IMG/VR virus record: IMGVR_UViG_3300031658_000005
Location: 1-62,507 of that record
Origin: a virus
Strand: one strand, 5' to 3'
DNA length: 62,507 bases
Of the stretch, positions 1 through 62,507 are shown in pieces (position 1 is the stretch's first letter; each line of letters opens with the position of its first letter). The notes under the pieces are model-generated. The model did no database searches and had not been told where the DNA came from. It saw only the letters and a program-made list of their open reading frames with translations. A program made the translations under genes and the position numbers.

Positions 1-218
1 AAATTTTGATTAAGAATCTTTTTGAGGTCTTTCTCTGTTGTGCTTGAGTTTGCTCCTAGGTGGATAACTATATCTTGGTCAAAAACATTCGGTAAACCAG
101 AGTCCCCAAGATTAATGTCAAATTTTGTTACATTATAGCCCCTGTGAGACAAGTAAGCAGCCAAGTTAGATCCTATGAATCCTCCTCCGCCCGTAATTAA
201 TACTCTATTCGCTCTCAC
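1..218 (-). CDS. NAD(P)-dependent sugar epimerase/dehydratase, N-terminal part (runs off left edge)
   Basis: Read from a GTG at 218, the protein begins MRANRVLITGGGGFIGSN, the Rossmann nucleotide-binding start of extended SDR sugar-nucleotide epimerases and dehydratases. About 72 residues are present before the window ends. A later segment, VIHLGANSSTTE, matches the conserved strand-4 region of the family and is closest by eye to ADP-heptose epimerase-like members. The GTG overlaps the end of the upstream gene by 14 nt, fitting the tight operon. It probably serves the same nucleotide-sugar pathway as the GDP-mannose dehydratase at 13323-14357. Substrate cannot be told from the fragment. Confidence 0.8.
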   Translation of the reverse strand, partial: MRANRVLITGGGGFIGSNLAAYLSHRGYNVTKFDINLGDSGLPNVFDQDIVIHLGANSSTTEKDLKKILNQN

Positions 219-633
219 AATTACATTCGAGATCAGGAATACACTCTTGTATCAAGTTTTTAATAAGATGCTCGCTAAAATCAGACTCCTTAATCTCTGC
301 CAAGACTTTATTAAGCTCCTCGTCTCCTGTGTCATCATCCAACTCTACTTTTTCAAAAAAATCAAAATTATTCTGAAACGTGTAGTTTTGCACAACTTCA
401 ATTATTAACTCATCATTTTTGAATGATTTATTTATAGAAAAAGAAGAATGCCCATTTGAAATATGGATGTCTTCTTTCGCTTCTGTTAATTCTAATAAGC
501 CTCCCTGTATTTTGTAATTTTTTAAAATCCAGATTTTCTTAGAATATTTAGTAGAAGATTCAAACTTGATATCAGCATCAAAAGACAAACTTTGATAAAG
601 TTTATCGTCTAGGAACTTGACCGTATAAGGCAT
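205..633 (-). CDS. Hypothetical protein, 142 aa
   Basis: No family recognised. The frame stays open upstream to 738, but the start at 633 (MPYTVKFLDD) is preferred. It lies just after the stop of the preceding gene, and a GTGTAA element sits 10 nt before the ATG (644-649), as at several other starts in this genome. The C-terminal third is acidic (EKVELDDDTGDEELN) and ends with two cysteines. It lies between a small acidic protein and the epimerase at the left edge. The strand-rich middle suggests a small soluble protein. Function unknown. Confidence 0.65.
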   Translation of the reverse strand: MPYTVKFLDDKLYQSLSFDADIKFESSTKYSKKIWILKNYKIQGGLLELTEAKEDIHISNGHSSFSINKSFKNDELIIEVVQNYTFQNNFDFFEKVELDDDTGDEELNKVLAEIKESDFSEHLIKNLIQECIPDLECNCESE

Positions 634-649
634 TATAATTACCTTACAC

Positions 650-877
650 CTATTCTTTTGTTTCGCCTTTTCTGTTTTCAGCAGGAGCCTCTTCAACTTT
701 AGATTGAAGCTCCTGTAATGCCGAAGACTTTTCGTCATCAGACATTTCTTCTATATTCCGCTCAACTTCTTGAGCAGCGAGACTATGCATAATGTTAATT
801 GCTTCCGCCAAAGTAATGCTGGAAACCATTTCTGAGGTTAAATAAGATTTTAACTTACTAGTGTCTTCTTCGGTCAT
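650..877 (-). CDS. Hypothetical small acidic protein, 75 aa
   Basis: Begins MTEEDTSKLKSYLTSEM one base after the TGA of the upstream gene. The longer reading of this frame would run inside that gene, so the short version is chosen. It is helical and charged, with two amphipathic stretches and a Glu/Lys-rich tail (EEAPAENRKGETKE). Such small acidic helical proteins are common in phage operons. No function can be assigned. Its stop is followed directly by the GTGTAA element of the next gene. Confidence 0.6.
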   Translation of the reverse strand: MTEEDTSKLKSYLTSEMVSSITLAEAINIMHSLAAQEVERNIEEMSDDEKSSALQELQSKVEEAPAENRKGETKE

Positions 878-878
878 A

Positions 879-1121
879 TCAGTCTTTTTCTTTGCTTGCG
901 TAAATTCTAATATCTGGCTGGTTTGACCCCTTCTCTTTGAAGGAATTTGGAAAGCAGACAATTTTAAGGTCTCTGCCCTCAGAGTCTTTAATAGATCCAC
1001 TATAGTAAGATTGCTTTTGACCATCAACCCTCCAAAGAGCGCCTAGTTCACGTTGCTTCCATTCGTCACTCGTTGTTGACCCTGCTTCTGTTGTGTTATT
1101 ATCACTCATATTATCATTCAT
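879..1121 (-). CDS. Conserved small phage protein, DUF736-like, 80 aa
   Basis: The core pattern ELGALWR ... YYSGSI ... KIVCFPNSFKEKG ... QPDIRIYAS recalls a widespread group of small phage and bacterial proteins of unknown role (similar to DUF736). The start at 1121 lies two bases after the stop of the 54-residue gene. An upstream ATG at 1160 in the same frame would overlap that gene heavily and is rejected. ATG 1109 is a second possible start. Role unknown; such proteins often sit near replication genes. Confidence 0.65.
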   Translation of the reverse strand: MNDNMSDNNTTEAGSTTSDEWKQRELGALWRVDGQKQSYYSGSIKDSEGRDLKIVCFPNSFKEKGSNQPDIRIYASKEKD

Positions 1122-1123
1122 AA

Positions 1124-1288
1124 TTATTTGTTCGTAAATCTTCCTTGGACGCTTTTCCAAAACTTTTCTTTACCAAGTTCAAGGTAGCGTTTTTTTTGAA
1201 GTTTGTAAAGCTTTTTTTGAATATGATTGCCGTTTTTTTTATCATAGCCGACTAATTCACGTATTCTCTTAGCAGTAGAGCCACTCAT
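1124..1288 (-). CDS. Small basic protein, 54 aa
   Basis: Starts MSGSTAKRIRELVGYDKK and continues with a Lys/Arg-rich helix (IQKKLYKLQKKRYLELG), ending FTNK. The ATG overlaps the stop of the ClpA-like gene in an ATGA arrangement, and the next gene begins two bases after its stop. This linkage is the main reason to call it real despite its size. The MSGS opening and basic helix recall small phage proteins of unknown role. The charge suggests nucleic-acid contact, which is inference only. Confidence 0.7.
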   Translation of the reverse strand: MSGSTAKRIRELVGYDKKNGNHIQKKLYKLQKKRYLELGKEKFWKSVQGRFTNK

Positions 1289-3627
1289 GACATATGATCA
1301 TGAGTTGTCAAATCTTTTTCAACAAAAAGTTTGATATTTTTCTCTCCAGACAAAACCCTACCCGAAACAAAAGGAGTTATTTCCGACAGGACTTTTTTGC
1401 TCAAAGCATCAACTTTAAACTTTTCTTTTTGAATCTGGTTTACAATTTCTTTTATGTAATTAAAGTCAAAAGTCAGATCTATGTCGCTGTCTTTTAATCT
1501 ATTTTTTAATCTATTTAATTTGAAAAAGAGAAGTCTTCTCAAGCCTCTCTTGTTTAGCTCCTTCAATGAGAAACATTCATCAACAAGAGATAAAATATCT
1601 GGATGAATAACAAGATTATCTTTGCCTGATGACACTTTTTGAAAACCCATTGAAGATTGACTACTAGAAATAGCACTGGTTAAAAATATTTTACAATTCG
1701 TAAAATCAGCAATATCCCCATTACTCATTTGTAGCTGACCATGTTTGAGGATCTGGTTGAACAATGGAATTGCCGAAGGATTAACTTTATGAAAATCATC
1801 AATAATGATTACGCTATTAGGGGAAATTAGAATTTTTTCACAAATAGATGTATTATTGCCATTAGAGGCCGCAATTTTATGAGGAGCATAAGAATCAGAG
1901 AAATGCACTCCACTATAAGATAATACGTCTACCGAATTCCTCTCCAGACTATCCTTTAATAATTTTGCAAAATGAGATTTGCCGCTAAATTTAGGGCCGC
2001 TTACAATAAAACAATCTGGAGATGCAAAATTATCAGTTGATCTAATGCCAAGGCTAGATAAGATTATTTTTTCTTTTAATTTCCTTAGAAAGTCCTTTTG
2101 TCCAATGAGCGACTCTCCAATAATCTCAAATGTTTCAGAGGCAATCCCTCTATCGTTCAAGGGGTTTTTTTTCCGATCAAAAAAGTCTTTCAAATGGCAA
2201 AGTTTAACTTTTGGGGTTTTTTTAGATAAACCTTTGGTCCATTTTTCCAAAGATACATTTAACTCCTGCAAAAGTTCCACATAATCTTTGTCGGGATCTA
2301 AGGCAGCAGCCATTGTTTCTATTTGCTGGTTTTTAATCAATGGGTCCGTCTCCCAATAACTCATCTTTGATTTCGCCCCACAATGATCGACAACATCAAT
2401 AGCCTTATCAGGGTAAAATTTATTTGGAATATACTTTTCACAATAATCAATAATATTCTCCAAGAACGAGTCCGAATACTTAACGCCATGAAAATCTTCG
2501 TAGTAAGAAGTTATCGTAGGGAGAATTTTTTCCATTTGAAATCTAGATGGCTCACGAATCGAAATACGTTCAAACCTACGATCCAATGCTGTGTCTTTTT
2601 TTATTGTATTTGTATACTCATTAATGGTGGTAGCTCCTATGCAACTTATCGTTCCTCTAGCTAACTCTGGCTTAAGTATATTTGATGCCTCTAAAGAATT
2701 ACTTATGCCTCCCCCAGCGCCAATTAAAGTGTGAACCTCATCAATGAATAGAATTAAATTGCTGTATTTTTTAGATTCAGTGATAAAATCCTCTAGGCGC
2801 TTTTCAAACTGACCTCTATATTCAGTGCCAGCAACCATGCTAGACAAACTAACAGAGTAAATAACCTTGTCAGATATAAGCTCTGGAACGTCCCCAGAAA
2901 CTATTCTAGAGGCCAAGCCCTCTATTAAAGAAGTCTTTCCTGTCCCCGCTGGTCCGACAAGCAGAGCATTGGGTTTCTTTTTTCTACAAAGAACAGTGGA
3001 TATCTCCTCTATCTTTCCGTCAAAATCAACAATGTTATCGAAATCTTCATTTAAAGATTTTAAATTTAAATTTTCAGCAAATTGAGAAAGAATCTCGTTT
3101 TCAGAGAACATGTCAATCCAGTCTTTTGGAGCACTAGAAATAGTCTCTACTGAATCATCGCTAAGGTCAATGTCTTTTACGATTAGTGAGCACTCTTTAA
3201 TAATATCAAATGCTATTTCATTAAAGTTTTGCTCGCCCAAGGGAAATAATGTTTTAACAACCTTGGGAGATGAGGTCGCCTCGAAGAACGCCATTAAAAT
3301 AACTTCTGGAGGAATATAATCTAATTGAAAACTTTCCATTGAAATCTTCTCTGCTTCTTGGAGAAGATTTCTTACGTCCGTCTTTAATACCTTCTTAGTG
3401 TATTTATTTTTCTTTTTCCGACTTAAGACATTGCGAGATTCTTTTAATAGATCTTTTAAATCTATATCAACTTTTTTAAGAAGAGAAAAACAAGAAAGAC
3501 TTAAATCATTAATAAAACAATGAAAAAATAAATCTATATCAGCTCCATTTCTACCAAGGACACCGCATAAATTTTTAGTATCTTCTAATACTCCCTCTAT
3601 GTGAGGAGTAAGCGGCAAACTAGTCAT
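1285..3627 (-). CDS. ClpA/ClpC-like double AAA+ ATPase
   Basis: 780 residues with the layout of Clp unfoldases: a helical N domain (about 1-150), then D1 with Walker A GPAGTGKT (225-232), pore-region pattern AGTEYRGQFEKRL, Walker B LILFIDEVHT and sensor region CIGATTINEY ... DRRFER. D2 has Walker A GPKFSGKS (about 550) and Walker B VIIIDDFHKV. There is no long ClpB-type middle domain, so it is closer to ClpA/ClpC. In D2 the usual LNR(I/V)D arginine-finger region reads ILSLVDE, so D2 may be weakened. No ClpP partner is seen here. It overlaps the polymerase gene by 8 nt at the end of the replication operon. It may remodel replication complexes or redirect host proteolysis. Confidence 0.9.
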   Translation of the reverse strand: MTSLPLTPHIEGVLEDTKNLCGVLGRNGADIDLFFHCFINDLSLSCFSLLKKVDIDLKDLLKESRNVLSRKKKNKYTKKVLKTDVRNLLQEAEKISMESFQLDYIPPEVILMAFFEATSSPKVVKTLFPLGEQNFNEIAFDIIKECSLIVKDIDLSDDSVETISSAPKDWIDMFSENEILSQFAENLNLKSLNEDFDNIVDFDGKIEEISTVLCRKKKPNALLVGPAGTGKTSLIEGLASRIVSGDVPELISDKVIYSVSLSSMVAGTEYRGQFEKRLEDFITESKKYSNLILFIDEVHTLIGAGGGISNSLEASNILKPELARGTISCIGATTINEYTNTIKKDTALDRRFERISIREPSRFQMEKILPTITSYYEDFHGVKYSDSFLENIIDYCEKYIPNKFYPDKAIDVVDHCGAKSKMSYWETDPLIKNQQIETMAAALDPDKDYVELLQELNVSLEKWTKGLSKKTPKVKLCHLKDFFDRKKNPLNDRGIASETFEIIGESLIGQKDFLRKLKEKIILSSLGIRSTDNFASPDCFIVSGPKFSGKSHFAKLLKDSLERNSVDVLSYSGVHFSDSYAPHKIAASNGNNTSICEKILISPNSVIIIDDFHKVNPSAIPLFNQILKHGQLQMSNGDIADFTNCKIFLTSAISSSQSSMGFQKVSSGKDNLVIHPDILSLVDECFSLKELNKRGLRRLLFFKLNRLKNRLKDSDIDLTFDFNYIKEIVNQIQKEKFKVDALSKKVLSEITPFVSGRVLSGEKNIKLFVEKDLTTHDHMS

Positions 3628-6181
3628 TCCTCACCTCCCTTAATTTCATGTATATATCTGTATTAACTAAATTGATTTTGTCAACGAAGAGAGCATCACT
3701 ACTCTTCGACCCATTTATAACGATAACTTGACTTTTCGCAATCTTTTTCCCACTATCTAGGAAATTAGATAATTTGTTTTCCCTCCTGTTGTCCATAAAC
3801 AAAAAGTTCCTAGTGGCGGTGTTATCGCAAATAGTTAATAGCATATACTTATTATCATTTAAAGAGGTTCTCACAAAGAAATCCTTAACCTCTCCAACAA
3901 CTTGAAATGTCTCACTATCACTAAAGCCCTCTAGATCCTTTAAGTCAACTAAAGATGAATATTTATCCAAGAAACAATCTCGTAAATTATGGGAGTAACT
4001 ATAGCCAAGTAGTGCGGTCTCATACCTCCAATTTGCAAACATTTCATGTTTCCTATTTTGAATATATATTTTTTTATAGCCATCAAATTTCTTTTTAAAA
4101 GTTTCAAATCGCTTCTCTTTCATTATCGGCCTATTGTCGTCTCCTAAAGTCTGCTTTTTGCGGACTTCTGATATAGCATCCAAAATATCATACCCGAACA
4201 CCTCTCCTGTTTTTGCAAAATTTCTTTTTTCTCTATCAGTTAGCAAGTTAAATGATTGAGCTTCTAGCACCATACGAGTTCTATTGGTTCCCGCCCCATC
4301 CATGGTCCCAGCTTGAATTAAAGCCGCTAAAACGGAAATATTAATCTCGCACTGTTTGGCCGCTAAGAATACCTCATATTTATTTGCAAACTCTCTACCC
4401 CTAAAGTCAATTAGGCTCTGTATAGACTTTAAAGATATACCCTTTATGCTATTTAGCCCATACCTAATGTCATTCCCCTCGATTTTAAAATTAAAATCAG
4501 ACTTGAACAAACAAGGAGGTAGCATTTTAAACCCAAAGTCCCCTAATTCTTCATTCACACTAGAAACAACTTGCAATGGATCTGGGTCAAATTCTGAAAA
4601 CTCTAAAATTGAAAGGAAAAATTCTTGCGGATAAGTATGTTTTAGAAAAACTGTTTTAGCAGCCAAGTCAGCATAGGCGAAACTATGAGATTTATTAAAA
4701 GAGTAATTAGAGGCTGCAACTAAAGAATTCCAATAAAAGTCACTAATCTCTTCTCCTAATTTCTTCTCTACTCCAGCCTCATAAACTCTATCCTTCCACT
4801 TGGGCATTTCATCAACCTTCTTTTTCCCCACAATCCTCCTTAGCGTCTCCGCTTCTTCTAAGGTTAATCCAAATACTTTGTGAGCGATTTGCATTAATTG
4901 CTCTTGATACAAAATCACATTTTTTGACCAAGATAAAATCTTATCTAATTCGGGATTTAAGTTTAATTCTACAGGCGAGCCTTTTTGATCTATGTAAGAG
5001 TCCACAAACTCTAGTGCTGCAGGTCTAACAAGCGCCATAACATCTGAAAGCTCATTAATGTCTATTGGCATTACCTTCTTGCAAACCTTGAAATTTGTTT
5101 CAGCAGAAATTTGGAAAAGACCCACTGGATGCTTAAAATTCTGAAGAATATCATAAATGAATTGATCATTAGGATCAATATCCTCTATTTTAATTCCAAC
5201 TTTATCGCAAGTTTTATGAGCGATAGTAAGAGTCCTTAAACCAAGAATGTCAAACTTGACCATTAAGTCTGCCACATCATTCATGTCATAGCCAGTAATT
5301 AAGTCTCCATCTTTTGTCCTCTGCAATGGAACTATTTCTTCAATTTTTTGAGAACAAATTGCAATACCAGAGGGATGCACTCCAGTATTTTTAGGCAAAT
5401 TCTCTACTTTGAGAGCATTTTCAAAAGTTTTCTTATGACTTTTAACCCATGTCTTAAATCTATCGCTTTCTTCTTCAGCCTGTATTAATGAATTTACTTT
5501 GCCGTGTAGCTTTGGTATCATATCTGAAACCTGATTGGCTTCAATTTCCCTAGCTTCGTCAAAATATTTTGTAGCCTCCCTTATGCAAAGCTTAGAACTA
5601 AAAGTATTAAATGTTAGGATCTTCGCTGTCCGCCCCTCATGCTTTTTCTCAATATATTCTATAACCTTGTATCTTTGATCATATGAAATATCAGAGTCAA
5701 CATCTGGCAAAAGACTACCAACAAGAAACTGCTTGCCCCTTTTGTCTTCTACTTTCTTGGCTCTTGATTTAGAAACAAATCTCTCAAAGAAAAGATCGTG
5801 TGGTATTGGGTCTATATTTGTTACCCCAAGAAGATAAAGAACAAGAGACCCAGCAGCAGAGCCTCGACCAGCCCCAGTAGGAATATTATTGTCATGACAA
5901 AAGTTTAAAACATCCCAGTTAAGAAGAATATAATCTGTAAAGTCAAGATCTACAAAAGTCTCTAATTCCTGTTTAGCCCTAGCAAAATAAACTTCTTTAT
6001 TGTCGTAGTTTACGATACCTTTATCTTTTAAGCCTTTTCTAGCAAGTTCATATAATATATCATTATTAGAACTATCAAGATTAAGGCCAAGTTCATTTAG
6101 TTTATCTTCATTGATGACTGTTTTAGGCAACTCTACTCCAGCAGGTTCACAATCATCATATGGTGTAAAATCTTCAAACAT
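3620..6181 (-). CDS. dnaE: DNA polymerase III alpha, polymerase core without PHP domain
   Basis: 853 residues of a family C polymerase. The palm carries GAGRGSAAGSL (about 103-113) and the catalytic Asp segment LLPDVDSDI (D160, D162). Further on are the fingers motif HPSGIAI, the segment VKFDILGLRTLT and a helix-hairpin-helix region (LAALIQAGTMDGAGTNR). An OB-like stretch lies near the C-terminus (FQVVGEVKDFF). Bacterial DnaE is about 1160 residues. The missing N-terminal PHP region is encoded separately at 6782-7480, with a proofreading exonuclease gene between. It is the replicative polymerase of the phage. It would normally need a beta clamp, which is not encoded in this window. Confidence 0.93.
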   Translation of the reverse strand: MFEDFTPYDDCEPAGVELPKTVINEDKLNELGLNLDSSNNDILYELARKGLKDKGIVNYDNKEVYFARAKQELETFVDLDFTDYILLNWDVLNFCHDNNIPTGAGRGSAAGSLVLYLLGVTNIDPIPHDLFFERFVSKSRAKKVEDKRGKQFLVGSLLPDVDSDISYDQRYKVIEYIEKKHEGRTAKILTFNTFSSKLCIREATKYFDEAREIEANQVSDMIPKLHGKVNSLIQAEEESDRFKTWVKSHKKTFENALKVENLPKNTGVHPSGIAICSQKIEEIVPLQRTKDGDLITGYDMNDVADLMVKFDILGLRTLTIAHKTCDKVGIKIEDIDPNDQFIYDILQNFKHPVGLFQISAETNFKVCKKVMPIDINELSDVMALVRPAALEFVDSYIDQKGSPVELNLNPELDKILSWSKNVILYQEQLMQIAHKVFGLTLEEAETLRRIVGKKKVDEMPKWKDRVYEAGVEKKLGEEISDFYWNSLVAASNYSFNKSHSFAYADLAAKTVFLKHTYPQEFFLSILEFSEFDPDPLQVVSSVNEELGDFGFKMLPPCLFKSDFNFKIEGNDIRYGLNSIKGISLKSIQSLIDFRGREFANKYEVFLAAKQCEINISVLAALIQAGTMDGAGTNRTRMVLEAQSFNLLTDREKRNFAKTGEVFGYDILDAISEVRKKQTLGDDNRPIMKEKRFETFKKKFDGYKKIYIQNRKHEMFANWRYETALLGYSYSHNLRDCFLDKYSSLVDLKDLEGFSDSETFQVVGEVKDFFVRTSLNDNKYMLLTICDNTATRNFLFMDNRRENKLSNFLDSGKKIAKSQVIVINGSKSSDALFVDKINLVNTDIYMKLREVRND

Positions 6182-6795
6182 TATAGATCCATGTGTTTTT
6201 TAAGTTTCAAGAAAATCTGATAACACATTTTAATGTCATACATAGCGTTATGAAGCTTGGACTCATCAAACTCTATGCTGAAAAATTTTAATAATTGGTT
6301 TTGTGAAACTTTAGCCTTGAGACTGCGATCATTAATAATCTTATATTGCCAGCTAAGTATGTCGCTCTTTGGCTTATCTAATTCTTCTCTGTATGCTTTG
6401 CCAAAAGCTCTCGTATCATATATTCTAGGAAGATAAGAATAGTCTGGCTCTTGACCCAGAAGCCTTTGCAAAAGGGCGACCATATAAACATCAAAGCCTA
6501 GTAAGTTTTGGCCCACAATAATGTATTGAGGGTCGAACAAGTAAGTTTCAAATTTAGACCATACTTCCGATAGTGATCGGGACTTTTGATTATAAAGGCC
6601 CCAGTCAAATCCAGTTAGTTTTTTGACCACCTCTGGTATGTTAAGCTCTTTATGAGAGATAAATTCATCGTGTTCTTCTAGGATTTTATTGCCCTGACAA
6701 ACTATCCAAGATAGCTGCCAAGTTTTAGAAGAGTGTAAATTTAAACCTTCCGTTTCTGTGTCGAAGACTAAGTATTTTTGATTACTTGGTAACAT
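6181..6795 (-). CDS. dnaQ: DnaQ-like 3'-5' proofreading exonuclease
   Basis: 204 residues of the DEDDh exonuclease family. Exo I is VFDTETEG (D12, E14), Exo II is GQNLLGFDV, and Exo III is LHNAMYDIKMC, giving the catalytic His and last Asp. It sits between the PHP-domain gene and the polymerase-core gene, overlapping the first by 14 nt and the second by one base. A role as proofreading subunit of this polymerase is therefore strongly implied. Length and motif order are normal for epsilon-type subunits, with only a short C-terminal tail. Confidence 0.9.
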   Translation of the reverse strand: MLPSNQKYLVFDTETEGLNLHSSKTWQLSWIVCQGNKILEEHDEFISHKELNIPEVVKKLTGFDWGLYNQKSRSLSEVWSKFETYLFDPQYIIVGQNLLGFDVYMVALLQRLLGQEPDYSYLPRIYDTRAFGKAYREELDKPKSDILSWQYKIINDRSLKAKVSQNQLLKFFSIEFDESKLHNAMYDIKMCYQIFLKLKKHMDL

Positions 6796-7480
6796 TTTCT
6801 AAAAAGGATTCGTATGAAAATTCATTGGAGCAAAAATTATCTAAACGTGGATTACTGTAAGTTGGGACTCTACCTTGCTTCCTGCTACAAACAGCCTTAT
6901 ACATCTGGAAGGCTTCAAAGTCTTCTTTGTTTCTGTAATAAATGCTCTTTGCGTTTTCTGTTTTTACTCCCAGTCTTTTAAGGGCTAAGCTGATTTGAAA
7001 GTCAAATGGATGACCATTCGCCTCTTCAATATAAAAATGATCATAATCATCTAAAGAGAGATTGCAAAGGCCAAAGTGAAAAATATTATTGTAAACATAA
7101 GAGTCGTAAAATGGAACCCCTATACTAACATCCTCAAGTTTTGATTTACTTAGATCTGATAAACGCAAGCAGTCTCCCTCACTAGTAAAGCACTTGCTAT
7201 ATAAACTCCTTACAACTGAGACCCCCTTGTTGTTTTTAGGGAGAAATATTAGCTTACTAGGCATCTCCGATAAGCTAGACTGAACGACAGGCAATCTTAC
7301 TCCATAAATCATGGGGATTCCAATTTCTAAGAAAGCTTTGTTGGCGATTCTGAATCCATAAAAATTATCCTCTACGAGAATCATTTTATTTATATCGCCC
7401 GTTTCAGCAATTTCTACTAGGTCTTCAATTCTCAAAAGAGATTTCCCTATACTAAAGTTGCTCTTAAATAGTGGTATCAC
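6782..7480 (-). CDS. Detached, probably inactive PHP domain of DNA polymerase III alpha
   Basis: 232 residues starting at GTG 7480. The segments SLLRIEDLVEIAE ... KMILVEDNFYGFRIANKAF and GIPMIYGVRLPV match the first third of DnaE PHP domains (IEELV..A.., alDHgnlfG, GIKPIIGcE). The His residues expected in HxH and in DHG are absent (FKSNFS and VEDNF), so metal binding is probably lost. It is followed directly by the exonuclease and polymerase-core genes. I infer a structural subunit that docks the exonuclease on the polymerase, as the PHP domain does in DnaE. An unrelated phage protein is less likely given position and order. Confidence 0.7.
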   Translation of the reverse strand: MIPLFKSNFSIGKSLLRIEDLVEIAETGDINKMILVEDNFYGFRIANKAFLEIGIPMIYGVRLPVVQSSLSEMPSKLIFLPKNNKGVSVVRSLYSKCFTSEGDCLRLSDLSKSKLEDVSIGVPFYDSYVYNNIFHFGLCNLSLDDYDHFYIEEANGHPFDFQISLALKRLGVKTENAKSIYYRNKEDFEAFQMYKAVCSRKQGRVPTYSNPRLDNFCSNEFSYESFLENVTK

Positions 7481-7489
7481 TTCCGAAGA

Positions 7490-8530
7490 TTACAATAGCT
7501 CTACTCTCTTGTCAAATGAAAAGGCGGGGCATCCTGCATATTTTTCTTTCTTTATCGTGCAGCCTTCAGAAAACTTCGACTCTAAAGCTTCTTTATGGTC
7601 GGCAGAAGAAACAAAATTACCCTCTTGATCTTCTAAGATGTAGTAGTCCCTAGGAAACTTAAACGGACAATGCCACATTAACGTTCCATCTTTTTTAAGT
7701 TGACCTATGCGATCAGCCCTTCCGCAAACAATTTTTCCTGCAAAGCCTTCTTCTTTTGAAGGATACCCTTTGTCCCAAGCTAATCCACTAGTAGCTGTTT
7801 TTTTGTTGAAATTATTAATCACTTTTTGTATGTCCGTCAAGAAATACTCAAAGCCCTCTAAATCTAATTCGTCCAAAGACTCCATGACCAAAAGGCCTTC
7901 TCCTTTTAAATCAAATTTAAGGAATAAAAATTCCATGCGTCTTTTTAAGTATTCTGGATAAAGATATTTTACTGCAAGGCAATACATGTAATCTTGCATA
8001 TTGTCTGTGTAATCTTTCCCCTGAAAAATACTTTTAGAAGTTTTAAAATCTCGAATTATAGCAATCTTCTTCCTCTTGAACAAGAAGAGCTTATCAATAA
8101 ATCCTAATATTCGGTAATCTTTTCCACCGTCATTGACTTTAAGGTCAAACTTCTTTTCTGAAATAGATTCCGTTGGCTTGCTCTCCGTGTCTCCAAAGAA
8201 ATCAAAATTCAAACCTTCAACAGTCATCTTGTTAATAAGATCCATGTTTTCAAAATCATCTATCTCGTATTTCTTGGCGTAAGCCACCACCATTCTTTTG
8301 ATTGACTTGCTGACATTTATATCTTGAGCCTTAAGAATCGCCTTATAATGTTTCCTATGACGAGGGTTTCCTAGGTTTTCAAAAACAGCATGGCAGATTG
8401 TCCCCCTTAAAGAACCGTGATTAGATTTATCAGGTAGCCTCAACTGGTATTTGCACCAATACTGCCAAGTGCATGTTTGGAGCGTCTTGATTCTTGACGC
8501 TGATAAAGGTTTATTATTAAAAGTTTCCAT
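7490..8530 (-). CDS. RecB/Cas4-like PD-(D/E)XK nuclease
   Basis: 346 residues. N-terminal SRIKTLQTCTWQYWCKYQL is the entry helix seen in RecB-type and Cas4-type nucleases, followed by GTICHAVFE (motif I His), GFIDKLF and IIRDFKTSKS (motifs II and III, Asp and D-x-K), and MQDYMYCLA (the QxxxY-type helix). Cysteines near the N-terminus and three more in the C-terminal part (IVCGR, WHCPF, AGCPA) could hold an iron-sulfur cluster as in AddB and Cas4. That is inference. It lies between primase and the polymerase genes and probably processes DNA ends during recombination-dependent replication. Confidence 0.85.
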   Translation of the reverse strand: METFNNKPLSASRIKTLQTCTWQYWCKYQLRLPDKSNHGSLRGTICHAVFENLGNPRHRKHYKAILKAQDINVSKSIKRMVVAYAKKYEIDDFENMDLINKMTVEGLNFDFFGDTESKPTESISEKKFDLKVNDGGKDYRILGFIDKLFLFKRKKIAIIRDFKTSKSIFQGKDYTDNMQDYMYCLAVKYLYPEYLKRRMEFLFLKFDLKGEGLLVMESLDELDLEGFEYFLTDIQKVINNFNKKTATSGLAWDKGYPSKEEGFAGKIVCGRADRIGQLKKDGTLMWHCPFKFPRDYYILEDQEGNFVSSADHKEALESKFSEGCTIKKEKYAGCPAFSFDKRVELL

Positions 8531-9572
8531 AATAGAATGTATTCTTCTTTATAAGTTTGTTGTAAGACGAGTTAAAGCTTTTATTAACGCCATTCTTATT
8601 TCTATTCATCATCTCTTTAGCAATCTTAATTACTTGAGACATAGAATTTTGGTGTGTTTTATTGCAGCACTCAGTAATATATCCCTCTATCTGAGTTTCA
8701 TTCATTTCTCCAAAATCATTTTCCTCTGGAGGAATAAAATAAACTTTTTCAAAGTCCATCGACTCGACCAATTTAAAAATAGATTTAATTGCTCCCTCAA
8801 AACCTCGATTAACAGAGGCTGTATTATCGTTATTGAATGATATGAAGATCTTTTTTATGGGAAGCAGAGCTAGTTTTGAGGTGAATGTAGGAGAAATATT
8901 AAGGCCAAAAGAAACTAAAACATTTTTTACTCCCTTCTCATACAAGGCCAAGCAGTCCCCTACAGATTCGACTATATGCACAGACTCTTTTTTCATAATC
9001 TCGTCCCTAACTTCCTTGATATTGTAGTATGGAAACAACCAATTAGAAGACCTGCCCATATGCAACCACTTGGGCCTATTGTCATCTGTCACTTTTCTAC
9101 CAGAAAAACCATGAATGCGACCGTCTTTTCTGAAGATGGGGAATATAACTCTTTGATACATTTTGCCAGACATAGCTAATCCACATTTAAAATCCTCAAG
9201 AGTTTTTTTGCTAATCCCTTTATCTAAATAAAAATCATGATGAGGGACAAGTTTATTTAGGGCTTTCTCTGGGTATGTTTTCTCTTCTTTCAAAAGGTAT
9301 TTTTGTTTAATTCTTACTCCTATATTTACACCATTATCCTTTAAATAATGCTTTACTACATTGCCATCATTAGTATTTAAAGTCTTCTTTAGCAAAGCTT
9401 CGAAAGGCATAAATTGAGAATCCTCTACATAGTCTTTCCAGACTCCAGTGTCTTTATATATTTGAAGAGCCGTAGAATTATCTCCAGACCTATATACCGC
9501 ATTTGTTCTCCAATACGCACCATGATCTTTTAGGTTGTAACCAAGGTTCTCAAGAACTTCTTTGTAATTCAT
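8517..9572 (-). CDS. DnaG-like DNA primase (TOPRIM)
   Basis: 351 residues. The TOPRIM domain shows VHIVESVGDCLAL (E202, D206) and ISFNNDNTASVNRG, the acidic metal-binding motifs of primases. The N-terminal 60 residues (YWRTNAVYRSGDNST ... GVWKDYV) follow the layout of the CHC2 zinc-binding domain but lack its cysteines and histidine. There is no C-terminal helicase-binding extension of normal size. It overlaps the helicase gene's end by one base, so primase and helicase are probably translated together. It makes RNA primers for lagging-strand synthesis. Confidence 0.88.
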   Translation of the reverse strand: MNYKEVLENLGYNLKDHGAYWRTNAVYRSGDNSTALQIYKDTGVWKDYVEDSQFMPFEALLKKTLNTNDGNVVKHYLKDNGVNIGVRIKQKYLLKEEKTYPEKALNKLVPHHDFYLDKGISKKTLEDFKCGLAMSGKMYQRVIFPIFRKDGRIHGFSGRKVTDDNRPKWLHMGRSSNWLFPYYNIKEVRDEIMKKESVHIVESVGDCLALYEKGVKNVLVSFGLNISPTFTSKLALLPIKKIFISFNNDNTASVNRGFEGAIKSIFKLVESMDFEKVYFIPPEENDFGEMNETQIEGYITECCNKTHQNSMSQVIKIAKEMMNRNKNGVNKSFNSSYNKLIKKNTFYYGNF

Positions 9573-11098
9573 TACATCGGTATCTGATCTAGATTATTGC
9601 GACGAACTTCAATTCCCCCTCCATTAGAAGAGTCTACAATGTCTTGTAAATCTCCGCACTCATCAATCCTAAAATTCTCAAGCTTTAAATTAACAAAGTT
9701 TTGCTTCTTTGTTCCATCTGGCATCTCCACTGGATGAATAGCTCTCAAAGCATCCTTGCCTAAGTGCCTTGCTTTTAGATTAATTAATTTGTGAGTTCCA
9801 AAGTTAGCCCCTTCTTCGTGAAGTTCTTCTGCAACCTTTCTTCTAAGTAAAAACAAATGAGAACAGAATTGAGTAATGCCATCAGAGAGGGATACCACGC
9901 TCTCATCATCAACAATAGACCCAACGTTTCTATTACTGGTAATGCCAAGCCTGTTCGACTGAACAGAAGTCAGCATGGAGACACATGGTTTTCCATCAAA
10001 AGATAAGTCTCTATGAATTGTCTGCTTGAATTTATGCACTAAATAAGAAACCTGTTGCCAGCCATCTGCCTTTCCAATGCTGCCAAAGTCACTCTTAATA
10101 TAGTCGAAGCTGAAAATCAAGGGATTGCCTCTTCCAATCTTTGAGAAATAAAATCTTTTTAATAAAGAACACATCTCGTCTGGAGACAAACCCGCGACAT
10201 TCTCATAATAAAACTCCATGCCTTTAATCTTCTCCCAAGCAGACCTGACTTTCGCGACAACTTCGTCCACGCTCCAATCCTTATAAGCAGTTGTCCTCCA
10301 TTTGCCAGTTTGCAAAAGCCATACTGGAATACCCGTCATAGCAGAACATTGCCTAAATATAAGTTCATCTTCGCTCATCTCGCCATTATCAAAGTGAAGA
10401 ACAGCGACCCCATGCTCAGCTGAAACTTTTGTTGTGTAGTCCATACAGAAGTTTGTCTTACCGACTCCAGATCTAGCTACAATAACAGAAATATTACCCG
10501 CGAGCAATAGTGACCCATACATCTCGTTAACTCTTGGATGAGGACCAAGCATTCCGAAGTCTTCAACAGGATTATTCCCCCTGTCCTCCACAAGCTCTTC
10601 CATCATTTCAAACAAGTTGACTGGTCCAGCCTCACTCATCTCAAAATCTTTTATGTTTTTATTGTAGATCTGATCTGATTGCTCTACGAGTTCTCCATAT
10701 TTTAAGTTAGGGTCTGCATTTTTTACAAAATCAGCAACATTTTTGCAGCTATTATAAATTTCCCTACGAGCAGTAAACTTCTTTAATTCTCTAACTGAGC
10801 TTAAGAATATCTTCTCTGTAATCTTGTAGAAAGCGAGTGAGTAAATATACTCTGCCACATCCACACTATCAGGAAAAGTAGCCTTCAGTTGTTGGATTCT
10901 TTGAACAAGAATCGTCTCGTCAATATTTTCTGCATTATTCAAAGCGTTTTTAAGGAGCTTGAAAATTGACACATTAACCTTTGAGTCTTCTGAATAAAAA
11001 TCTCGCTCATTTAAAAAGCTAGAAATTTCCTCCCACTTATGCTGGTGTTGAAGAACACCACTTAAAACTTTTTTTTCTAAATCAAATGAATGTATCAT
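9572..11098 (-). CDS. dnaB: DnaB-like replicative helicase
   Basis: 508 residues. The N-terminal helical domain (about 1-110) matches DnaB_N (LEKKVLSGVLQHQ). A linker follows, then a RecA-fold domain with Walker A ARSGVGKT (208-215), the H1a-like segment VAVLHFDNGEMSEDEL, and Walker B LIFSFDYIKSD. It is the 5'-3' hexameric helicase of the fork. The neighbouring primase, polymerase and recombinase support this. No separate helicase loader is recognised nearby. Confidence 0.92.
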   Translation of the reverse strand: MIHSFDLEKKVLSGVLQHQHKWEEISSFLNERDFYSEDSKVNVSIFKLLKNALNNAENIDETILVQRIQQLKATFPDSVDVAEYIYSLAFYKITEKIFLSSVRELKKFTARREIYNSCKNVADFVKNADPNLKYGELVEQSDQIYNKNIKDFEMSEAGPVNLFEMMEELVEDRGNNPVEDFGMLGPHPRVNEMYGSLLLAGNISVIVARSGVGKTNFCMDYTTKVSAEHGVAVLHFDNGEMSEDELIFRQCSAMTGIPVWLLQTGKWRTTAYKDWSVDEVVAKVRSAWEKIKGMEFYYENVAGLSPDEMCSLLKRFYFSKIGRGNPLIFSFDYIKSDFGSIGKADGWQQVSYLVHKFKQTIHRDLSFDGKPCVSMLTSVQSNRLGITSNRNVGSIVDDESVVSLSDGITQFCSHLFLLRRKVAEELHEEGANFGTHKLINLKARHLGKDALRAIHPVEMPDGTKKQNFVNLKLENFRIDECGDLQDIVDSSNGGGIEVRRNNLDQIPM

Positions 11099-11325
11099 AC
11101 GGACATATCGTCGTCTTTTTTCGCCAAGGCCATTTCTATTAACTTGCTAAGGGCCATGTCAACACAAGGGTTTTCAGTCTTGGTAGTCAATGTAGGGCAA
11201 CCATCCTTATTGACATATATTAGCATAAACCCTTTGTTTCCTCCGCTAATAGACCCTGTGGAGTCATAAATTTTATCCAATAGAGATTGAGGTATATCTG
11301 ATTTTTCTTCTTCGAAGCCCTTCAT
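11095..11325 (-). CDS. Hypothetical protein, 76 aa
   Basis: A short protein, MKGFEEEKSDIPQ..., in four-base overlap with both neighbours, which supports translation. It has a strand-rich middle (GFMLIYVNKDGCP) and a helical acidic end (KLIEMALAKKDDDMSV). Between the endonuclease and DnaB genes it may be a replication accessory factor. I recognise no family. Confidence 0.65.
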   Translation of the reverse strand: MKGFEEEKSDIPQSLLDKIYDSTGSISGGNKGFMLIYVNKDGCPTLTTKTENPCVDMALSKLIEMALAKKDDDMSV

Positions 11326-11738
11326 TTTAAAAGTTTCATTAAGTTTTTGGGGTAGCTTTTTGAGTCCATTATTTCCGACTCTAAAATTCTAATTAATTTA
11401 ATATTATTAATATCGCAAAAATACTCTTTTTTTTCGTCTCTCTTTAATTGACTGAGAAAGTTTTGCCTAGAGTTTGAATGAAAGAACTTATTGTATTTAT
11501 AGTGCTGGTTCCCATCTACTTCAATCGCAATATTCTGTGTAGCGTTAAAAAAGTCAATGGTCATTCTAGTTCCAGCAACAGGGAATTCTTCGAATACCAC
11601 ATCAGCAAACCAATGTTTTTTAATATTATTTTTTACGCTTTTTTGTATTCCGCTTCTGCATTTTGCATCCCAATCAATCAAATACTTAGAGACATTTTTG
11701 ATCTTTTTTTTCCTACCATTTGCACACAAAAAAGTCAT
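11322..11738 (-). CDS. Small PD-(D/E)XK endonuclease (Vsr/DUF559-like)
   Basis: 138 residues. The C-terminal half has the typical order: E50 or E51, then MTIDFF (D62), AIEVDGNQHY (E73, D75, H79), LKRDEKKEYF and IKLIRILESE. This ExDGxxH...RDxxK pattern belongs to the very-short-patch-repair-like and DUF559-type endonucleases. It sits between recA and dnaB in a gapless operon, overlapping both neighbours by four bases. Roles in recombination, repair or cutting host DNA are possible. Target specificity cannot be read from the sequence. Confidence 0.75.
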   Translation of the reverse strand: MTFLCANGRKKKIKNVSKYLIDWDAKCRSGIQKSVKNNIKKHWFADVVFEEFPVAGTRMTIDFFNATQNIAIEVDGNQHYKYNKFFHSNSRQNFLSQLKRDEKKEYFCDINNIKLIRILESEIMDSKSYPKNLMKLLK

Positions 11739-12874
11739 ACTAACTCCTTATTTAGGATATTGTCTTTTACAAATTCCGCCAGACAAGAGGTGGCTTTTTC
11801 ATCGCCCTCTAGGAACTCATAAAATGAACGACTACCTTGGTAAGAATCTTTAAAGCTAACCTCCTTGCCTTTAAGGTATTCTTTTAACTCTTCGTCAAGC
11901 TTTAGCCAAGCTCCCGCTTTTTCCAAATAACCCCACATAATAAGCATTTCTACGATCTCCCTCTCAATCCAAATGGACTTGCCCCCCATGCGACCATGTT
12001 TGATGGGATAAGTAACTATCTGACCCGTAGACTCGTTAGTTGATTTCAGGATTGCGACCTTAGCATTGTGGCCGTAAATTTTATTTTCTGGAGTGATTTG
12101 CTCATTTGGTTTTTCCAAAATCTTATCGGACTTGTTCTGCTTTTTAAATTCTAAAATCCAATCAGGATAGTGAAGGATTGCATTGCCGCCGCTACTATTG
12201 GTTTGGTTGTTTGGGTCTGCCTTAGCGTATTGACTAATATTAATAGAGCTGCGAACTTGAGAAATCATAATACACATATGTCCAAATTTACTCATTCCCA
12301 AGCTAACGCGCTTCAAGAAATCCGAACACATTAAAGCTCCTCCTGCAACTTTTCTGGCATCTGAAGACCCTTTATCCAAATCTTCCTTAGTGATGAGTCC
12401 GTCCATACTATCTATGACAATACAAAATTTCTCCTGATCTTTATTGTTTCTTAAAAGTCCTCTCAAGAAATCTACGACCGTATCTGTTATATTGCACTCC
12501 CAAACTAAACAGGTTCCTGCAACCCAGTCTTCTGGGAGATATACAAAATCAAGACCAGCTCTATTTCTTATATCTTCACTAAGGCGACCTTCAGCCATAA
12601 CGAACAGGCCTTTGGAATTATCCAGATTCTTAATCATGTTGTGCATGACATGAAGGGCTTCGTTTGTTTTCCCTCCCTCGTTAGCACCAATAAACCTATG
12701 CAATCCTGAACTAAATCCCCCACCCAAAACTTTATCTAAAATCATTGAGCCGCTTGAGACAAGATATGGCTTGGCCCCCTCCTCAAAATTAAGGTGATAT
12801 TCTTGGTTCGATTTAAAATAAGCCTGTGCGTATTCTCTTGAATCATTAAGGGTTTTACTATTCTTCTTATTCAT
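11735..12874 (-). CDS. RecA/UvsX-like recombinase
   Basis: 379 residues. Walker A is GANEGGKT (63-70), preceded by SGSMILDKVLGGGFSSG, the RecA entry segment. Walker B is CIVIDSMDGLI. The DNA-binding loops follow in order: MISQVRSSINISQ and NSSGGNAILHYPDWILEF. The sequence is shorter and more divergent than bacterial RecA and resembles phage UvsX-type recombinases. It promotes strand exchange in recombination-driven replication and repair. It is embedded among helicase and endonuclease genes and overlaps its neighbours at both ends. Confidence 0.88.
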   Translation of the reverse strand: MNKKNSKTLNDSREYAQAYFKSNQEYHLNFEEGAKPYLVSSGSMILDKVLGGGFSSGLHRFIGANEGGKTNEALHVMHNMIKNLDNSKGLFVMAEGRLSEDIRNRAGLDFVYLPEDWVAGTCLVWECNITDTVVDFLRGLLRNNKDQEKFCIVIDSMDGLITKEDLDKGSSDARKVAGGALMCSDFLKRVSLGMSKFGHMCIMISQVRSSINISQYAKADPNNQTNSSGGNAILHYPDWILEFKKQNKSDKILEKPNEQITPENKIYGHNAKVAILKSTNESTGQIVTYPIKHGRMGGKSIWIEREIVEMLIMWGYLEKAGAWLKLDEELKEYLKGKEVSFKDSYQGSRSFYEFLEGDEKATSCLAEFVKDNILNKELV

Positions 12875-13319
12875 TTAAAAAATCTTTTAGCGTTTTCTTT
12901 TTGTTCTCCAGAATATCTTGGCCTACCTTCTCCTTAGTGTCAAGATATTTATCTTTGTCAGGCGGCTTGTAATAAAACTCCTTGCGTTTTTTTGTCAAAT
13001 ACTCTCTCCCTTCTTTAGTTAAAAAGAATTTAATTGTATTTTTAAATACAAATGGAGGCTTTACTTTCTCTAGAAATTCTAGGTCTTTCTCACAATCTAC
13101 AAATTGCTCAAAAACCTTTGTTACTGTGTGCATTTCCATGCGCCAGTCTAAAGCCTTAGATTCTCCAAGCATCCTTTTTATAAAGTTCTTCCTAGCAGAA
13201 AAGAAGGGCTTGGGCTTTTTCTTTTTTGCGGGAGAAAATTTGTGACCGCAATCACACAGTCCAACTCTCGCTCCGACCAAAGCGTTACAGGAGGGGCAGG
13301 TCTTTTTACCTCTGGGCAT
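12867..13319 (-). CDS. Zinc-ribbon protein of unknown function, 150 aa
   Basis: The N-terminus carries a CPSC...CDCG four-cysteine zinc ribbon (about residues 8-25), followed by a very basic stretch (KKKKPKPF). The remainder is helical with Lys/Glu-rich ends. Position immediately before recA in transcription (8-nt overlap) suggests a replication or transcription accessory role, for example loading or DNA binding. I do not recognise a family beyond the ribbon. Confidence 0.7.
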   Translation of the reverse strand: MPRGKKTCPSCNALVGARVGLCDCGHKFSPAKKKKPKPFFSARKNFIKRMLGESKALDWRMEMHTVTKVFEQFVDCEKDLEFLEKVKPPFVFKNTIKFFLTKEGREYLTKKRKEFYYKPPDKDKYLDTKEKVGQDILENKKKTLKDFLNE

Positions 13320-13322
13320 GGA

Positions 13323-14357
13323 TCAAACCATACTTAACTTCAAATCATTGTCAACCATTTTTCCTACAAGGTTGGTGAAATTTGTTTTAGGCTCCCAGCC
13401 AAGGTTTTTGCGAGCTTCAGAGGAATCGCCCAAAAGCAACTCTACTTCAGCGGGGCGATAGAAATCTGGATTAATTTGCACCAAGACCCTTCCTTCGTGA
13501 AGGTATTTCTCGTTGACTCCCTTTCCCGCCCACTCGCATTTTTCTACGGCAAAACCCGCAAAGTTGAAAGCCTCCTCAACAAACTCTCTAATAGAGTGCG
13601 TCTCGTTAGAAGCGAGAATGTATTCTTTGGGTTCTTCTTGATTTAGCATTAGCCAAACACCCTCCACAAAATCTTCTGCATCACTCCAATCTCTTTTAGA
13701 ATCCACATTACCTAGCTCAAGGGGCTTAAAATCATCAAGAATATACTCTTGCTTAATTCTAGAAACGCCTTTGGTAATCTTGCGGGTAACGAATTCTTCT
13801 CCACGACGAGTCCCTTCGTGGTTAAATAGCCAACCTTGAATAGCAAATAATTGATAAGAATCTCTCCAGACTTTCACCATGTGCCTTGCACTAGCCTTAG
13901 AAACGCCATATGGACTCCGTGGCCGTATTGGGTGAAGTTCTGATTGAGGAGAAAACAAAACGTCTCCAAACTCCTCTGAGGAGCCAGCATTATAGTATCT
14001 GCAATTTGGGCAGTGTTTCCGAATAGCCTCTAGCTGATATAAGACGGCCATTGCGTTCGTTTCCATGTGATTGACTGGCATCCTCCAGCTAACTCCAACA
14101 AAAGAATTAGCAGCGAAGTTAATAAAATAATCAGGCTTCTCTTCTGCAATCACAAGCTCTGTATTGGCCTGATCTGCAACGTCAAGATCAATGAGCTTGA
14201 ATCGTGGATTACCCGCTAGATGAGAAATGTTTTCGTGGTTTTTGACACTGAGGCGACGAACTCCCGCAATAATAGTATACTCTGTATTCTCTAAAAGGTA
14301 GTCTGCCATAAAACTACCATCTTGACCTGTTACTCCTGTAATAATTACTTTTTTCAT
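13323..14357 (-). CDS. gmd: GDP-mannose 4,6-dehydratase
   Basis: 344 residues with GVTGQDGSFMADYLL at the N-terminus, the hallmark of GMD, and the catalytic SPYGVSKASARHMVK (Tyr-x3-Lys). The middle motif FNHEGTRRGEEFVTRKI is nearly invariant in GMDs. It converts GDP-D-mannose into GDP-4-keto-6-deoxymannose, the branch point to fucose, rhamnose, perosamine and colitose. The next upstream gene is a DegT-family enzyme that probably uses this product. Full length, no damage seen. Confidence 0.95.
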   Translation of the reverse strand: MKKVIITGVTGQDGSFMADYLLENTEYTIIAGVRRLSVKNHENISHLAGNPRFKLIDLDVADQANTELVIAEEKPDYFINFAANSFVGVSWRMPVNHMETNAMAVLYQLEAIRKHCPNCRYYNAGSSEEFGDVLFSPQSELHPIRPRSPYGVSKASARHMVKVWRDSYQLFAIQGWLFNHEGTRRGEEFVTRKITKGVSRIKQEYILDDFKPLELGNVDSKRDWSDAEDFVEGVWLMLNQEEPKEYILASNETHSIREFVEEAFNFAGFAVEKCEWAGKGVNEKYLHEGRVLVQINPDFYRPAEVELLLGDSSEARKNLGWEPKTNFTNLVGKMVDNDLKLSMV

Positions 14358-15515
14358 TTAAATATTATTTAATTTAGAAACCAGTTTTTCAATTTTAGTT
14401 TCTTTTAAATTGTGGAAAAGACCCACGTAAAATCCATTGTGATGCAGATCAATCGAGTTGGCATAATCAATTTCATCTTGGAAAAACTCTTTATAGCAAG
14501 TTTGGTAACCTAGAAATCCAGATATAATAGGTCTATATTCTATTTCTAGATCCTTGCATATATTCAATGCCTTCTTTTTTTTATCACTCTTGCATATAAT
14601 AGGTAGACAAAATGGAACATGTTCTCCTTCTTGCAATTCAGTAGGTAAGTAAAATTTATTTAAGTCCAACTTTGATTTAAATAGATTATACAATTTTTTT
14701 CTAGATTCTGTATATTTCTCCACTCTTTTTAGGTCTAGCATACCAACAAAAGCATTGAAATCTGAGTTTCTAAAATTATTACCGAGAGTATAAAAATCAA
14801 AAAGACTATCCACTAATTTATTCTCATAGCAAGAAGTATCTATGTCGTAAGCTTTTAAGCTCCTAACCATGCCATGATTTCTGTTGATTAAATAATATTC
14901 ATACTCCTCTTTCGAATTAGTAAATATAAAGCCTCCCTCAATAGATTGTATTTGATGACCGAAATACGTTGAGGTTGTGGAAGTAAAAAACGAAGAAACA
15001 TTTTTATTATCATAAGTTCCAAATGTATTTTCACAATTATCAAAATTTATATTTACTCCATATTTTTTTTGCAACCTCTGATATTCGCCCATTTTTGGAG
15101 TAAATCCAATCAGTGAAGTTGGAAAAACACAAGCTATTCTATCTTTATTCTTAATAATGAAATCTTCTAGTTTGGATAGATCCATAGAGAAATCAGATAA
15201 ATTTATATCAATAAATTTAGGATTAAATCCCGCTTTAATCCAAGGAGAACAAGATGTCTGCCAAGTAGTTGAGGGTAACACTACAATATTCCTATCTTCA
15301 CAAACAGATTTTTGATAATCCGCCAAAAGAGTATTAGCAGTAGACCCGCTTGAAACATAAACAGAATATTTACAACCCACATAATCTGCCATTTTGAATT
15401 CAAACTCTTTAACTCTATCTCCTTGAGTCCACCTGTTAGAAGGATTCAATATAAATTTGCAAATCTTGAGTCGATCTAAAAAAGAAAAATTATTAATATT
15501 TAAGGGCCAATTCAT
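14358..15515 (-). CDS. DegT-family PLP enzyme with His at the Lys position (ColD-like 3-dehydratase candidate)
   Basis: 385 residues of the DegT/DnrJ/EryC1 fold. SSGSTANTL binds PLP phosphate, and DNCENTFG holds the Asp that contacts the pyridine nitrogen (D159). The Schiff-base lysine position, normally K in patterns like TKNLTTGEGG, is H187 in GHQIQSIEGG. His at this site marks PLP-dependent sugar 3-dehydratases such as ColD and the E1 type rather than aminotransferases. With the adjacent GMD this fits GDP-4-keto-6-deoxymannose 3-dehydration, leading toward a 3,6-dideoxy sugar. Substrate is inference. It overlaps the glycosyltransferase upstream by four bases. Confidence 0.8.
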   Translation of the reverse strand: MNWPLNINNFSFLDRLKICKFILNPSNRWTQGDRVKEFEFKMADYVGCKYSVYVSSGSTANTLLADYQKSVCEDRNIVVLPSTTWQTSCSPWIKAGFNPKFIDINLSDFSMDLSKLEDFIIKNKDRIACVFPTSLIGFTPKMGEYQRLQKKYGVNINFDNCENTFGTYDNKNVSSFFTSTTSTYFGHQIQSIEGGFIFTNSKEEYEYYLINRNHGMVRSLKAYDIDTSCYENKLVDSLFDFYTLGNNFRNSDFNAFVGMLDLKRVEKYTESRKKLYNLFKSKLDLNKFYLPTELQEGEHVPFCLPIICKSDKKKKALNICKDLEIEYRPIISGFLGYQTCYKEFFQDEIDYANSIDLHHNGFYVGLFHNLKETKIEKLVSKLNNI

Positions 15516-16447
15516 AAGGTATTGTATACTTTGATTATATTTTTTGCTACAGAAGTTTCGCTAAACTTTTCTTTATATTGAATGCTATGTTTTTCAACAA
15601 AATTTTCACAAGCATCATTCCATTCTGGATTATTTATAGAAGAAGATATTTTATCTGGAGAGGAATCAACGCCTATTCCAGACCATAGTTCTTCGCTAGT
15701 TGGGTCATCCTTACAAACAATTGTCTTTGTTTTTGTCACAATTGATTCTAGCGCTGGTAACCCAACAGATTTAAAAGCTGAAGGAAAAAAGAAATACTCC
15801 ACAGAATTATAAAATAAGTTAAGAACTTCATCACTCACCACTCCATAGTAATCTCCCCACCTTGGGTTCTCTGAACCCACTATAGCTAACGAGTCTACAG
15901 GATCTCCCATCTCCATTATTGTTTCAGCAACAATGTGAAACCTTTTGTTAGGATCATTTGCTCTTCCAACATAAAGGTATTTGTAATTCTTGCCTCTTTG
16001 GTTTTTGATTTTATCTTTATCTTGCAAGTCCAAGTAAGAGACATTTTTTATGGGGTTGTAAATTACTTTGCTTTCTAAATCACACCAATTTAATAATTGC
16101 CACTGAACCTCTTCGCATATGCATGTGACTAAATCACAACCTTTTAACTTTTCTTTTAGGTCCAAGGGGTCGTAGCTTCTCCCATAAGGATTGTCTATGT
16201 AAGGATATCTAGATATATCATACTTATTTCCGTCAATACAGTGAGGAGGCAAATCCAAAACATTATAGATTATTTTAGCTTTTGAATTCTTGTTTTTAAA
16301 ATCAAGATCATACGAAGAAGGATCGTTGCAGTAAATCATATCTGCGTCCTCTATATTTGTTATTTGGTGACCTAAAGAAATAAAACCATTCCTAATTCTA
16401 TCTATTTGATTTATATAAGCTTCTGCTCCTGCACAATAAATATTCAT
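15512..16447 (-). CDS. Glycosyltransferase, GT-B fold (GT4-like)
   Basis: 311 residues. The C-terminal half has YLYVGRANDPNKRFH, the start of the donor domain, then a FFFPSAFKSVGLPALES segment with the Glu-containing motif of retaining GT4 enzymes. The N-terminal Rossmann half opens MNIYCAGAEAYINQIDRI. The donor sugar is unknown, but the dideoxy-sugar enzymes next door are suggestive. First of a run of five transferase-like genes on this strand. It is shorter than typical bacterial GT4 proteins. Confidence 0.8.
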   Translation of the reverse strand: MNIYCAGAEAYINQIDRIRNGFISLGHQITNIEDADMIYCNDPSSYDLDFKNKNSKAKIIYNVLDLPPHCIDGNKYDISRYPYIDNPYGRSYDPLDLKEKLKGCDLVTCICEEVQWQLLNWCDLESKVIYNPIKNVSYLDLQDKDKIKNQRGKNYKYLYVGRANDPNKRFHIVAETIMEMGDPVDSLAIVGSENPRWGDYYGVVSDEVLNLFYNSVEYFFFPSAFKSVGLPALESIVTKTKTIVCKDDPTSEELWSGIGVDSSPDKISSSINNPEWNDACENFVEKHSIQYKEKFSETSVAKNIIKVYNTL

Positions 16448-17205
16448 ATTGTTTTTACTTCTGGTTTTTTTTGATTAAATTTTGTAAAAAATTCTTCTCT
16501 AAATGAAAGTTTATTATTTTCTTCATCCCATTCATAAGAACAGATCCCATTATATCTTTTAAGTTGATACTTTATTTTTGCTTTTAAAAACTCTTTAGAA
16601 CCTACCCAAGAATAGTGGTCAGGAAAACAATTTTCTTTAGGTATTTGTGTAATAGATAAATTTTTATAGTCTACAATTTGGTTATTAATATTATAAGCTA
16701 TATCGTTCTCATAATAAAAATGACTCAACGCATTTTTCCCTTTATACTTTGTAGAAAAGATTCTTGGTGGATTAAAATCCTCAATATAATGACCTTTTGA
16801 AAAGACGAAATTTTTAAAGTTTATCTTATATGATTGGCTTTCGGGATTTTCTTTAATATATTTAATTGTTTTTATTATATCATCTTCTGAATAAAATTCA
16901 TCCTGATCTAGAAGCCATATATAATCAAGATCGTGAACCATCAAATGTTGCAGGGGAGAATTTCTAGAGAAGGAATCATTCGCCTCTTTGCCTAAACAAA
17001 TATAATCGATAAAATCTCTATGGTATTTTAGGAGTTGTATCGGAGTTTCCGTATCATCAATGTCCCACCCACTTTCAACATAATCTTTGTATTGATAGCT
17101 TGACACAGCTACTTTTTTGATCTCTGGTATACTTTTCCAGTTTTTTAAAACCCTCTCTGTATATTCAGGAAAACCATAAAAATTACACAGTAAACCTATT
17201 TTCAT
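16444..17205 (-). CDS. Glycosyltransferase-like protein, GT-A type
   Basis: 253 residues from the ATG at 17205, which overlaps the upstream stop in an ATGA arrangement. An in-frame ATG at 17217 is less likely. The N-terminus (MKIGLLCNFYGFPEY) and the acidic motif IWLLDQDEFYSEDD resemble GT-A transferases, where an Asp-x-Asp-like segment binds the metal and nucleotide sugar. A Trp-rich C-terminal end follows. No exact family is recognised. Confidence 0.65.
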   Translation of the reverse strand: MKIGLLCNFYGFPEYTERVLKNWKSIPEIKKVAVSSYQYKDYVESGWDIDDTETPIQLLKYHRDFIDYICLGKEANDSFSRNSPLQHLMVHDLDYIWLLDQDEFYSEDDIIKTIKYIKENPESQSYKINFKNFVFSKGHYIEDFNPPRIFSTKYKGKNALSHFYYENDIAYNINNQIVDYKNLSITQIPKENCFPDHYSWVGSKEFLKAKIKYQLKRYNGICSYEWDEENNKLSFREEFFTKFNQKKPEVKTI

Positions 17206-17996
17206 AAACTTTTCCAAAGGTTGAGATTATGCTTTTCCGATTTTCTGTCTTTTAGCTCCTGCTCTGTAATATCATGAGAATTTGGATCACCGCCTGTAGC
17301 CTCTACCCAAAAATTATGCCAAAATTTATTTACCTTGATCCTTTCTTTTAAATCGACATAACCTAGATGGTATACAAAAGGCATCCCACTAGCACAATAT
17401 TTAAGAGTATTTTCTATATCTGTGATATCGCAGAGAGGATATGTTTGCAGGAGTTCTCCTTCGTCATTAATCAATTCATCTGTACTTGTTTTATTGTAAT
17501 CTGGTCTCCCGTCTTCTTTTATACCAAAGTTAACTGGTCCTCTATTTAAACCTTTCTTGTGGATATACCATTTTGCACCAAAATCTATATAATGATTATA
17601 ATTACCATAAAGATTTACTACTGGGACAAAGAGAGACGCAAATTCGTTAGACTGAATTAACTGTTCCCCCAAGTTTACTATGGCCGATTTATCCCCACCT
17701 AATCTTTCGTCCAAGTTTTGTTGGACCATTAAATCTCCAGAACAAGCTTGTAGAGCAGAATTCTCTGTTTTCCCATAACAATACGGGTCATCATAAGAAA
17801 TATCTACTGATACGACTTTAAGATTATATCCCTTCTCTTCTCCATACTGCCTAATGACATTATCTGTATCGTCTTCACTTTTATTGACTGCTATACAAAC
17901 TTCGTCAGCGTAGAAAAACCAATTGTCTAATGCGCCCTTGTGATCAAATCCTTTATCTAAAATGTTAAAGGCTGTTGAATAAATACTTATTTTCAT
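17202..17996 (-). CDS. Glycosyltransferase-like protein, GT2-type
   Basis: 264 residues. The N-terminus MKISIYSTAFNILDKG and the segment YADEVCIAVNKSEDDTDNVI are the typical first strands of family 2 enzymes. LMVQQNLDERLGG occupies the position of the DxD metal-binding motif, in altered form. It belongs to the five-gene transferase run and overlaps the next gene by four bases. The acceptor is unknown. Some of these proteins could be glycan-binding rather than catalytic. Confidence 0.65.
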   Translation of the reverse strand: MKISIYSTAFNILDKGFDHKGALDNWFFYADEVCIAVNKSEDDTDNVIRQYGEEKGYNLKVVSVDISYDDPYCYGKTENSALQACSGDLMVQQNLDERLGGDKSAIVNLGEQLIQSNEFASLFVPVVNLYGNYNHYIDFGAKWYIHKKGLNRGPVNFGIKEDGRPDYNKTSTDELINDEGELLQTYPLCDITDIENTLKYCASGMPFVYHLGYVDLKERIKVNKFWHNFWVEATGGDPNSHDITEQELKDRKSEKHNLNLWKSL

Positions 17997-17998
17997 AA

Positions 17999-18841
17999 TT
18001 AAAATTTAATTTGTTTAAAACAGCTGAAGTCGTGCTTATCTATAAACCCCTCTTTTTGTTGTAAGATTTTATATCTATACCAATCATTTAAAAATTTGTC
18101 AAAGTTTATACATTCTTTTATTTCGTCATTCAATCTATATCTGAAGCATTCCTCAATTGAGGGCAAACAAAATGGGTTAAGCCCCTCCTTTTTAATGAGT
18201 TCAATTAATTTAGAACGATTCAGGTATCTTTCGTTTACTAACTCTATATCATCTTCAAATCCTAATAAAAGATGATTAGTGTTAGGAAAAAAATAGTATT
18301 TAAAATTATGATCAATGAAATATAGAGGGTCTTGTCTTTTCTCTGACCTAATATTTTTTTGAAACCCCTCCTCCCAAAAGGATTGCTTGGAAAGTTCTAG
18401 AGACTTTGTCACTCCAGAAATCCCTTCGTGAGGGTTGTTTACAAATGCTGTTTGCTCATTGAATTTAAATAAAAATCTTTTATTATGCAAGTATACTCCA
18501 TCTACTCCTGAATAATCAAGGTATGAACAAATACTCTTTAATTTCCCAGTAAAATCTGGAGAAAGTCTTTCTAAGGTATCTATTGTAAGAAACCAATCTC
18601 CGACTTCCATGTAACTCTGAAATAACGAGTGATTCCTGCTGAAGTCCAATCTATTGCACCATTTAGTGTAAATTATCTCTCCCTGACCCTTTACGCTTTC
18701 CAAGTAATCTGCCCCATCATCCTTGGGGTAATGAAAAGTCCAAATAAGACCATCAAAGTCATCTTTAATTGGGTCGATTAATTCTTGAAGATCTTGTTTA
18801 TGACCCTCCGTAGTTATACCTATTAACCAAAGTTTGTTCAT
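17999..18841 (-). CDS. Glycosyltransferase-like protein
   Basis: 280 residues. It opens MNKLWLIGITTEGHKQDL. The pattern CNRLDFSRNHSLFQSYMEVGDWFLTIDTLERL matches the GT2-like arrangement in which an early Asn/His stretch precedes a D-x-x acidic motif (here TIDTLE). It lies directly between two similar proteins in the same operon. Sequence similarity among the group is low by eye, so they probably act on different linkages. Confidence 0.55.
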   Translation of the reverse strand: MNKLWLIGITTEGHKQDLQELIDPIKDDFDGLIWTFHYPKDDGADYLESVKGQGEIIYTKWCNRLDFSRNHSLFQSYMEVGDWFLTIDTLERLSPDFTGKLKSICSYLDYSGVDGVYLHNKRFLFKFNEQTAFVNNPHEGISGVTKSLELSKQSFWEEGFQKNIRSEKRQDPLYFIDHNFKYYFFPNTNHLLLGFEDDIELVNERYLNRSKLIELIKKEGLNPFCLPSIEECFRYRLNDEIKECINFDKFLNDWYRYKILQQKEGFIDKHDFSCFKQIKF

Positions 18842-19572
18842 CCTATATGTTCTGTGTAAATTTTTTCAGGATCAAAGAATGAAAATGGAGTATTGCTATT
18901 GCTCATGGGTTTCAAAAGATGTCCAGACATTAACTCGCAATGATAAGACCCAAGTTTATCTAAATATTGTTGAGCTGCCTTCCATGCAATAAATATTTCG
19001 TTAGTCCTGCTGATATTAGGTTGAAAAGTAAAAGTAGGACCATATTGAGTGTAATTTACAGCTTGAGTTAAAATATCTCCAGTCTCCTTGTGACTATCTC
19101 CATCTGGAGGTCCATATTCTTCGCTCCGATTAAGTCTTACACAAAGTTGATCAGGATTATTGTCTAGAAATTCTAGGCATTCCTCAATAACTTGTTTTAG
19201 GCAGATTTTTGAATTTATTAAATTATCATCCTCTAGCCACAAAGAATATTTTTGTTTTCTTATTTCTTTGTCCGAATATGCTTTATAGATATCTTTAAAA
19301 TACCCAGCGGAATGCGACAAGTGATTCTCGCTATGATATACTATATTTTCTTTAGACTCTATAACTCTAATATCAACAGAATTGCAAAATGCTTTTATCT
19401 CATCTGCCACTTTTTCTTCTCCGTCTCTCGTCTTTAAATGCAAGAGCTTGTTGGCAAATAAATTAAAATCTATCTGATCATAAAGATTAGTAATGCAATC
19501 TTTGTAAGTGTGCTTGCCACCATGACCCATGGTAGTGCAAAAAACTATTAGATTTAAGGGTAATTTAGACAT
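18838..19572 (-). CDS. Glycosyltransferase-like protein, first gene of the transferase operon
   Basis: 244 residues with YSLWLEDDNLIN, an acidic DxD-like motif typical of GT-A transferases, and an N-terminal VFCTTMGHGGKHTYKDCITNLY segment. It is the first gene after a sigma70-like promoter at 19650-19677, with a leader of about 70 nt. A hairpin at 19575-19612 sits right before the ATG and could control translation. The four transferase genes downstream and the sugar enzymes are probably transcribed with it. Confidence 0.6.
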   Translation of the reverse strand: MSKLPLNLIVFCTTMGHGGKHTYKDCITNLYDQIDFNLFANKLLHLKTRDGEEKVADEIKAFCNSVDIRVIESKENIVYHSENHLSHSAGYFKDIYKAYSDKEIRKQKYSLWLEDDNLINSKICLKQVIEECLEFLDNNPDQLCVRLNRSEEYGPPDGDSHKETGDILTQAVNYTQYGPTFTFQPNISRTNEIFIAWKAAQQYLDKLGSYHCELMSGHLLKPMSNSNTPFSFFDPEKIYTEHIG

Positions 19573-19574
19573 GG

Positions 19575-19612
19575 AATCTCTAGGATTTATGGAAAATAAA
19601 GACTTAGAGATT
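19575..19612 (-). promoter_or_regulatory. Hairpin in the leader of the transferase operon, next to the start codon
   Basis: On the minus strand AATCTCTA (19612-19605) and TAGAGATT (19582-19575) are perfect complements around a 22-nt loop. The second arm ends two bases before the ATG of the first transferase gene. Folding would bury the region where ribosomes bind. There is no T-run, so it is not a terminator. Regulation is inference. Confidence 0.45.
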
Positions 19613-19649
19613 ACTGTCGCCTCAAGTAGATAAAATCTTAACCTTCCAT

Positions 19650-19677
19650 ATTATAGCAAAGAAAAAAGAGAAATCAA
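19650..19677 (-). promoter_or_regulatory. Sigma70-like promoter for the glycosyltransferase operon
   Basis: On the minus strand TTGATT (19677-19672), a 16-bp spacer and a perfect TATAAT (19655-19650). It lies in the 117-bp gap after nrdA, the only sizeable gap in this 22-kb run. The transcript would start near 19643 and have a leader of about 70 nt. The same TTGATT hexamer recurs at three other promoters in the window. Confidence 0.75.
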
Positions 19678-19689
19678 TTATTTTTGTCT

Positions 19690-21333
19690 TTATGCTTCGC
19701 AAGACTTGCATTCCATTAAAGATCTCGATAATTCTTGGCTTGGATTAGAACTTCTTTGGTAATATAGACCTTTTACTCCATTCTCCCAAGCGTAAATCAT
19801 AAGCTGGTTAACTTCTTTTAAGGGAGTTTTTGGGGCTATCATCAAATTGAGAGATTGACCTTGGTCCAAGTATTTTTGTCTCTGCGCTGCTTGAATAACT
19901 ATTTCTTTTTGAGATATCTCTCCAAATGTCTTGAATACTTCCTTGTCTTCGTCAGACATAAAGCTCAAATGCTGAACAGAGCCTCCTGCCACAAGAATGC
20001 CCAGCCAAATCTCATCGTTGTCCTTATTGTATTCTGATAATACATCCTTTAAATAAGGGTTTTTGTAAGTAAACTTGCCTTTAGCAAGGTTTTTAACAAA
20101 GTAATTTGAGTTTAAGGGTTCAATTGAAGGTGAGACTTGCCCAAGAATAAATGAACTGCTAGTAGTCGGAGCTATCGCTAAAGTTGTTGTATTGCGGCGA
20201 CCATAGTTTTCCGCATATATAGGACCACCCAAAAGATCAAATAATTCTTCTGTCGCTTTATCACTTCGTTTCCTGATTTCTTTGAAAATAGAGCTATTAG
20301 CTAACTTTGCTTCCATACTCTCGAATCCAATCTTCTTGCTTTGTAGGTAGGAGTGCCAGCCAAGAACCCCCATTCCTAAAGCTCGATGCCGTCTAGCAAA
20401 GTCATGAGAAGGTCTCATAAAAGGAATATCTTTAGTCTTTTGTATATACTCTTCCATTACCGCATCAAGAAACATCGTCAAGGTTTCAACCGCATCAGTC
20501 TTAATTATCTCGTCCCACCTAACTAGGTTTAAGGATGATAGGCAGCAAACAAAAGACTCTTCTTCTATAGAGGGTAAGCTGATCTCGTTACAAAGATTAG
20601 AGGCATATATCTCCATCTCATTGTCTTTGTAGCAGTCTGGCGCTTGATTATTTGCAGTGTCTTTGAAAAACAAATATGGATACCCTGTTTCAAATCTTTT
20701 TTTAATTACTGAAGCCCAGATCTGACGTTTGTCAGCATCTCCATCAATCATTGATTTCATCCAATCATCTCCAACTGTAACTCCAAAGGACATTTCTTGA
20801 ATGGCGTTCCCCTCACTTCGGATGCGAAGAAACTCCTTAATATCGGGATGCTCAATGGGCAAGTAAGCAGCAAAGGAGCCTCGTCGGACATTTCCTTGAG
20901 AAACAACAGCGGCCACTTTATCAAATAGCTCCATGAAATGCACCGCCCCAGATGACTCTCCACCAGAATTAATTTTTGCTCCCCGACCCCGAAGGTCTCC
21001 AAAGTAAGCAGAGGTTCCAGAACCATGTTTGGTCTGCATTCCAACTTCGCTTTGTTTAGCTAGGATTCCATCCATTCTGTCTGGCACATAAACCCCATTG
21101 CAAGAAATAGGCAACCCCCTTTTTCTTCCGAAGTTAGACCAAACAGGAGAAGCGAGAGAGTAAAATCCCTGCTTCATATAAGACTCGAATTTATCAGAAA
21201 ACCCCTCAATTCCCAAGTATCCTTGAGCAGTGTCACATATAGATTTAATTCTTTCTTCTGGAGTTTCCCCTTTCAAATACCCTCGCTCAAGAAAAACTCT
21301 TGAATCCTCATTTAGCCAATAATAATCTTTCAT
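19690..21333 (-). CDS. nrdA: Ribonucleotide reductase class I, catalytic subunit
   Basis: 547 residues. It keeps the active-site cysteines C78 (PISCNG), C248 (NLCNEISLP, thiyl radical) and C263/C264, the radical-transfer tyrosine pair Y524-Y525 (GLYYQRSS) and the C-terminal redox pair C542/C545 (CKSC). No N-terminal ATP-cone is present: the protein begins almost directly with the catalytic fold, unlike the 750-760 residue E. coli and T4 enzymes. dATP feedback through a cone is therefore absent. It reduces ribonucleotides for phage DNA synthesis and lies right after nrdB. Confidence 0.95.
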   Translation of the reverse strand: MKDYYWLNEDSRVFLERGYLKGETPEERIKSICDTAQGYLGIEGFSDKFESYMKQGFYSLASPVWSNFGRKRGLPISCNGVYVPDRMDGILAKQSEVGMQTKHGSGTSAYFGDLRGRGAKINSGGESSGAVHFMELFDKVAAVVSQGNVRRGSFAAYLPIEHPDIKEFLRIRSEGNAIQEMSFGVTVGDDWMKSMIDGDADKRQIWASVIKKRFETGYPYLFFKDTANNQAPDCYKDNEMEIYASNLCNEISLPSIEEESFVCCLSSLNLVRWDEIIKTDAVETLTMFLDAVMEEYIQKTKDIPFMRPSHDFARRHRALGMGVLGWHSYLQSKKIGFESMEAKLANSSIFKEIRKRSDKATEELFDLLGGPIYAENYGRRNTTTLAIAPTTSSSFILGQVSPSIEPLNSNYFVKNLAKGKFTYKNPYLKDVLSEYNKDNDEIWLGILVAGGSVQHLSFMSDEDKEVFKTFGEISQKEIVIQAAQRQKYLDQGQSLNLMIAPKTPLKEVNQLMIYAWENGVKGLYYQRSSNPSQELSRSLMECKSCEA

Positions 21334-22305
21334 TTAAAAAAGTTCGTCTGCATTGAAGACTTGTGAATTCTTGGAATATTCCACAGGCCTAGAATAAAAG
21401 AAGTCTGTAGCGTTATTGCCGTGCAACTCCTCCTCAAACCAGAGAGTATCTCTTAATAAATTTTTATCAACCTCAAAAGGTTGTTTGAAACCGATTTGTC
21501 GCATGGAGTCATTAATTCTATTTTTAATAAACTCCTTGACGAGGACTGAATTAAGACCTTTTTGGCTGATTCCATTAATCATCCAGTCTACAATTTGACT
21601 TTCTGCATTAAAAGCTTGCCCAGCTTCGTGTAAAATCCTCTCCTCCAGCTCTTCGTCAAAAAGCTCAGGATGCTCTTCTCTAATAGTGTTGATAAGCTTC
21701 ATCCCAACAAGGCCATGTAGGTTCTCTTCATTACGAGTGTATTTAACCTGCTGGTCAGTGTCCTTTAGAACATTTTTATTGCGAGCAAACCAGTTTATGA
21801 TGTAAAATTGGGAAAACAACGACACGTTCTCTACAAAAAGAGTGAATAGGATTAAGGCGTAAACATATTGCTTCTTGCTATTCTTGTAGAACTTATGGGT
21901 ATATTTACGCAAATAGCTTACTCTACCCTCAATAAAGTCCAGCTTTAAGTTTTCTTCAAACACATCTTCTAAACCAAGAACCTCTAAAAGTCGCTCATAA
22001 GCATTATTGTGAATGACTTCGACGTTAGCCATTACAAAACCTAAATCGCTCAAAGAAGGATGGGGGAGATTATCTCCTAATTTGCTCCAAAACTTCTTAA
22101 CAGCTACTTCGATTTGACCAATTGCCGAAAGAGTTCGCACAATTATTTCTTTCTCCTGATCATTTAGAACAACATTGAAATCTTGAATATCAGAGGTGAA
22201 GCTAAATTCCTTGTCGGTCCAAAATCCGTTGTGCATTGCTTCAATAAATTCTCCTGCCCATGGATAATGGTCAGGCTTTCTGGAGATTTGTTCGTCAAAG
22301 ATCAT
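21334..22305 (-). CDS. nrdB: Ribonucleotide reductase class I, radical subunit
   Basis: 323 residues. Metal ligands and radical Tyr follow the R2 order: E66 (IGQIEVAVKKFW), then E96, H99 and Y103 in VEVIHNNAY, then FVENVSLF and RNEENLHGLVGM. Glu rather than Asp at the first ligand and the IEVAVKKFW context look like Bacteroidetes-type R2 proteins, but the ATP-cone found on many of those is missing. It is the first gene after a promoter at 22321-22348. A GTGTAA element (22315-22320) lies nine bases before the ATG. Confidence 0.95.
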   Translation of the reverse strand: MIFDEQISRKPDHYPWAGEFIEAMHNGFWTDKEFSFTSDIQDFNVVLNDQEKEIIVRTLSAIGQIEVAVKKFWSKLGDNLPHPSLSDLGFVMANVEVIHNNAYERLLEVLGLEDVFEENLKLDFIEGRVSYLRKYTHKFYKNSKKQYVYALILFTLFVENVSLFSQFYIINWFARNKNVLKDTDQQVKYTRNEENLHGLVGMKLINTIREEHPELFDEELEERILHEAGQAFNAESQIVDWMINGISQKGLNSVLVKEFIKNRINDSMRQIGFKQPFEVDKNLLRDTLWFEEELHGNNATDFFYSRPVEYSKNSQVFNADELF

Positions 22306-22320
22306 CTTATAATTTTACAC

Positions 22321-22348
22321 AGGATATTCCCCTCTAGAACTGCGTCAA
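22321..22348 (-). promoter_or_regulatory. Promoter of nrdBA
   Basis: On the minus strand TTGACG (22348-22343), 16 bp, TATCCT (22326-22321). The leader to the nrdB ATG is 15 nt and contains GTGTAA. The -35 is near consensus while the -10 is weak, so it may need an activator or the phage sigma-like factor. Confidence 0.5.
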
Positions 22349-22421
22349 CCTTATTTTTAAGAAAAATAGCTCCGCTCATTAAATTAATATAACGTAAGGG
22401 ACACGTAGCCATTATTATTTT

Positions 22422-22469
22422 AATACGTATCCAATACGAGCATTTTGAATACGGGCGTTTCCAATACGA
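22422..22469 (+). repeat. Iterated AATACG repeats in the divergent control region
   Basis: AATACG occurs at 22422, 22433, 22448 and 22463, and the 10-mer TCCAATACGA is repeated exactly at 22430-22439 and 22460-22469, a 30-bp period (about three helical turns). The cluster lies between the nrdB promoter and the sigma-factor promoter in a 260-bp non-coding gap. Such spacing suits a DNA-binding protein controlling both operons or initiating replication. Function is inferred. Confidence 0.6.
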
Positions 22470-22529
22470 TATTCTCTATTGTAAGGATATATTTTCAGCC
22501 GTCAAGAATAAAGTATTTTTTTATTTTTC

Positions 22530-22557
22530 TTGATTTTCTTCCTTTTTCCCGTATAGT
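22530..22557 (+). promoter_or_regulatory. Promoter of the sigma-like gene operon (possibly leaderless)
   Basis: TTGATT at 22530-22535, 16-bp spacer, TATAGT at 22552-22557. The GTG start at 22566 lies only eight bases after the -10, so the transcript would begin at or next to the start codon. No Shine-Dalgarno sequence is present. Confidence 0.65.
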
Positions 22558-22565
22558 AAGTAAAA

Positions 22566-23162
22566 GTGATTAAGAGTTTAACAGATTTAGATCTAACCTT
22601 ATTGATTAAGGAAGATAATGACGAGAATGCTTTGAATGAGTTGATTTCTAGGCATTCGGGAATTTACGTGGACATGCTCTACAAATTTGGATCTAGTTGC
22701 CTGACTCAAACCCAAGTGTCTGATATTATGGGGGAAAAAGACTATGTCATCTATAAGGCTGCTTTAGAATACGACGAAACTAGAGCTAAGTTTTCCACAC
22801 ATCTTGCAAATAAGACAAAATACATGTGTCTTACTCAAAAAACCAAGAATAAAAATAACAAGGTTACAGGAAATTTTGACGAAATACAATTTTGCCAAAA
22901 AGATAAATCTTATACTCCAGATAAATCTTGCCGATTAAATGACTGCTTCAGCAGAATCATTAATTTAATAGAATTACATAAAGACAAGCGTTTAAAGATA
23001 ATTTTCCATGAGAGATATTTTTGTGGACCAAAGGGCAAGTTAAAACCTTGGAAAGATATAGCTCAAATGATAAATTTGTCTGCTCAAGGATGTATAAATA
23101 TTCATAATAGAGCTATAAAAGAATTAAGTCAAAAAATAGATGATGAAAAAATTAAATTTTGA
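22566..23162 (+). CDS. Sigma-70-family-like transcription factor
   Basis: 198 residues from GTG. The segment ALEYDETRAKFSTHLANKTKYMC matches sigma region 2 (core binding and -10 contact), and WKDIAQMINLSAQGCINIH is a helix-turn-helix like region 4. The middle is a short linker with cysteines. It is the first gene of the plus-strand module and may redirect host RNA polymerase to phage promoters. It is very different from the second sigma-like protein at 60342-61019. The divergent position next to nrdB and the iterated repeats suggests it is itself regulated. Confidence 0.7.
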   Translation: MIKSLTDLDLTLLIKEDNDENALNELISRHSGIYVDMLYKFGSSCLTQTQVSDIMGEKDYVIYKAALEYDETRAKFSTHLANKTKYMCLTQKTKNKNNKVTGNFDEIQFCQKDKSYTPDKSCRLNDCFSRIINLIELHKDKRLKIIFHERYFCGPKGKLKPWKDIAQMINLSAQGCINIHNRAIKELSQKIDDEKIKF

Positions 23163-24228
23163 AGGGCCAATAAACTCTCTTAGCTTAGGAAATGTGACAA
23201 TTAATTTTCTAAGAGAGCTAAAAGAAAGAGATATTGATATTTCATTATTCCCTATAGGAGAAAAAGGAGACTTTTCTGCTTACGATAAAATACCTGAAGA
23301 ATTTCGGCAGTGGGTAAGCAATTCAGCTTCAGTAAGACTTAAGAATCTAGACAAAGAAACTCCCTCATTGAAGATTTGGCACATTAACGGTTCAGAAAAA
23401 ACTCTACCCAATCAATTCTTATACACTTTTTACGAATTAGATTCGCCCACCAAAGAAGAAGTAAATATCGTCAAACTACAAAAACATGTATTTTTCTCAT
23501 CATCAGAAGCGGCGAAAGCCTTTAAACAAAAAGGTTGCAATAATATTAGCCATGTCCCTCTTGGCTTTGATACGGATTTCCATGAAACGAAAAAAGAATA
23601 CTTAAAAGATACTATCCATTTTGGTCTTGTGGGAAAGTTTGAACGAAGAAAAAACACACAAGCAATCATACAACTATGGACTAAAAAGTTTGGCAATGAC
23701 CCCAAGTATCAACTTTCTTGCTTGGTGAAAAATCCATTCTTTAATGAGAAGCAAATGTCTCAGGCAATTTTTAATTCTCTTGGTGGTCAGTCTTGGTCAA
23801 ACGTTAATTTCTTACCTCACCTTAAGACCAATTCAGAAGTTAATGATTTCATTAATTCAATTGATATAGATCTTTCTGGCCTTTCTAATGCTGAAGGCTG
23901 GAATTTACCGTCTTTTAATGCTACAGCCCTTGGTAAATGGTCTTTGGTAAGTAATTGTTCTGCCCATAAAGACTGGGCAACAAAAGAAAACTGCATTTTA
24001 GTAGAGCCAGCTGGCAAACAACCTTGTTACGATAACTTCTTCTTCAAGGAAGGTTTACCATTTAATCAGGGAGAATATTTTAAATTAAAAGCAGACGATA
24101 TTGAAAAAGGTTTTGAGGAAGCCCTAGAAAAAGTGGGACAAAAGAACACAGAAGGGACAAAATTGCGTGACAATTTTTCCTACTCTAAATCTATCGATGC
24201 GATTTTATCCCGTATTTACGAAGAATAA
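23140..24228 (+). CDS. Glycosyltransferase, GT-B (GT4-like)
   Basis: 362 residues overlapping the sigma-like gene by 23 nt; ATG 23143 is an equally good start. The donor domain begins HFGLVGKFERRKNTQAII, and LSNAEGWNLPSFNATALGKW is the E-containing motif of GT4 enzymes. The N-terminal acceptor half is divergent. Unlike the minus-strand transferases it sits in the plus-strand module with Hsp20 and SSB genes, so it may be expressed at a different time. Confidence 0.82.
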   Translation: MMKKLNFEGPINSLSLGNVTINFLRELKERDIDISLFPIGEKGDFSAYDKIPEEFRQWVSNSASVRLKNLDKETPSLKIWHINGSEKTLPNQFLYTFYELDSPTKEEVNIVKLQKHVFFSSSEAAKAFKQKGCNNISHVPLGFDTDFHETKKEYLKDTIHFGLVGKFERRKNTQAIIQLWTKKFGNDPKYQLSCLVKNPFFNEKQMSQAIFNSLGGQSWSNVNFLPHLKTNSEVNDFINSIDIDLSGLSNAEGWNLPSFNATALGKWSLVSNCSAHKDWATKENCILVEPAGKQPCYDNFFFKEGLPFNQGEYFKLKADDIEKGFEEALEKVGQKNTEGTKLRDNFSYSKSIDAILSRIYEE

Positions 24229-24259
24229 ATATTGGCACAGATTATGTTAAAGAAGAACC

Positions 24260-24574
24260 ATGAACAATTCATATAAAAAATATTCGAAAGACAGTTGGCA
24301 GAATAACACAGAAATAGCGCTCACTGACAACGGGAACGATTACGTGGCTGAATTCGAGCTAGCAGGATTCTCTAAAGAAGATCTTTCTGTTTCAGCAAAC
24401 GATGAAAGACTTTTTGTCAATGCTAAAAACGACACTAAACAAAAGGAATTCAAATTAAATTTATATGGGATTGTTTCTGTGGATAATATAGCATCAAACA
24501 TGAAGAATGGACTGTTAAAAATAACTCTTCCCAAGAAGAGTGTTGTAGGTAAAAGAAAAGTAGAAACCACGTAG
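24260..24574 (+). CDS. Small heat-shock protein Hsp20 (alpha-crystallin)
   Basis: 104 residues. YVAEFELAGFSKEDLSVSANDERLFVNA is the opening of the alpha-crystallin domain, and NGLLKITLPKK is the conserved C-terminal strand (consensus GxLxxxxPK). The N-terminal arm is short and no C-terminal IXI extension is clear. Hsp20 genes occur in many marine T4-like phages, where a virion-assembly or protein-holding role is assumed. Here it precedes a small structural-looking protein with a stop/start overlap. Confidence 0.88.
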   Translation: MNNSYKKYSKDSWQNNTEIALTDNGNDYVAEFELAGFSKEDLSVSANDERLFVNAKNDTKQKEFKLNLYGIVSVDNIASNMKNGLLKITLPKKSVVGKRKVETT

Positions 24575-24951
24575 TGCCAATATACATATACAAGCATCCC
24601 GCAAAAGACGAGTATGAGGAGGTTATTCAAGGAATGAATGACCTACATAGGTTTTTTAAAGATGGGAAAGAATGGAAGAGAGTATATCTTAGTCCAAATG
24701 CATCTATATCTAGCAATGACGACCCATTTAATCCCAACTCTTTTGTAGAAAAGACTGGGAAAATGAAGGGGACAGTTGGAGATATGATGAGTTATTCTGA
24801 AGAACTCAGCGAAAAAAGAGCGGATAAGCACGGGGGACAAGACCCAGTCCTTAAGCAACACTTCAAGGACTACGAGAAACAAGTGGGAAAAAAACACATT
24901 TCCGACAAGCCAAAATTATTTGAGGACAAATCGATGAAAATTGATTTTTAA
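24574..24951 (+). CDS. FmdB-like small protein without zinc cysteines, 125 aa
   Basis: The GTG start overlaps the Hsp20 stop by one base. The first 40 residues (MPIYIYKHPAKDEYEEVIQGM ... HRFFKDGKEWKRVYL) resemble the FmdB zinc-ribbon family but have no cysteines, so zinc cannot be held. The rest is hydrophilic, lysine-rich and low in hydrophobic content. It ends base to base against the convergent fibre gene. Function unknown. Confidence 0.6.
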   Translation: MPIYIYKHPAKDEYEEVIQGMNDLHRFFKDGKEWKRVYLSPNASISSNDDPFNPNSFVEKTGKMKGTVGDMMSYSEELSEKRADKHGGQDPVLKQHFKDYEKQVGKKHISDKPKLFEDKSMKIDF

Positions 24952-25809
24952 TTAAATTGGAGAGGTTAAACCTATCCCAGCCCAATGTCCTCCGCCTACT
25001 CCAGAGACAAATACGCATAAAGTATTTCCTGAAATAGCCAATGCTCCAGTCGCTTCTATTGCAGGTGAACCTTCAGAAGAACCCATGTCATTTCCAAGCC
25101 ATCTAGGTAAAGCAAAGCCTGTTTGAAATCTTGTTATTCCAGTTACAGTATGAGACCCATTGAACATTTCTTCATTTACTATAGTAGAACCACTAAGAAT
25201 TGCATCGCTTAAAACCTCAAGGTTGCCGCTAAATATTCCACTTGCCCCGTCTCCAACGTTTATACCTTGGTCAAAGTATGTGCTCCCACCTTCGAAAAAA
25301 TGGCCTGAGCTAAACTGTGCGTAAAAAGCATTCTGCTGAGTTACTGTTAAAGAGGTTGATGCTAGGTTGTCTTTTAAAACAGCGCTTCCCGTTGCAGTCT
25401 TAGTAAAAGTAACTCCATGTCCAGCCAAGCAAACATTTTCTTGGCTTCCCGTCTCAAACGAAATTGAATCTGCGCGGAAAATAGCATTATTAATACCGCT
25501 GATAGTGCTATTATTGGACGAAATTGCAAAATTATCATAGGCATTCGGTCCACCTCCAATAGCATTATTGCCACCCAAGAACAGAATATTCCCTAAGTTA
25601 GGATCGAAGGAATTATTTGAAAGAGGAGCTAATTCAGCGACCCTTCTTCCATTATTGGTTAAATTTCCTGTAAAAGAAAAGTCTCCCGTTAAACCCTTAG
25701 AAAGATTTAATTGAACTCCAGTATTACTTTGAACAATGTTTAAGTCTCCAGAATCACTAAAGAAAGTATGTAATTGGATTTGTTCTGGTTGAATTTTGTT
25801 GAATGCCAT
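24952..25809 (-). CDS. Fibre-like structural protein
   Basis: 285 residues rich in Gly, Ser, Thr and Asn with repeated short strands (LTGDFSFTGNLTNNG, GNILFLGGNNAIGGG, SGIFSGNLEVLSDA), typical of phage fibre or spike shafts. The end (HWAGIGLTSPI) is hydrophobic. It is the only minus-strand gene within the plus module and has its own promoter (25820-25848). The glycine- and asparagine-rich middle suggests a trimeric beta shaft. Receptor binding is inference. Confidence 0.65.
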   Translation of the reverse strand: MAFNKIQPEQIQLHTFFSDSGDLNIVQSNTGVQLNLSKGLTGDFSFTGNLTNNGRRVAELAPLSNNSFDPNLGNILFLGGNNAIGGGPNAYDNFAISSNNSTISGINNAIFRADSISFETGSQENVCLAGHGVTFTKTATGSAVLKDNLASTSLTVTQQNAFYAQFSSGHFFEGGSTYFDQGINVGDGASGIFSGNLEVLSDAILSGSTIVNEEMFNGSHTVTGITRFQTGFALPRWLGNDMGSSEGSPAIEATGALAISGNTLCVFVSGVGGGHWAGIGLTSPI

Positions 25810-25827
25810 GATACAATAGATTATCTT
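25799..25827 (+). promoter_or_regulatory. Promoter of the SSB-like gene, facing the fibre promoter
   Basis: TTGAAT at 25799-25804, 17 bp, TATCTT at 25822-25827, leader of about 15-20 nt to the ATG at 25848. Its -10 overlaps that of the opposing promoter within the dyad ATAGA-TTATCT-TCTAT (25816-25831). The two probably cannot fire at the same time. Confidence 0.5.
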
Positions 25828-25848
25828 CTATAAATTACACAAATTCAA
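25820..25848 (-). promoter_or_regulatory. Promoter of the fibre-like gene
   Basis: On the minus strand TTGAAT (25848-25843), 17 bp, GATAAT (25825-25820), with the ATG ten bases downstream of the -10. The -35 touches the first base of the opposing start codon. GTGTAA (25840-25835) lies inside the spacer. Confidence 0.55.
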
Positions 25849-26453
25849 TGAAATTTACTCTTTATAAGCCAAACTCCAAAAATGCAGGGTCAGCATTCAG
25901 TTTTGACATCGCCAAAGACAAAAAAGGAAATGCAGTCATGTATGTCTCTATGATCCAACAACACAGCTGGAATGATCAAACTAAAAATGGTTCTTTTAAA
26001 GAGAATGCGAAAAATCCAGAAAAATCTGGCACTATAAAACTAACCCCCACAGAAGCTGGAGAAATCCTGTCCTCGCTAAAAACAAGAATTCCTTTCGTGG
26101 CATTTCATAGGAGCGAAAAAGATACTACTATTATTAAATTCACCCCTTGGGACAAAAAAAGGAAAATTATGAATAAAAATGGAGAAGAATGGATCGAAAC
26201 TCCTGCTTTTGGCTTTTCCGTTACCCGAAATTCATCTCAAATATTCAAGCTTCCACTTGAAGCAGGAGAAACACAAGTTCTAGCAGAACTTATGAAAAAA
26301 TACATTTCAAATTCTTTTATTGTAGCGGACTCATATAAGGAATCTTATCAAAGCCAAAAGCCAAGACAAGAAGCTCCAAGACAAGAAGCTCCAAAACAAG
26401 AGCCTCCAAAACAAAAAGAAACTGAAGACGAAGACTATGGAGTCCCATTCTAA
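25848..26453 (+). CDS. Single-stranded DNA-binding protein candidate
   Basis: 201 residues. The pattern KSGTIKLTPTEAGEILSSL ... FVAFHRSEKDTTIIKFTPW resembles compact ssDNA-binding folds of phages (PC4/whirly-like). After a flexible Pro/Gln linker with QEAP repeats (about 172-190) the protein ends ETEDEDYGVPF, an acidic tip with terminal Pro-Phe like the DDDIPF tail of bacterial SSB that recruits repair proteins. No other SSB is seen in the window although helicase, primase and recombinase are. Assignment rests on the tail, fold pattern and need, not on a clear family match. Confidence 0.65.
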   Translation: MKFTLYKPNSKNAGSAFSFDIAKDKKGNAVMYVSMIQQHSWNDQTKNGSFKENAKNPEKSGTIKLTPTEAGEILSSLKTRIPFVAFHRSEKDTTIIKFTPWDKKRKIMNKNGEEWIETPAFGFSVTRNSSQIFKLPLEAGETQVLAELMKKYISNSFIVADSYKESYQSQKPRQEAPRQEAPKQEPPKQKETEDEDYGVPF

Positions 26454-28149
26454 AAAACTCAGGGTTCTAGTCCACTCTAATCATAGTAGGCTTGTTACTG
26501 GATTTGGCAAAAATGCTAAAAATATTCTTTTAGCATTACATGCTGACCCGCAAATTGAAGTTATTGAAGCTGGAAATGGAGTTAAATTTGGGGCTGACTT
26601 ATTGACTCCTTGGGAGTCTTATGGGACTAGCCCCACTGACCCACTTGTTTTGCAAGGCATACAAGGCAATGGGCAGAAAGAAAGAATGGCTCAATATGGA
26701 TATTATACTATCGACGAAATTGTCGATAGATGTAATCCAGATGTTTACCTTGGAATCGAAGACATTTGGGCGTTTTCCGAATATCACAAGAAACCTTGGT
26801 GGAATAAAATCAATAAAGTTCTTTGGACGACATTAGACAGTTTGCCGATTTTAGACCAAGCCCTGCAAATGGAGCCTCTTTGCGATAAGATGTTAGTGTG
26901 GGCATCATTCGCAGAATACGAAATGAAAAAGCTTGGACACAAGAATGTCGAAACACTCCACGGAGCTGTTGACTACTTTCATTTTAAGCCGATAGACCAC
27001 AGGTCTTCCATAAGAAAGAAATTTGGTTTGGATTCAAATTATGTGATAGGTTTTGTTTTTAAAAATCAATTAAGAAAATCAGTCCCCAACCTTCTAGAGG
27101 GTTTTAAAATTTTCAAAAAACAGAATCCAGATGCTGCAGCAAAACTGTTATTGCATACTGATTGGGCAGAGACTTCTCATGGCTGGGATATACCGAGATA
27201 TCTTAAAGAGATGGATATTGATCAAAATGATGTCCTTTCCACCTATCTTTGCCATGCTTGTGATTACTTTCATGTAGCCCCTTATCAAGGAGAAGATAAA
27301 AATTGCCCTCAGTGCAAAACAGAAAAGTCATTTAAAACTAAAAATAGCGCAAAAGGAGTTAACGAAAAACAATTAAATGAACTCTATAATTGCATGGACG
27401 TTTACTGCCATCCATTCACAAGCGGAGGACAAGAATTACCCATTCAAGAAGCGAAGGCAGCAGGACTGGTAACTTTAGTTACAGGTTATTCTTGTGGAAC
27501 AGACTCTTGTTACAAACGCCAAGGAGGAATTCCTCTAAAGTGGAATTCATATAGAGAGCCTAGCACTCAATTCATTAAAGCATCTACTTGCCCGAAAGAT
27601 ATTGCAAAAAAGTTAAAAATGGTCTTCCATATGCCAAAAGCAGAAAAACTTCTTTTGGCAGAAAAAGGATTAAAATATGTAAAAAAGAATTTTTCTGTTG
27701 AGTCCACTGTAAACAAACTCAAGAATATTTTGTTTTCTCTAGAAAAGCCCATAATCAAAGAAGAAGAGACGAAGGACTCCCCCAAGACTTTAGGGATTGA
27801 AGATGCATTAGGAGATGAAGGCATCTCTAATAGGATCGCCGTTGTTCTTCCTGAATCAGCTGGAGATATTCTCATTCTGAATTCTTTAATGAAGAATCTT
27901 AAAGATTTGTATCCAGAAAAAAACATATACGTCTTTACTAAACCTCAATTTTATCAGATGATTGAGGATAATCCAAGTGTTCATAAAATCCTTCCATATC
28001 AAGATAGTCTTCAAAACCTATTAATGTTAGAAGGAAGGGGGGACCATCAGGGGTATTTTGACATGGCTTTTTTGCCTAATATCGGGACACAAAAACATTT
28101 AAACTATCTCCATAACGGTAAAGATAAAACACAATTTGAGTTACGATGA
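26437..28149 (+). CDS. Bifunctional glycosyltransferase: GT4 plus N-terminal half of a GT9 domain
   Basis: 570 residues. The first 430 form a GT-B glycosyltransferase: RVLVHSNHSRLVTGFGKNAKN, donor domain VIGFVFKNQLRKSVPNLLEG, and HPFTSGGQELPIQEAKAAG with the catalytic Glu region. A CHAC...CPQC zinc ribbon is inserted near residues 275-295. From about 455 a heptosyltransferase-like (GT9) N-terminal Rossmann half follows (IAVVLPESAGDILILNSLMKNL). It stops there, and the matching C-terminal half is the next gene, which starts in an ATGA overlap. Confidence 0.8.
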   Translation: MESHSKKLRVLVHSNHSRLVTGFGKNAKNILLALHADPQIEVIEAGNGVKFGADLLTPWESYGTSPTDPLVLQGIQGNGQKERMAQYGYYTIDEIVDRCNPDVYLGIEDIWAFSEYHKKPWWNKINKVLWTTLDSLPILDQALQMEPLCDKMLVWASFAEYEMKKLGHKNVETLHGAVDYFHFKPIDHRSSIRKKFGLDSNYVIGFVFKNQLRKSVPNLLEGFKIFKKQNPDAAAKLLLHTDWAETSHGWDIPRYLKEMDIDQNDVLSTYLCHACDYFHVAPYQGEDKNCPQCKTEKSFKTKNSAKGVNEKQLNELYNCMDVYCHPFTSGGQELPIQEAKAAGLVTLVTGYSCGTDSCYKRQGGIPLKWNSYREPSTQFIKASTCPKDIAKKLKMVFHMPKAEKLLLAEKGLKYVKKNFSVESTVNKLKNILFSLEKPIIKEEETKDSPKTLGIEDALGDEGISNRIAVVLPESAGDILILNSLMKNLKDLYPEKNIYVFTKPQFYQMIEDNPSVHKILPYQDSLQNLLMLEGRGDHQGYFDMAFLPNIGTQKHLNYLHNGKDKTQFELR

Positions 28150-29276
28150 GCCATTTAGCAGAGGAATACGCCAAATCATGCGGAGTAAAGATTGGTAAGC
28201 CAGTATTGAATCCTCATTACTTCCCAGTTTTATATGATAAATATATTACAATTCATAATGACAAGAAGGTTCAGGCAAAAGAATACGATATGTGGGTTGA
28301 TGTTATTGAACTTCTTAAAACGCATTTGGGAGATATTAAAATCATCCAAGTCGGAGCTAAAGGAGAAAAAACAATTGACGGCGTAGATGCTCATATGCCC
28401 ACAGAAACTCTGAAGCAATCTGCTTATATTATAAAAAACTCTTTAGGACATGTCGGGATTGATAGTGTCCCTATTCACATCGCTTCTGCATTAGATAAGC
28501 CCGTTGTAGGCATCTATGCTCACACATATGCAGACACATGTTCTCCGCTTTGGAATGATAAAACAAAAGCGATAACAATTGAATCAGATAGAGGTGGCAA
28601 AAAACCCTCATTTTCTTTAGAGGAAAATCCAAAAACGATCAATTTCATAAAACCAGAAGAGATCGCTCAAGCTGTTCTTGATGTTTTAGAAATCGATGAG
28701 AAAGTTGTTCATGAAACAATTTTCATTGGGGGTAATTGTAAGTCAGATTTTTACGAGGTTATACCGATAAAGCGCACAAATATTGTGTCTGATAATATTG
28801 ATGTAAGGATGGACTACGCTCACAACGAAGAAGTCTTAAATTACATCCTCCAAAGGAATAAAGTGGAGGTTACGACCACAAAACCTATTAATGAAAATCT
28901 CATTAGGTCCAAAAAGATAAAAAAAATAATCTATAAGGCGGAATCTTTTGATGTTGAGTTTCTCAACCTAGTGAAGGAAGTGGGAGTGCCTATTATAACA
29001 ATATGCACATCTTCGAAAAACCTTCCTGAAGAAAGATCTAAAAACTTTGATCAGCTAATTAATTATCTAGATACTCAGGCAATTATTGAGAATAACAAGA
29101 AAAAGATCAATGTAGATGATTTTAATACAATTAAAATTAAAAGTAATAAAAAAATAGTTTGCGGAGACGATATTTACCCAAGCTATTTTGATTTGAATGA
29201 ACGCAAAAATTTAGATCATTTTTACCTTGACTTAGAATTCTTTAGAGTTTATCATGACCCACATGAGCAAGAATAG
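28146..29276 (+). CDS. GT9 (heptosyltransferase-like) C-terminal half with extra domain
   Basis: 376 residues. Residues to about 200 carry the donor-binding half of GT9 enzymes: IKIIQVGAKGE, then LGHVGIDSVPIHIASALDKPVVGIYAHT, the sugar-nucleotide site. It lacks its own N-terminal Rossmann half, which is the C-terminal part of the previous protein. An extra 170 residues at the end are not recognised. The four-base overlap suggests coupled translation, so the two halves may pair. A family relationship with ADP-heptose transferases is clear; the acceptor is not. Confidence 0.75.
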   Translation: MSHLAEEYAKSCGVKIGKPVLNPHYFPVLYDKYITIHNDKKVQAKEYDMWVDVIELLKTHLGDIKIIQVGAKGEKTIDGVDAHMPTETLKQSAYIIKNSLGHVGIDSVPIHIASALDKPVVGIYAHTYADTCSPLWNDKTKAITIESDRGGKKPSFSLEENPKTINFIKPEEIAQAVLDVLEIDEKVVHETIFIGGNCKSDFYEVIPIKRTNIVSDNIDVRMDYAHNEEVLNYILQRNKVEVTTTKPINENLIRSKKIKKIIYKAESFDVEFLNLVKEVGVPIITICTSSKNLPEERSKNFDQLINYLDTQAIIENNKKKINVDDFNTIKIKSNKKIVCGDDIYPSYFDLNERKNLDHFYLDLEFFRVYHDPHEQE

Positions 29277-30078
29277 TGTTTACGGCCCAGATATTTACAA
29301 GAGAAACGAGCATGGTCTTTTAGGGAATGCCCTATATTCTTTCAATGAAGATGGTTCTGTTGATTGGAGGTCCATGATTAAAGACAACTTCCTTTATCCT
29401 AATAAAGATTGGTTTGAGGCAAGAAAGAAGCCCATCCCAAGTTCTACTGACGGATTAAGAGATAATCAACTCTTGATTATGCTTGGTGGCATCAAGGAAC
29501 TCGCCAAAATAAGAGGCTATAGTTCTGTAAATTTTGATATAGATAACATTTCAGACGGTTACGTTACGGCCAAATGCACAATTGAATGGGATGGCAATTA
29601 CGAGTCATCTATTACTACCTATACAGATGTCGCGAATGCCACATTAGCTAACACAGATGCTTTTTGTGCGAAATTTTTAGAGACTATCGCTTGCAATAGG
29701 GCTTTTGTTAGGTGTGTTCGCAATTACTTGGGCATTCACATTGTAGGTGCTGATGAAATCGATAAGTCAAAAGGGGCTAATAATTCCAATACAGTGGAGT
29801 ATGATGCATCCAGCGATGCTGTAATGTTCCCATTAACGCCTTCAGGATCGCTTCAGAAGGCCTTGGGCGAGAATCGCGGAGTAAACTCCTTTGAGGAGTT
29901 TAAAGCGCTTTTAAGGGCGTTCTGGAAGGATAATTCTTATCGTCCCACCGTTTCTGGAGAGTTCACTAATGAAGAGAAAGAGAAAGAGATGTCGAAGGAA
30001 ATTAAAAGTTGGAAATCTTATGACGACATCCCAGCCAAAGAGTGCAGGAAATTGATTGCAATTTGCAAAAACTCATAA
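29254..30078 (+). CDS. Possible Rad52-like single-strand annealing protein
   Basis: 274 residues (ATG 29263 also possible). The stretch RDNQLLIMLGGIKELAKIRGY ... YVTAKCTIEWDG is followed by ETIACNRAFVRCVRNYLGI ... GADEI. This resembles the pattern in Rad52-like phage annealing proteins (sensing strands, then a helix of the form ETRAxxRAxxNxxGxG..xxEE). A Lys-rich helical tail follows. It lies downstream of the SSB-like gene, which fits recombination. Similarity is by pattern only. An unrelated conserved phage protein is quite possible. Confidence 0.4.
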   Translation: MTHMSKNSVYGPDIYKRNEHGLLGNALYSFNEDGSVDWRSMIKDNFLYPNKDWFEARKKPIPSSTDGLRDNQLLIMLGGIKELAKIRGYSSVNFDIDNISDGYVTAKCTIEWDGNYESSITTYTDVANATLANTDAFCAKFLETIACNRAFVRCVRNYLGIHIVGADEIDKSKGANNSNTVEYDASSDAVMFPLTPSGSLQKALGENRGVNSFEEFKALLRAFWKDNSYRPTVSGEFTNEEKEKEMSKEIKSWKSYDDIPAKECRKLIAICKNS

Positions 30079-32532
30079 ACCCAAGGCATTTCTCTGCCTT
30101 GCGTTGAAGGACTTTGGAAGCATTGACTTTGGAGTGAGGGCTTCCATTCCTTCCGTTATCATGAAGCTTTGCTCTGGCGGTATAAGTTTAATTGTAGATT
30201 CGCTTACGGTTGTAGTGATCCCATTGCTGCCAACAGAAATAGATACAGAGTTCATTGTCGGGAAAAACTCTGGGACTACTAGCCCGTAAAAAGTCCTACT
30301 AGAACTCTGAGGCCTATCATAACGATTGTTGTATTTCCCCCTGATTTCCTGCAAAACTTTCATTTCGGCTGTAGAGCCAGAAGCGCTTGATAAACTTAAT
30401 TTATTAATAATTGATTTGTTAGTCTCAATGCGAGGGGGACTTTGAATAGAATTATATTTGAAATCATACCTATCAAAGAGATCGGCTAGTTTCTGACCTG
30501 ATTCAGAAGAACTTGCTATCTGATCATCTTCTTCCTCTTCTCCTTCTTCACCAATCTTATTAACTCTTGTTTTACTTCTTGTATAAGTTAGTTTTATGGT
30601 TTTCTTTACCTCAATAGCGTTCATGAACTTTTGCGTCGATTCTTTGAGTAAATTAATTATTCCTGTCCCTAAAGTTTTTCCTGTTACTTCTTTAGGAACA
30701 GAAGGCCCTCCGATATAAAACTGATTTTGAAATCCTAGTTGGTCTACTATTTCATAAAAATCACCCAACATAGAAAAATCAACTTTAGCATCTTCTCCCT
30801 CCCTCTCTAGTTTAGGCAGCGCCCTGAGACCAACAAAATAATTATCATGTATCTTTTTTACTGGATTTCCGATTTTTGTTTTTCCTCGATCTTCTTTAGT
30901 TTGAGTTAATAGCCCCAAGTCCTTAACTGTTAAGTCTTTTTTGGTGTTTAAATTGTCAAGGTAAGTGGAAATTGAAGATAACTCTGGAATTTCTGAGATT
31001 TTGTCGTTTCCTTTTAATGGTCCAACAATAACAATATTATTACTATTTGAAAACTCCATCCTTTCAGACTTGTAGTCAGAGTAGGCATTTGAGATATAGA
31101 TTCCCCCAGCAATTTCGAAATACGACTTTAAAAAACTATACAATTCTGTTGTGTGAGGCCTAGGCATTTTCTTGGGCGTAGGATTGTCTTCAACGCTGAT
31201 ATCGTTATACATTAATCTAAGATATTTAAATTTATTATCCAGCCTATTCATGCCTTTAAGCTTAGTAAGTTTAGCTACTACTTTTGCCCGTGGTTCGGCT
31301 TCATCGTCATATACACTCTCTAAGTCATCCCCAAAGTAAGTGACGAGCTTTACTCCGTTTCCTTTTACCTCTGCCAAGGGTAAATATGGATACAATTTAG
31401 ATAGATCGAAGTTTTCTATACTTTCTGCTTTGGCTATAGCAGTACAGAAGTAAGTAAATTTATCAAAGTAATCGTTGCTTTCTTCTTGCTCTATTAAACT
31501 AAAGAAAGCTCCCAAAACAGGAATAGGAGCTTTTTTTGTAAGCCCGTAATCTTCAAATCTGCATCTTTTGAAGAATATAGGCCTAGGTCTATAATCAGCT
31601 TTTGAACTAGAAGAATCCTTGCTTCTTTCTGTTGTTCCAGAATAGGTATTAACAATCTTATTTAATACATTGGTCTCCGTAAAAGAAGAACTCAAGACAT
31701 TGGGGTCGTTAGTATTCACATGAGAAGGGATTTTAATTTGACTAGCAATATCAGAGTTAACAAACTCGACGGCCCCAGTTTGAGGATTAATATACCAAAA
31801 ATACCCTAAGCTTCCCGCTATACTACTTATCACGCTAGACAAAGTCCCACTCACTTCAAATAAAAGGTCGTCAGTTTCTTTCAAACCATTTACGAATACT
31901 CCAGCGCTACTTAAAGCTTTCTTAAATTCAGACAGCGTATACCCAAATTTCAAATCATATTGAGATAAATCAGGAGAATCTTTGTAAATTTTACTTACGA
32001 AATCTGTGTTTAAAGACAAGTTTTCTTTTAATTCTTTATTTTGATAAATTAAACTTATTTTTACTCCTTTGAAGCTTGATGCAGATTCTATGTTGTAAAT
32101 CTTTCCAAGATAGATTACAGAGTCCTCTACTACTGGTCCTTGAGTTTTGAAAGATTTCAAAGGCGATCCTTTCACTTCTGTAAAATACGGGACAGAATCT
32201 TCGAATTCTCCTCCTTCAGGCCCACAATTAATCCCTCTAACTAAAATTATATAAGAATCCAATATCAAAGATGTTCTATCTGTATATCTTCTTGTTATAA
32301 CTTTTTTGGTTGGGTCTGCGGATGTAGTTTTTGAAGTGCAGACAAAATTACCTAACATGTTATTGATTTTCTGATTAGTGAAGTTATTGACTTCTCCCAA
32401 ATCTCCTAAAACGGTTCCTAGGGTCTCGCCATCTTCTACAGATTTTGGATTTACCAAAGAAGTTACAGATGCTGTGTGGCCTCCTCCAGCATTTGTAAAA
32501 TTCAAATCCACTTTTGTAATACCTTCTTTCAT
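30073..32532 (-). CDS. Tail tip/baseplate hub-like protein, 819 aa
   Basis: A large protein at the downstream end of the tail cluster. Residues near 190-300 (LSEFKKALSSAGVFVNG, LGYFWYINPQTGAVEFVNSD) resemble hub domains of the gp27/late-control-D kind, where a short-strand barrel reads a bound matrix-like element. The C-terminal part has an acidic run (GEEGEEEEDDQ) and ends near GLVVPEFFPTMNSV. It is convergent with the annealing-protein gene and overlaps it by six bases. Likely central hub of the tail tip. Confidence 0.55.
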   Translation of the reverse strand: MKEGITKVDLNFTNAGGGHTASVTSLVNPKSVEDGETLGTVLGDLGEVNNFTNQKINNMLGNFVCTSKTTSADPTKKVITRRYTDRTSLILDSYIILVRGINCGPEGGEFEDSVPYFTEVKGSPLKSFKTQGPVVEDSVIYLGKIYNIESASSFKGVKISLIYQNKELKENLSLNTDFVSKIYKDSPDLSQYDLKFGYTLSEFKKALSSAGVFVNGLKETDDLLFEVSGTLSSVISSIAGSLGYFWYINPQTGAVEFVNSDIASQIKIPSHVNTNDPNVLSSSFTETNVLNKIVNTYSGTTERSKDSSSSKADYRPRPIFFKRCRFEDYGLTKKAPIPVLGAFFSLIEQEESNDYFDKFTYFCTAIAKAESIENFDLSKLYPYLPLAEVKGNGVKLVTYFGDDLESVYDDEAEPRAKVVAKLTKLKGMNRLDNKFKYLRLMYNDISVEDNPTPKKMPRPHTTELYSFLKSYFEIAGGIYISNAYSDYKSERMEFSNSNNIVIVGPLKGNDKISEIPELSSISTYLDNLNTKKDLTVKDLGLLTQTKEDRGKTKIGNPVKKIHDNYFVGLRALPKLEREGEDAKVDFSMLGDFYEIVDQLGFQNQFYIGGPSVPKEVTGKTLGTGIINLLKESTQKFMNAIEVKKTIKLTYTRSKTRVNKIGEEGEEEEDDQIASSSESGQKLADLFDRYDFKYNSIQSPPRIETNKSIINKLSLSSASGSTAEMKVLQEIRGKYNNRYDRPQSSSRTFYGLVVPEFFPTMNSVSISVGSNGITTTVSESTIKLIPPEQSFMITEGMEALTPKSMLPKSFNARQRNALGL
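30082..30101. terminator. Weak bidirectional hairpin at convergent gene ends
   Basis: CAAGGCA (30082-30088) and TGCCTTG (30095-30101) form a perfect 7-bp stem with loop TTTCTC at the junction of two convergent genes. No strong T-run follows on either strand, so termination is doubtful. It lies within the last codons of the tail-tip gene. Confidence 0.3.
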
Positions 32533-33389
32533 AAAATAATTTCCTCTTTTTTAGTTGTAACCTTAAAGCTTTTTCCTTCAATTGACCCACTAATCAAAGC
32601 GCTAACTCCTGTTCTAACTATAGTTACACCTGTATAAAGCTCTAGATAGTTTGATTGGAACTCTGACACACCATTAATATAATAATTAGTCCTTTTTTCA
32701 ATAAATCCAGAACCAAAAACATCAGGATTTTTTCCTGTCACAGAGTCTGACCTAAATCTTTTCTTGTAAGCGCTGTATTTAAATTGATTTTTATTATCTG
32801 ATGTAACTACACCTCCGACATTTACAGATTCTGATCCAGCTCCTCCAAAAAGAGGTGTGAAATTAGCCTCTGTCCCAACAGAAACTCCAATACCGACACC
32901 AGAATATACTTTCTGGCCATTTAGAAAATAATCGCAATCCGAAAAACTTACTGGCCCTACAGAATTCACGATAGAATCTTTTAAAGATTGTCCGAAATCT
33001 CCTGTGGCAACGATAATGTCTGAGCCAGAAACGAGGTTATAGGAAATCTCAGAAAAAGAGTTTTCTGGAGTAGTGTCGTCAAAAAATAATTTTGATCTTT
33101 GGAATGGATCAGCTTCTAAGTTTTTTATAAAAAAATCTCCTGTATTTATTTTATATAAAATTTCATTAATGGCTTGCTCTATAATTGGGTCTTCCTGCAG
33201 TAGGGTCTGACCATTTAAAGATAATTGGAACCTTTTATCTTCAAGAGATATGTTTCTGTCGTAATAAAAATCGCCTTGAGTTCCTGCCACGCCTTTATTC
33301 AATAAAGAATAATTATCGGTATGCAAATCTATAGAAGAGCATCCAGAAATAGTTGAGTCACCAGTAAATATAGTAGAGTCGTAAATCAT
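32529..33389 (-). CDS. Tail-associated structural protein, 286 aa
   Basis: Strand-rich protein with Gly/Ser-rich segments (VGIGVSVGTEANFTPLFGG) and a C-terminal YLELYTGVTIVRTGVSALISG repeat-like pattern shared in style with its neighbours. No domain recognised. It overlaps both neighbours by four bases in the tail operon. Probably part of the distal tail. Confidence 0.5.
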   Translation of the reverse strand: MIYDSTIFTGDSTISGCSSIDLHTDNYSLLNKGVAGTQGDFYYDRNISLEDKRFQLSLNGQTLLQEDPIIEQAINEILYKINTGDFFIKNLEADPFQRSKLFFDDTTPENSFSEISYNLVSGSDIIVATGDFGQSLKDSIVNSVGPVSFSDCDYFLNGQKVYSGVGIGVSVGTEANFTPLFGGAGSESVNVGGVVTSDNKNQFKYSAYKKRFRSDSVTGKNPDVFGSGFIEKRTNYYINGVSEFQSNYLELYTGVTIVRTGVSALISGSIEGKSFKVTTKKEEIIL

Positions 33390-34771
33390 ATTCTTTCTCC
33401 TAAATAGTAAATGTAATCTTTCTTTAAGTATTCTCCACTTGTGTCCATTCTAATTCCAGAATTTTTAAGTTTTGTAATTATTGTTTTACTCTCGTAGAGA
33501 GGAATCTGTATAACGCCGCTAATCTCGTCTAGTGTCCCTACTTGCATCCTAGATCCAAACAGCTGAACTGAAATCTCACCTGCCCCAGAGACTCCTCTGT
33601 CCTCTGCATATTGACTAATAGCGCCTTCTACATCTTGCAATCCAAGAGTATCAAAGGCTGATGTGTCACCAGTCGGCAAATATTGATATCCAGAGTCGGG
33701 GTGCAAAAATCCTACTTCTTCTTTGACAAAGTTTGTAGTATTTCCTACATCACAGGATCTATAAACAAAATACCTATCTCCCTCTTCAACACTCGCGTTC
33801 GAGGCAGACCGAAAGCTCCCCGTGGACATATATCTTCCTGTTGACAAGTTGATACTGCCAGTATCTTTATAATCGTAGCCTGTAATTCCAGTTTTATAAA
33901 CAGTAGCTTGGTCGTAACCTGTGATTATTGAATTAGTGCTTGTAGCGCCTATACCAACAAAATAATTTCCTACCATTCCGCTTCCTAATCCAAATATAGT
34001 AGAGGGAGAAATATAACCAGACAATAAAGCAAAAGAATTTAAACTTATATTCGAGGTTTCAAATGATCCTCCATTACCTCTAAAATATTGTTCAGAACCT
34101 CCTATATAAAATCCTGAATTATTAGCTATGAAGGTAGTATCAAGAGTAAAGTCGTCTTTTTCTATTTCATTATTCAAGAAGTCATACCTGCACATGGTAA
34201 GCTGATTAAAGCCAAGCGAAAAACTAATAATATTTCTTTTACTTAATTCTAATTCAGTAGAGGTGTAAATAAAATCCCCATCTTCACCGAATCCTTGGTA
34301 AAATAATTTTCCTCTATCTGTTATGCCAAAGTTGAACCCCCTTGCTCCTGTTATAACTTGTTCGTTAATTATACTTGACCCCTTTTCAAGAGATCCAAAC
34401 AAAACACAATCATTTACCTCTCCATTGAACTCAAAGTCCATAACAACCGAACAATTAGAATAAGGGAAAAGGTCAGTTCCAGTGACTTGCAAATTTGATT
34501 TAGACAAATCTCCTTTGTCGTTGAGCAAGAATTCTCCTGTGGCAAAAAGCTTCGCATCTTGAACTGTTGATCCTAAACCTACAAGAACCCCACTATAGAC
34601 CCCTGTGTCTCTTGCTGGCTCGCAGTTTTCAATAACAGCATAGTTAGTTCCTGCTCTATTATCAATTCCTATATGCCTTCCACTAAGCCCAGAGAAATTA
34701 TAAAAGACAAACAAGTTTTCATTGCTTCCTAGTGTATCTCTTAAAGAATAATCTAAACCTTTTTCACTCAT
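33386..34771 (-). CDS. Tail protein with LamG/concanavalin-like domain, 461 aa
   Basis: Residues about 95-260 follow the LamG pattern: CSVVMDFEFNG ... CVLFGSLEKGS ... RGFNFGITDRGKLFYQG ... RNIISFSLGFNQL ... SGFYIGGS. This beta-sandwich binds sugars in many exported proteins. The rest is Gly/Thr-rich. A carbohydrate-binding tail component fits the glycan theme of this genome. Recognition of host polysaccharide is inference. Confidence 0.6.
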   Translation of the reverse strand: MSEKGLDYSLRDTLGSNENLFVFYNFSGLSGRHIGIDNRAGTNYAVIENCEPARDTGVYSGVLVGLGSTVQDAKLFATGEFLLNDKGDLSKSNLQVTGTDLFPYSNCSVVMDFEFNGEVNDCVLFGSLEKGSSIINEQVITGARGFNFGITDRGKLFYQGFGEDGDFIYTSTELELSKRNIISFSLGFNQLTMCRYDFLNNEIEKDDFTLDTTFIANNSGFYIGGSEQYFRGNGGSFETSNISLNSFALLSGYISPSTIFGLGSGMVGNYFVGIGATSTNSIITGYDQATVYKTGITGYDYKDTGSINLSTGRYMSTGSFRSASNASVEEGDRYFVYRSCDVGNTTNFVKEEVGFLHPDSGYQYLPTGDTSAFDTLGLQDVEGAISQYAEDRGVSGAGEISVQLFGSRMQVGTLDEISGVIQIPLYESKTIITKLKNSGIRMDTSGEYLKKDYIYYLGERI

Positions 34772-34772
34772 A

Positions 34773-36377
34773 TTAATAGTATTTACTTATATTATAAGAA
34801 ATATTCTTATCATTTAAACTACTAGACTCAGAATATATAAATACGCCTGTCATGTATCCACTTACTGTATCTTTAAGTTCTTGGAGATGCCCTGTGGAAG
34901 CCTCGCAAGATGCTGCCGCCGATAATTGCCCTGCGGTGCGATTGTTAATTTTTTGCTTAGCGAACCCTCCAAGACTTGGAACAATACCGCTTAGTTCTAA
35001 AGGCCTGTTATCTGTTAAAGAAATTTGTAGTCCAGTTAAACTCCCATTAGAAAGATCTGGCCCATTGTCAAAGGAGAGGGAATAAGATATGCTGCTTTGA
35101 TTGGGGTTTTTTGAAATAGACCTACTAATCGGCTCAGGGTTTATGTAATCCCCGCTTATGTGATACCCACTTGCATACCCAGTGAATTCTTGCAGGGCTT
35201 CAATCGCCAAATTTAAAAATCCTGAATCAGCAGCTAGGCCGCTATATTGCTCATCTATTTCTGCAAATCTCTGACCAGTTGCGGGATCTCCAGTGGGAAT
35301 AACTTCAAATGGAGAATTATATTTAAAATCTCCCTGTATGGAAACCTGCACTTTAGAGTCGTCTTTGCTAGCGCTGACTGTGGAACTCCTTGTATGTAAT
35401 ACGTTTCCTACTTGATCTAAGTTTTCGGGGTTGGAAAAACCATAAGAGAAAGAAATAATATTTGTTCCAGTGTCTATGTCGTAAGATGACGTAGAAGGCC
35501 CCCTATCTATAAATGTATAGACTCCACTTTCATAATCAGAAAGAGATGAAACTACCGAATTAACGGCAATTTCTTGAGCCATAGAAGCTGTAAATAATCC
35601 TGTAGAAATTATACCTTTAGAGTTTTTAATAGCATCGAAATCCCCTTGAATGCTAGCTGTCACATTAACGTTTAAGCCTTCGTCTCTTCCATATGCTATT
35701 GAACAATTAGATTGGAAGACTCCAGATAAACCTGTATGTATATATTCGCTTGTATTGTATCGATAAGTTTCTTGTAGTCCATATGTGTTTTTACTCTTGT
35801 CTATGTTTTCGGTCCTAGACATTAAGTATCCCGTAGATCCTGTTAAAAATAAACTCAAGTCATTATATCCTGTGACTCTCCCTGTTACAAAATGCCTTGC
35901 ATTTACCAATGGAGACGCAGAATTAACCTTAACTCCTTTTGCAGAAACATTATGAGTGGATTCTACAATTCGACCATCCTGTTCGTTGAATGACCAAGTG
36001 TCTATTGGGTCAGATATTCCAAAAAACTCTGAAAAACTATTGGACTCATAACAACTAAAGGATACGGAATAAGGCAAGAATGTAGTCAAGTCTGAATCTG
36101 AGAAAGAGATGGTTTCTGGCTTTGCTTTCAAAAAAGTCTCGTCTTGTGATTCGTGCGAGATGGTTAATGTCTCAAATGTAGACATCATCCCACTAATCAT
36201 TTTCATTTTTTGTAAATGCAAGCCGCTTAAATTTTCTCCCGTTAAGTTCCCAACTAATTCAATAGAGTTTTTGGTGTGATCTATTTTTCCAGCAATATAA
36301 ACAGGCTCAATCCCTTGTCCTACAAAAGGAATAGGACTTGGGAATGAATAACTTCCATATGTAATTTGTTCGGACAT
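34773..36377 (-). CDS. Tail protein, 534 aa
   Basis: A strand-rich structural protein with many short Ser/Gly/Thr motifs (LSGVFQSNCSIAYG, IISTGLFTASMAQE) and no recognised domain. It shares style with the 516-residue protein next to it, including SxSxQGDF repeats (ASIQGDF near 245 and SIQGDF near 350), so it may have arisen by internal duplication. Likely distal tail or tail-tip component. Confidence 0.5.
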   Translation of the reverse strand: MSEQITYGSYSFPSPIPFVGQGIEPVYIAGKIDHTKNSIELVGNLTGENLSGLHLQKMKMISGMMSTFETLTISHESQDETFLKAKPETISFSDSDLTTFLPYSVSFSCYESNSFSEFFGISDPIDTWSFNEQDGRIVESTHNVSAKGVKVNSASPLVNARHFVTGRVTGYNDLSLFLTGSTGYLMSRTENIDKSKNTYGLQETYRYNTSEYIHTGLSGVFQSNCSIAYGRDEGLNVNVTASIQGDFDAIKNSKGIISTGLFTASMAQEIAVNSVVSSLSDYESGVYTFIDRGPSTSSYDIDTGTNIISFSYGFSNPENLDQVGNVLHTRSSTVSASKDDSKVQVSIQGDFKYNSPFEVIPTGDPATGQRFAEIDEQYSGLAADSGFLNLAIEALQEFTGYASGYHISGDYINPEPISRSISKNPNQSSISYSLSFDNGPDLSNGSLTGLQISLTDNRPLELSGIVPSLGGFAKQKINNRTAGQLSAAASCEASTGHLQELKDTVSGYMTGVFIYSESSSLNDKNISYNISKYY

Positions 36378-37927
36378 TATTCTTCGATAAATAAATAGTT
36401 TAAAGTTCTGCTGGCGGTTCCTTGTCCAAGGTCAGTAGTAATAGTATCAGACGTTATATGAATAACGTCTTCATCAACTAATTGATTCAACTCTTCTGTC
36501 TTAGATTCTAAAATACTCTTGGCCTTGTATATACCTGCGCCTTGACTAACTGTAGCTTGAGCCGTAACGGATGCTTTCCCAACTGTCTTCATATTATTTT
36601 GGACAATCTGGTCTTCTAGACTCGTCAAATTTAAAAACTTTTCTATTCTTTTTATCTGATTTGTTTTTGATAAAGTTTTCTTTAGTTTAAGTAGGCCGTT
36701 ATTCATGTTTTGGTAAGCATTGTCAGTAGTATATTTAATGCTCTCATTTATTTTCCCTTGTGTTTTTAAAAAGTCCGTTGATCTACTTTTCTCAAAAAAC
36801 AATACAGTTGGATGAAATAAACGTCTAATTTTAGTCTGATACAATTCTTGCTCACTACCCCAAGAAGATCTTGCGTTATTGAATTTAGAAATTTGGTTTT
36901 TCCCTTCTGATGAGAACGCTATATTTAAATCATAATTTATAAATCTGCCATCTTTAGATTCTGACCCAAGATAAGTAATAGAGTTTTTTTGTGATTTCGC
37001 AGGATCTGTAGAAAAAGAAATTGTTATATTAGCTTTGTTTCCATCTGAAGATAGAGCTTTCGATATAGAAAAAGGATCTCCAAACTCCGTTTGCTCTTCA
37101 GTTTTTTTAGCATCTATTATATTTGCTATAGCCGAATTAATAACATTTTGAGAATCCAGTCTAAGGGAAGTTAAATCTATATTAATAGTCTTATTTAAAT
37201 AACCTCTTTGATCAACATCAAGTTTTTGAGTCTCTTTCTTGCTGACTTTATTGACATCGTCCACTATAGAAGAGGCAACATTTTCTTCTATAGAAACAGT
37301 AAGGCCTATAAGATCGTAAGTTTCATTTATTAACCCCCGAAAGTTGTCGCTGATTTTTGCATTTTCAGATATTCCATCTTCTTGGTATCCAAAATTAGGC
37401 CTATTAGAAAAGTAATAATTTGTTAAAAATGTTTTAGCGTTATTTAGGAATTGCCCACCTGCTTCTTGCGAATACGTTAAAGATGTTTTTCTATTTGAAG
37501 TATATTCGTCCCCAGACCTAGAGAAATTATAAGACTCAGAAAAGCTAGATATAGCATGAGGGTTTGGGATATATTTTGCAAATTCTGTGGAAGAATAGTT
37601 GTCCAGCCTTCTGTGTTCTTCTATTGAAATAGATACATTTTCAGAGCCTACTAAAGTCCCAGCCTCAAAGTTATAATTAGTTATTTTTCCATTAATATAA
37701 TCATCGGCTCCTATTCTTGCCGTAATATTTGGCCTATTATAAGCGTTCTTGATGGCCTCTCTACCATTTAATAAGCTTGTTTCGTTTTGTTCAATATTAA
37801 TGTCGGAAACATCAATTTGATAGGTTCCGATAACTTTATATCCAAATAACTCTTCAGTGTCTAGATAGCTATACTGTATCTCGACAGAAGAAGATATGAC
37901 ATTAGTTACTATTAAATTAATTGGCAT
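36377..37927 (-). CDS. Tail protein, 516 aa
   Basis: First gene after the tape measure in transcription order, the place where distal tail proteins lie in siphoviruses. It starts MPINLIVTNVISSSVEIQYSYLD and shows repeats of the type SVSIEENVASSIVDD. The C-terminal 130 residues contain a helical Lys/Asn-rich section (NNGLLKLKKTLSKTNQIKRI). No family recognised. Distal tail protein by position only. Confidence 0.5.
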   Translation of the reverse strand: MPINLIVTNVISSSVEIQYSYLDTEELFGYKVIGTYQIDVSDINIEQNETSLLNGREAIKNAYNRPNITARIGADDYINGKITNYNFEAGTLVGSENVSISIEEHRRLDNYSSTEFAKYIPNPHAISSFSESYNFSRSGDEYTSNRKTSLTYSQEAGGQFLNNAKTFLTNYYFSNRPNFGYQEDGISENAKISDNFRGLINETYDLIGLTVSIEENVASSIVDDVNKVSKKETQKLDVDQRGYLNKTINIDLTSLRLDSQNVINSAIANIIDAKKTEEQTEFGDPFSISKALSSDGNKANITISFSTDPAKSQKNSITYLGSESKDGRFINYDLNIAFSSEGKNQISKFNNARSSWGSEQELYQTKIRRLFHPTVLFFEKSRSTDFLKTQGKINESIKYTTDNAYQNMNNGLLKLKKTLSKTNQIKRIEKFLNLTSLEDQIVQNNMKTVGKASVTAQATVSQGAGIYKAKSILESKTEELNQLVDEDVIHITSDTITTDLGQGTASRTLNYLFIEE

Positions 37928-40900
37928 TTATTTTTCTGGAGTTGTTAAGTCCGCAAGCATTGTTTCAATATGAGCCATAAAAAGATCAAGAGAGTCTAGC
38001 ATCCCCTCTTGTTTTTTTACGAATGCTGCACTTCTCTCTATAAGGCCACTTGTATCTGTAACCTGTGTTGTTATTGTGGCAGAAAAAGCATTGAGGTTTG
38101 CCACGCTTGAGGCAGCTGTCTCCATTTGATCTGCAAGCGTTGTGACATTGGAAGCAAGTCGTTTAGTAGATTCGTTATCTTCAAGCGCCTTATAATTCTC
38201 TCTGGTTGTTTCTAACTGTTTTGCGAGATCTGCTTGGGCAGTATCTAATTTTCCAATAGCTTCTTGTTCTGAGAGTTTGAGATCCTGAAGCCTTTTGTAA
38301 GTTCCTTCCCCACGCTCCTTATCAATCGCCTTGGCATCTGTTACGGCATCTGTTCTGTTCCCGATGCTCATGACACCACCTCCTTCACCAAGCTTTTTCG
38401 CCAGTTCACTTGAAATTGTTTTTAAGATTTCTGTGGCACTTATATCTCCCAGTCCTGCCCTAGATGCAGCCCCCTCGATTCCCGTCTGCAATCTAGAAAT
38501 CTTCATAGCCTCTCCTTTAGTCAACTTATGATTAGGCCCTTTTTTTTCTATGCCTCTTATGTAATCTTCAAGCTTATTTATTGCTGCATTTAAGCCTGTT
38601 GACGATCCACTTGCTTTCCCAGTGGTTACACTATCAATATATGCATCAGACGATTTTCTTTCTTTGTCTCTTAATTGAGTTTTTTTATCTTTTATATTCT
38701 CTATGCCCTTTTCAATGGAGAACATTTTATTTTTAAATGAAACCGCAGCTCCAGTTACTGCTTTATCAAAACTCTGCCCAGCTGCTGCTGCTGCTTTCTC
38801 TAACTCAATTATTGTATCTCCAGTGGAACTGGGGTCTTCCTTTGCGCCCTTAAGCGCTGCATCAGCGCTTGATTTATCAAATTTGGCTGCATTGATATCT
38901 CTAAACATTAAGTTTTGTTCAGAGGCTAATGCAACAGACCCTGCAAATGGACCAGAAATCGAACTCGCCAGACTGTTTCTGATTTGTCCTACCGCCTGAT
39001 CTTTTTTAACTCTGTTATCCGTATCTAACATGGATTTGGCTATATCCATCTTGATTTTGTTTATTTTTTTAGTGGTTTCTGTCGATGACTTATTAGCATA
39101 AATAAGGGCTGATTTATGTCTCGTCTCCTCTTCTATAGTTTCAAATCTCCTTCCAACAAGATTCAAGGTGGCTTTAACCAATTTACGTTCAGCCTTTTCT
39201 CTATTTTTACGATATTCCTCTTCTTCTTTTTCGCCTTTAGCGGGGTTAGTTTCTTGTTTATCAAGAATGTCTGCCAATTCACTCTTTGCTTCTTCGTGAC
39301 GGTTTTGAAGGCCTTCTGCCGCCTCAAAACCCTGTTTAGAATTAACCTTATTTAAATTTTCATTTACTGCGTTTTGAAAACCTAAAGGTGTAAAATCTAG
39401 TCTACCTAAAGAATTCGCTTCGTTTCCGTTCTTTTTCTTTCTTAAACTAATGTCGTTGTCCGCGCCCTCTACATCTCCGAACGCCGAGGGAACAAACCCT
39501 CCAATAAGACCTCCAATCGCTGCGCCAATTGCAGTGCCTAGAACTGGAACTACAGAACCAATTCCTGCTCCAACCAAAGCTCCAAGGCCAGCATTAGCAA
39601 GAGTGCCGCCTGTATTCTTGTATCTTTCGTTTTTCTGGCTTTGCTCTAAGTCGTCATTGAGGGCAGTAGACCCAATTTCATAAGCTGCAAAAAGTCCCGC
39701 TACAATTGGACCCGCTCGTTTGGCAATTGTATTAGCCATAACGCCCTTGGAAACCTTCAAGCCATTCATGGCCGAGGGTTTCTGGGCTACGGTAGACCTA
39801 GCTGCTGCCTGAGCATCTTTGGGCTTCATGCCTGATGCCTTGTTTTCCCTAAATTGTTTCATTTCCTGCTTGTGCCTAAAAGCATTCTGAGCTTTAGTGG
39901 CCTTCCCAGCCTTTGCTCCTCCTCCCATGAGCCAGCTTCCTGCCTTCTTGCCGTAGCCTCCAGTCACCATACTTAGAGTGCCTAAAGATACTAATGCGGT
40001 AGATGCCGTCGAAACTGCACCTACGAAATGTTCCATAGCTGTTTTTGCTTCTCCTCTAGCCTTACCTTCTTCTTTGAGTTTTTTTATCCCAACGCTTATT
40101 TCAGCATGGCTTTCCTTAGATGTTTTTAGAGCATCTATTTTTTCTTGAGTATCTGCCTCTATTTGAGTTTTATTGCCTTCGAACTCCGCTGTTGAAGCAC
40201 CCAAAACAGTCTGTAGCGCGAAAAGGCCCATCATTAATCCTCCTAAACCAGCCCCACCACCTTCAGATTTAGGTTCAGGTCCGTTGCCCTTGGCAAACTT
40301 AGGCATGTAGCCTCCAGCGAAACTTTTTGGAGTTCTCTTTGTTCGCTTCGGGATATAACCTCCAGCATAATTTTGTTTCCTTCTTTTGGGGCGAGATAAT
40401 TTTTTCAAAGACCCTTGATTAGCTAACTTCTTTGCAAAACTTGCTTGAGTTCCGTCTGTCTTATTATGTTTATAATCATAAGTAGCTATTTCGCTTCCCT
40501 TACCTGCTTGAATTCCAAAGAGTTTATCGATAGCTTTTCTCTTAGAGCCTCCAACTCCCTTAACATCAAAATCACCACCTTCTTGATTTTTTGCAGGGCT
40601 AATATCTAGAGCTGCATTTACAGATGCTTCGAAAGCAGCTCCAATTATACCTCTAAGAGCGCCTTTTCCTCCTCCTTGTGCTTGCAGTTTTTTCTCGATG
40701 TCTTTTGGTTTTGGAGTCCCTAGAACTGGTTTGAGTAATGATCCGAATTTTGCGGCGTTGGTCGTGACACTTTTAGTTATATTTTTCTCTAAATTTTCAT
40801 CATGAGGGTCTGCTGCTTGATCAATAGCCCTTGGAACTTTTGGCCCTTCAACATCTAACGCTTGAAGGTATTCGTAACCCATTTTCTTACCTTTGAATTC

Positions 40901-42943
40901 AAATCTCCCAAAACTACCCTTTTGAACTTCAGAACTATGACCAATAGTCGGAACGAGCATCGTAGCCTTTCCAACATTTGTATTAGGGTCAACGCCTATG
41001 ACTGTTTCATTTTTATTTTTATCAAGTTCTTTTTGCCTTAGTGCCACTGCATTTTTAGCACCTTCGTCTTTGCTGTCCTTATATCTTGTAGTTTCAATGA
41101 ATTGGTTTAATTTGCCTTGAGGCAATTTCGCAATTTGCGATGGACTCTTGCTTAATCCTCCAGAATATTTCGGCATATTACCACCAGCATACATAGGAAT
41201 AACTGCAGAGTTCCCTCCCGCAAAATTAGGTATTTCTACCTCACTATTATTCATTACAAACCGACTGCCACCAATCGTTCCTGCCCCGAAATGAGCTTGA
41301 ACATTATCGGGTGCTCCAAGCATTCTTGCGGTAGCCTCTTCTTCCATGAAGCCAGTGGCGAAATTCTTGCCCTTCTTGCCCCTGAAAGATCCAGTCATTG
41401 GATTGAACCCCGATACACCTCTTGCTGCCGCTGCCGAAGCGATCTTCCTCATCAACGCAGCCTGTTGCACCAATTCTCTATTTTCTTTCTGTATAGCTAA
41501 GATTACAGCTTGTTCTTTTTGAGCCTGACTTACTGTTGAACTAACAATAGTCTGCCTTAAAGCGTCATCTCTTTGAAGAAGTCCAACAATCCCACCCTCA
41601 ATCGACTTAATTCTTTCGGTTGCGCTTCCTATTGCAAACAAAGATTTCAAGCCCTCTCCCGCGAATCTAGCTACTAATTTAAAAATCTTAATAAAAGCCG
41701 CAGTAAATATAATTACTGCGGGTCCACTCAAAAAATTCCCAATTGTTTTAAATAATCCTTTAATGAAAACATTTCCTTTTTCTGGGTCTAAGGCATTATC
41801 TAGAAATTCAGTGAATTTGGTAGTAAGACCCAATAAGTTTTGAAGAAGAGGCCCAAAAGTAATTGTTCCAATCCTCTCTGAAAGACTAGTTAGTCCTTGA
41901 ATAAGAACGTTGATTTGAGAAGAGATGGATTTACTAAGTTCAGCATTTTTTTCGAAAGCTTCGTTTGTGGCCGAAGAAGCTGTGGCAGCAGCTTTTGCAA
42001 AAATAGAAGTATCAGAAGACAGGTCTTTTAAAGCAGCACTGACAACGTTGATTTGGAAGACACCACCTGCAAGTTCTTTGATTTGAGAGGCAATAGTTGG
42101 GTCTGATACATTTTGTAGGGCTGCGGATAGAGCATTTAGTTTTTGAATGCCTGTTTGTGTGTTGTCGATTTCAACCCCTAATTCTTTAAGTTTTTCAATT
42201 GTAGATCCCCTAGATATCCTAGTAAAAATTGATTTAAATGCGTTTCCGATAACAGCTCCACCACGTGAGGTTCTTTGCTCGACTGCGGTAACCAGTCCCA
42301 AAAGCTCATTAAAACTAACTCCAGCATCTTCTGCTGTAGAACCTGCGCGACTAAAAGCTTCAGCCAAATCTTGAGTAGAGACCGCAAAAGCCGTGTCAAC
42401 AGCGACCATTTTATTGACAATTTGATTGGCGCTCAGTCCAGCGGATGTAAACCCGTTGATAGCTGCCGTCAAAGCTTTCACAGACTTTGCCGAATCCAAA
42501 CCTGAAATCCTAGTCAATATCAAAGCTGCCTTTAGCCTTTTAGCTGTTTCTGCTGCACTTAATCCTTGCCTTGCAAGCTCTGCGGCTCCATCTGCCACAG
42601 TGTTAAATGATTGCCCAGTTTCTTTTGCGACTTTAAATATAGAGTTTCTAAATTTATTAAAGTTTGCATCGGTGGCTTGAAATATAGAGTTAATCTCAAT
42701 TAACTTTTTTTCCACCTCAATAGTAGTGGAAACTAATTTTTTAAATGACTGACTTACACCATTTATTACCGCAGTAGTGGCTCCAAATGCAAACACACGG
42801 GCAGTAGAAGCATCTAGAGATTTTTGAAACTCTGAAGCCTGTCCCGTAATTCTACCTAAAGCATGTTGAATCTGCTTCGAAGAGGAAGCTAGACTTACAG
42901 GATTTAACTTAACATTTAAGCTTGCATTTAAACTAACAGCCAT
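37928..42943 (-). CDS. Tape measure protein with embedded nuclease-like domain
   Basis: 1671 residues. The N-terminal 350 residues are a typical TP901-like tape measure region (long Ala-rich helices, SRGGAVIGNAFKSIFTRIS). A Gly-rich hydrophobic stretch (ALVGAGIGSVVPVLG, about 1120-1150) could enter the host membrane. Between two sets of AGG-Y-P-K repeats (about 570-600 and 857-888) lies a segment with GAAFEASVNAAL, GDFDVKG (about 790) and ATYDYKHN (about 821). Its order fits a PD-(D/E)XK core. The remainder is coiled coil. The protein sets tail length and is ejected with the DNA. Confidence 0.88.
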   Translation of the reverse strand: MAVSLNASLNVKLNPVSLASSSKQIQHALGRITGQASEFQKSLDASTARVFAFGATTAVINGVSQSFKKLVSTTIEVEKKLIEINSIFQATDANFNKFRNSIFKVAKETGQSFNTVADGAAELARQGLSAAETAKRLKAALILTRISGLDSAKSVKALTAAINGFTSAGLSANQIVNKMVAVDTAFAVSTQDLAEAFSRAGSTAEDAGVSFNELLGLVTAVEQRTSRGGAVIGNAFKSIFTRISRGSTIEKLKELGVEIDNTQTGIQKLNALSAALQNVSDPTIASQIKELAGGVFQINVVSAALKDLSSDTSIFAKAAATASSATNEAFEKNAELSKSISSQINVLIQGLTSLSERIGTITFGPLLQNLLGLTTKFTEFLDNALDPEKGNVFIKGLFKTIGNFLSGPAVIIFTAAFIKIFKLVARFAGEGLKSLFAIGSATERIKSIEGGIVGLLQRDDALRQTIVSSTVSQAQKEQAVILAIQKENRELVQQAALMRKIASAAAARGVSGFNPMTGSFRGKKGKNFATGFMEEEATARMLGAPDNVQAHFGAGTIGGSRFVMNNSEVEIPNFAGGNSAVIPMYAGGNMPKYSGGLSKSPSQIAKLPQGKLNQFIETTRYKDSKDEGAKNAVALRQKELDKNKNETVIGVDPNTNVGKATMLVPTIGHSSEVQKGSFGRFEFKGKKMGYEYLQALDVEGPKVPRAIDQAADPHDENLEKNITKSVTTNAAKFGSLLKPVLGTPKPKDIEKKLQAQGGGKGALRGIIGAAFEASVNAALDISPAKNQEGGDFDVKGVGGSKRKAIDKLFGIQAGKGSEIATYDYKHNKTDGTQASFAKKLANQGSLKKLSRPKRRKQNYAGGYIPKRTKRTPKSFAGGYMPKFAKGNGPEPKSEGGGAGLGGLMMGLFALQTVLGASTAEFEGNKTQIEADTQEKIDALKTSKESHAEISVGIKKLKEEGKARGEAKTAMEHFVGAVSTASTALVSLGTLSMVTGGYGKKAGSWLMGGGAKAGKATKAQNAFRHKQEMKQFRENKASGMKPKDAQAAARSTVAQKPSAMNGLKVSKGVMANTIAKRAGPIVAGLFAAYEIGSTALNDDLEQSQKNERYKNTGGTLANAGLGALVGAGIGSVVPVLGTAIGAAIGGLIGGFVPSAFGDVEGADNDISLRKKKNGNEANSLGRLDFTPLGFQNAVNENLNKVNSKQGFEAAEGLQNRHEEAKSELADILDKQETNPAKGEKEEEEYRKNREKAERKLVKATLNLVGRRFETIEEETRHKSALIYANKSSTETTKKINKIKMDIAKSMLDTDNRVKKDQAVGQIRNSLASSISGPFAGSVALASEQNLMFRDINAAKFDKSSADAALKGAKEDPSSTGDTIIELEKAAAAAGQSFDKAVTGAAVSFKNKMFSIEKGIENIKDKKTQLRDKERKSSDAYIDSVTTGKASGSSTGLNAAINKLEDYIRGIEKKGPNHKLTKGEAMKISRLQTGIEGAASRAGLGDISATEILKTISSELAKKLGEGGGVMSIGNRTDAVTDAKAIDKERGEGTYKRLQDLKLSEQEAIGKLDTAQADLAKQLETTRENYKALEDNESTKRLASNVTTLADQMETAASSVANLNAFSATITTQVTDTSGLIERSAAFVKKQEGMLDSLDLFMAHIETMLADLTTPEK

Positions 42944-42962
42944 ATAGTGTAATTTACACCTA

Positions 42963-43832
42963 TCAACTTAAAAAGTCTTCTGCTTTTAGTTTGCCTCCTC
43001 TTGCTTGTGATTTTTGTCTCAAATCGTCCAATCCATGAGAAACCTTAGAGTCGGTCTCTTCTTTCTCCTCGTAGTCCATCATTCTCACAGGATCTCCATA
43101 GATTTCTTCAGGAATCCTAGTGTTCTTAATCTTATTAAAAAGGCTATGGGAAATCACAATTAAATATTTTTGAAAATTTGTTATATCCTGAAAGTTTTTT
43201 CCCAAAAGTTGCAAAGGATTACTTTCCTGAGTCACGAATAAATCAAAAAAACCCCCAAAGTAAGATGCTCGAAGAATATTCTCTCGATTATTTAATACTG
43301 AATACCTTTTAAACATTGCTGTTGTGGCGAGAATCTCCTGTTCTGGATCAGGAGATTTTGTAAACTCAGCATCTGCAAAAACAGATTTTTTAAACATTCT
43401 CTTTACTCTTTTGGCCTCCGACAAATGCTCCGCACTATAAGATGTTAATTGACTTCTTTTAAACTCAATATCCTTAAGGTCTTCTTCTTGCTTGGAAATC
43501 TGCTTCTGGAAAAGCTCTCTTTGTTTTGGGTCTGAAATTTTGGACATCGCCACAAAAGATTTTTTAATAGTCCACCTTAAAGACTTTATGCTCTCTTCTT
43601 TTTTTATGGACCAAAACTTTCTCTTAATCGCCGTATCGATAAGATCTTTTTCTGATTTAATTCCAGACTTTATGGATCGAGCAATATCAACCTCTTGAAG
43701 ATCATCAAATTCAAGAAGTTCAAGTAGCCCAAAGTGCTTGAAATAAAACTGACTATCCGAAGTAGTTAATACACTATAACCACGAACGATATCCAATAAG
43801 TCAATAGAGTATTTATTATCCGACTTGTTCAT
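42963..43832 (-). CDS. Probable tail assembly chaperone, second of two, 289 aa
   Basis: Charged, mostly helical protein directly before the tape measure gene and overlapping the previous one by 17 nt. In many siphoviruses two such proteins, often joined by frameshift, assist tape measure folding. The sequence has long charged helices (KSLRWTIKKSFVAMSKISD) and a basic tail. I see no obvious slippery site, so separate translation is assumed. Function is from position. Confidence 0.55.
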   Translation of the reverse strand: MNKSDNKYSIDLLDIVRGYSVLTTSDSQFYFKHFGLLELLEFDDLQEVDIARSIKSGIKSEKDLIDTAIKRKFWSIKKEESIKSLRWTIKKSFVAMSKISDPKQRELFQKQISKQEEDLKDIEFKRSQLTSYSAEHLSEAKRVKRMFKKSVFADAEFTKSPDPEQEILATTAMFKRYSVLNNRENILRASYFGGFFDLFVTQESNPLQLLGKNFQDITNFQKYLIVISHSLFNKIKNTRIPEEIYGDPVRMMDYEEKEETDSKVSHGLDDLRQKSQARGGKLKAEDFLS

Positions 43833-44625
43833 CTAAAGCTTCTGCTTCAGGGTCAAACAGTTCGCTCATGGCTTTCCCAATGGACTCTTGGTCATTGCCC
43901 ATTTTATTATACCAAATGCTAGCCACCCTAATTAATTTTTCAAATGACTCATTGTAAATATTCTTAGCCCTCAAAAAAGTAGGGTCTTCAATATCTTTGT
44001 CTTCAGCCTCTTGCAAGGAAATCAAGAACATCCGTTTTTTCTCAAATTCTTCTCCTTCAAAAATTTCAAATAAATCTTTTTTACCATTAATGGAATCCTC
44101 AAAGTAAGAGAAATTAAGAACAAGCCACTCTATAACTTTAATTTCAGACTTAGAGTCTGCGGTCTGACTAAATTGAGATCTCAAATTGCTTTCGTATTCG
44201 TGTAGAGAAACCCTTGTTGAAACAAATACTCTCTTTGCCTCCTTTAACTGTTGTTCTTGTTCCTCGGATAAGTTTTTTCCGCCCTCGAAAAACTCAATTG
44301 TTCTAGATGCCTCCATGTTATCAATAATCATTTGCTCGGTGACTTCTTGAGATGTTTTGGAGGTGAGGCCACCCATATCTCCAAGCTTCTTTGATAACAT
44401 AGCCTTGGTTAAAAAACCAGCATTGATATATTCGTTATATTTTTGGCCATAAAAGAACTCTGCGTCTTCAAGGTCTAGAATAGAAGGTTTTCCAAAAACA
44501 ATTCTATTCTTAATTTTCTCTTTTATTTTTTTTGTGGTCTCAACTGGGCCATTTTTAGTTTTCTTTACGTGAGGGACTTGTTTCTCAATAACTCTCTCAA
44601 TATCAAACGAATATAACTCTTTCAC
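43816..44625 (-). CDS. Probable tail assembly chaperone, first of two, 269 aa
   Basis: GTG start six bases after a perfect TATAAT. The protein is acidic and helical (KELYSFDIERVIEKQVPHVKKTKNG). A C-terminal acidic region (PEAEALDEQVG) follows. It overlaps the next gene by 17 nt and sits two genes ahead of the tape measure gene. The position matches the lambda gpG-type chaperone, but the sequence is not recognised. Confidence 0.55.
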   Translation of the reverse strand: MKELYSFDIERVIEKQVPHVKKTKNGPVETTKKIKEKIKNRIVFGKPSILDLEDAEFFYGQKYNEYINAGFLTKAMLSKKLGDMGGLTSKTSQEVTEQMIIDNMEASRTIEFFEGGKNLSEEQEQQLKEAKRVFVSTRVSLHEYESNLRSQFSQTADSKSEIKVIEWLVLNFSYFEDSINGKKDLFEIFEGEEFEKKRMFLISLQEAEDKDIEDPTFLRAKNIYNESFEKLIRVASIWYNKMGNDQESIGKAMSELFDPEAEALDEQVG

Positions 44626-44631
44626 TTATAT

Positions 44632-44659
44632 ATTATAAGAAGTTTTAATACAAAATCAA
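44632..44659 (-). promoter_or_regulatory. Promoter of the tail-chaperone/tape-measure operon (leaderless)
   Basis: On the minus strand TTGATT (44659-44654), 16 bp, perfect TATAAT (44637-44632), then six bases to the GTG start at 44625. Transcription would begin at or within one base of the start codon. It lies in the 37-bp gap after the trypsin-like gene's coding end region upstream of the chaperone start. Confidence 0.7.
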
Positions 44660-44662
44660 TTT

Positions 44663-45928
44663 TTAAAACTTAAAAAATACTAGTGGGTCTAGATTAAATT
44701 CAGTTGCTTTTAATAAAGTGTTTATCCCTGCATCACTATCAACATGCGCAATTAGTTCATTTATATCTGAAGCATAGTGAGCAAAAGACGGGCCTCTAAC
44801 TAAACTTCCAGAAACGGAAAGATAAGTAGTCAATAAAACAGCCTCTCCATTAATTATCATGAATACTGGCTGACCAGAATCGCCGAGGCCAATTTGTTCT
44901 GCTAAGTTTCTATATGGTTCTGGCACATCTGATGGAGCAGAATAAAAAAGAGTTTCTCTTATCAAATTTTTTGCGGTAACTAATGGCCCTAGGATTAATT
45001 TTTTTTCAAAATCGAATCCAGCCACTATTGGTTGATAATATTGTATTAATATACCACTAACGTTCGTTTTTAAAAAATCATTAATATTTAAAGGCAAAAT
45101 TTTTGTAAAAGAGATATTGTCTGGAAGTTCTTCGCTTAAAACTCCCACAGTAATATCTGCACTAGCATGATCCGCTACAGCAGAAATTGTTCTTGATACC
45201 CAAGTTCCATTAGGATCAGCAAAGTAAACAACATCAGAAGTACTTAATTTAAAATGTTTTGCCATTATGATATGTCTTTTAGTTATGGCTGTTGCGCCTC
45301 TTTGTCTATAATCAGTTGGAGTTCCATACCCCTTATTATTCCAGACACTAACTGAGGTAAAATCAATATCTTTGGCCCAAAAAGATTCGGATCGAGGCGC
45401 ATTAAATCCGCCACCCTCTAATACCCCATTGGGATCTGTAAAAGATGTGAGCATACTAGCATTTGAGGCTACATCCATAGTGCTAGTTATATTATTATTA
45501 ATCTGAGAGTTTGCGTTTTTGGCTAAAGAGTTTTGAGATTGTCCGCTCACAGAAAGAGAGACTTCAGAATCTCCATGCTTGTTGAACATTAAGCAATTTA
45601 CACTTTTATCAGTAGCTCCTTGAGTTTGGCCTGTTATATCTAAGCCATTAGCAATTAAAATCCCATCTTGGTAATACGAAAAAGAGTTGTTTATATAATC
45701 ATGGTGGACCTCTAGGTCAAAAGAAATTCCGCTCCTATAGCCTCCAAAAAAATTCCCGCTCTGATCAAACACATAACCTTCTTTTCCAGAAAATGTAATC
45801 AAATCAGAAGAGTAGAATTCCCCCGTCTCAGATAGCGATAATTCAAAACCACTCAAAGGGCTATCTACAGACACGGATATATCATAGATGGCATTTTGAT
45901 AATTAGATAAATTTCCAGTTGTAATCAT
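44663..45928 (-). CDS. Tail-cluster protein with trypsin-like serine protease domain
   Basis: 421 residues. The C-terminal half (about 205-370) has a complete S1 triad: H225 in TAITKRHIIMAKHF (compare xxHVLTAAHC), D258 in ASADITVGVL and S351 in GLGDSGQPVF (compare GDSGGPL). The first 100 residues are strand-rich, perhaps a carbohydrate-like binding domain (VHHDYINNSFSYYQDG). No signal peptide is present. It lies between the tail tube genes and the chaperones, so it is probably a virion protein. It could cleave host surface proteins or process tail proteins. Confidence 0.75.
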   Translation of the reverse strand: MITTGNLSNYQNAIYDISVSVDSPLSGFELSLSETGEFYSSDLITFSGKEGYVFDQSGNFFGGYRSGISFDLEVHHDYINNSFSYYQDGILIANGLDITGQTQGATDKSVNCLMFNKHGDSEVSLSVSGQSQNSLAKNANSQINNNITSTMDVASNASMLTSFTDPNGVLEGGGFNAPRSESFWAKDIDFTSVSVWNNKGYGTPTDYRQRGATAITKRHIIMAKHFKLSTSDVVYFADPNGTWVSRTISAVADHASADITVGVLSEELPDNISFTKILPLNINDFLKTNVSGILIQYYQPIVAGFDFEKKLILGPLVTAKNLIRETLFYSAPSDVPEPYRNLAEQIGLGDSGQPVFMIINGEAVLLTTYLSVSGSLVRGPSFAHYASDINELIAHVDSDAGINTLLKATEFNLDPLVFFKF

Positions 45929-46779
45929 TTTATTATTGGGAAATAGTAAGAAAAGCTTAAGGAGGTATTCCCATCTAGAGATGTTGATTCATTAATGGAA
46001 TCTAGGCAGCACCCACTTGTAGTAAAGTCTAAGACTGACTGATTACTTTCGTTTTTTAAATTAACAGTAATGGCCCCACTTTCACAAACCAAGCTAGAAA
46101 TATTTATTCCTGTAGCTTTTGTTTTTAATACATCAAAACTAAGAGAGCCTTGAGCTGGCATTTGAGGATATCTATATTGAGGAACTCTTGTACCCAACCT
46201 AGTTACAGGTTTTTTTTCTAGAGAGACGGAAATAGAGAAGTTTTGAATATTTAATGTTGAAGAATCAATGCCCTCACTGCCATTTGTTGCACTAGTAATC
46301 TCGATGTCCTCTGGTCTAAAAAAACCTTCAAAATAATCCTCAGATTGACTCTGTGGTGTTTCATAGCTAGTAAAAATAGCTGCATTACCCTCGTATGTTG
46401 TGGAGCCTTTCACAATATCTCCCACAGAGCCATTTATAGAATAGGATGTTAAAGTAGCTCCAGAAATAGTTGTTGTGCCTACCTTATCTTTGGCTTTGAA
46501 ATTAAAAAATCCAGTAGACAAAAAACCTGATTGCATATGTTGATAGCTATAAATCGGATCAATGCCAGTAGCGCCAGTTGTTAAATTAACGTCATAGCTT
46601 AGCGTGGTAGACTGATTAGAAGTTAGTATTCTATCTACAGAATGAGAGGCTCCCAATCTTTGAATATCAATAACACTTTTTGGAGACGAAATAGACAAGG
46701 AGGTCACGGCAGGTATTCTCAGATAAGATCCCACACCTACAAAAAGCTGAATATCACTGGAATGAATCCTATCTGGCAT
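45925..46779 (-). CDS. Tail tube-like structural protein, 284 aa
   Basis: Strand-rich protein starting MPDRIHSSDIQLFVGVGSYLRIPAV, with a repeated SVSLEKKPVTRLG section shared in style with the 429-residue major tail protein. It follows a strong terminator, and the only feature between that terminator and the ATG is GTGTAA (46788-46793), eight bases before the start. It probably belongs to the tail tube or tube-tip. Confidence 0.55.
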   Translation of the reverse strand: MPDRIHSSDIQLFVGVGSYLRIPAVTSLSISSPKSVIDIQRLGASHSVDRILTSNQSTTLSYDVNLTTGATGIDPIYSYQHMQSGFLSTGFFNFKAKDKVGTTTISGATLTSYSINGSVGDIVKGSTTYEGNAAIFTSYETPQSQSEDYFEGFFRPEDIEITSATNGSEGIDSSTLNIQNFSISVSLEKKPVTRLGTRVPQYRYPQMPAQGSLSFDVLKTKATGINISSLVCESGAITVNLKNESNQSVLDFTTSGCCLDSINESTSLDGNTSLSFSYYFPIIK

Positions 46780-46787
46780 ATAGTAGT

Positions 46788-46793
46788 TTACAC
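46788..46793 (-). promoter_or_regulatory. GTGTAA element before a tail gene, just after a terminator
   Basis: TTTTTT-GTGTAA-ACTACTAT-ATG on the minus strand. This is the clearest member of a set of GTGTAA elements 8-12 nt before starts (see findings). The terminator directly upstream makes a promoter or expression role likely. Confidence 0.5.
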
Positions 46794-46821
46794 AAAAAAG
46801 CCCCGCATACCTGCGAGGCTT
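46794..46821 (-). terminator. Rho-independent terminator after the major tail protein gene
   Basis: On the minus strand AAGCCTCGC, loop AGGTAT, GCGGGGCTT (46821-46798), followed by a run of six T. The one imperfect pair is a G-U wobble in the minus-strand RNA but an A-C mismatch in the plus-strand RNA, so the minus strand is meant. It probably separates abundant tail tube messages from the following genes. Confidence 0.85.
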
Positions 46822-46842
46822 TTTCTAGTTGTAATAGTTATA

Positions 46843-48132
46843 TTAAGATCCAGCTCCATCTTCAGGGGAGTATGGCGCTTTGTTGTTATTCTTCTCATAC
46901 AGAAATCCGTCATCGAATTTCCCAGCTTTAGTTGTGCTATATACGTCAGGCTGGTTTGAACTGATTCCAGAGTAAAAGAATCCTTGATCAATTTGATTGG
47001 TTCCTCCAAGTTGAGTAGAAAACACTAATTCAATCGTCTCGTTGTCGTCTAATCCTTGAGAAAACCCTTGAGAATCTACTACTGCTTTTCTCATAACATA
47101 CTTGTGAGCGGAATTCCCATCTTCGTCTTTGACAGTAAGAGTAATATCAGTGGTTTGTTGACCAGCGCTTCCAGTTAGAATTTTGTCAACTTGCCCCTCT
47201 TGAAAGTTTTTGAGTAATGCGCTTACCGACATTGTTATATTAATTGGTAAATCCAATGGCTTGGCTACCGCCTTAGCAGAACCAAGGGCTTCAATGGGAG
47301 TCCTAGAAAGAGGTACTTCAATAGAGGCGCTCTGAACATGCATATCTCCCAGATCAGTTCCACCAAAGGCAAATTCTGTTGTAGAGAAGGATAAAGTAAC
47401 GTCTTCTGGACGGAGGACTAGAACACTCATATTGCCAGTGCTAGGCGCTCCTAGCATGAACTGACCAGTATCTGCGCGTCCGCCAGCCTTATTTAAGGAA
47501 GGGTTATAAATGCCAGAACTAGTAGCGTCAAAAGTAACGTTTTCTGCAGTTCCATCAATATCAACTCTTGGAATTTCTCCAACAGCAAAGTTCAAAGAGT
47601 AACTTTCAAAATTGCAGTTTCCAAGAGAAACGACATCATGATTTGCTCTTTCAGTAGTGGTAAATTTTCCAGTTGGGTTATCAAGAAAAGAATTAGTAGA
47701 TGCGAAAGCATCTTCTCCCTCTTTAACAGTTAAGACGAATAGGTTTTTTTCTCTTTTCGCAGGGTCTTCCGCAAGAATTCCAGAGACAAATTGACCTTTA
47801 AAAATCGGGGTGGCATCATCACCTAGAATCCCTAAGCCATTAAATCCTAAATTACCTTCATTTTCTCCTGCTCCAAGGTAGTAACCAAGAGAGAAAGATG
47901 GGTTCAAGTCACCTAAAGTGATCGTTCCAATTCGTGCTAATTGTCCAAATTCTCGAATATCTTGCCTTCCTCCAGCAATATCGATATCAAAAGAGAAAGT
48001 GTCTACCCGATGAAGCTGTTGCGGCATACAGCCCGTTTTTGCTTTTTGGGGTGTGGTTAAATTGGAAAGTGCGCCCGTAGGAGACACATAAACAGCTTTG
48101 CTTTGCGAAATTATTCTAGTTCTAGAGGCCAT
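46843..48132 (-). CDS. Major tail (tube) protein, 429 aa
   Basis: 429 residues: MASRTRIISQSKAVYVSPTG, then repeated beta elements (FSFDIDIAGGRQDIREFGQLARIGTITLG and IEVPLSRTPIEALGSAKAV) typical of duplicated tube folds. It is followed by a strong terminator, as expected for a very abundant protein. No sheath gene lies nearby. Assignment is by position, style and terminator. Confidence 0.65.
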   Translation of the reverse strand: MASRTRIISQSKAVYVSPTGALSNLTTPQKAKTGCMPQQLHRVDTFSFDIDIAGGRQDIREFGQLARIGTITLGDLNPSFSLGYYLGAGENEGNLGFNGLGILGDDATPIFKGQFVSGILAEDPAKREKNLFVLTVKEGEDAFASTNSFLDNPTGKFTTTERANHDVVSLGNCNFESYSLNFAVGEIPRVDIDGTAENVTFDATSSGIYNPSLNKAGGRADTGQFMLGAPSTGNMSVLVLRPEDVTLSFSTTEFAFGGTDLGDMHVQSASIEVPLSRTPIEALGSAKAVAKPLDLPINITMSVSALLKNFQEGQVDKILTGSAGQQTTDITLTVKDEDGNSAHKYVMRKAVVDSQGFSQGLDDNETIELVFSTQLGGTNQIDQGFFYSGISSNQPDVYSTTKAGKFDDGFLYEKNNNKAPYSPEDGAGS

Positions 48133-48179
48133 ATGAATTTATGTTAAAAATGTAAAGGTTTACTCCTTCTTACACAAAT

Positions 48180-49064
48180 TCAAGTCCTAGGGAAACGATA
48201 AGTGCATAATTCAAAATCAATATACCCAATTGAAATATTCTTATTTAAACTCTCCCTAATTTTCTCGGAAACTATTTTTGATACCAAGACGCTCTCAATA
48301 TGAGATTTCATAGGGTTTGACTCGCCTGAAATTAATTCATTATAACTATAAGGAAAATCTTTAATTGAAAAAGAAAATCCATATGGGAAGTTTTCATATG
48401 GAACATGAGTCATGTCTTCTCTAACTGAATCCCTAAACAAAGAAAGCACAGAATCTAGCGTGTAATTATCAAAAGACAAAACCATAACTCTAATCCTAGT
48501 AGTTGTATCTTCTTCTCCTCCAAAAGCAAATTCTTTATTATCAGAAGATGCCACAGAAATAAAACAAGCAGGTAGAAAGTAAGTAGTTTCATCAAACTCG
48601 TCTGTCTTCCCGTATTGGTAAGGCAATTCTGTTGCACTGTCCTTGAAATCCGAATGAATAATTATTTGAGCGTCAGTATCATTTGTAATGTAAGTATTGA
48701 CCTCCTTGACTGTAGAATTCGCTGTTAGCGCCGTATTCCCAATCTCAGCTCCAGAGGCTTTTGGGAAAATCAACCTTCCATTTTCATAATCAGTAAAGAC
48801 CCCACCATTTTCATCATAGTTTCCTGTTATAAATTCATTGCCTAAGAAAAATCCTGAGTTGGGGGTGTCAACCTGATATTCTCCAACAAGAGATCTATAC
48901 TTTCCTTGAAAAGCTATATGGCTTGGCGGAATATCTGAAAAGGAACCCGAAATAAAAGCGTTACTTAAATCTACCTTGTAAGCCTTGGCGGAATCGCTCA
49001 ATAACTGATTCTCAAACCACAGGTAAAAACTGGATAAAATATTTTGATCAAATTGTGCCTTCAT
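48180..49064 (-). CDS. Head-tail joining or tail terminator-like protein, 294 aa
   Basis: MKAQFDQNILSSFYLWFENQLL opens a strand-rich protein just before the tail tube gene in transcription order, in the slot of tail terminator or completion proteins. A central region (RIRVMVLSFDNYTLDSVLSLF) could match that fold. No sequence family is recognised. Confidence 0.5.
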   Translation of the reverse strand: MKAQFDQNILSSFYLWFENQLLSDSAKAYKVDLSNAFISGSFSDIPPSHIAFQGKYRSLVGEYQVDTPNSGFFLGNEFITGNYDENGGVFTDYENGRLIFPKASGAEIGNTALTANSTVKEVNTYITNDTDAQIIIHSDFKDSATELPYQYGKTDEFDETTYFLPACFISVASSDNKEFAFGGEEDTTTRIRVMVLSFDNYTLDSVLSLFRDSVREDMTHVPYENFPYGFSFSIKDFPYSYNELISGESNPMKSHIESVLVSKIVSEKIRESLNKNISIGYIDFELCTYRFPRT

Positions 49065-49069
49065 CTAAC

Positions 49070-49702
49070 TTACCTTAATAAATTCTTTTTAAAATTACCA
49101 ATTAGCTCCCCAATGTATGGGGTTCTATTAAATCTTACACCAGAAGACCTGTTTTTGACCTGCATACCTGTTCCAGAATTAGACTGCCCGAAACCTTTAG
49201 CACTAAATAGAAACTGACCTAAGTTGGTAAGCCCACCTTCTTCAATGCTTTTTGCCCAGCTCTTGCCTGTCATCCAAGGGATTGGAGTCAAGCCATATAT
49301 TTCTTCTGCCGAAGGGATATAGAAGGTTATGGTGAATTTACCTTTGTTATTTGATCTCCTAACCTTAAATTGAATCTTTTGATTAAAAATTTGAGATATT
49401 ATTTCTGTAGGTTTAGATCCTCCAGAAAAACCAATGAATGAAAACAAGTTGCCATACCCACCTAAAGTCCCGCTAGTATTCGCCGCTCTTGGCCCAGCAT
49501 TCAATTCTACTGTTATCGGATGTATTTTAAATTCTTTTTCCAGTTCTCTCTGGTGTTCTTTTATTTTAGGCTCCAAGACTTTCCTAATGGCTTGAGCCAT
49601 GCTCTTGTTATTTGGGCTATCTACCGTAAGCTCCCTTAAAAGCTCCGCAGCATCTATCGTCACCACAGGCCTTGAGACCGACATGAAACTCTTGCTTGCC
49701 AT
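49070..49702 (-). CDS. Neck/tail completion-like protein, 210 aa
   Basis: A helical N-terminal half with RKVLEPKIKEHQRELEKEF and a strand-rich end (GKFTITFYIPSAEEIYG). The layout recalls HK97 gp10-type neck proteins of siphoviruses. It overlaps the 148-residue connector by one base. Assignment is by position and general style. Confidence 0.5.
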   Translation of the reverse strand: MASKSFMSVSRPVVTIDAAELLRELTVDSPNNKSMAQAIRKVLEPKIKEHQRELEKEFKIHPITVELNAGPRAANTSGTLGGYGNLFSFIGFSGGSKPTEIISQIFNQKIQFKVRRSNNKGKFTITFYIPSAEEIYGLTPIPWMTGKSWAKSIEEGGLTNLGQFLFSAKGFGQSNSGTGMQVKNRSSGVRFNRTPYIGELIGNFKKNLLR

Positions 49703-50148
49703 TAATTCTCGCGTTTCAGGTATATAGAATAAAATTGAGTATCAAATGGACCAATTACTTTAGCATCTCCATCAAGAACAAATAATTGATCATCAACCTC
49801 TATTTTTGAGCATATTTTAATTTTTTCATAGGCATCAGGCTTAACCTTAACTCTAACTTGACCTTCAGATCCAATAAGGTTCATTTGTCCGTTGCCATCA
49901 AGGATTTCTTCTTTTTGCTCGTTCTTGTAGTATATTCTTGCGGGATAGGTATATTTAGTTAAAGTGATCTCAGAAGAGATCTTGGCTACATTCTTGTTTC
50001 TCCCGTATAGAGGATTGAAATTAAGCTCTGTAGGCACGGTGGAGGCCTCTTTGACATAAATATGTATGTCTCTCGCAAATGTGTCGTGAATGCCGCTTAG
50101 AGCGGAGTTAATGGCCGTTTTCTCGGCATCTGTAAGAAGAGAAGACAT
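49702..50148 (-). CDS. Head-closure-like connector protein, 148 aa
   Basis: Small protein with strand-rich section IYYKNEQKEEILDGNGQMNLIGS and ending YSIYLKREN. Head-closure proteins (SPP1 gp16-type) of this size lie between the adaptor and tail completion genes in many siphoviruses. Its start follows GTGTAA with one base between, where GTG-TAA also ends the previous gene. Confidence 0.5.
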   Translation of the reverse strand: MSSLLTDAEKTAINSALSGIHDTFARDIHIYVKEASTVPTELNFNPLYGRNKNVAKISSEITLTKYTYPARIYYKNEQKEEILDGNGQMNLIGSEGQVRVKVKPDAYEKIKICSKIEVDDQLFVLDGDAKVIGPFDTQFYSIYLKREN

Positions 50149-50149
50149 G

Positions 50150-50638
50150 TTACACTAATTTTCCAGATAAATTAAAAGTCCCATCCGTTCCAGCAACTTG
50201 AATAGGAGAAGATTTTTGATAGTTATACTGGTAAAGAAGATTATCGAGAGAATCTTGAGCTTGCTCGCCTAAATCTCTATAAGTTTTAGCAATAGAGTTT
50301 TTGTTTTGCCTTTGGATTGTTGTGTCGCCTTCTTTAATGGTCACCCAATCTAAAGACTCAGAATAAGTAAATGATCTCAAAGATTCTCTTGCAGACTTTT
50401 GATAATACCAAAGCTCATACAACGTGGAGAAAATATTCTTCTCCACATCAGCTAATCCAGTATCTCCCATCAAGATATCTCCCGCAGCATCCACCGCAAA
50501 CTCTTCATGAATAAGTCCATTAAACTCCCCAATGTTAGTCTCCAGCCATCCAGAAACAAATCCAATATTATATGAACCAGTATCATTTGGAAAATCGTAT
50601 GTTACGATTCCGCTAGCTAAATCTCCAAGATCATTCAT
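50150..50638 (-). CDS. Head-tail connector-like protein, 162 aa
   Basis: Protein with helical N-terminal and central parts (LYELWYYQKSARESLRSFTY) and a C-terminal YQYNYQKSSPIQVAGTDG. The position, next to the first gene after the capsid terminator, matches the DNA-packaging adaptor proteins of siphoviruses. No motif proves it. Confidence 0.45.
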   Translation of the reverse strand: MNDLGDLASGIVTYDFPNDTGSYNIGFVSGWLETNIGEFNGLIHEEFAVDAAGDILMGDTGLADVEKNIFSTLYELWYYQKSARESLRSFTYSESLDWVTIKEGDTTIQRQNKNSIAKTYRDLGEQAQDSLDNLLYQYNYQKSSPIQVAGTDGTFNLSGKLV

Positions 50639-50641
50639 TAA

Positions 50642-51064
50642 TTAAAAACCTTCTTTAAATAACCTTACAGTAGATTCGTAATCTGGGGAACTTGGATTTA
50701 AAATTGGTTGAGAAGAACCTTGAACAGTTACATTGTTTTTTTGAACATAAAAATCGAAAGACTTCATCAAGGACTTCCTGAGAAGATTCATATTCCTTTC
50801 CCTAGGAATGCCTACTCTAGCAGCCAAATCGGTCAATTCAGAAGCATTGCAGTCACTTAGGCGCTGCTTGAAAATATCTCTATGTAATGTCCCATATGGG
50901 TTCATTTTGGGCATGCCAAGCAAATCTTCTAATTCTTTAATGTGTTCAATTTGCTCTTCTTTAGAGTTCCGTGCTTTGCCATCAGTAATATCAAAATCTT
51001 CTAAATGCTTCTTTTCAACGCCTTTTGAAGCTTCCATTTTCTTTGCTGGTTTCTCTTCGCTCAT
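50642..51064 (-). CDS. Small head-tail connector or head accessory protein, 140 aa
   Basis: Acidic and Lys-rich N-terminus (EEKPAKKMEASKGVEKKHLED) then a helical region with DCNASELTDLAARVGIPRERN resembling a small helix-turn-helix or SAP-like motif. It is the first gene after the capsid terminator and has its own promoter whose -10 lies five bases from the ATG. No family is recognised. Confidence 0.5.
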   Translation of the reverse strand: MSEEKPAKKMEASKGVEKKHLEDFDITDGKARNSKEEQIEHIKELEDLLGMPKMNPYGTLHRDIFKQRLSDCNASELTDLAARVGIPRERNMNLLRKSLMKSFDFYVQKNNVTVQGSSQPILNPSSPDYESTVRLFKEGF

Positions 51065-51069
51065 AATAC

Positions 51070-51098
51070 ATAATAGGTATAACCTATATAAAAATCAA
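51070..51098 (-). promoter_or_regulatory. Promoter of the connector operon (leaderless), abutting the capsid terminator
   Basis: On the minus strand TTGATT (51098-51093), 17 bp, TATTAT (51075-51070), then five bases to the ATG. The -35 overlaps the T-run of the capsid terminator. The transcript would start at or next to the start codon. Confidence 0.65.
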
Positions 51099-51128
51099 AA
51101 AAAAGAGCCGTTCCGTGAGGAACGACTC
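51097..51128 (-). terminator. Rho-independent terminator after the major capsid gene
   Basis: GAGTCGTTCC (51128-51119), loop TCAC, GGAACGGCTC (51114-51105) on the minus strand, followed by eight T. One G-U wobble favours the minus strand. Placed 25 bp past the capsid stop, it isolates the highly expressed capsid messages. Confidence 0.88.
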
Positions 51129-51152
51129 TCTTTATAAGTAATATCAGGTTGA

Positions 51153-52292
51153 TTACACTACCAATCCGATAAGAGCGCGATTGTCAATACAAAGGCGACC
51201 CTCTTCAACTTTACCGTAGTAACCAATCTTATTCTGACGAACAGAGAACTGGTCATCGACAAGGACTTGAAACTCAGAAGGACTTCCTTCTCCGATTACA
51301 GTAGGACGGATAAGAGCATCCTTGGAGCGATCAATGCCGATGAGAATCTCATCACTAGCAGTCGCCCAAGTGCCACTATTTCCGCCGCCAATAACGGTAG
51401 CGCCTTGAGATGCAACAATAGCGCCAAAGAGCTTATTGAACCGTTGCCCAACACCCATTTCGTTGATCTCCATAACATTAATTCCGTAGAAGGAAGGAAG
51501 ACCAGCAGAACTAAATAGCTCCTGACGAAGCGCTTCAGGAGCAGGAAGACTGTCCTTAACTGAGGAACCATAAGGAGCTTCTGCAGTATTGATTGGGTTG
51601 TAGGCCATGGCGCGAAGCTCTTCAACCATTTCTGGAGAAACAAGCAAGTCGCTGATGCCAGACTTAATCCCACCAACAGGAGTTCCTCCACTGAAGGAAC
51701 TGTTAATGCGCTTACTCTTAGTAATCAGGTTATTGAAGTCAGCTAAGACGAAACGATTTTCAGCAGAAGAGCCGATGATGCTTCCACCAGCGGCAGTTCC
51801 AGTTCCAGTCCCTTTTATCAGAGCGGTAGCAAGAACATTGAAGGCAGTAGTAGTCTGCTTCAACATAACTTCTTGGGCCATGCGGGTGAAAGTCTTGCTA
51901 ACAACGTCGAGTCGAGCCTTACGGACATACTTGCGATCAAACGCAAGAGCGCTGTCCAAGGTGTAAGTGCTAAACTTCAACTCATTGTGAGCGGGGAAGA
52001 CTTGACTGTATGGAAGTCCACCAGCAACCTGTTGAGAATACACTTCAATGTAGTCTTCGTCGGTGATATCGTGGAAAAGGTCCAAGGGAAGAGAAGGATT
52101 GTCATCTTCTCCATAAGAAATCGTCGTATAGAGATTCCCAATAGTAGGAGCGTTATTGATAACTTCAGACACAACAGGTCCAAGCAGTTCTGCAACTGCC
52201 GCCTGAGCCTCGTAAGCCTCTTCACGATTATTAGATCCCATTGCCTTAATTAAGGCCATTTGATCTTCAGTTCTTTTAATTGTGATTTTCAT
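51153..52292 (-). CDS. Major capsid protein (HK97-fold likely)
   Basis: 379 residues placed between a decoration-like protein and connectors and followed by the strongest terminator in the window. The N-terminal acidic helical part (EAYEAQAAVAELLGPVVSEV) and central E-loop-like sections (DRKYVRKARLDVVSKTF; FSSAGLPSFYGINVMEINEM) are in line with HK97-type shells. The C-terminal DDQFSVRQNKIGYYGKVEEG is typical of capsids of this group. No cleavage site is obvious. Function is inferred with good support from context. Confidence 0.8.
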   Translation of the reverse strand: MKITIKRTEDQMALIKAMGSNNREEAYEAQAAVAELLGPVVSEVINNAPTIGNLYTTISYGEDDNPSLPLDLFHDITDEDYIEVYSQQVAGGLPYSQVFPAHNELKFSTYTLDSALAFDRKYVRKARLDVVSKTFTRMAQEVMLKQTTTAFNVLATALIKGTGTGTAAGGSIIGSSAENRFVLADFNNLITKSKRINSSFSGGTPVGGIKSGISDLLVSPEMVEELRAMAYNPINTAEAPYGSSVKDSLPAPEALRQELFSSAGLPSFYGINVMEINEMGVGQRFNKLFGAIVASQGATVIGGGNSGTWATASDEILIGIDRSKDALIRPTVIGEGSPSEFQVLVDDQFSVRQNKIGYYGKVEEGRLCIDNRALIGLVV

Positions 52293-52304
52293 TTTCTTAA
52301 ATTA

Positions 52305-52934
52305 TTAGCAGTTAAGTTTGAGGATTGCGTAAGCACCTGCGAAAGCATCAGTGTTTCCACCTTGCGACTCCCTAAGCCCAGTTCCAATGAATGTTCCAAT
52401 GGCATGAGCGGCATGTGCGTGACGGGTAGCGGCAACACTAGTGATGCCCGTAATAGTTCCATTCAAAGAAGGTAGAGCATACTGACCGACAGTAGGAGCT
52501 ATTCCATTGGTTAGACCATTGACATTAATAGTGAAGAGACCTTTGGTGGCAATAGGAACTGCCTGACCAGATACAACACATTGCAACTCCTCTTTCTTTT
52601 GGGGATAGTAGAGAAGATTCTCTCCGTTTTCATCTTTAGAGCGAACATCGCGCAAAAGAATACCCAAAGCTTTATCGTTTCCTCCAGTAGTGACCATTTT
52701 GGTCACCTTGTAAGGCACTTCTGGATATAGGGAAAGTCCCTTGCCCATGGTGGTTTGATACGAGTCAGCGTCTCCGCGCTCGACATATTGGACGGGATCG
52801 TTAGTAAGGTTAGCTTCGCTAACCTTGACAACGGACCCCGCCTCGCCTGTTTCGGTATCAAGAGAATAGAAGTTAATAACATCATTCTCATCATATTGAC
52901 GAAACGGCAATAAACGTGTAATTTCGTTAGCCAT
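52305..52934 (-). CDS. Head decoration-like protein, 209 aa
   Basis: A small strand- and Gly-rich protein just before the capsid gene in transcription, the usual place of decoration proteins. MANEITRLLPFRQYDENDVINFYSLD opens it, and a GTFIGTGLRESQGG region near the end is flexible. It is preceded by the protease-scaffold and ends 12 bp before the capsid ATG. Co-expression with capsid is likely. Confidence 0.6.
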   Translation of the reverse strand: MANEITRLLPFRQYDENDVINFYSLDTETGEAGSVVKVSEANLTNDPVQYVERGDADSYQTTMGKGLSLYPEVPYKVTKMVTTGGNDKALGILLRDVRSKDENGENLLYYPQKKEELQCVVSGQAVPIATKGLFTINVNGLTNGIAPTVGQYALPSLNGTITGITSVAATRHAHAAHAIGTFIGTGLRESQGGNTDAFAGAYAILKLNC

Positions 52935-52956
52935 AATATTTAGTTTTTAATTTTTT

Positions 52957-54456
52957 TTAGTTTGCAACTTCAACAGAGAAGTTACTCTTAAGTCTTTCGA
53001 CTAAAGAAATTTGTTTGCTAGCTTCAGCATTATTATTTGGAAGAGAAGCTCCAGCCTCATCTTCTTCAATCTCAAGCTCTTCTTCCGACTCTTCTTTACT
53101 AGCCACTGCCTCTTTGGGGTCATCGCCCTCCGTGCGGTTAGCTACAGCTTCGTCGATACGTGCTTTGATATCTGCTTCTTGAGCCTCAATATTTTTATTG
53201 AGTTTGTGTGCAAAAATAATCTCAAGCTTTTCCTTGTAAGAATTGAATTCGTCTTCGGTGGAATTAAGGTTTTTGATTTCAGCGAGGACTAAGGAGAGTT
53301 CCTGCTCGTTAAGCCCATAATTGCTATCAATAAAGTTCATGCGAGCATTGAAAACCTCAACGGCAGCGCTAGCTTCAACTTCACTCTTAAGAGAGTTAAG
53401 CTCTTCTTTTGTTTCCTTAAAGGAATCTTGTAGTTCCACAAGATCAGCTTCCGCTTTTGCTTTGGCCTCCTGTTCAACTTTCATCTTAGAATTCCAAGAC
53501 TCATTATGCTCTACAAGAGTATCACGAATACTTTCACCGACAGTCTTGGCTTCAGATCCTTCCTTGACAGCAGAAGCAACGCTCTTAGTCAACTGGGAGA
53601 TTAATTGATCAAATTGATTTTTATCCATATTTAAAATGCTTTTTAATTTGCTTGAGTTTACATTAATATTCGCGTTTAGGGAAATTTTTTCTTCAGTTTT
53701 ATTATTTGAATCTTTTTCTATTATATTAACGCCCTTGACGGCGGCAGCAGGATTTTGTGTTAAAGCTGCCCCCAAAGGATATGTTTGTCCCACGATTAAT
53801 CTGTTGACAGGATTGCCGTTTTGATCGATTCCTTTCCCGCCCAATCCTCTAATGTATTGCTTCAAGTCTTCTTTTTTGGACCCTTCAGCTATAGTGGAGT
53901 CTTGCAAGTATTTAGATCCAACAGCGACTTCAAATTGTTTAAATGCTAGCTCCCAGCTTGTAGATATACTTTGATAAGATTCTTCTTCTTCTTGGGATGC
54001 TTCTACAATTGCTTCAGCTAGTTCTGGATATACAGATTTATAAATCAATCCAGCCGCATTAAGATAAAAAGGCTCTTTTTTGTCGGCGTAAGACTCAATG
54101 TCGTTATCTTTGAAATCGAATTCTTCATCAGAAAAGGACGCATTAATCATGTGTCCAACAATTTTGTCTTTTTTGTGCTCAATATTGATTGGCTTATTAA
54201 TAAACCTTTTTACAGCAGCGATTGCTGTTTTAGCATCAATGCCATCACCATTTTTGTTAAATTCATTGATTTTGGCTAAATTAAATACTACAGGCAATAC
54301 ATCAATATTTTGTTCAGGATCGAAATCATCTGGGAGCAAAGATTGAGCCGCTTCTTGAATAGACCCTTGCGAAAGCCCAAATAACTCGAACTCCTCGTTT
54401 TTAATCTCTCTTACCTTGCCTTCAAATAAGCAAATGTTAAAATCATTCAGTGACAT
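52957..54456 (-). CDS. Prohead protease fused to scaffold
   Basis: 499 residues. The first 200 form a protease domain: KPINIEHKKDKIVGHM (H94) and SYQSISTSWEL (Ser near 163-167), the His and Ser positions of herpes/HK97-type maturation proteases. From about 300 a long acidic and Ala-rich coiled coil (KVEQEAKAKAEADLVEL) is a scaffold. Protease-scaffold fusions are known in several phages. ATG at residue about 276 (MDKNQFDQLI) could give a scaffold-only form, as in some phages; no RBS proves it. It lies between portal and decoration genes. Confidence 0.72.
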   Translation of the reverse strand: MSLNDFNICLFEGKVREIKNEEFELFGLSQGSIQEAAQSLLPDDFDPEQNIDVLPVVFNLAKINEFNKNGDGIDAKTAIAAVKRFINKPINIEHKKDKIVGHMINASFSDEEFDFKDNDIESYADKKEPFYLNAAGLIYKSVYPELAEAIVEASQEEEESYQSISTSWELAFKQFEVAVGSKYLQDSTIAEGSKKEDLKQYIRGLGGKGIDQNGNPVNRLIVGQTYPLGAALTQNPAAAVKGVNIIEKDSNNKTEEKISLNANINVNSSKLKSILNMDKNQFDQLISQLTKSVASAVKEGSEAKTVGESIRDTLVEHNESWNSKMKVEQEAKAKAEADLVELQDSFKETKEELNSLKSEVEASAAVEVFNARMNFIDSNYGLNEQELSLVLAEIKNLNSTEDEFNSYKEKLEIIFAHKLNKNIEAQEADIKARIDEAVANRTEGDDPKEAVASKEESEEELEIEEDEAGASLPNNNAEASKQISLVERLKSNFSVEVAN

Positions 54457-54464
54457 ATTTTTTA

Positions 54465-56423
54465 TTACACTGAAATTTGCGTAGAATGATATAAAATTGC
54501 AGAAGCTAAATCATCCAACTGATGCTGGCAACCCAACTCTAGGACTTTTTCGTTTACTGCAAGAGAAGTAAGCTTATCTAAATCTTTTACTATTTCAGAT
54601 AAAGTCTCTTCCCAATCTGCCACATCTTTAGCTATAACAATAGACTCGCAAACCTGAGCTACCATTTCTTTTTTTTGTTTAGACATTCTCTTTAGCCCAA
54701 ATTTAGAAGCAAATTCCCTGAACGCCAAAACTTCAAGTTCGTTTATTCTTTTTGTGGCCTCGACAATATTTTTCTTTGAATAAGATGAATTGGAAACTCC
54801 AATTGGCCTACCTCCAGATGGAGCGACTGCGGTTGGCTGGTCAGGAGCTGAAGGATCTTCTCCCTGCTCATCGCTGTATAAATTAATTGTATTCACAAGA
54901 GGCATATAGTGTCCTTTTTCACGCTCTCCTTTGAATTTGTCTTGAGCTTGCTGCATTTCAGATGCTTCTGGGAACACTCCAGTATGAACAACTTTCATTC
55001 CTTGCTCTGGGGTAAGGACTCCTAATTCCATGAGTCTTGTGGCTAATTTAGATAGATTACTATCGTCCATGGTGTCGGTTTTGGAAAATTTGGCTTCTGG
55101 CCAAGAGCGAAGGCCAGCAGACTTGCAGATTCTCCTAATTTCTGGATTGATGAAGTCATTTAAAAAGGCCCTGCGAGAGTCTTCTAGTCGCTGAAAGAAA
55201 ACTCTCATTTTAACCTGAGTATCGGAATACTTAGAGTCTCCAATAAGAATGTTTTGCAATCCTTGTTCAATGTCTTTGTTGATTACCTCGTATTTCTCTG
55301 GGCCGACAACCTTGCGGATATCTGGAATAATAAAATCTGCTTTTGTGGTATAGTCAGAAACAAGAATTCGACCAACACTTTGGTTCTTGAAGATCTGCTG
55401 CATTGCCGCTAAGTTTCTATGATTTACCCCGCCCTTGTCTGGCTCGTTCCCCATGGTCACAAGTAAAACAACATTTTCAATAGAACGACTGATAGCTTGA
55501 TCAATATTTTTTAATTCAATCTTTCTGTTTATGTCTTCAAGTACGGGATAGCCAAGAGGAATAGCCAAAGGCTCGTAGTCCTGCTTTTTAGCAAAAACAA
55601 CATGCAGTAACTGAGGATCAAGTTTAATCTGCACTTTTGCCATGGCATATGTGTTCTTTCCTGATTTTATGGACTCTTTAATGTCTTCTGGTAAAGAGTC
55701 TAGCATTTCTAATTCATGCTCAGTCTCTGGCTTTTGAAGACGAGAGATCTCAAATGGAGTCAATACTTTAAAATACTCATAACCACTAAAAGATATTGAA
55801 CCCTTGGTCGCTATATCTGTAGGGTTAATTAATAAATACCTAATAGGGATTTTTTTTCTAGAGCTAGTGCCATATGCCTCCAGCATCTTTTGAGAATTTT
55901 TAAGAGGTATTTTCCCATCCACCCTGTAAAAGAAGACATTGCCTGAGCGATAGTATTCTCTGAAATACTGTTGCTTTATGTCGTGCATCCTAATTCTTTT
56001 AAACCAAGCCTCGATAAATTTTTTAGATTTCTCTGAGCCTCCCTCAAGGTAAAGTTCTGAATCAGCGAACTCGGATAAAAGATCGATGGTGCTTTTGAAA
56101 GAAGAAATGTTAAAGTAAGCTTTTTGACAGAGTTCTACCGCCTCTCTTGTGTCCGCAGAGTCTTTGTCGTAGTTGAATGGCAATATGCCTTTTTTAATAT
56201 TATTAAATTTATCAGATAGCCCCAAAGTAGCTGCCGCATTCGTCCTAGTCCCAGTCCTAGAGGTGGGAGAATCTAATCGAGAAGCTTCTGAGCTAAATAT
56301 AGGATCACCAATTAATTCTGGCTTAAAAATTTCTTCTTGAGGGAGAAGCAGATTTTCAATTGGAAATTCTTTTTTATTGAACTTCTCCCAGTATTCAGAA
56401 CGCTTAGTGTATTTACGAGACAT
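54465..56423 (-). CDS. Portal protein
   Basis: 652 residues between the large terminase and the protease-scaffold, the universal portal location. FYRVDGKIPLKNSQKML, the stem-like helices (RFIEAW-type and QQYFREYYRSGNVFF) and the wing segment YEVINKDIEQGLQNILIGDS are portal-like. It has its own sigma70-like promoter at 56442-56470. The N-terminal residues include an SPTSRTGTRTN linker. The protein forms the 12-mer for DNA entry. Confidence 0.85.
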   Translation of the reverse strand: MSRKYTKRSEYWEKFNKKEFPIENLLLPQEEIFKPELIGDPIFSSEASRLDSPTSRTGTRTNAAATLGLSDKFNNIKKGILPFNYDKDSADTREAVELCQKAYFNISSFKSTIDLLSEFADSELYLEGGSEKSKKFIEAWFKRIRMHDIKQQYFREYYRSGNVFFYRVDGKIPLKNSQKMLEAYGTSSRKKIPIRYLLINPTDIATKGSISFSGYEYFKVLTPFEISRLQKPETEHELEMLDSLPEDIKESIKSGKNTYAMAKVQIKLDPQLLHVVFAKKQDYEPLAIPLGYPVLEDINRKIELKNIDQAISRSIENVVLLVTMGNEPDKGGVNHRNLAAMQQIFKNQSVGRILVSDYTTKADFIIPDIRKVVGPEKYEVINKDIEQGLQNILIGDSKYSDTQVKMRVFFQRLEDSRRAFLNDFINPEIRRICKSAGLRSWPEAKFSKTDTMDDSNLSKLATRLMELGVLTPEQGMKVVHTGVFPEASEMQQAQDKFKGEREKGHYMPLVNTINLYSDEQGEDPSAPDQPTAVAPSGGRPIGVSNSSYSKKNIVEATKRINELEVLAFREFASKFGLKRMSKQKKEMVAQVCESIVIAKDVADWEETLSEIVKDLDKLTSLAVNEKVLELGCQHQLDDLASAILYHSTQISV

Positions 56424-56441
56424 ATTAAAGTTTACACTAAA

Positions 56442-56470
56442 GTTATAAAAGTAACTTTACAACTTTTCAA
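56442..56470 (-). promoter_or_regulatory. Promoter before the portal gene
   Basis: On the minus strand TTGAAA (56470-56465), 17 bp, TATAAC (56447-56442), with an 18-nt leader that holds GTGTAA (56437-56432) eight bases before the ATG. The -35 overlaps the terminase stop codon region. It allows head genes to be made apart from terminase. Confidence 0.6.
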
Positions 56471-58371
56471 ATTGCAAACGGAATAAATGTTCCTTGAGGC
56501 TTTTGTTCTTGAGTCGCGTTTTCTGAATCAAAAAATACCTTGGCAAACCAATTCCCTAGAACTAAGGCAGAATAAGAATCTTTTCGTGCTCTATTAGGCC
56601 CTTTTTGCCTTCTTAGGTTTTGAGGTAGGTTAAATGCTTGTGATCCTTGTGGATTTCCTACCACTTCAATGTTAGCGCATTCCGACTTTGTAAGTTCTAC
56701 AACATACTTTTGATGATCAATTAAGTCTATCATCATGGCTCCTTTAGAAGATTTTGGGGTCTTAATATCCCATTTTAGTTTTTCAATGGGTATGTTTTTT
56801 TTGCGTTGCGAGTCAAAATGACTATCAATCGCCCTAGAAGCAAATAGAATTCTTTTATGGTCTATGGCCGCTTGCAACATCTCATTAGCGTTTCTAATCC
56901 AATTAGATGTGGGTTTTCTAAGTATGCAGTAATTTCTCTCTCTTACGTTGTATTGGTTTTTAAAATTCAATATGTCTGAGTTCCAATTTTCTGGTCTTTC
57001 CAAGTCCACTTCTAAAACGCCGATTTTCACATCAGCCTCTTTAAATAAAGCACTCTCATTACAAGAGTTAATAAACTGGACTCCTCCATTATAGTCCCCG
57101 CAAATCCCAACAATATTAAAGTGCTGTATTAAATATAAAAAATACTCCATATGCTCCTTAAGAGACACTCCTGCTATAGCATAACTATGCACTAAGCATA
57201 TTTTTTGAGCTTCTCTATCAACCTTAAACACATGCATTGCAAAATGGTCAGCGTTAGTATTGCCAGCCCAGTTTGGGTCAAAAGCAAGGAGATACTCATG
57301 ACTAGGGTTTCCGACTAATTCTACTGCGGGGAACTCTCCATCTGGAATGGTGCAAGCGGCCATTTTAGATAATCTAAAGTAACCATCACTCTCATCAATA
57401 AACTGAGCGCCAAATTCTCTCTTGAATTGCATCTCCGACATTGTTGCCTTCGCTTGCTTAAGCAGATTTTGATCATATAGTCTCTTAGGAGCGCAATCGT
57501 AACTTAATTGCATAATAAGCCTATAAGCATCATCTTTTAATTCATCCTCTTCGTCTCCCTCTTCGTCATTCTCTTTTGCCTCATTCCCAAATATAAGATC
57601 TTCATACTTTTTGTATAATCTATACATGTATTCGAATTTAAATGATGGAGATGATAGAATGATTAGCTTGTTGTTGGGCCAAACATACCTGTCTCCCTCT
57701 TTCATCTCGCCTTTCTCGATTACTCTGGATTCTAGGTTGTATAATTCCTCTCTCTCGATGGGGTTGTCTACCACACCAAGGAATGGTATGATAACTTCGT
57801 TAAAAATCTTTTCTGGTATAGTTAAGAATTCATCCAACACAATCCTATTAAAACGAAATCCACGAAGTCTCTCTCCATTAGCGAGAGGAAGGGCAATAGC
57901 CCTAGCCTTACCTAAAGTCATTGTCCATTGGTCAGTTCCCTTTTGAATTCTGAATCCGCATTCTTTAATTAGGCTGGCTTCTGGTTTACTAATGATATCC
58001 TCCATTTTTTGGAAGATTTGTTTTGATTGCCTAAAACTTCCTGCGATAACGCCTATATTAGCGCTAGGATTGAGTAAGCACTCTAGTATTACGTAAATCG
58101 CCGTAGAGAATGTCTTAGACATGCCGCGAGAAAATACAAACATAGAATAGTCCGAAACCATCATGCCCTTGATCGCCATCGCTTGAAATGGGAATAACTT
58201 CACACCCAAAAACAACTCAGATGTAAAGGCTATATTATTTCTAAGAAATTTATATAACAAATACTTAGACTCCTCTTCTCCAAGAGTCCCATCCATTTTC
58301 TTTATTAGCTTGTTTAGCTCCTTTGAGGAGTGCTCAAGCCGATATCCTTGTTTTCCTTTTGTCCAAGCCAT
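56467..58371 (-). CDS. terL: Terminase large subunit
   Basis: 634 residues. ATPase motifs: Walker A SRGMSKTFS (81-89), Walker B RIVLDEFLTI (about 175-185). Nuclease motifs: LLAFDPNWAG with the first Asp, ICGDYNGGVQF with the second, then MIDLIDH. It overlaps the ERCC4-type nuclease by 38 nt. It pumps DNA into the prohead and cuts it. It is followed by the portal gene, as usual. Confidence 0.93.
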   Translation of the reverse strand: MAWTKGKQGYRLEHSSKELNKLIKKMDGTLGEEESKYLLYKFLRNNIAFTSELFLGVKLFPFQAMAIKGMMVSDYSMFVFSRGMSKTFSTAIYVILECLLNPSANIGVIAGSFRQSKQIFQKMEDIISKPEASLIKECGFRIQKGTDQWTMTLGKARAIALPLANGERLRGFRFNRIVLDEFLTIPEKIFNEVIIPFLGVVDNPIEREELYNLESRVIEKGEMKEGDRYVWPNNKLIILSSPSFKFEYMYRLYKKYEDLIFGNEAKENDEEGDEEDELKDDAYRLIMQLSYDCAPKRLYDQNLLKQAKATMSEMQFKREFGAQFIDESDGYFRLSKMAACTIPDGEFPAVELVGNPSHEYLLAFDPNWAGNTNADHFAMHVFKVDREAQKICLVHSYAIAGVSLKEHMEYFLYLIQHFNIVGICGDYNGGVQFINSCNESALFKEADVKIGVLEVDLERPENWNSDILNFKNQYNVRERNYCILRKPTSNWIRNANEMLQAAIDHKRILFASRAIDSHFDSQRKKNIPIEKLKWDIKTPKSSKGAMMIDLIDHQKYVVELTKSECANIEVVGNPQGSQAFNLPQNLRRQKGPNRARKDSYSALVLGNWFAKVFFDSENATQEQKPQGTFIPFAI

Positions 58372-59287
58372 TTATTCTTTTATCTATAAAATATTGTAAA
58401 TCCACTCTCCATAAATCTTTCCCATGATACAGTATTAGTGGAATGAGTTTTTTTGCTCCCGCCCTATTGTGAGCGAAAACAATCTGAAGGTTTTCGGGGT
58501 AGTCTACAATCAGATTTCTTACATTATGCCACAAGTAACCCAAATTAGACTTAAACTTAGAAAGTTTATTGTGTTCTTCTAGCTTTTCTATAGAAGTCTC
58601 CGCAACGATAAACATATATGAATTAAATTGAACACATCTATCCATTTCCCTTCTAAATCGCTCTATATCTTTGCCAAAGGTTTGCCTAAAGTCGTCTTGA
58701 GCCTTCCTATCTACAAAGGTTTTAGAATATAACTCTCCTCGCGCCGTATAATCCCCAAAGTCCAACTTGTTAGTTATAGAGTCTTCGAAAGTTAATGGAA
58801 TCTTTTCTCTCGTATCTATAAACATTGGTATGTCTTGATGACTGGATTCCCAAAACTTTAACGGAAGATTTTTGTTATAGTAGTTTTCTACTTTGAATTC
58901 TTTTAAAAAATTAGAATACGAACCCCAAAATTTCTTATAATAAAAAATATTAGCCATTTCCGATAGGTCGTAAAAAAGGTTTGGCGGAGATATATTTATT
59001 TCTTTTAGTAGGAACTTTTCTTTTGTCTTGTTTTTAATATAATCTTTAACTTCTTCGGGTGGAGCGGATTCCATCCATGAAACGAAGTTGGAGTGATCAT
59101 TGAAGTCGTCTCGCATGTATTGGTCATAAGACCTAAACGCAAGTTTTTCGTTTGTGTATAAGTCTCTTTTGTCATAGTGCTTTACATAGTAGTCTCCTAT
59201 AGCAAGGGTATGAGCTTTTAAGTGAGCATGAAAACTCCTTTTCTTATCAAACTCTTTGTCGCATTCCTTGCAGACGAAATCACTCAT
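58334..59287 (-). CDS. C2H2 zinc finger plus ERCC4-type nuclease
   Basis: 317 residues. A C2H2 finger opens the protein (C6, C9, H22, H26). From about 160 the ERCC4/XPF nuclease motifs appear: MFIDTREKIPLTF, LDFGDYTARG and KTFVDRKAQDDFRQTF, giving the D-x-RE, GDY and DRK (ERK-type) residues. The gene lies between the TerS candidate and terL. ERCC4 nucleases cut branched DNA near junctions. A role in resolving branches before packaging is inferred. The finger presumably binds DNA. Confidence 0.78.
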   Translation of the reverse strand: MSDFVCKECDKEFDKKRSFHAHLKAHTLAIGDYYVKHYDKRDLYTNEKLAFRSYDQYMRDDFNDHSNFVSWMESAPPEEVKDYIKNKTKEKFLLKEINISPPNLFYDLSEMANIFYYKKFWGSYSNFLKEFKVENYYNKNLPLKFWESSHQDIPMFIDTREKIPLTFEDSITNKLDFGDYTARGELYSKTFVDRKAQDDFRQTFGKDIERFRREMDRCVQFNSYMFIVAETSIEKLEEHNKLSKFKSNLGYLWHNVRNLIVDYPENLQIVFAHNRAGAKKLIPLILYHGKDLWRVDLQYFIDKRINGLDKRKTRISA

Positions 59288-60345
59288 AATATTTCTCTTT
59301 TGGAGATTCCCAAAATACGCGCTTTATACTCGTCCATGGATTCAAGTCGATCAGCCTCTTCTTCAATTAGCTTGTTTTGCATTTCTGCCATCAGAATCAT
59401 GCGATCACGCTCTTCTTTATCCTGAAATGCCTCCACTAAAGCGGCAATGCTTCCATTTTGCTCTCCTCTTGCCTTTAGACGCGCCTGACGGCTCCCGTTA
59501 AGGTCTTTCGTTAAAGATTCGATTCTCTTCTCGCATTGATTCAATTCCTCGCTAGTGGCCTTTATAAGCTCAGTGAGACGCATTGTTAAATCTCGCTCAT
59601 TGTCTGTGTCGTTGAGCATCGTGTTCAACTTGTCTATTCTTTGCTGAATATGTTTCTGTCTGACATAGTTAGTGCAAACAGTAATATACAAATTCAACTC
59701 ATCATTAGTTAAGTCTGGTTTATCCCAAACGGTTCTTACAAACTCACTTTCAAATAAATCTCTATCTGCAACCGTAGAGTATTGGTTGATGAAATGGACA
59801 AATCTTGGACTCTTTAGGTAGAAAAGTAGCTTTTCGCACATTTTCCTCTGTTTTGTCTGGATGGTAACCTCGTCAAAATCCTGTCCAGCCCAATCATTGA
59901 TTTTTTTTATTGATCTTGAGAGCGATTTTGGAGCAGACCACTTGTCCGTAGTCAACATTTCGTTATCATCGATGATTTCAGGCCTATATCGGCGCAAATA
60001 TTCCATGACTGTTCTATGTTGCTGGCTTAGAGCCTGAATTGCCCTATCTTTAAAAGTCAGTCGAGCCACCTCAAGAGCGTTCATTCCTTTCTCGACGTTA
60101 CTTCCCATTAAAAATTGCTTTTGTTCATTTGTGAGATCAACTTCCCCGACCTTCGGGACAAGAGTTGTTGTGAAATCCAGACTTTTAGTAATTAAAAATT
60201 TTCTCACAGCTCTCCCTTCCTTAGATCGACCATCCAGAGTGTCGTCATTAAATATGATTTGAGTGATACTCTTTAAATCGGGGTTCTTAGGGAACTCATC
60301 TTCAATTTTCTCTTTTTGCTCGTCTGTTAATTCTATATCTCTCAT
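59284..60345 (-). CDS. Terminase small subunit candidate with duplicated N-terminal module
   Basis: 353 residues. Two similar units occur in the first 120 residues: IELTDEQKEKI ... GRAVRKFL and VDLTNEQKQFL ... HRTVMEYL. Each could be a small helix-turn-helix-like domain. The middle is helical and the end a long coiled coil (LTELIKATSEELNQCEKRIE). Position upstream of the nuclease and terL genes matches the small terminase, which binds DNA and oligomerises. No family is recognised, so the name is tentative. Confidence 0.5.
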   Translation of the reverse strand: MRDIELTDEQKEKIEDEFPKNPDLKSITQIIFNDDTLDGRSKEGRAVRKFLITKSLDFTTTLVPKVGEVDLTNEQKQFLMGSNVEKGMNALEVARLTFKDRAIQALSQQHRTVMEYLRRYRPEIIDDNEMLTTDKWSAPKSLSRSIKKINDWAGQDFDEVTIQTKQRKMCEKLLFYLKSPRFVHFINQYSTVADRDLFESEFVRTVWDKPDLTNDELNLYITVCTNYVRQKHIQQRIDKLNTMLNDTDNERDLTMRLTELIKATSEELNQCEKRIESLTKDLNGSRQARLKARGEQNGSIAALVEAFQDKEERDRMILMAEMQNKLIEEEADRLESMDEYKARILGISKREIL

Positions 60346-61019
60346 AAAATATCGTTCTCACTCATCATTCTAAGAGCAATTTGGTAAAATTTCTTTTTTA
60401 AATTGGCGATCTGCTTATATCTTGGTTTTTTTCTGTTGGCTGAATCTGCCTTAAACCCGAATTGCTTAGCTACATCGTTCTCTTCCTTGTTCTCAATATA
60501 CAATAAAAAATAAATCTTCTTATGTTTCTCATTCAACTCATTCATTACTAATTCATGAAGACGAGTAGAAGAATTATCATAGTCTACATTATCCCTCAAT
60601 GTAACAAACCCCGTAAACAAACCTTCGTCTAAGGCTAGCGGAAGTTTAATATTATAAGCTTTTTCTTTTTTATTCTTCCATTTAGCAAAATCAGGACACG
60701 AAATATCTTGCTCTTTGCTTTTTGTCATCCCACAACTAGTAGCCCCCATATTATGAGGACACCTTAAACAAGGTTTAGCAAAACTAGAATAATTATTCCT
60801 TACCAGATTCTTTATCTGATTAGAGATAATCATAGAAGCCCAAGGCTTAAATGGACGCTCCTGATCCCAAAGATGCCATTTTTTAAAAATATGCAATCTG
60901 ACTATTTGACAAACATCATCATAGTCCATCCATGCTATCGCACTCAATTGCCATTTAGGTCTATATTTTTTTAAAAGATCTTCTAGGTCTGAGCTTTGAC
61001 TGTCGAAATCATAATCCAT
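60342..61019 (-). CDS. Sigma-70-like factor with zinc-ribbon insertion
   Basis: 225 residues. Region 2-like WMDYDDVCQIVRLHIFKKW and PFKPWASMIISNQIKNLVRN precede a cysteine-rich insertion (PCLRCPHNMGATSCG ... ISCPDF) holding four Cys, possibly zinc. Region 4-like KKIYFLLYIENKEENDVAKQFGFK ends the protein. It overlaps its neighbours at both ends. By analogy with T4 gp55 it may direct late transcription of the virion genes. That is inference. Confidence 0.65.
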   Translation of the reverse strand: MDYDFDSQSSDLEDLLKKYRPKWQLSAIAWMDYDDVCQIVRLHIFKKWHLWDQERPFKPWASMIISNQIKNLVRNNYSSFAKPCLRCPHNMGATSCGMTKSKEQDISCPDFAKWKNKKEKAYNIKLPLALDEGLFTGFVTLRDNVDYDNSSTRLHELVMNELNEKHKKIYFLLYIENKEENDVAKQFGFKADSANRKKPRYKQIANLKKKFYQIALRMMSENDIL

Positions 61020-61374
61020 CTATATCTTTCGTGCGTGAGGAAGAACAATCTTTAACTGTTTTATCTAAAAGCTCTTTTCCGCTAGGGTCTTTCGACTCGG
61101 ACCTGTGGAAGTTTCCTCTAGGAGCAGTAGCTTCAGAAGAAGTTACCGATCCCCAAATATCTTCAATGCTTGTCTTGCCTTCGTCCCTCTCAATTACAAT
61201 GCCTTTTTTCAACTCACTTAAATTAATATCAAAATCATTCTCCGCTTCTTCTTGCTCTTCTTTGGCCGCAGTAGAAACTGCCCCAGCTCCTTGACCACAA
61301 TTACAACAAAACTTAGGTTTATTAATCTCATATAAAATCTTGAAACCGCAAGATACACAGAAAATCTTATTCAT
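61009..61374 (-). CDS. Zinc-ribbon protein, 121 aa
   Basis: C6-x2-C9 and C23/C24...C26 form a zinc ribbon at the N-terminus (FCVSCGFK and KFCCNCGQ). The remainder is acidic and low in complexity (KEEQEEAENDFD) with a Ser-rich end. It overlaps the sigma-like gene by 11 nt and follows phoH. It may work with that sigma-like factor in transcription. No family is recognised. Confidence 0.65.
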   Translation of the reverse strand: MNKIFCVSCGFKILYEINKPKFCCNCGQGAGAVSTAAKEEQEEAENDFDINLSELKKGIVIERDEGKTSIEDIWGSVTSSEATAPRGNFHRSESKDPSGKELLDKTVKDCSSSRTKDIDGL

Positions 61375-61385
61375 GGCTAATTTTA

Positions 61386-62063
61386 TTAGCTTATTATGCT
61401 TTTTTCAATTTTATCTACTAAATAACTTATGATTTTATCTCTCATAATATCTTCCTTGGTAAATTGTAGATGATGCACTCCCAATAATCTACTCTCCTTG
61501 TCGTCAAATATATTGCAAAATTTATTAAATCCTGTGCGCCTAATGTCGCTCTGCATACTATCGCCGCATAAGAATAACGTAGTGTTATTAGAAATGCGGG
61601 TTATGATAGTTGTAAGTTCTTTTGTTGTCATGTTTTGTGCCTCATCCACTATGACCACCTTACTCCTCCATGTAGCGCCTCGCAAAAAGTTGATCGGGGC
61701 CGCTTCTAATACCTTCCTGTCTTGTATTTGTTTTTTTTCTGGCCCATTTAGCAACTCATCCAATTTATCTTCTAACGGACCCATATACGGGTTGAACTTC
61801 TCGTCCATGCTTCCTTTCAGAAAACCCATCCCCCTCTCCGCACTTTCAGCCAAACTCCTCAAATATAATATCTTAAGCAACTTGTCTTCATTGTATTTGT
61901 ATAATGCCGTATACACAGATAAAAATGTCTTCGCAGTCCCAGCTGGTCCACTAATAAATACAATCCTTGTTTCTGGATCTCGCATTATTCTGTGAAATTC
62001 CATCTGCTTTTCCGTCAATTCAATATGACCCAACAATAATGAGTTCTGAGTTCTAAACGTCAT
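61386..62063 (-). CDS. phoH: PhoH-like ATPase
   Basis: 225 residues. Walker A GPAGTAKT (39-46), Walker B VVIVDEAQNM and sensor TLFLCGDS-like motif. PhoH is very common in marine phages and has an uncertain role, possibly RNA metabolism or phosphate response. It is the first gene of the late-type minus-strand run and GTGTAA lies 12 bases before its ATG (62076-62081). Confidence 0.88.
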   Translation of the reverse strand: MTFRTQNSLLLGHIELTEKQMEFHRIMRDPETRIVFISGPAGTAKTFLSVYTALYKYNEDKLLKILYLRSLAESAERGMGFLKGSMDEKFNPYMGPLEDKLDELLNGPEKKQIQDRKVLEAAPINFLRGATWRSKVVIVDEAQNMTTKELTTIITRISNNTTLFLCGDSMQSDIRRTGFNKFCNIFDDKESRLLGVHHLQFTKEDIMRDKIISYLVDKIEKSIIS

Positions 62064-62257
62064 TTATGTTCTTTGTTACACGCATTAACGATCCGTAGAA
62101 CCTCAAGTTTATAGAATACACCACCCCCCCGCCGAAATTACGTCAAGCAAAAAGTTCAAGATTCTGAAAAAACCCCTCCCTCTTCTCCCCACAAAAAAAA
62201 CGCATTTGTATGCAAATAAACCTTTTAATTTATTTTTTTCTGTGGTATAATTCGCCC
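62064..62257. promoter_or_regulatory. Divergent control region between phoH and the right-edge gene
   Basis: 194 bp without a gene. It holds GTGTAA on the minus strand (62076-62081), a run of seven C (62124-62130), a TTGACG on the minus strand (62146-62141) and the plus-strand extended -10 at 62243-62251. The TTGACG lies 22 bp from a minus-strand TATTCT (62118-62113), too far for a normal promoter unless the C-run shortens. Confidence 0.4.
62243..62251 (+). promoter_or_regulatory. Extended -10 promoter, leaderless arrangement
   Basis: TGGTATAAT, a perfect TGnTATAAT. The ATG at 62258 is six bases beyond, which puts the likely transcription start at the start codon. A weak -35 (TTTTAA) lies 17 bp upstream. 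Confidence 0.65.
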
Positions 62258-62507
62258 ATGACCAACACCAAAGCTAACATGAAAAACCAAGACATCGCCA
62301 TTGCCCGACTGACTCAAAAACTTGAGCGCATGGAAGAGATTGCAGTCTTCCGCGTGTCCGATCTTGAGTTCATCGAAATCGTTGAAGTCCTCAAATCGGG
62401 CAAGTGGGCCGACTGGCTAGTCGAGTTTTCCTATGAAGGGAAAAAATATCAAGGCTCGTTACAGGCTGGAATCGAAGATACAGATTTCCAGCACGATATA
62501 ATCGAAT
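62258..62507 (+). CDS. Hypothetical protein, N-terminal part (runs off right edge)
   Basis: 83 codons are present: MTNTKANMKNQDIAIARLTQKLERM then FRVSDLEFIEIVEVLKSGKWADWLVEFSYEGKK. A short coiled-coil start is followed by a strand-rich domain. By eye the GC content is clearly higher than in neighbouring genes. No family is recognised. It is transcribed away from phoH, so it likely begins another operon. Confidence 0.6.
   Translation, partial: MTNTKANMKNQDIAIARLTQKLERMEEIAVFRVSDLEFIEIVEVLKSGKWADWLVEFSYEGKKYQGSLQAGIEDTDFQHDIIE

Follow-up and report, generated by a model that had tools for sequence, protein, structure and literature searches.

Enzymatic domains have been described both in phage tape measure proteins (TMPs) and in proteins related to them. 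Motif 3 (mt3) of the TMP of mycobacteriophage TM4 is a peptidoglycan hydrolase (PMC1796659), and in the contractile injection system of Streptomyces davawensis the TMP-related effector Tme (BN159_7576) carries an endonuclease of the EndA type, which is active (PMC11126660). Translocation of the T6SS DNase Tde1 depends on a glycine-zipper motif, and glycine zippers are also found in phage TMPs (PMC10240207). On the side of the host, the membrane nuclease SNIPE recognises TMPs (PMC13190303). Here we describe a candidate nuclease domain inside the TMP of an uncultured phage represented by a 62.5-kb virus record, the whole of which (62,507 nucleotides) was analysed and is referred to as the window.

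Like Tme, which also has predicted membrane segments, the protein studied here is a TMP or TMP-related protein with a nuclease domain, in our case a putative one. However, the nuclease of Tme is of the EndA type (DRGH / H-N-N), is located at the C-terminus and belongs to a bacterial injection system (PMC11126660), whereas the domain in the window carries an E-D-DxK set, occupies an internal position and has a phage TMP as its carrier. With TM4 it would share the principle of an enzymatic domain that resides within a phage TMP and is used at infection, but the TM4 hydrolase acts on the cell wall and is not a nuclease, and cassette swapping is not shown for TM4 (PMC1796659). Tde1 would resemble our protein in combining a nuclease with a glycine-zipper segment proposed for membrane passage, but is a small T6SS cargo of the Ntox15 type with an immunity protein and an N-terminal zipper (PMC10240207), whereas in the TMP of the window the nuclease-like domain comes first and the zipper follows about 270 residues later, on its C-terminal side. 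Large enzyme-bearing phage proteins proposed to enter the host or to hit competitors are also known as polyvalent proteins (PMC5512222) and as MuF polymorphic toxins (PMC5576092); they differ in their carrier proteins, the carrier here being the TMP, and a text search of the paper on polyvalent proteins (PMC5512222) did not turn up tape measure proteins. An enzyme-bearing TMP is of a kind already known, and it is the predicted catalytic class, the internal position and the documented swapping that are new in comparison with TM4 and Tme.

The tape measure protein and its genomic context

The TMP is encoded by the largest open reading frame of the window. The protein matches PhageMin_Tail (PF10145, 6.3e-24) and several PHROGs tape measure families, among which phrog_4211 gave the best match (4.7e-43). 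Both the family profile and the tail-gene position, with a minor-tail match nearby at 46846-48132, identify it as a phage tail TMP. Its N-terminal 475 residues are 65-88% identical to those of relatives. Family matches were also looked for in the genes neighbouring the TMP gene, and none was significant. The coordinates of all features discussed for the TMP are compiled in Table 1.

Table 1 Position of the TMP, its domains, motifs and repeats, and of the terminase gene in the window.
Feature	TMP residues	Window coordinates	Strand	Evidence or remark
Tail tape measure protein	1671 aa in total	37928..42943	minus	ORF, PF10145 and PHROGs tape measure families
Conserved N-terminal PhageMin_Tail region	105-293	42065..42631	minus	PF10145
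Upstream repeat pair FAGGNSAVIPMYAGGNMPKY	574-593	41165..41224	minus	AGG-Y-P-K type
Nuclease-like domain, exchangeable unit	655-844	40412..40981	minus	HMM family with 37 members (3e-64 for the window); AlphaFold2 model
Motif I GAAFEASVNAAL, E772 in helix	768-779	40607..40642	minus	Acid in 37/37; helix in model
E772 codon	772	40628-40630		GAA
Motif II GDFDVKG, D793 just before strand	790-796	40556..40576	minus	D in 37/37
D793 codon	793	40565-40567		GAT
Motif III ATYDYKHN, D823-x-K825 at strand end	820-827	40463..40486	minus	D in 36/37, K in 36/36
D823 codon	823	40475-40477		GAT
K825 codon	825	40469-40471		AAA
Downstream repeat pair YAGGYIPKR / FAGGYMPKF	859-883	40295..40369	minus	AGG-Y-P-K type
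Glycine-zipper segment, possibly membrane-inserting	1111-1151	39491..39613	minus	PF13488 (3.6e-4) and PF13441 (4.2e-3), both sub-cut-off
Terminase large subunit		56470-58371		

The window also has genes for DNA polymerase III alpha (PF07733, PF17657), a DnaB-like helicase, a RecA-like protein and ribonucleotide reductase. The polymerase gene is found in the interval 3620-6795 (minus strand) together with a separate neighbouring gene for an RNase_T-type exonuclease (6184-6795). A separate PDDEXK_1 nuclease gene (PF12705, 1.1e-13; 7493-8530, minus strand) adjoins the genes for a DnaG-like primase (8520-9572) and the DnaB-like helicase (9575-11098). A block for sugar and surface-polysaccharide functions extends from 13323 to 30078 and includes genes for GDP-mannose dehydratase, a DegT aminotransferase and glycosyltransferases, one of them GT9 heptosyltransferase-like. 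The gene at 58334-59287 (minus strand), which adjoins the terminase gene, gave sub-cut-off matches to a C2H2 zinc finger (1.2e-3) and an ERCC4-type nuclease (5.9e-4).

Conservation and predicted structure of the nuclease-like domain

A first-pass annotation had pointed to three short motifs within the 1671-residue TMP, had read their order, E ... D ... D-x-K, as the core of a PD-(D/E)XK nuclease and had placed the segment between two clusters of AGG-Y-P-K repeats. Motifs and repeat clusters were all located in the protein, the motifs within the interval 40450-40660 first indicated and with one repeat pair on either side of the segment (Table 1). The domain is larger than the 70 residues first reported and spans about 190 residues according to the HMM.

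Relatives were gathered from IMG/VR using the domain, the domain alignment and the N-terminal part of the TMP as queries, and 67 distinct TMPs were found, that of the window included. An iterated HMM unites 37 of these 67 proteins, again including the window, as one family of domains of about 190 residues. In the alignment of the 37 domains only 11 columns are conserved to at least 90% (P665, G758, G761, A762, G768, F771, E772, D793, F809, D823 and K825), and the only charged columns among them are E772, D793, D823 and K825, in the order typical of PD-(D/E)XK enzymes. The first position is occupied by E in 35 sequences and by D in the other two. D793 is kept in 37 of 37 sequences and D823 in 36 of 37, while K825 is present in all 36 sequences with a residue at this position, the remaining sequence reaching its contig end. 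The order of residues noticed at first is thus real and is retained in every relative inspected.

In line with this, same-class TMPs not captured by the HMM have a domain in the corresponding position, and its residues follow the same order. These are group B (FDFEE...RADAKR), group C (FDLNL...GEVK) and group D (MDFRG...GIEAK), for which hhalign gave 95.6%, 40% and 74%, respectively, versus the family; their catalytic residues fall in register with it or nearly so. By our own reading of alignments and sequences, the acid / D / [DE]xK order is present in 47 of 47 same-class TMPs, that of the window among them, for which the contig extends into this region; two further TMPs of the class end before it. 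The third acid alternates between D and E while the lysine is unchanged, the divergent versions reading GEVK, IEAK and YEAK, a pattern that PD-(D/E)XK chemistry would predict. The dN/dS values of the domain range from 0.04 to 0.20 in eight close pairs, and the domain is therefore functionally constrained by purifying selection.

The set also occurs in longer TMPs of about 2650 residues with an N-terminus that is about 50% identical (L077, L081, L084, L087, L088 and L089), while some other TMPs of this length do not show the domain. Pfam detected further domains within the longer proteins. L077 has a GNAT acetyltransferase at residues 1216-1270 (PF00583, over cut-off at 1.9e-6), and residues 1241-1368 of L084 match a polyA-polymerase head (PF01743, 2.4e-14). 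Kinase-like motifs were recognised in the longer TMP L076 by eye only, without a Pfam match. In tblastn searches of cultured phages, neither the domain of the window nor those of three relatives gave a match. A hit of L077 in Flavobacterium phages (E 0.5) concerned a hypothetical protein that is not annotated as a TMP and was judged to be due to chance. Patterns of the close family were also run against 84,980 genomes of bacteria and archaea, an approach that detects close relatives only, and did not yield any relative. Viral scans seeded by divergent members and aimed at more-divergent relatives returned almost solely contigs already known.

An AlphaFold2 model was calculated for residues 640-858 with 33 sequences and proved confident for the full domain (pLDDT 88.6, pTM 0.83). 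The N-terminal part is formed by six short strands, followed by helices, and leads into a long helix with E772. The next strand starts immediately behind D793 and is separated by a helix from the strand with D823, the end of which adjoins K825; another helix and the last strand complete the model. When the core was modelled without the N-terminal strands, the result was poor (pLDDT 64.2, pTM 0.41), which suggests that these strands belong to the fold; note that the alignment also differed between the two models. In PD-(D/E)XK enzymes strands 2 and 3 pair antiparallel. If the strands of motifs II and III did the same, D793 and D823/K825 would come together.

The proposed PD-(D/E)XK core fared unevenly in this comparison. 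As judged from the alignments and the model, the domain appears to share with the superfamily, e.g., with PDDEXK_1 (PF12705), the ordered and conserved set of an acid in a helix, a D before a strand and [DE]-x-K ending a strand. In contrast, the textbook alpha-beta-beta-beta-alpha-beta order is not seen in the model, which lacks the first core strand, whose place would be between the helix of E772 and the strand of D793, and has an extra helix inserted between the two catalytic strands. The model does not prove a PD-(D/E)XK fold. Foldseek with the full-domain model found no match (best E 0.52 in the PDB and 0.31 in BFVD), and VIA-align with the same model offered no usable neighbour (Z at most 3.1). 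Nor was a nuclease family recovered by profile searches, which gave no significant Pfam, PHROGs or PDB-sequence match; the domain, alone and as alignments, produced nothing above chance against Pfam, PHROGs, PADLOC and PDB sequences. Isolated hits to the restriction enzyme ThaI (0.067 in two of 40 members), to phrog_32328 (no function; 0.0026 in four members), to MazF (0.56) and to ribosomal L23 (0.11) were not taken as evidence. The PDDEXK_1 gene of the window was found by Pfam, so a Pfam search is able to see the superfamily here. When the PDDEXK_1 protein was compared with the TMP domain by hhalign, motif III alone aligned (RDFKTS versus YDYKHN in the window TMP; family consensus gDFKsS) at 3% probability, which we treat as a lead and not as evidence. 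The PD-(D/E)XK superfamily is known to include families that fail to recognise one another.

A confident model without any Foldseek neighbour, a non-canonical order of strands and helices and the lack of a nuclease profile match would also suit an enzyme other than a nuclease, in which E, D, D and K are conserved in an unrelated or new fold. We consider this unlikely, albeit the best surviving of the alternatives, because the order and spacing of E-D-[DE]xK, with D/E exchange at the third acid only, correspond to the PD-(D/E)XK signature. The D-[YF]-K motif furthermore resembles motif III of the PDDEXK_1 protein encoded in the window, with the low alignment probability given above.

Replacement of domain versions between repeats

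The idea that the domain behaves like a cassette was borne out when relatives were compared, as clean domain swaps bounded by repeats became apparent. Across pairs of TMPs, identity of the domain is nearly uncoupled from identity of the N-terminal region (Spearman 0.18). The relatives L026 and L027 are 98% identical in the N-terminal region and 19% identical in the domain; for L066 and L067 the corresponding values are 98% and 31%. The DNA identity between L026 and L027 is mostly 87-97%. Immediately behind GGFVPNYA it drops to about 23-67%, and with the GGFVPNYRFGGI repeat, which follows after some 310 residues, it regains 88-92%. Between break and recovery, a KKAKGGIIPNY repeat is common to both (82%). 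The L066/L067 pair likewise breaks at a GFIPNY repeat, and identity recovers later and less fully. The GF[IV]PNY repeats of the relatives are the equivalent of the downstream repeats of the window and mark the edges of the swaps. A short conserved module (GVPxSxIRVHxD..GxPxAVTNxRDEPxGLxDAIxRERxGIGM) is located directly C-terminal of the nuclease-like domain, between two GF[IV]PNY repeats, in L005, L006, L021, L025, L026, L034 and others, and is absent from the window.

These comparisons strongly support the view that the domain is an exchangeable cassette with edges marked by repeats, and the repeats themselves may act as recombination sites. A literature search for the repeat motif returned unrelated papers only. 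Positive selection was rejected as the source of diversity for the close pairs on the basis of the dN/dS values given above; diversity accompanies replacement. In a large survey, genuine recent mosaicism could not be confirmed for any tape measure protein (PMC10684548). L026/L027 and L066/L067 look like concrete recent TMP mosaics of just the kind that this survey lacked. With its constant carrier and an exchangeable, putatively catalytic domain, the system has the make-up that characterizes polymorphic toxins.

A candidate nuclease with a proposed release at genome entry

Instead of being directed against the host, a nuclease in this position could serve the phage's own DNA or its assembly, for example in debranching during maturation, or at the tail, where it might trim the end of the genome or hold it. 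The TMP touches the leading DNA end during ejection, and retention of the domain in every complete relative of its class fits a core function. On the other hand, it is not obvious why housekeeping should favour wholesale replacement by versions that are less than 20-30% identical in a TMP that otherwise remains 98% identical, and a separate PDDEXK_1 nuclease for DNA metabolism is already encoded in the window. We therefore regard such a role as rather improbable and place it second among the alternatives. Third, the domain might be non-catalytic, either structural or binding a host factor, with the conserved residues holding a metal or the fold and swapping changing the envelope partner. TMP regions that decide the inner-membrane partner and the susceptibility to defence do vary between phages (PMC13190303), and rapid exchange suits a partner-binding part. 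In a binding domain, however, one would not expect that versions less than 25% identical have hardly anything in common but precisely an acid, D and [DE]xK, and we give this possibility a small chance. That short motifs, which are easily found by eye, arose fortuitously in a low-constraint linker is extremely improbable and already refuted by their near-perfect conservation in 37 aligned and 10 further versions, to which the low dN/dS (0.04-0.20) and the confident fold are added.

The reading that we favour, and that we consider reasonably likely, is that residues 655-844 constitute a divergent metal-dependent nuclease of the PD-(D/E)XK type, which forms an exchangeable cassette of the TMP and is set free when the genome enters. 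The alignments establish a conserved constellation of presumed catalytic residues, purifying selection and a repeat-bounded replacement in which acid / D / [DE]xK are kept, and nuclease activity is a probable prediction at this level. The fact that the swapped domain always retains these residues suggests delivery of an enzyme by the tail, together with the genome of the phage.

In such a scenario, two metal-binding acids and the lysine would cleave phosphodiester bonds. The domain would be carried in the tail and freed with the TMP on tail opening, and the glycine-zipper segment downstream of it, a similar Gly-rich counterpart of which is present in the TMP of many relatives, may help the TMP into the inner membrane. 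The nuclease could then attack nucleic acid of the host, of plasmids or of rivals, either at the envelope or inside it. Delivery of the TMP into the target cell is suggested by TMP biology (PMC13190303, PMC11126660), and an action against host or rival DNA is conceivable on this basis. As versions are replaced while the active site is retained, their diversity would lie in specificity or in who resists the enzyme: the versions may have different specificities or may be blocked by different inhibitors or defences, and their diversity may be sustained by recombination at the repeats.

The GNAT and polyA-polymerase head domains of the longer TMPs are consistent with a general cargo role of the TMP. 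Tentatively, and with less confidence than for the delivered nuclease, we propose that the TMPs of this group of uncultured phages are polymorphic effector carriers. Each virion may bring in an entry nuclease through its tail and, in longer relatives, acetyltransferase- and nucleotidyltransferase-like domains too, and the effectors may be swapped by recombination at GF[IV]PN[FY] repeats as part of an arms race, be it against the defences of the host or against rival elements.

The interest of the finding rests on the evidence for swapping and on the retention of the domain in every complete relative of its class. Tape measures are usually regarded as rulers and DNA conduits. If the delivered-nuclease reading is true, the TMP would be a delivery vehicle that acts before any phage gene is expressed. 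An internal swapped domain could help to explain the unalignable look of TMP mid-regions. It would also provide a link to SNIPE, the recognition of TMPs by this host nuclease being a recent finding that coincides with it in place and time (PMC13190303).
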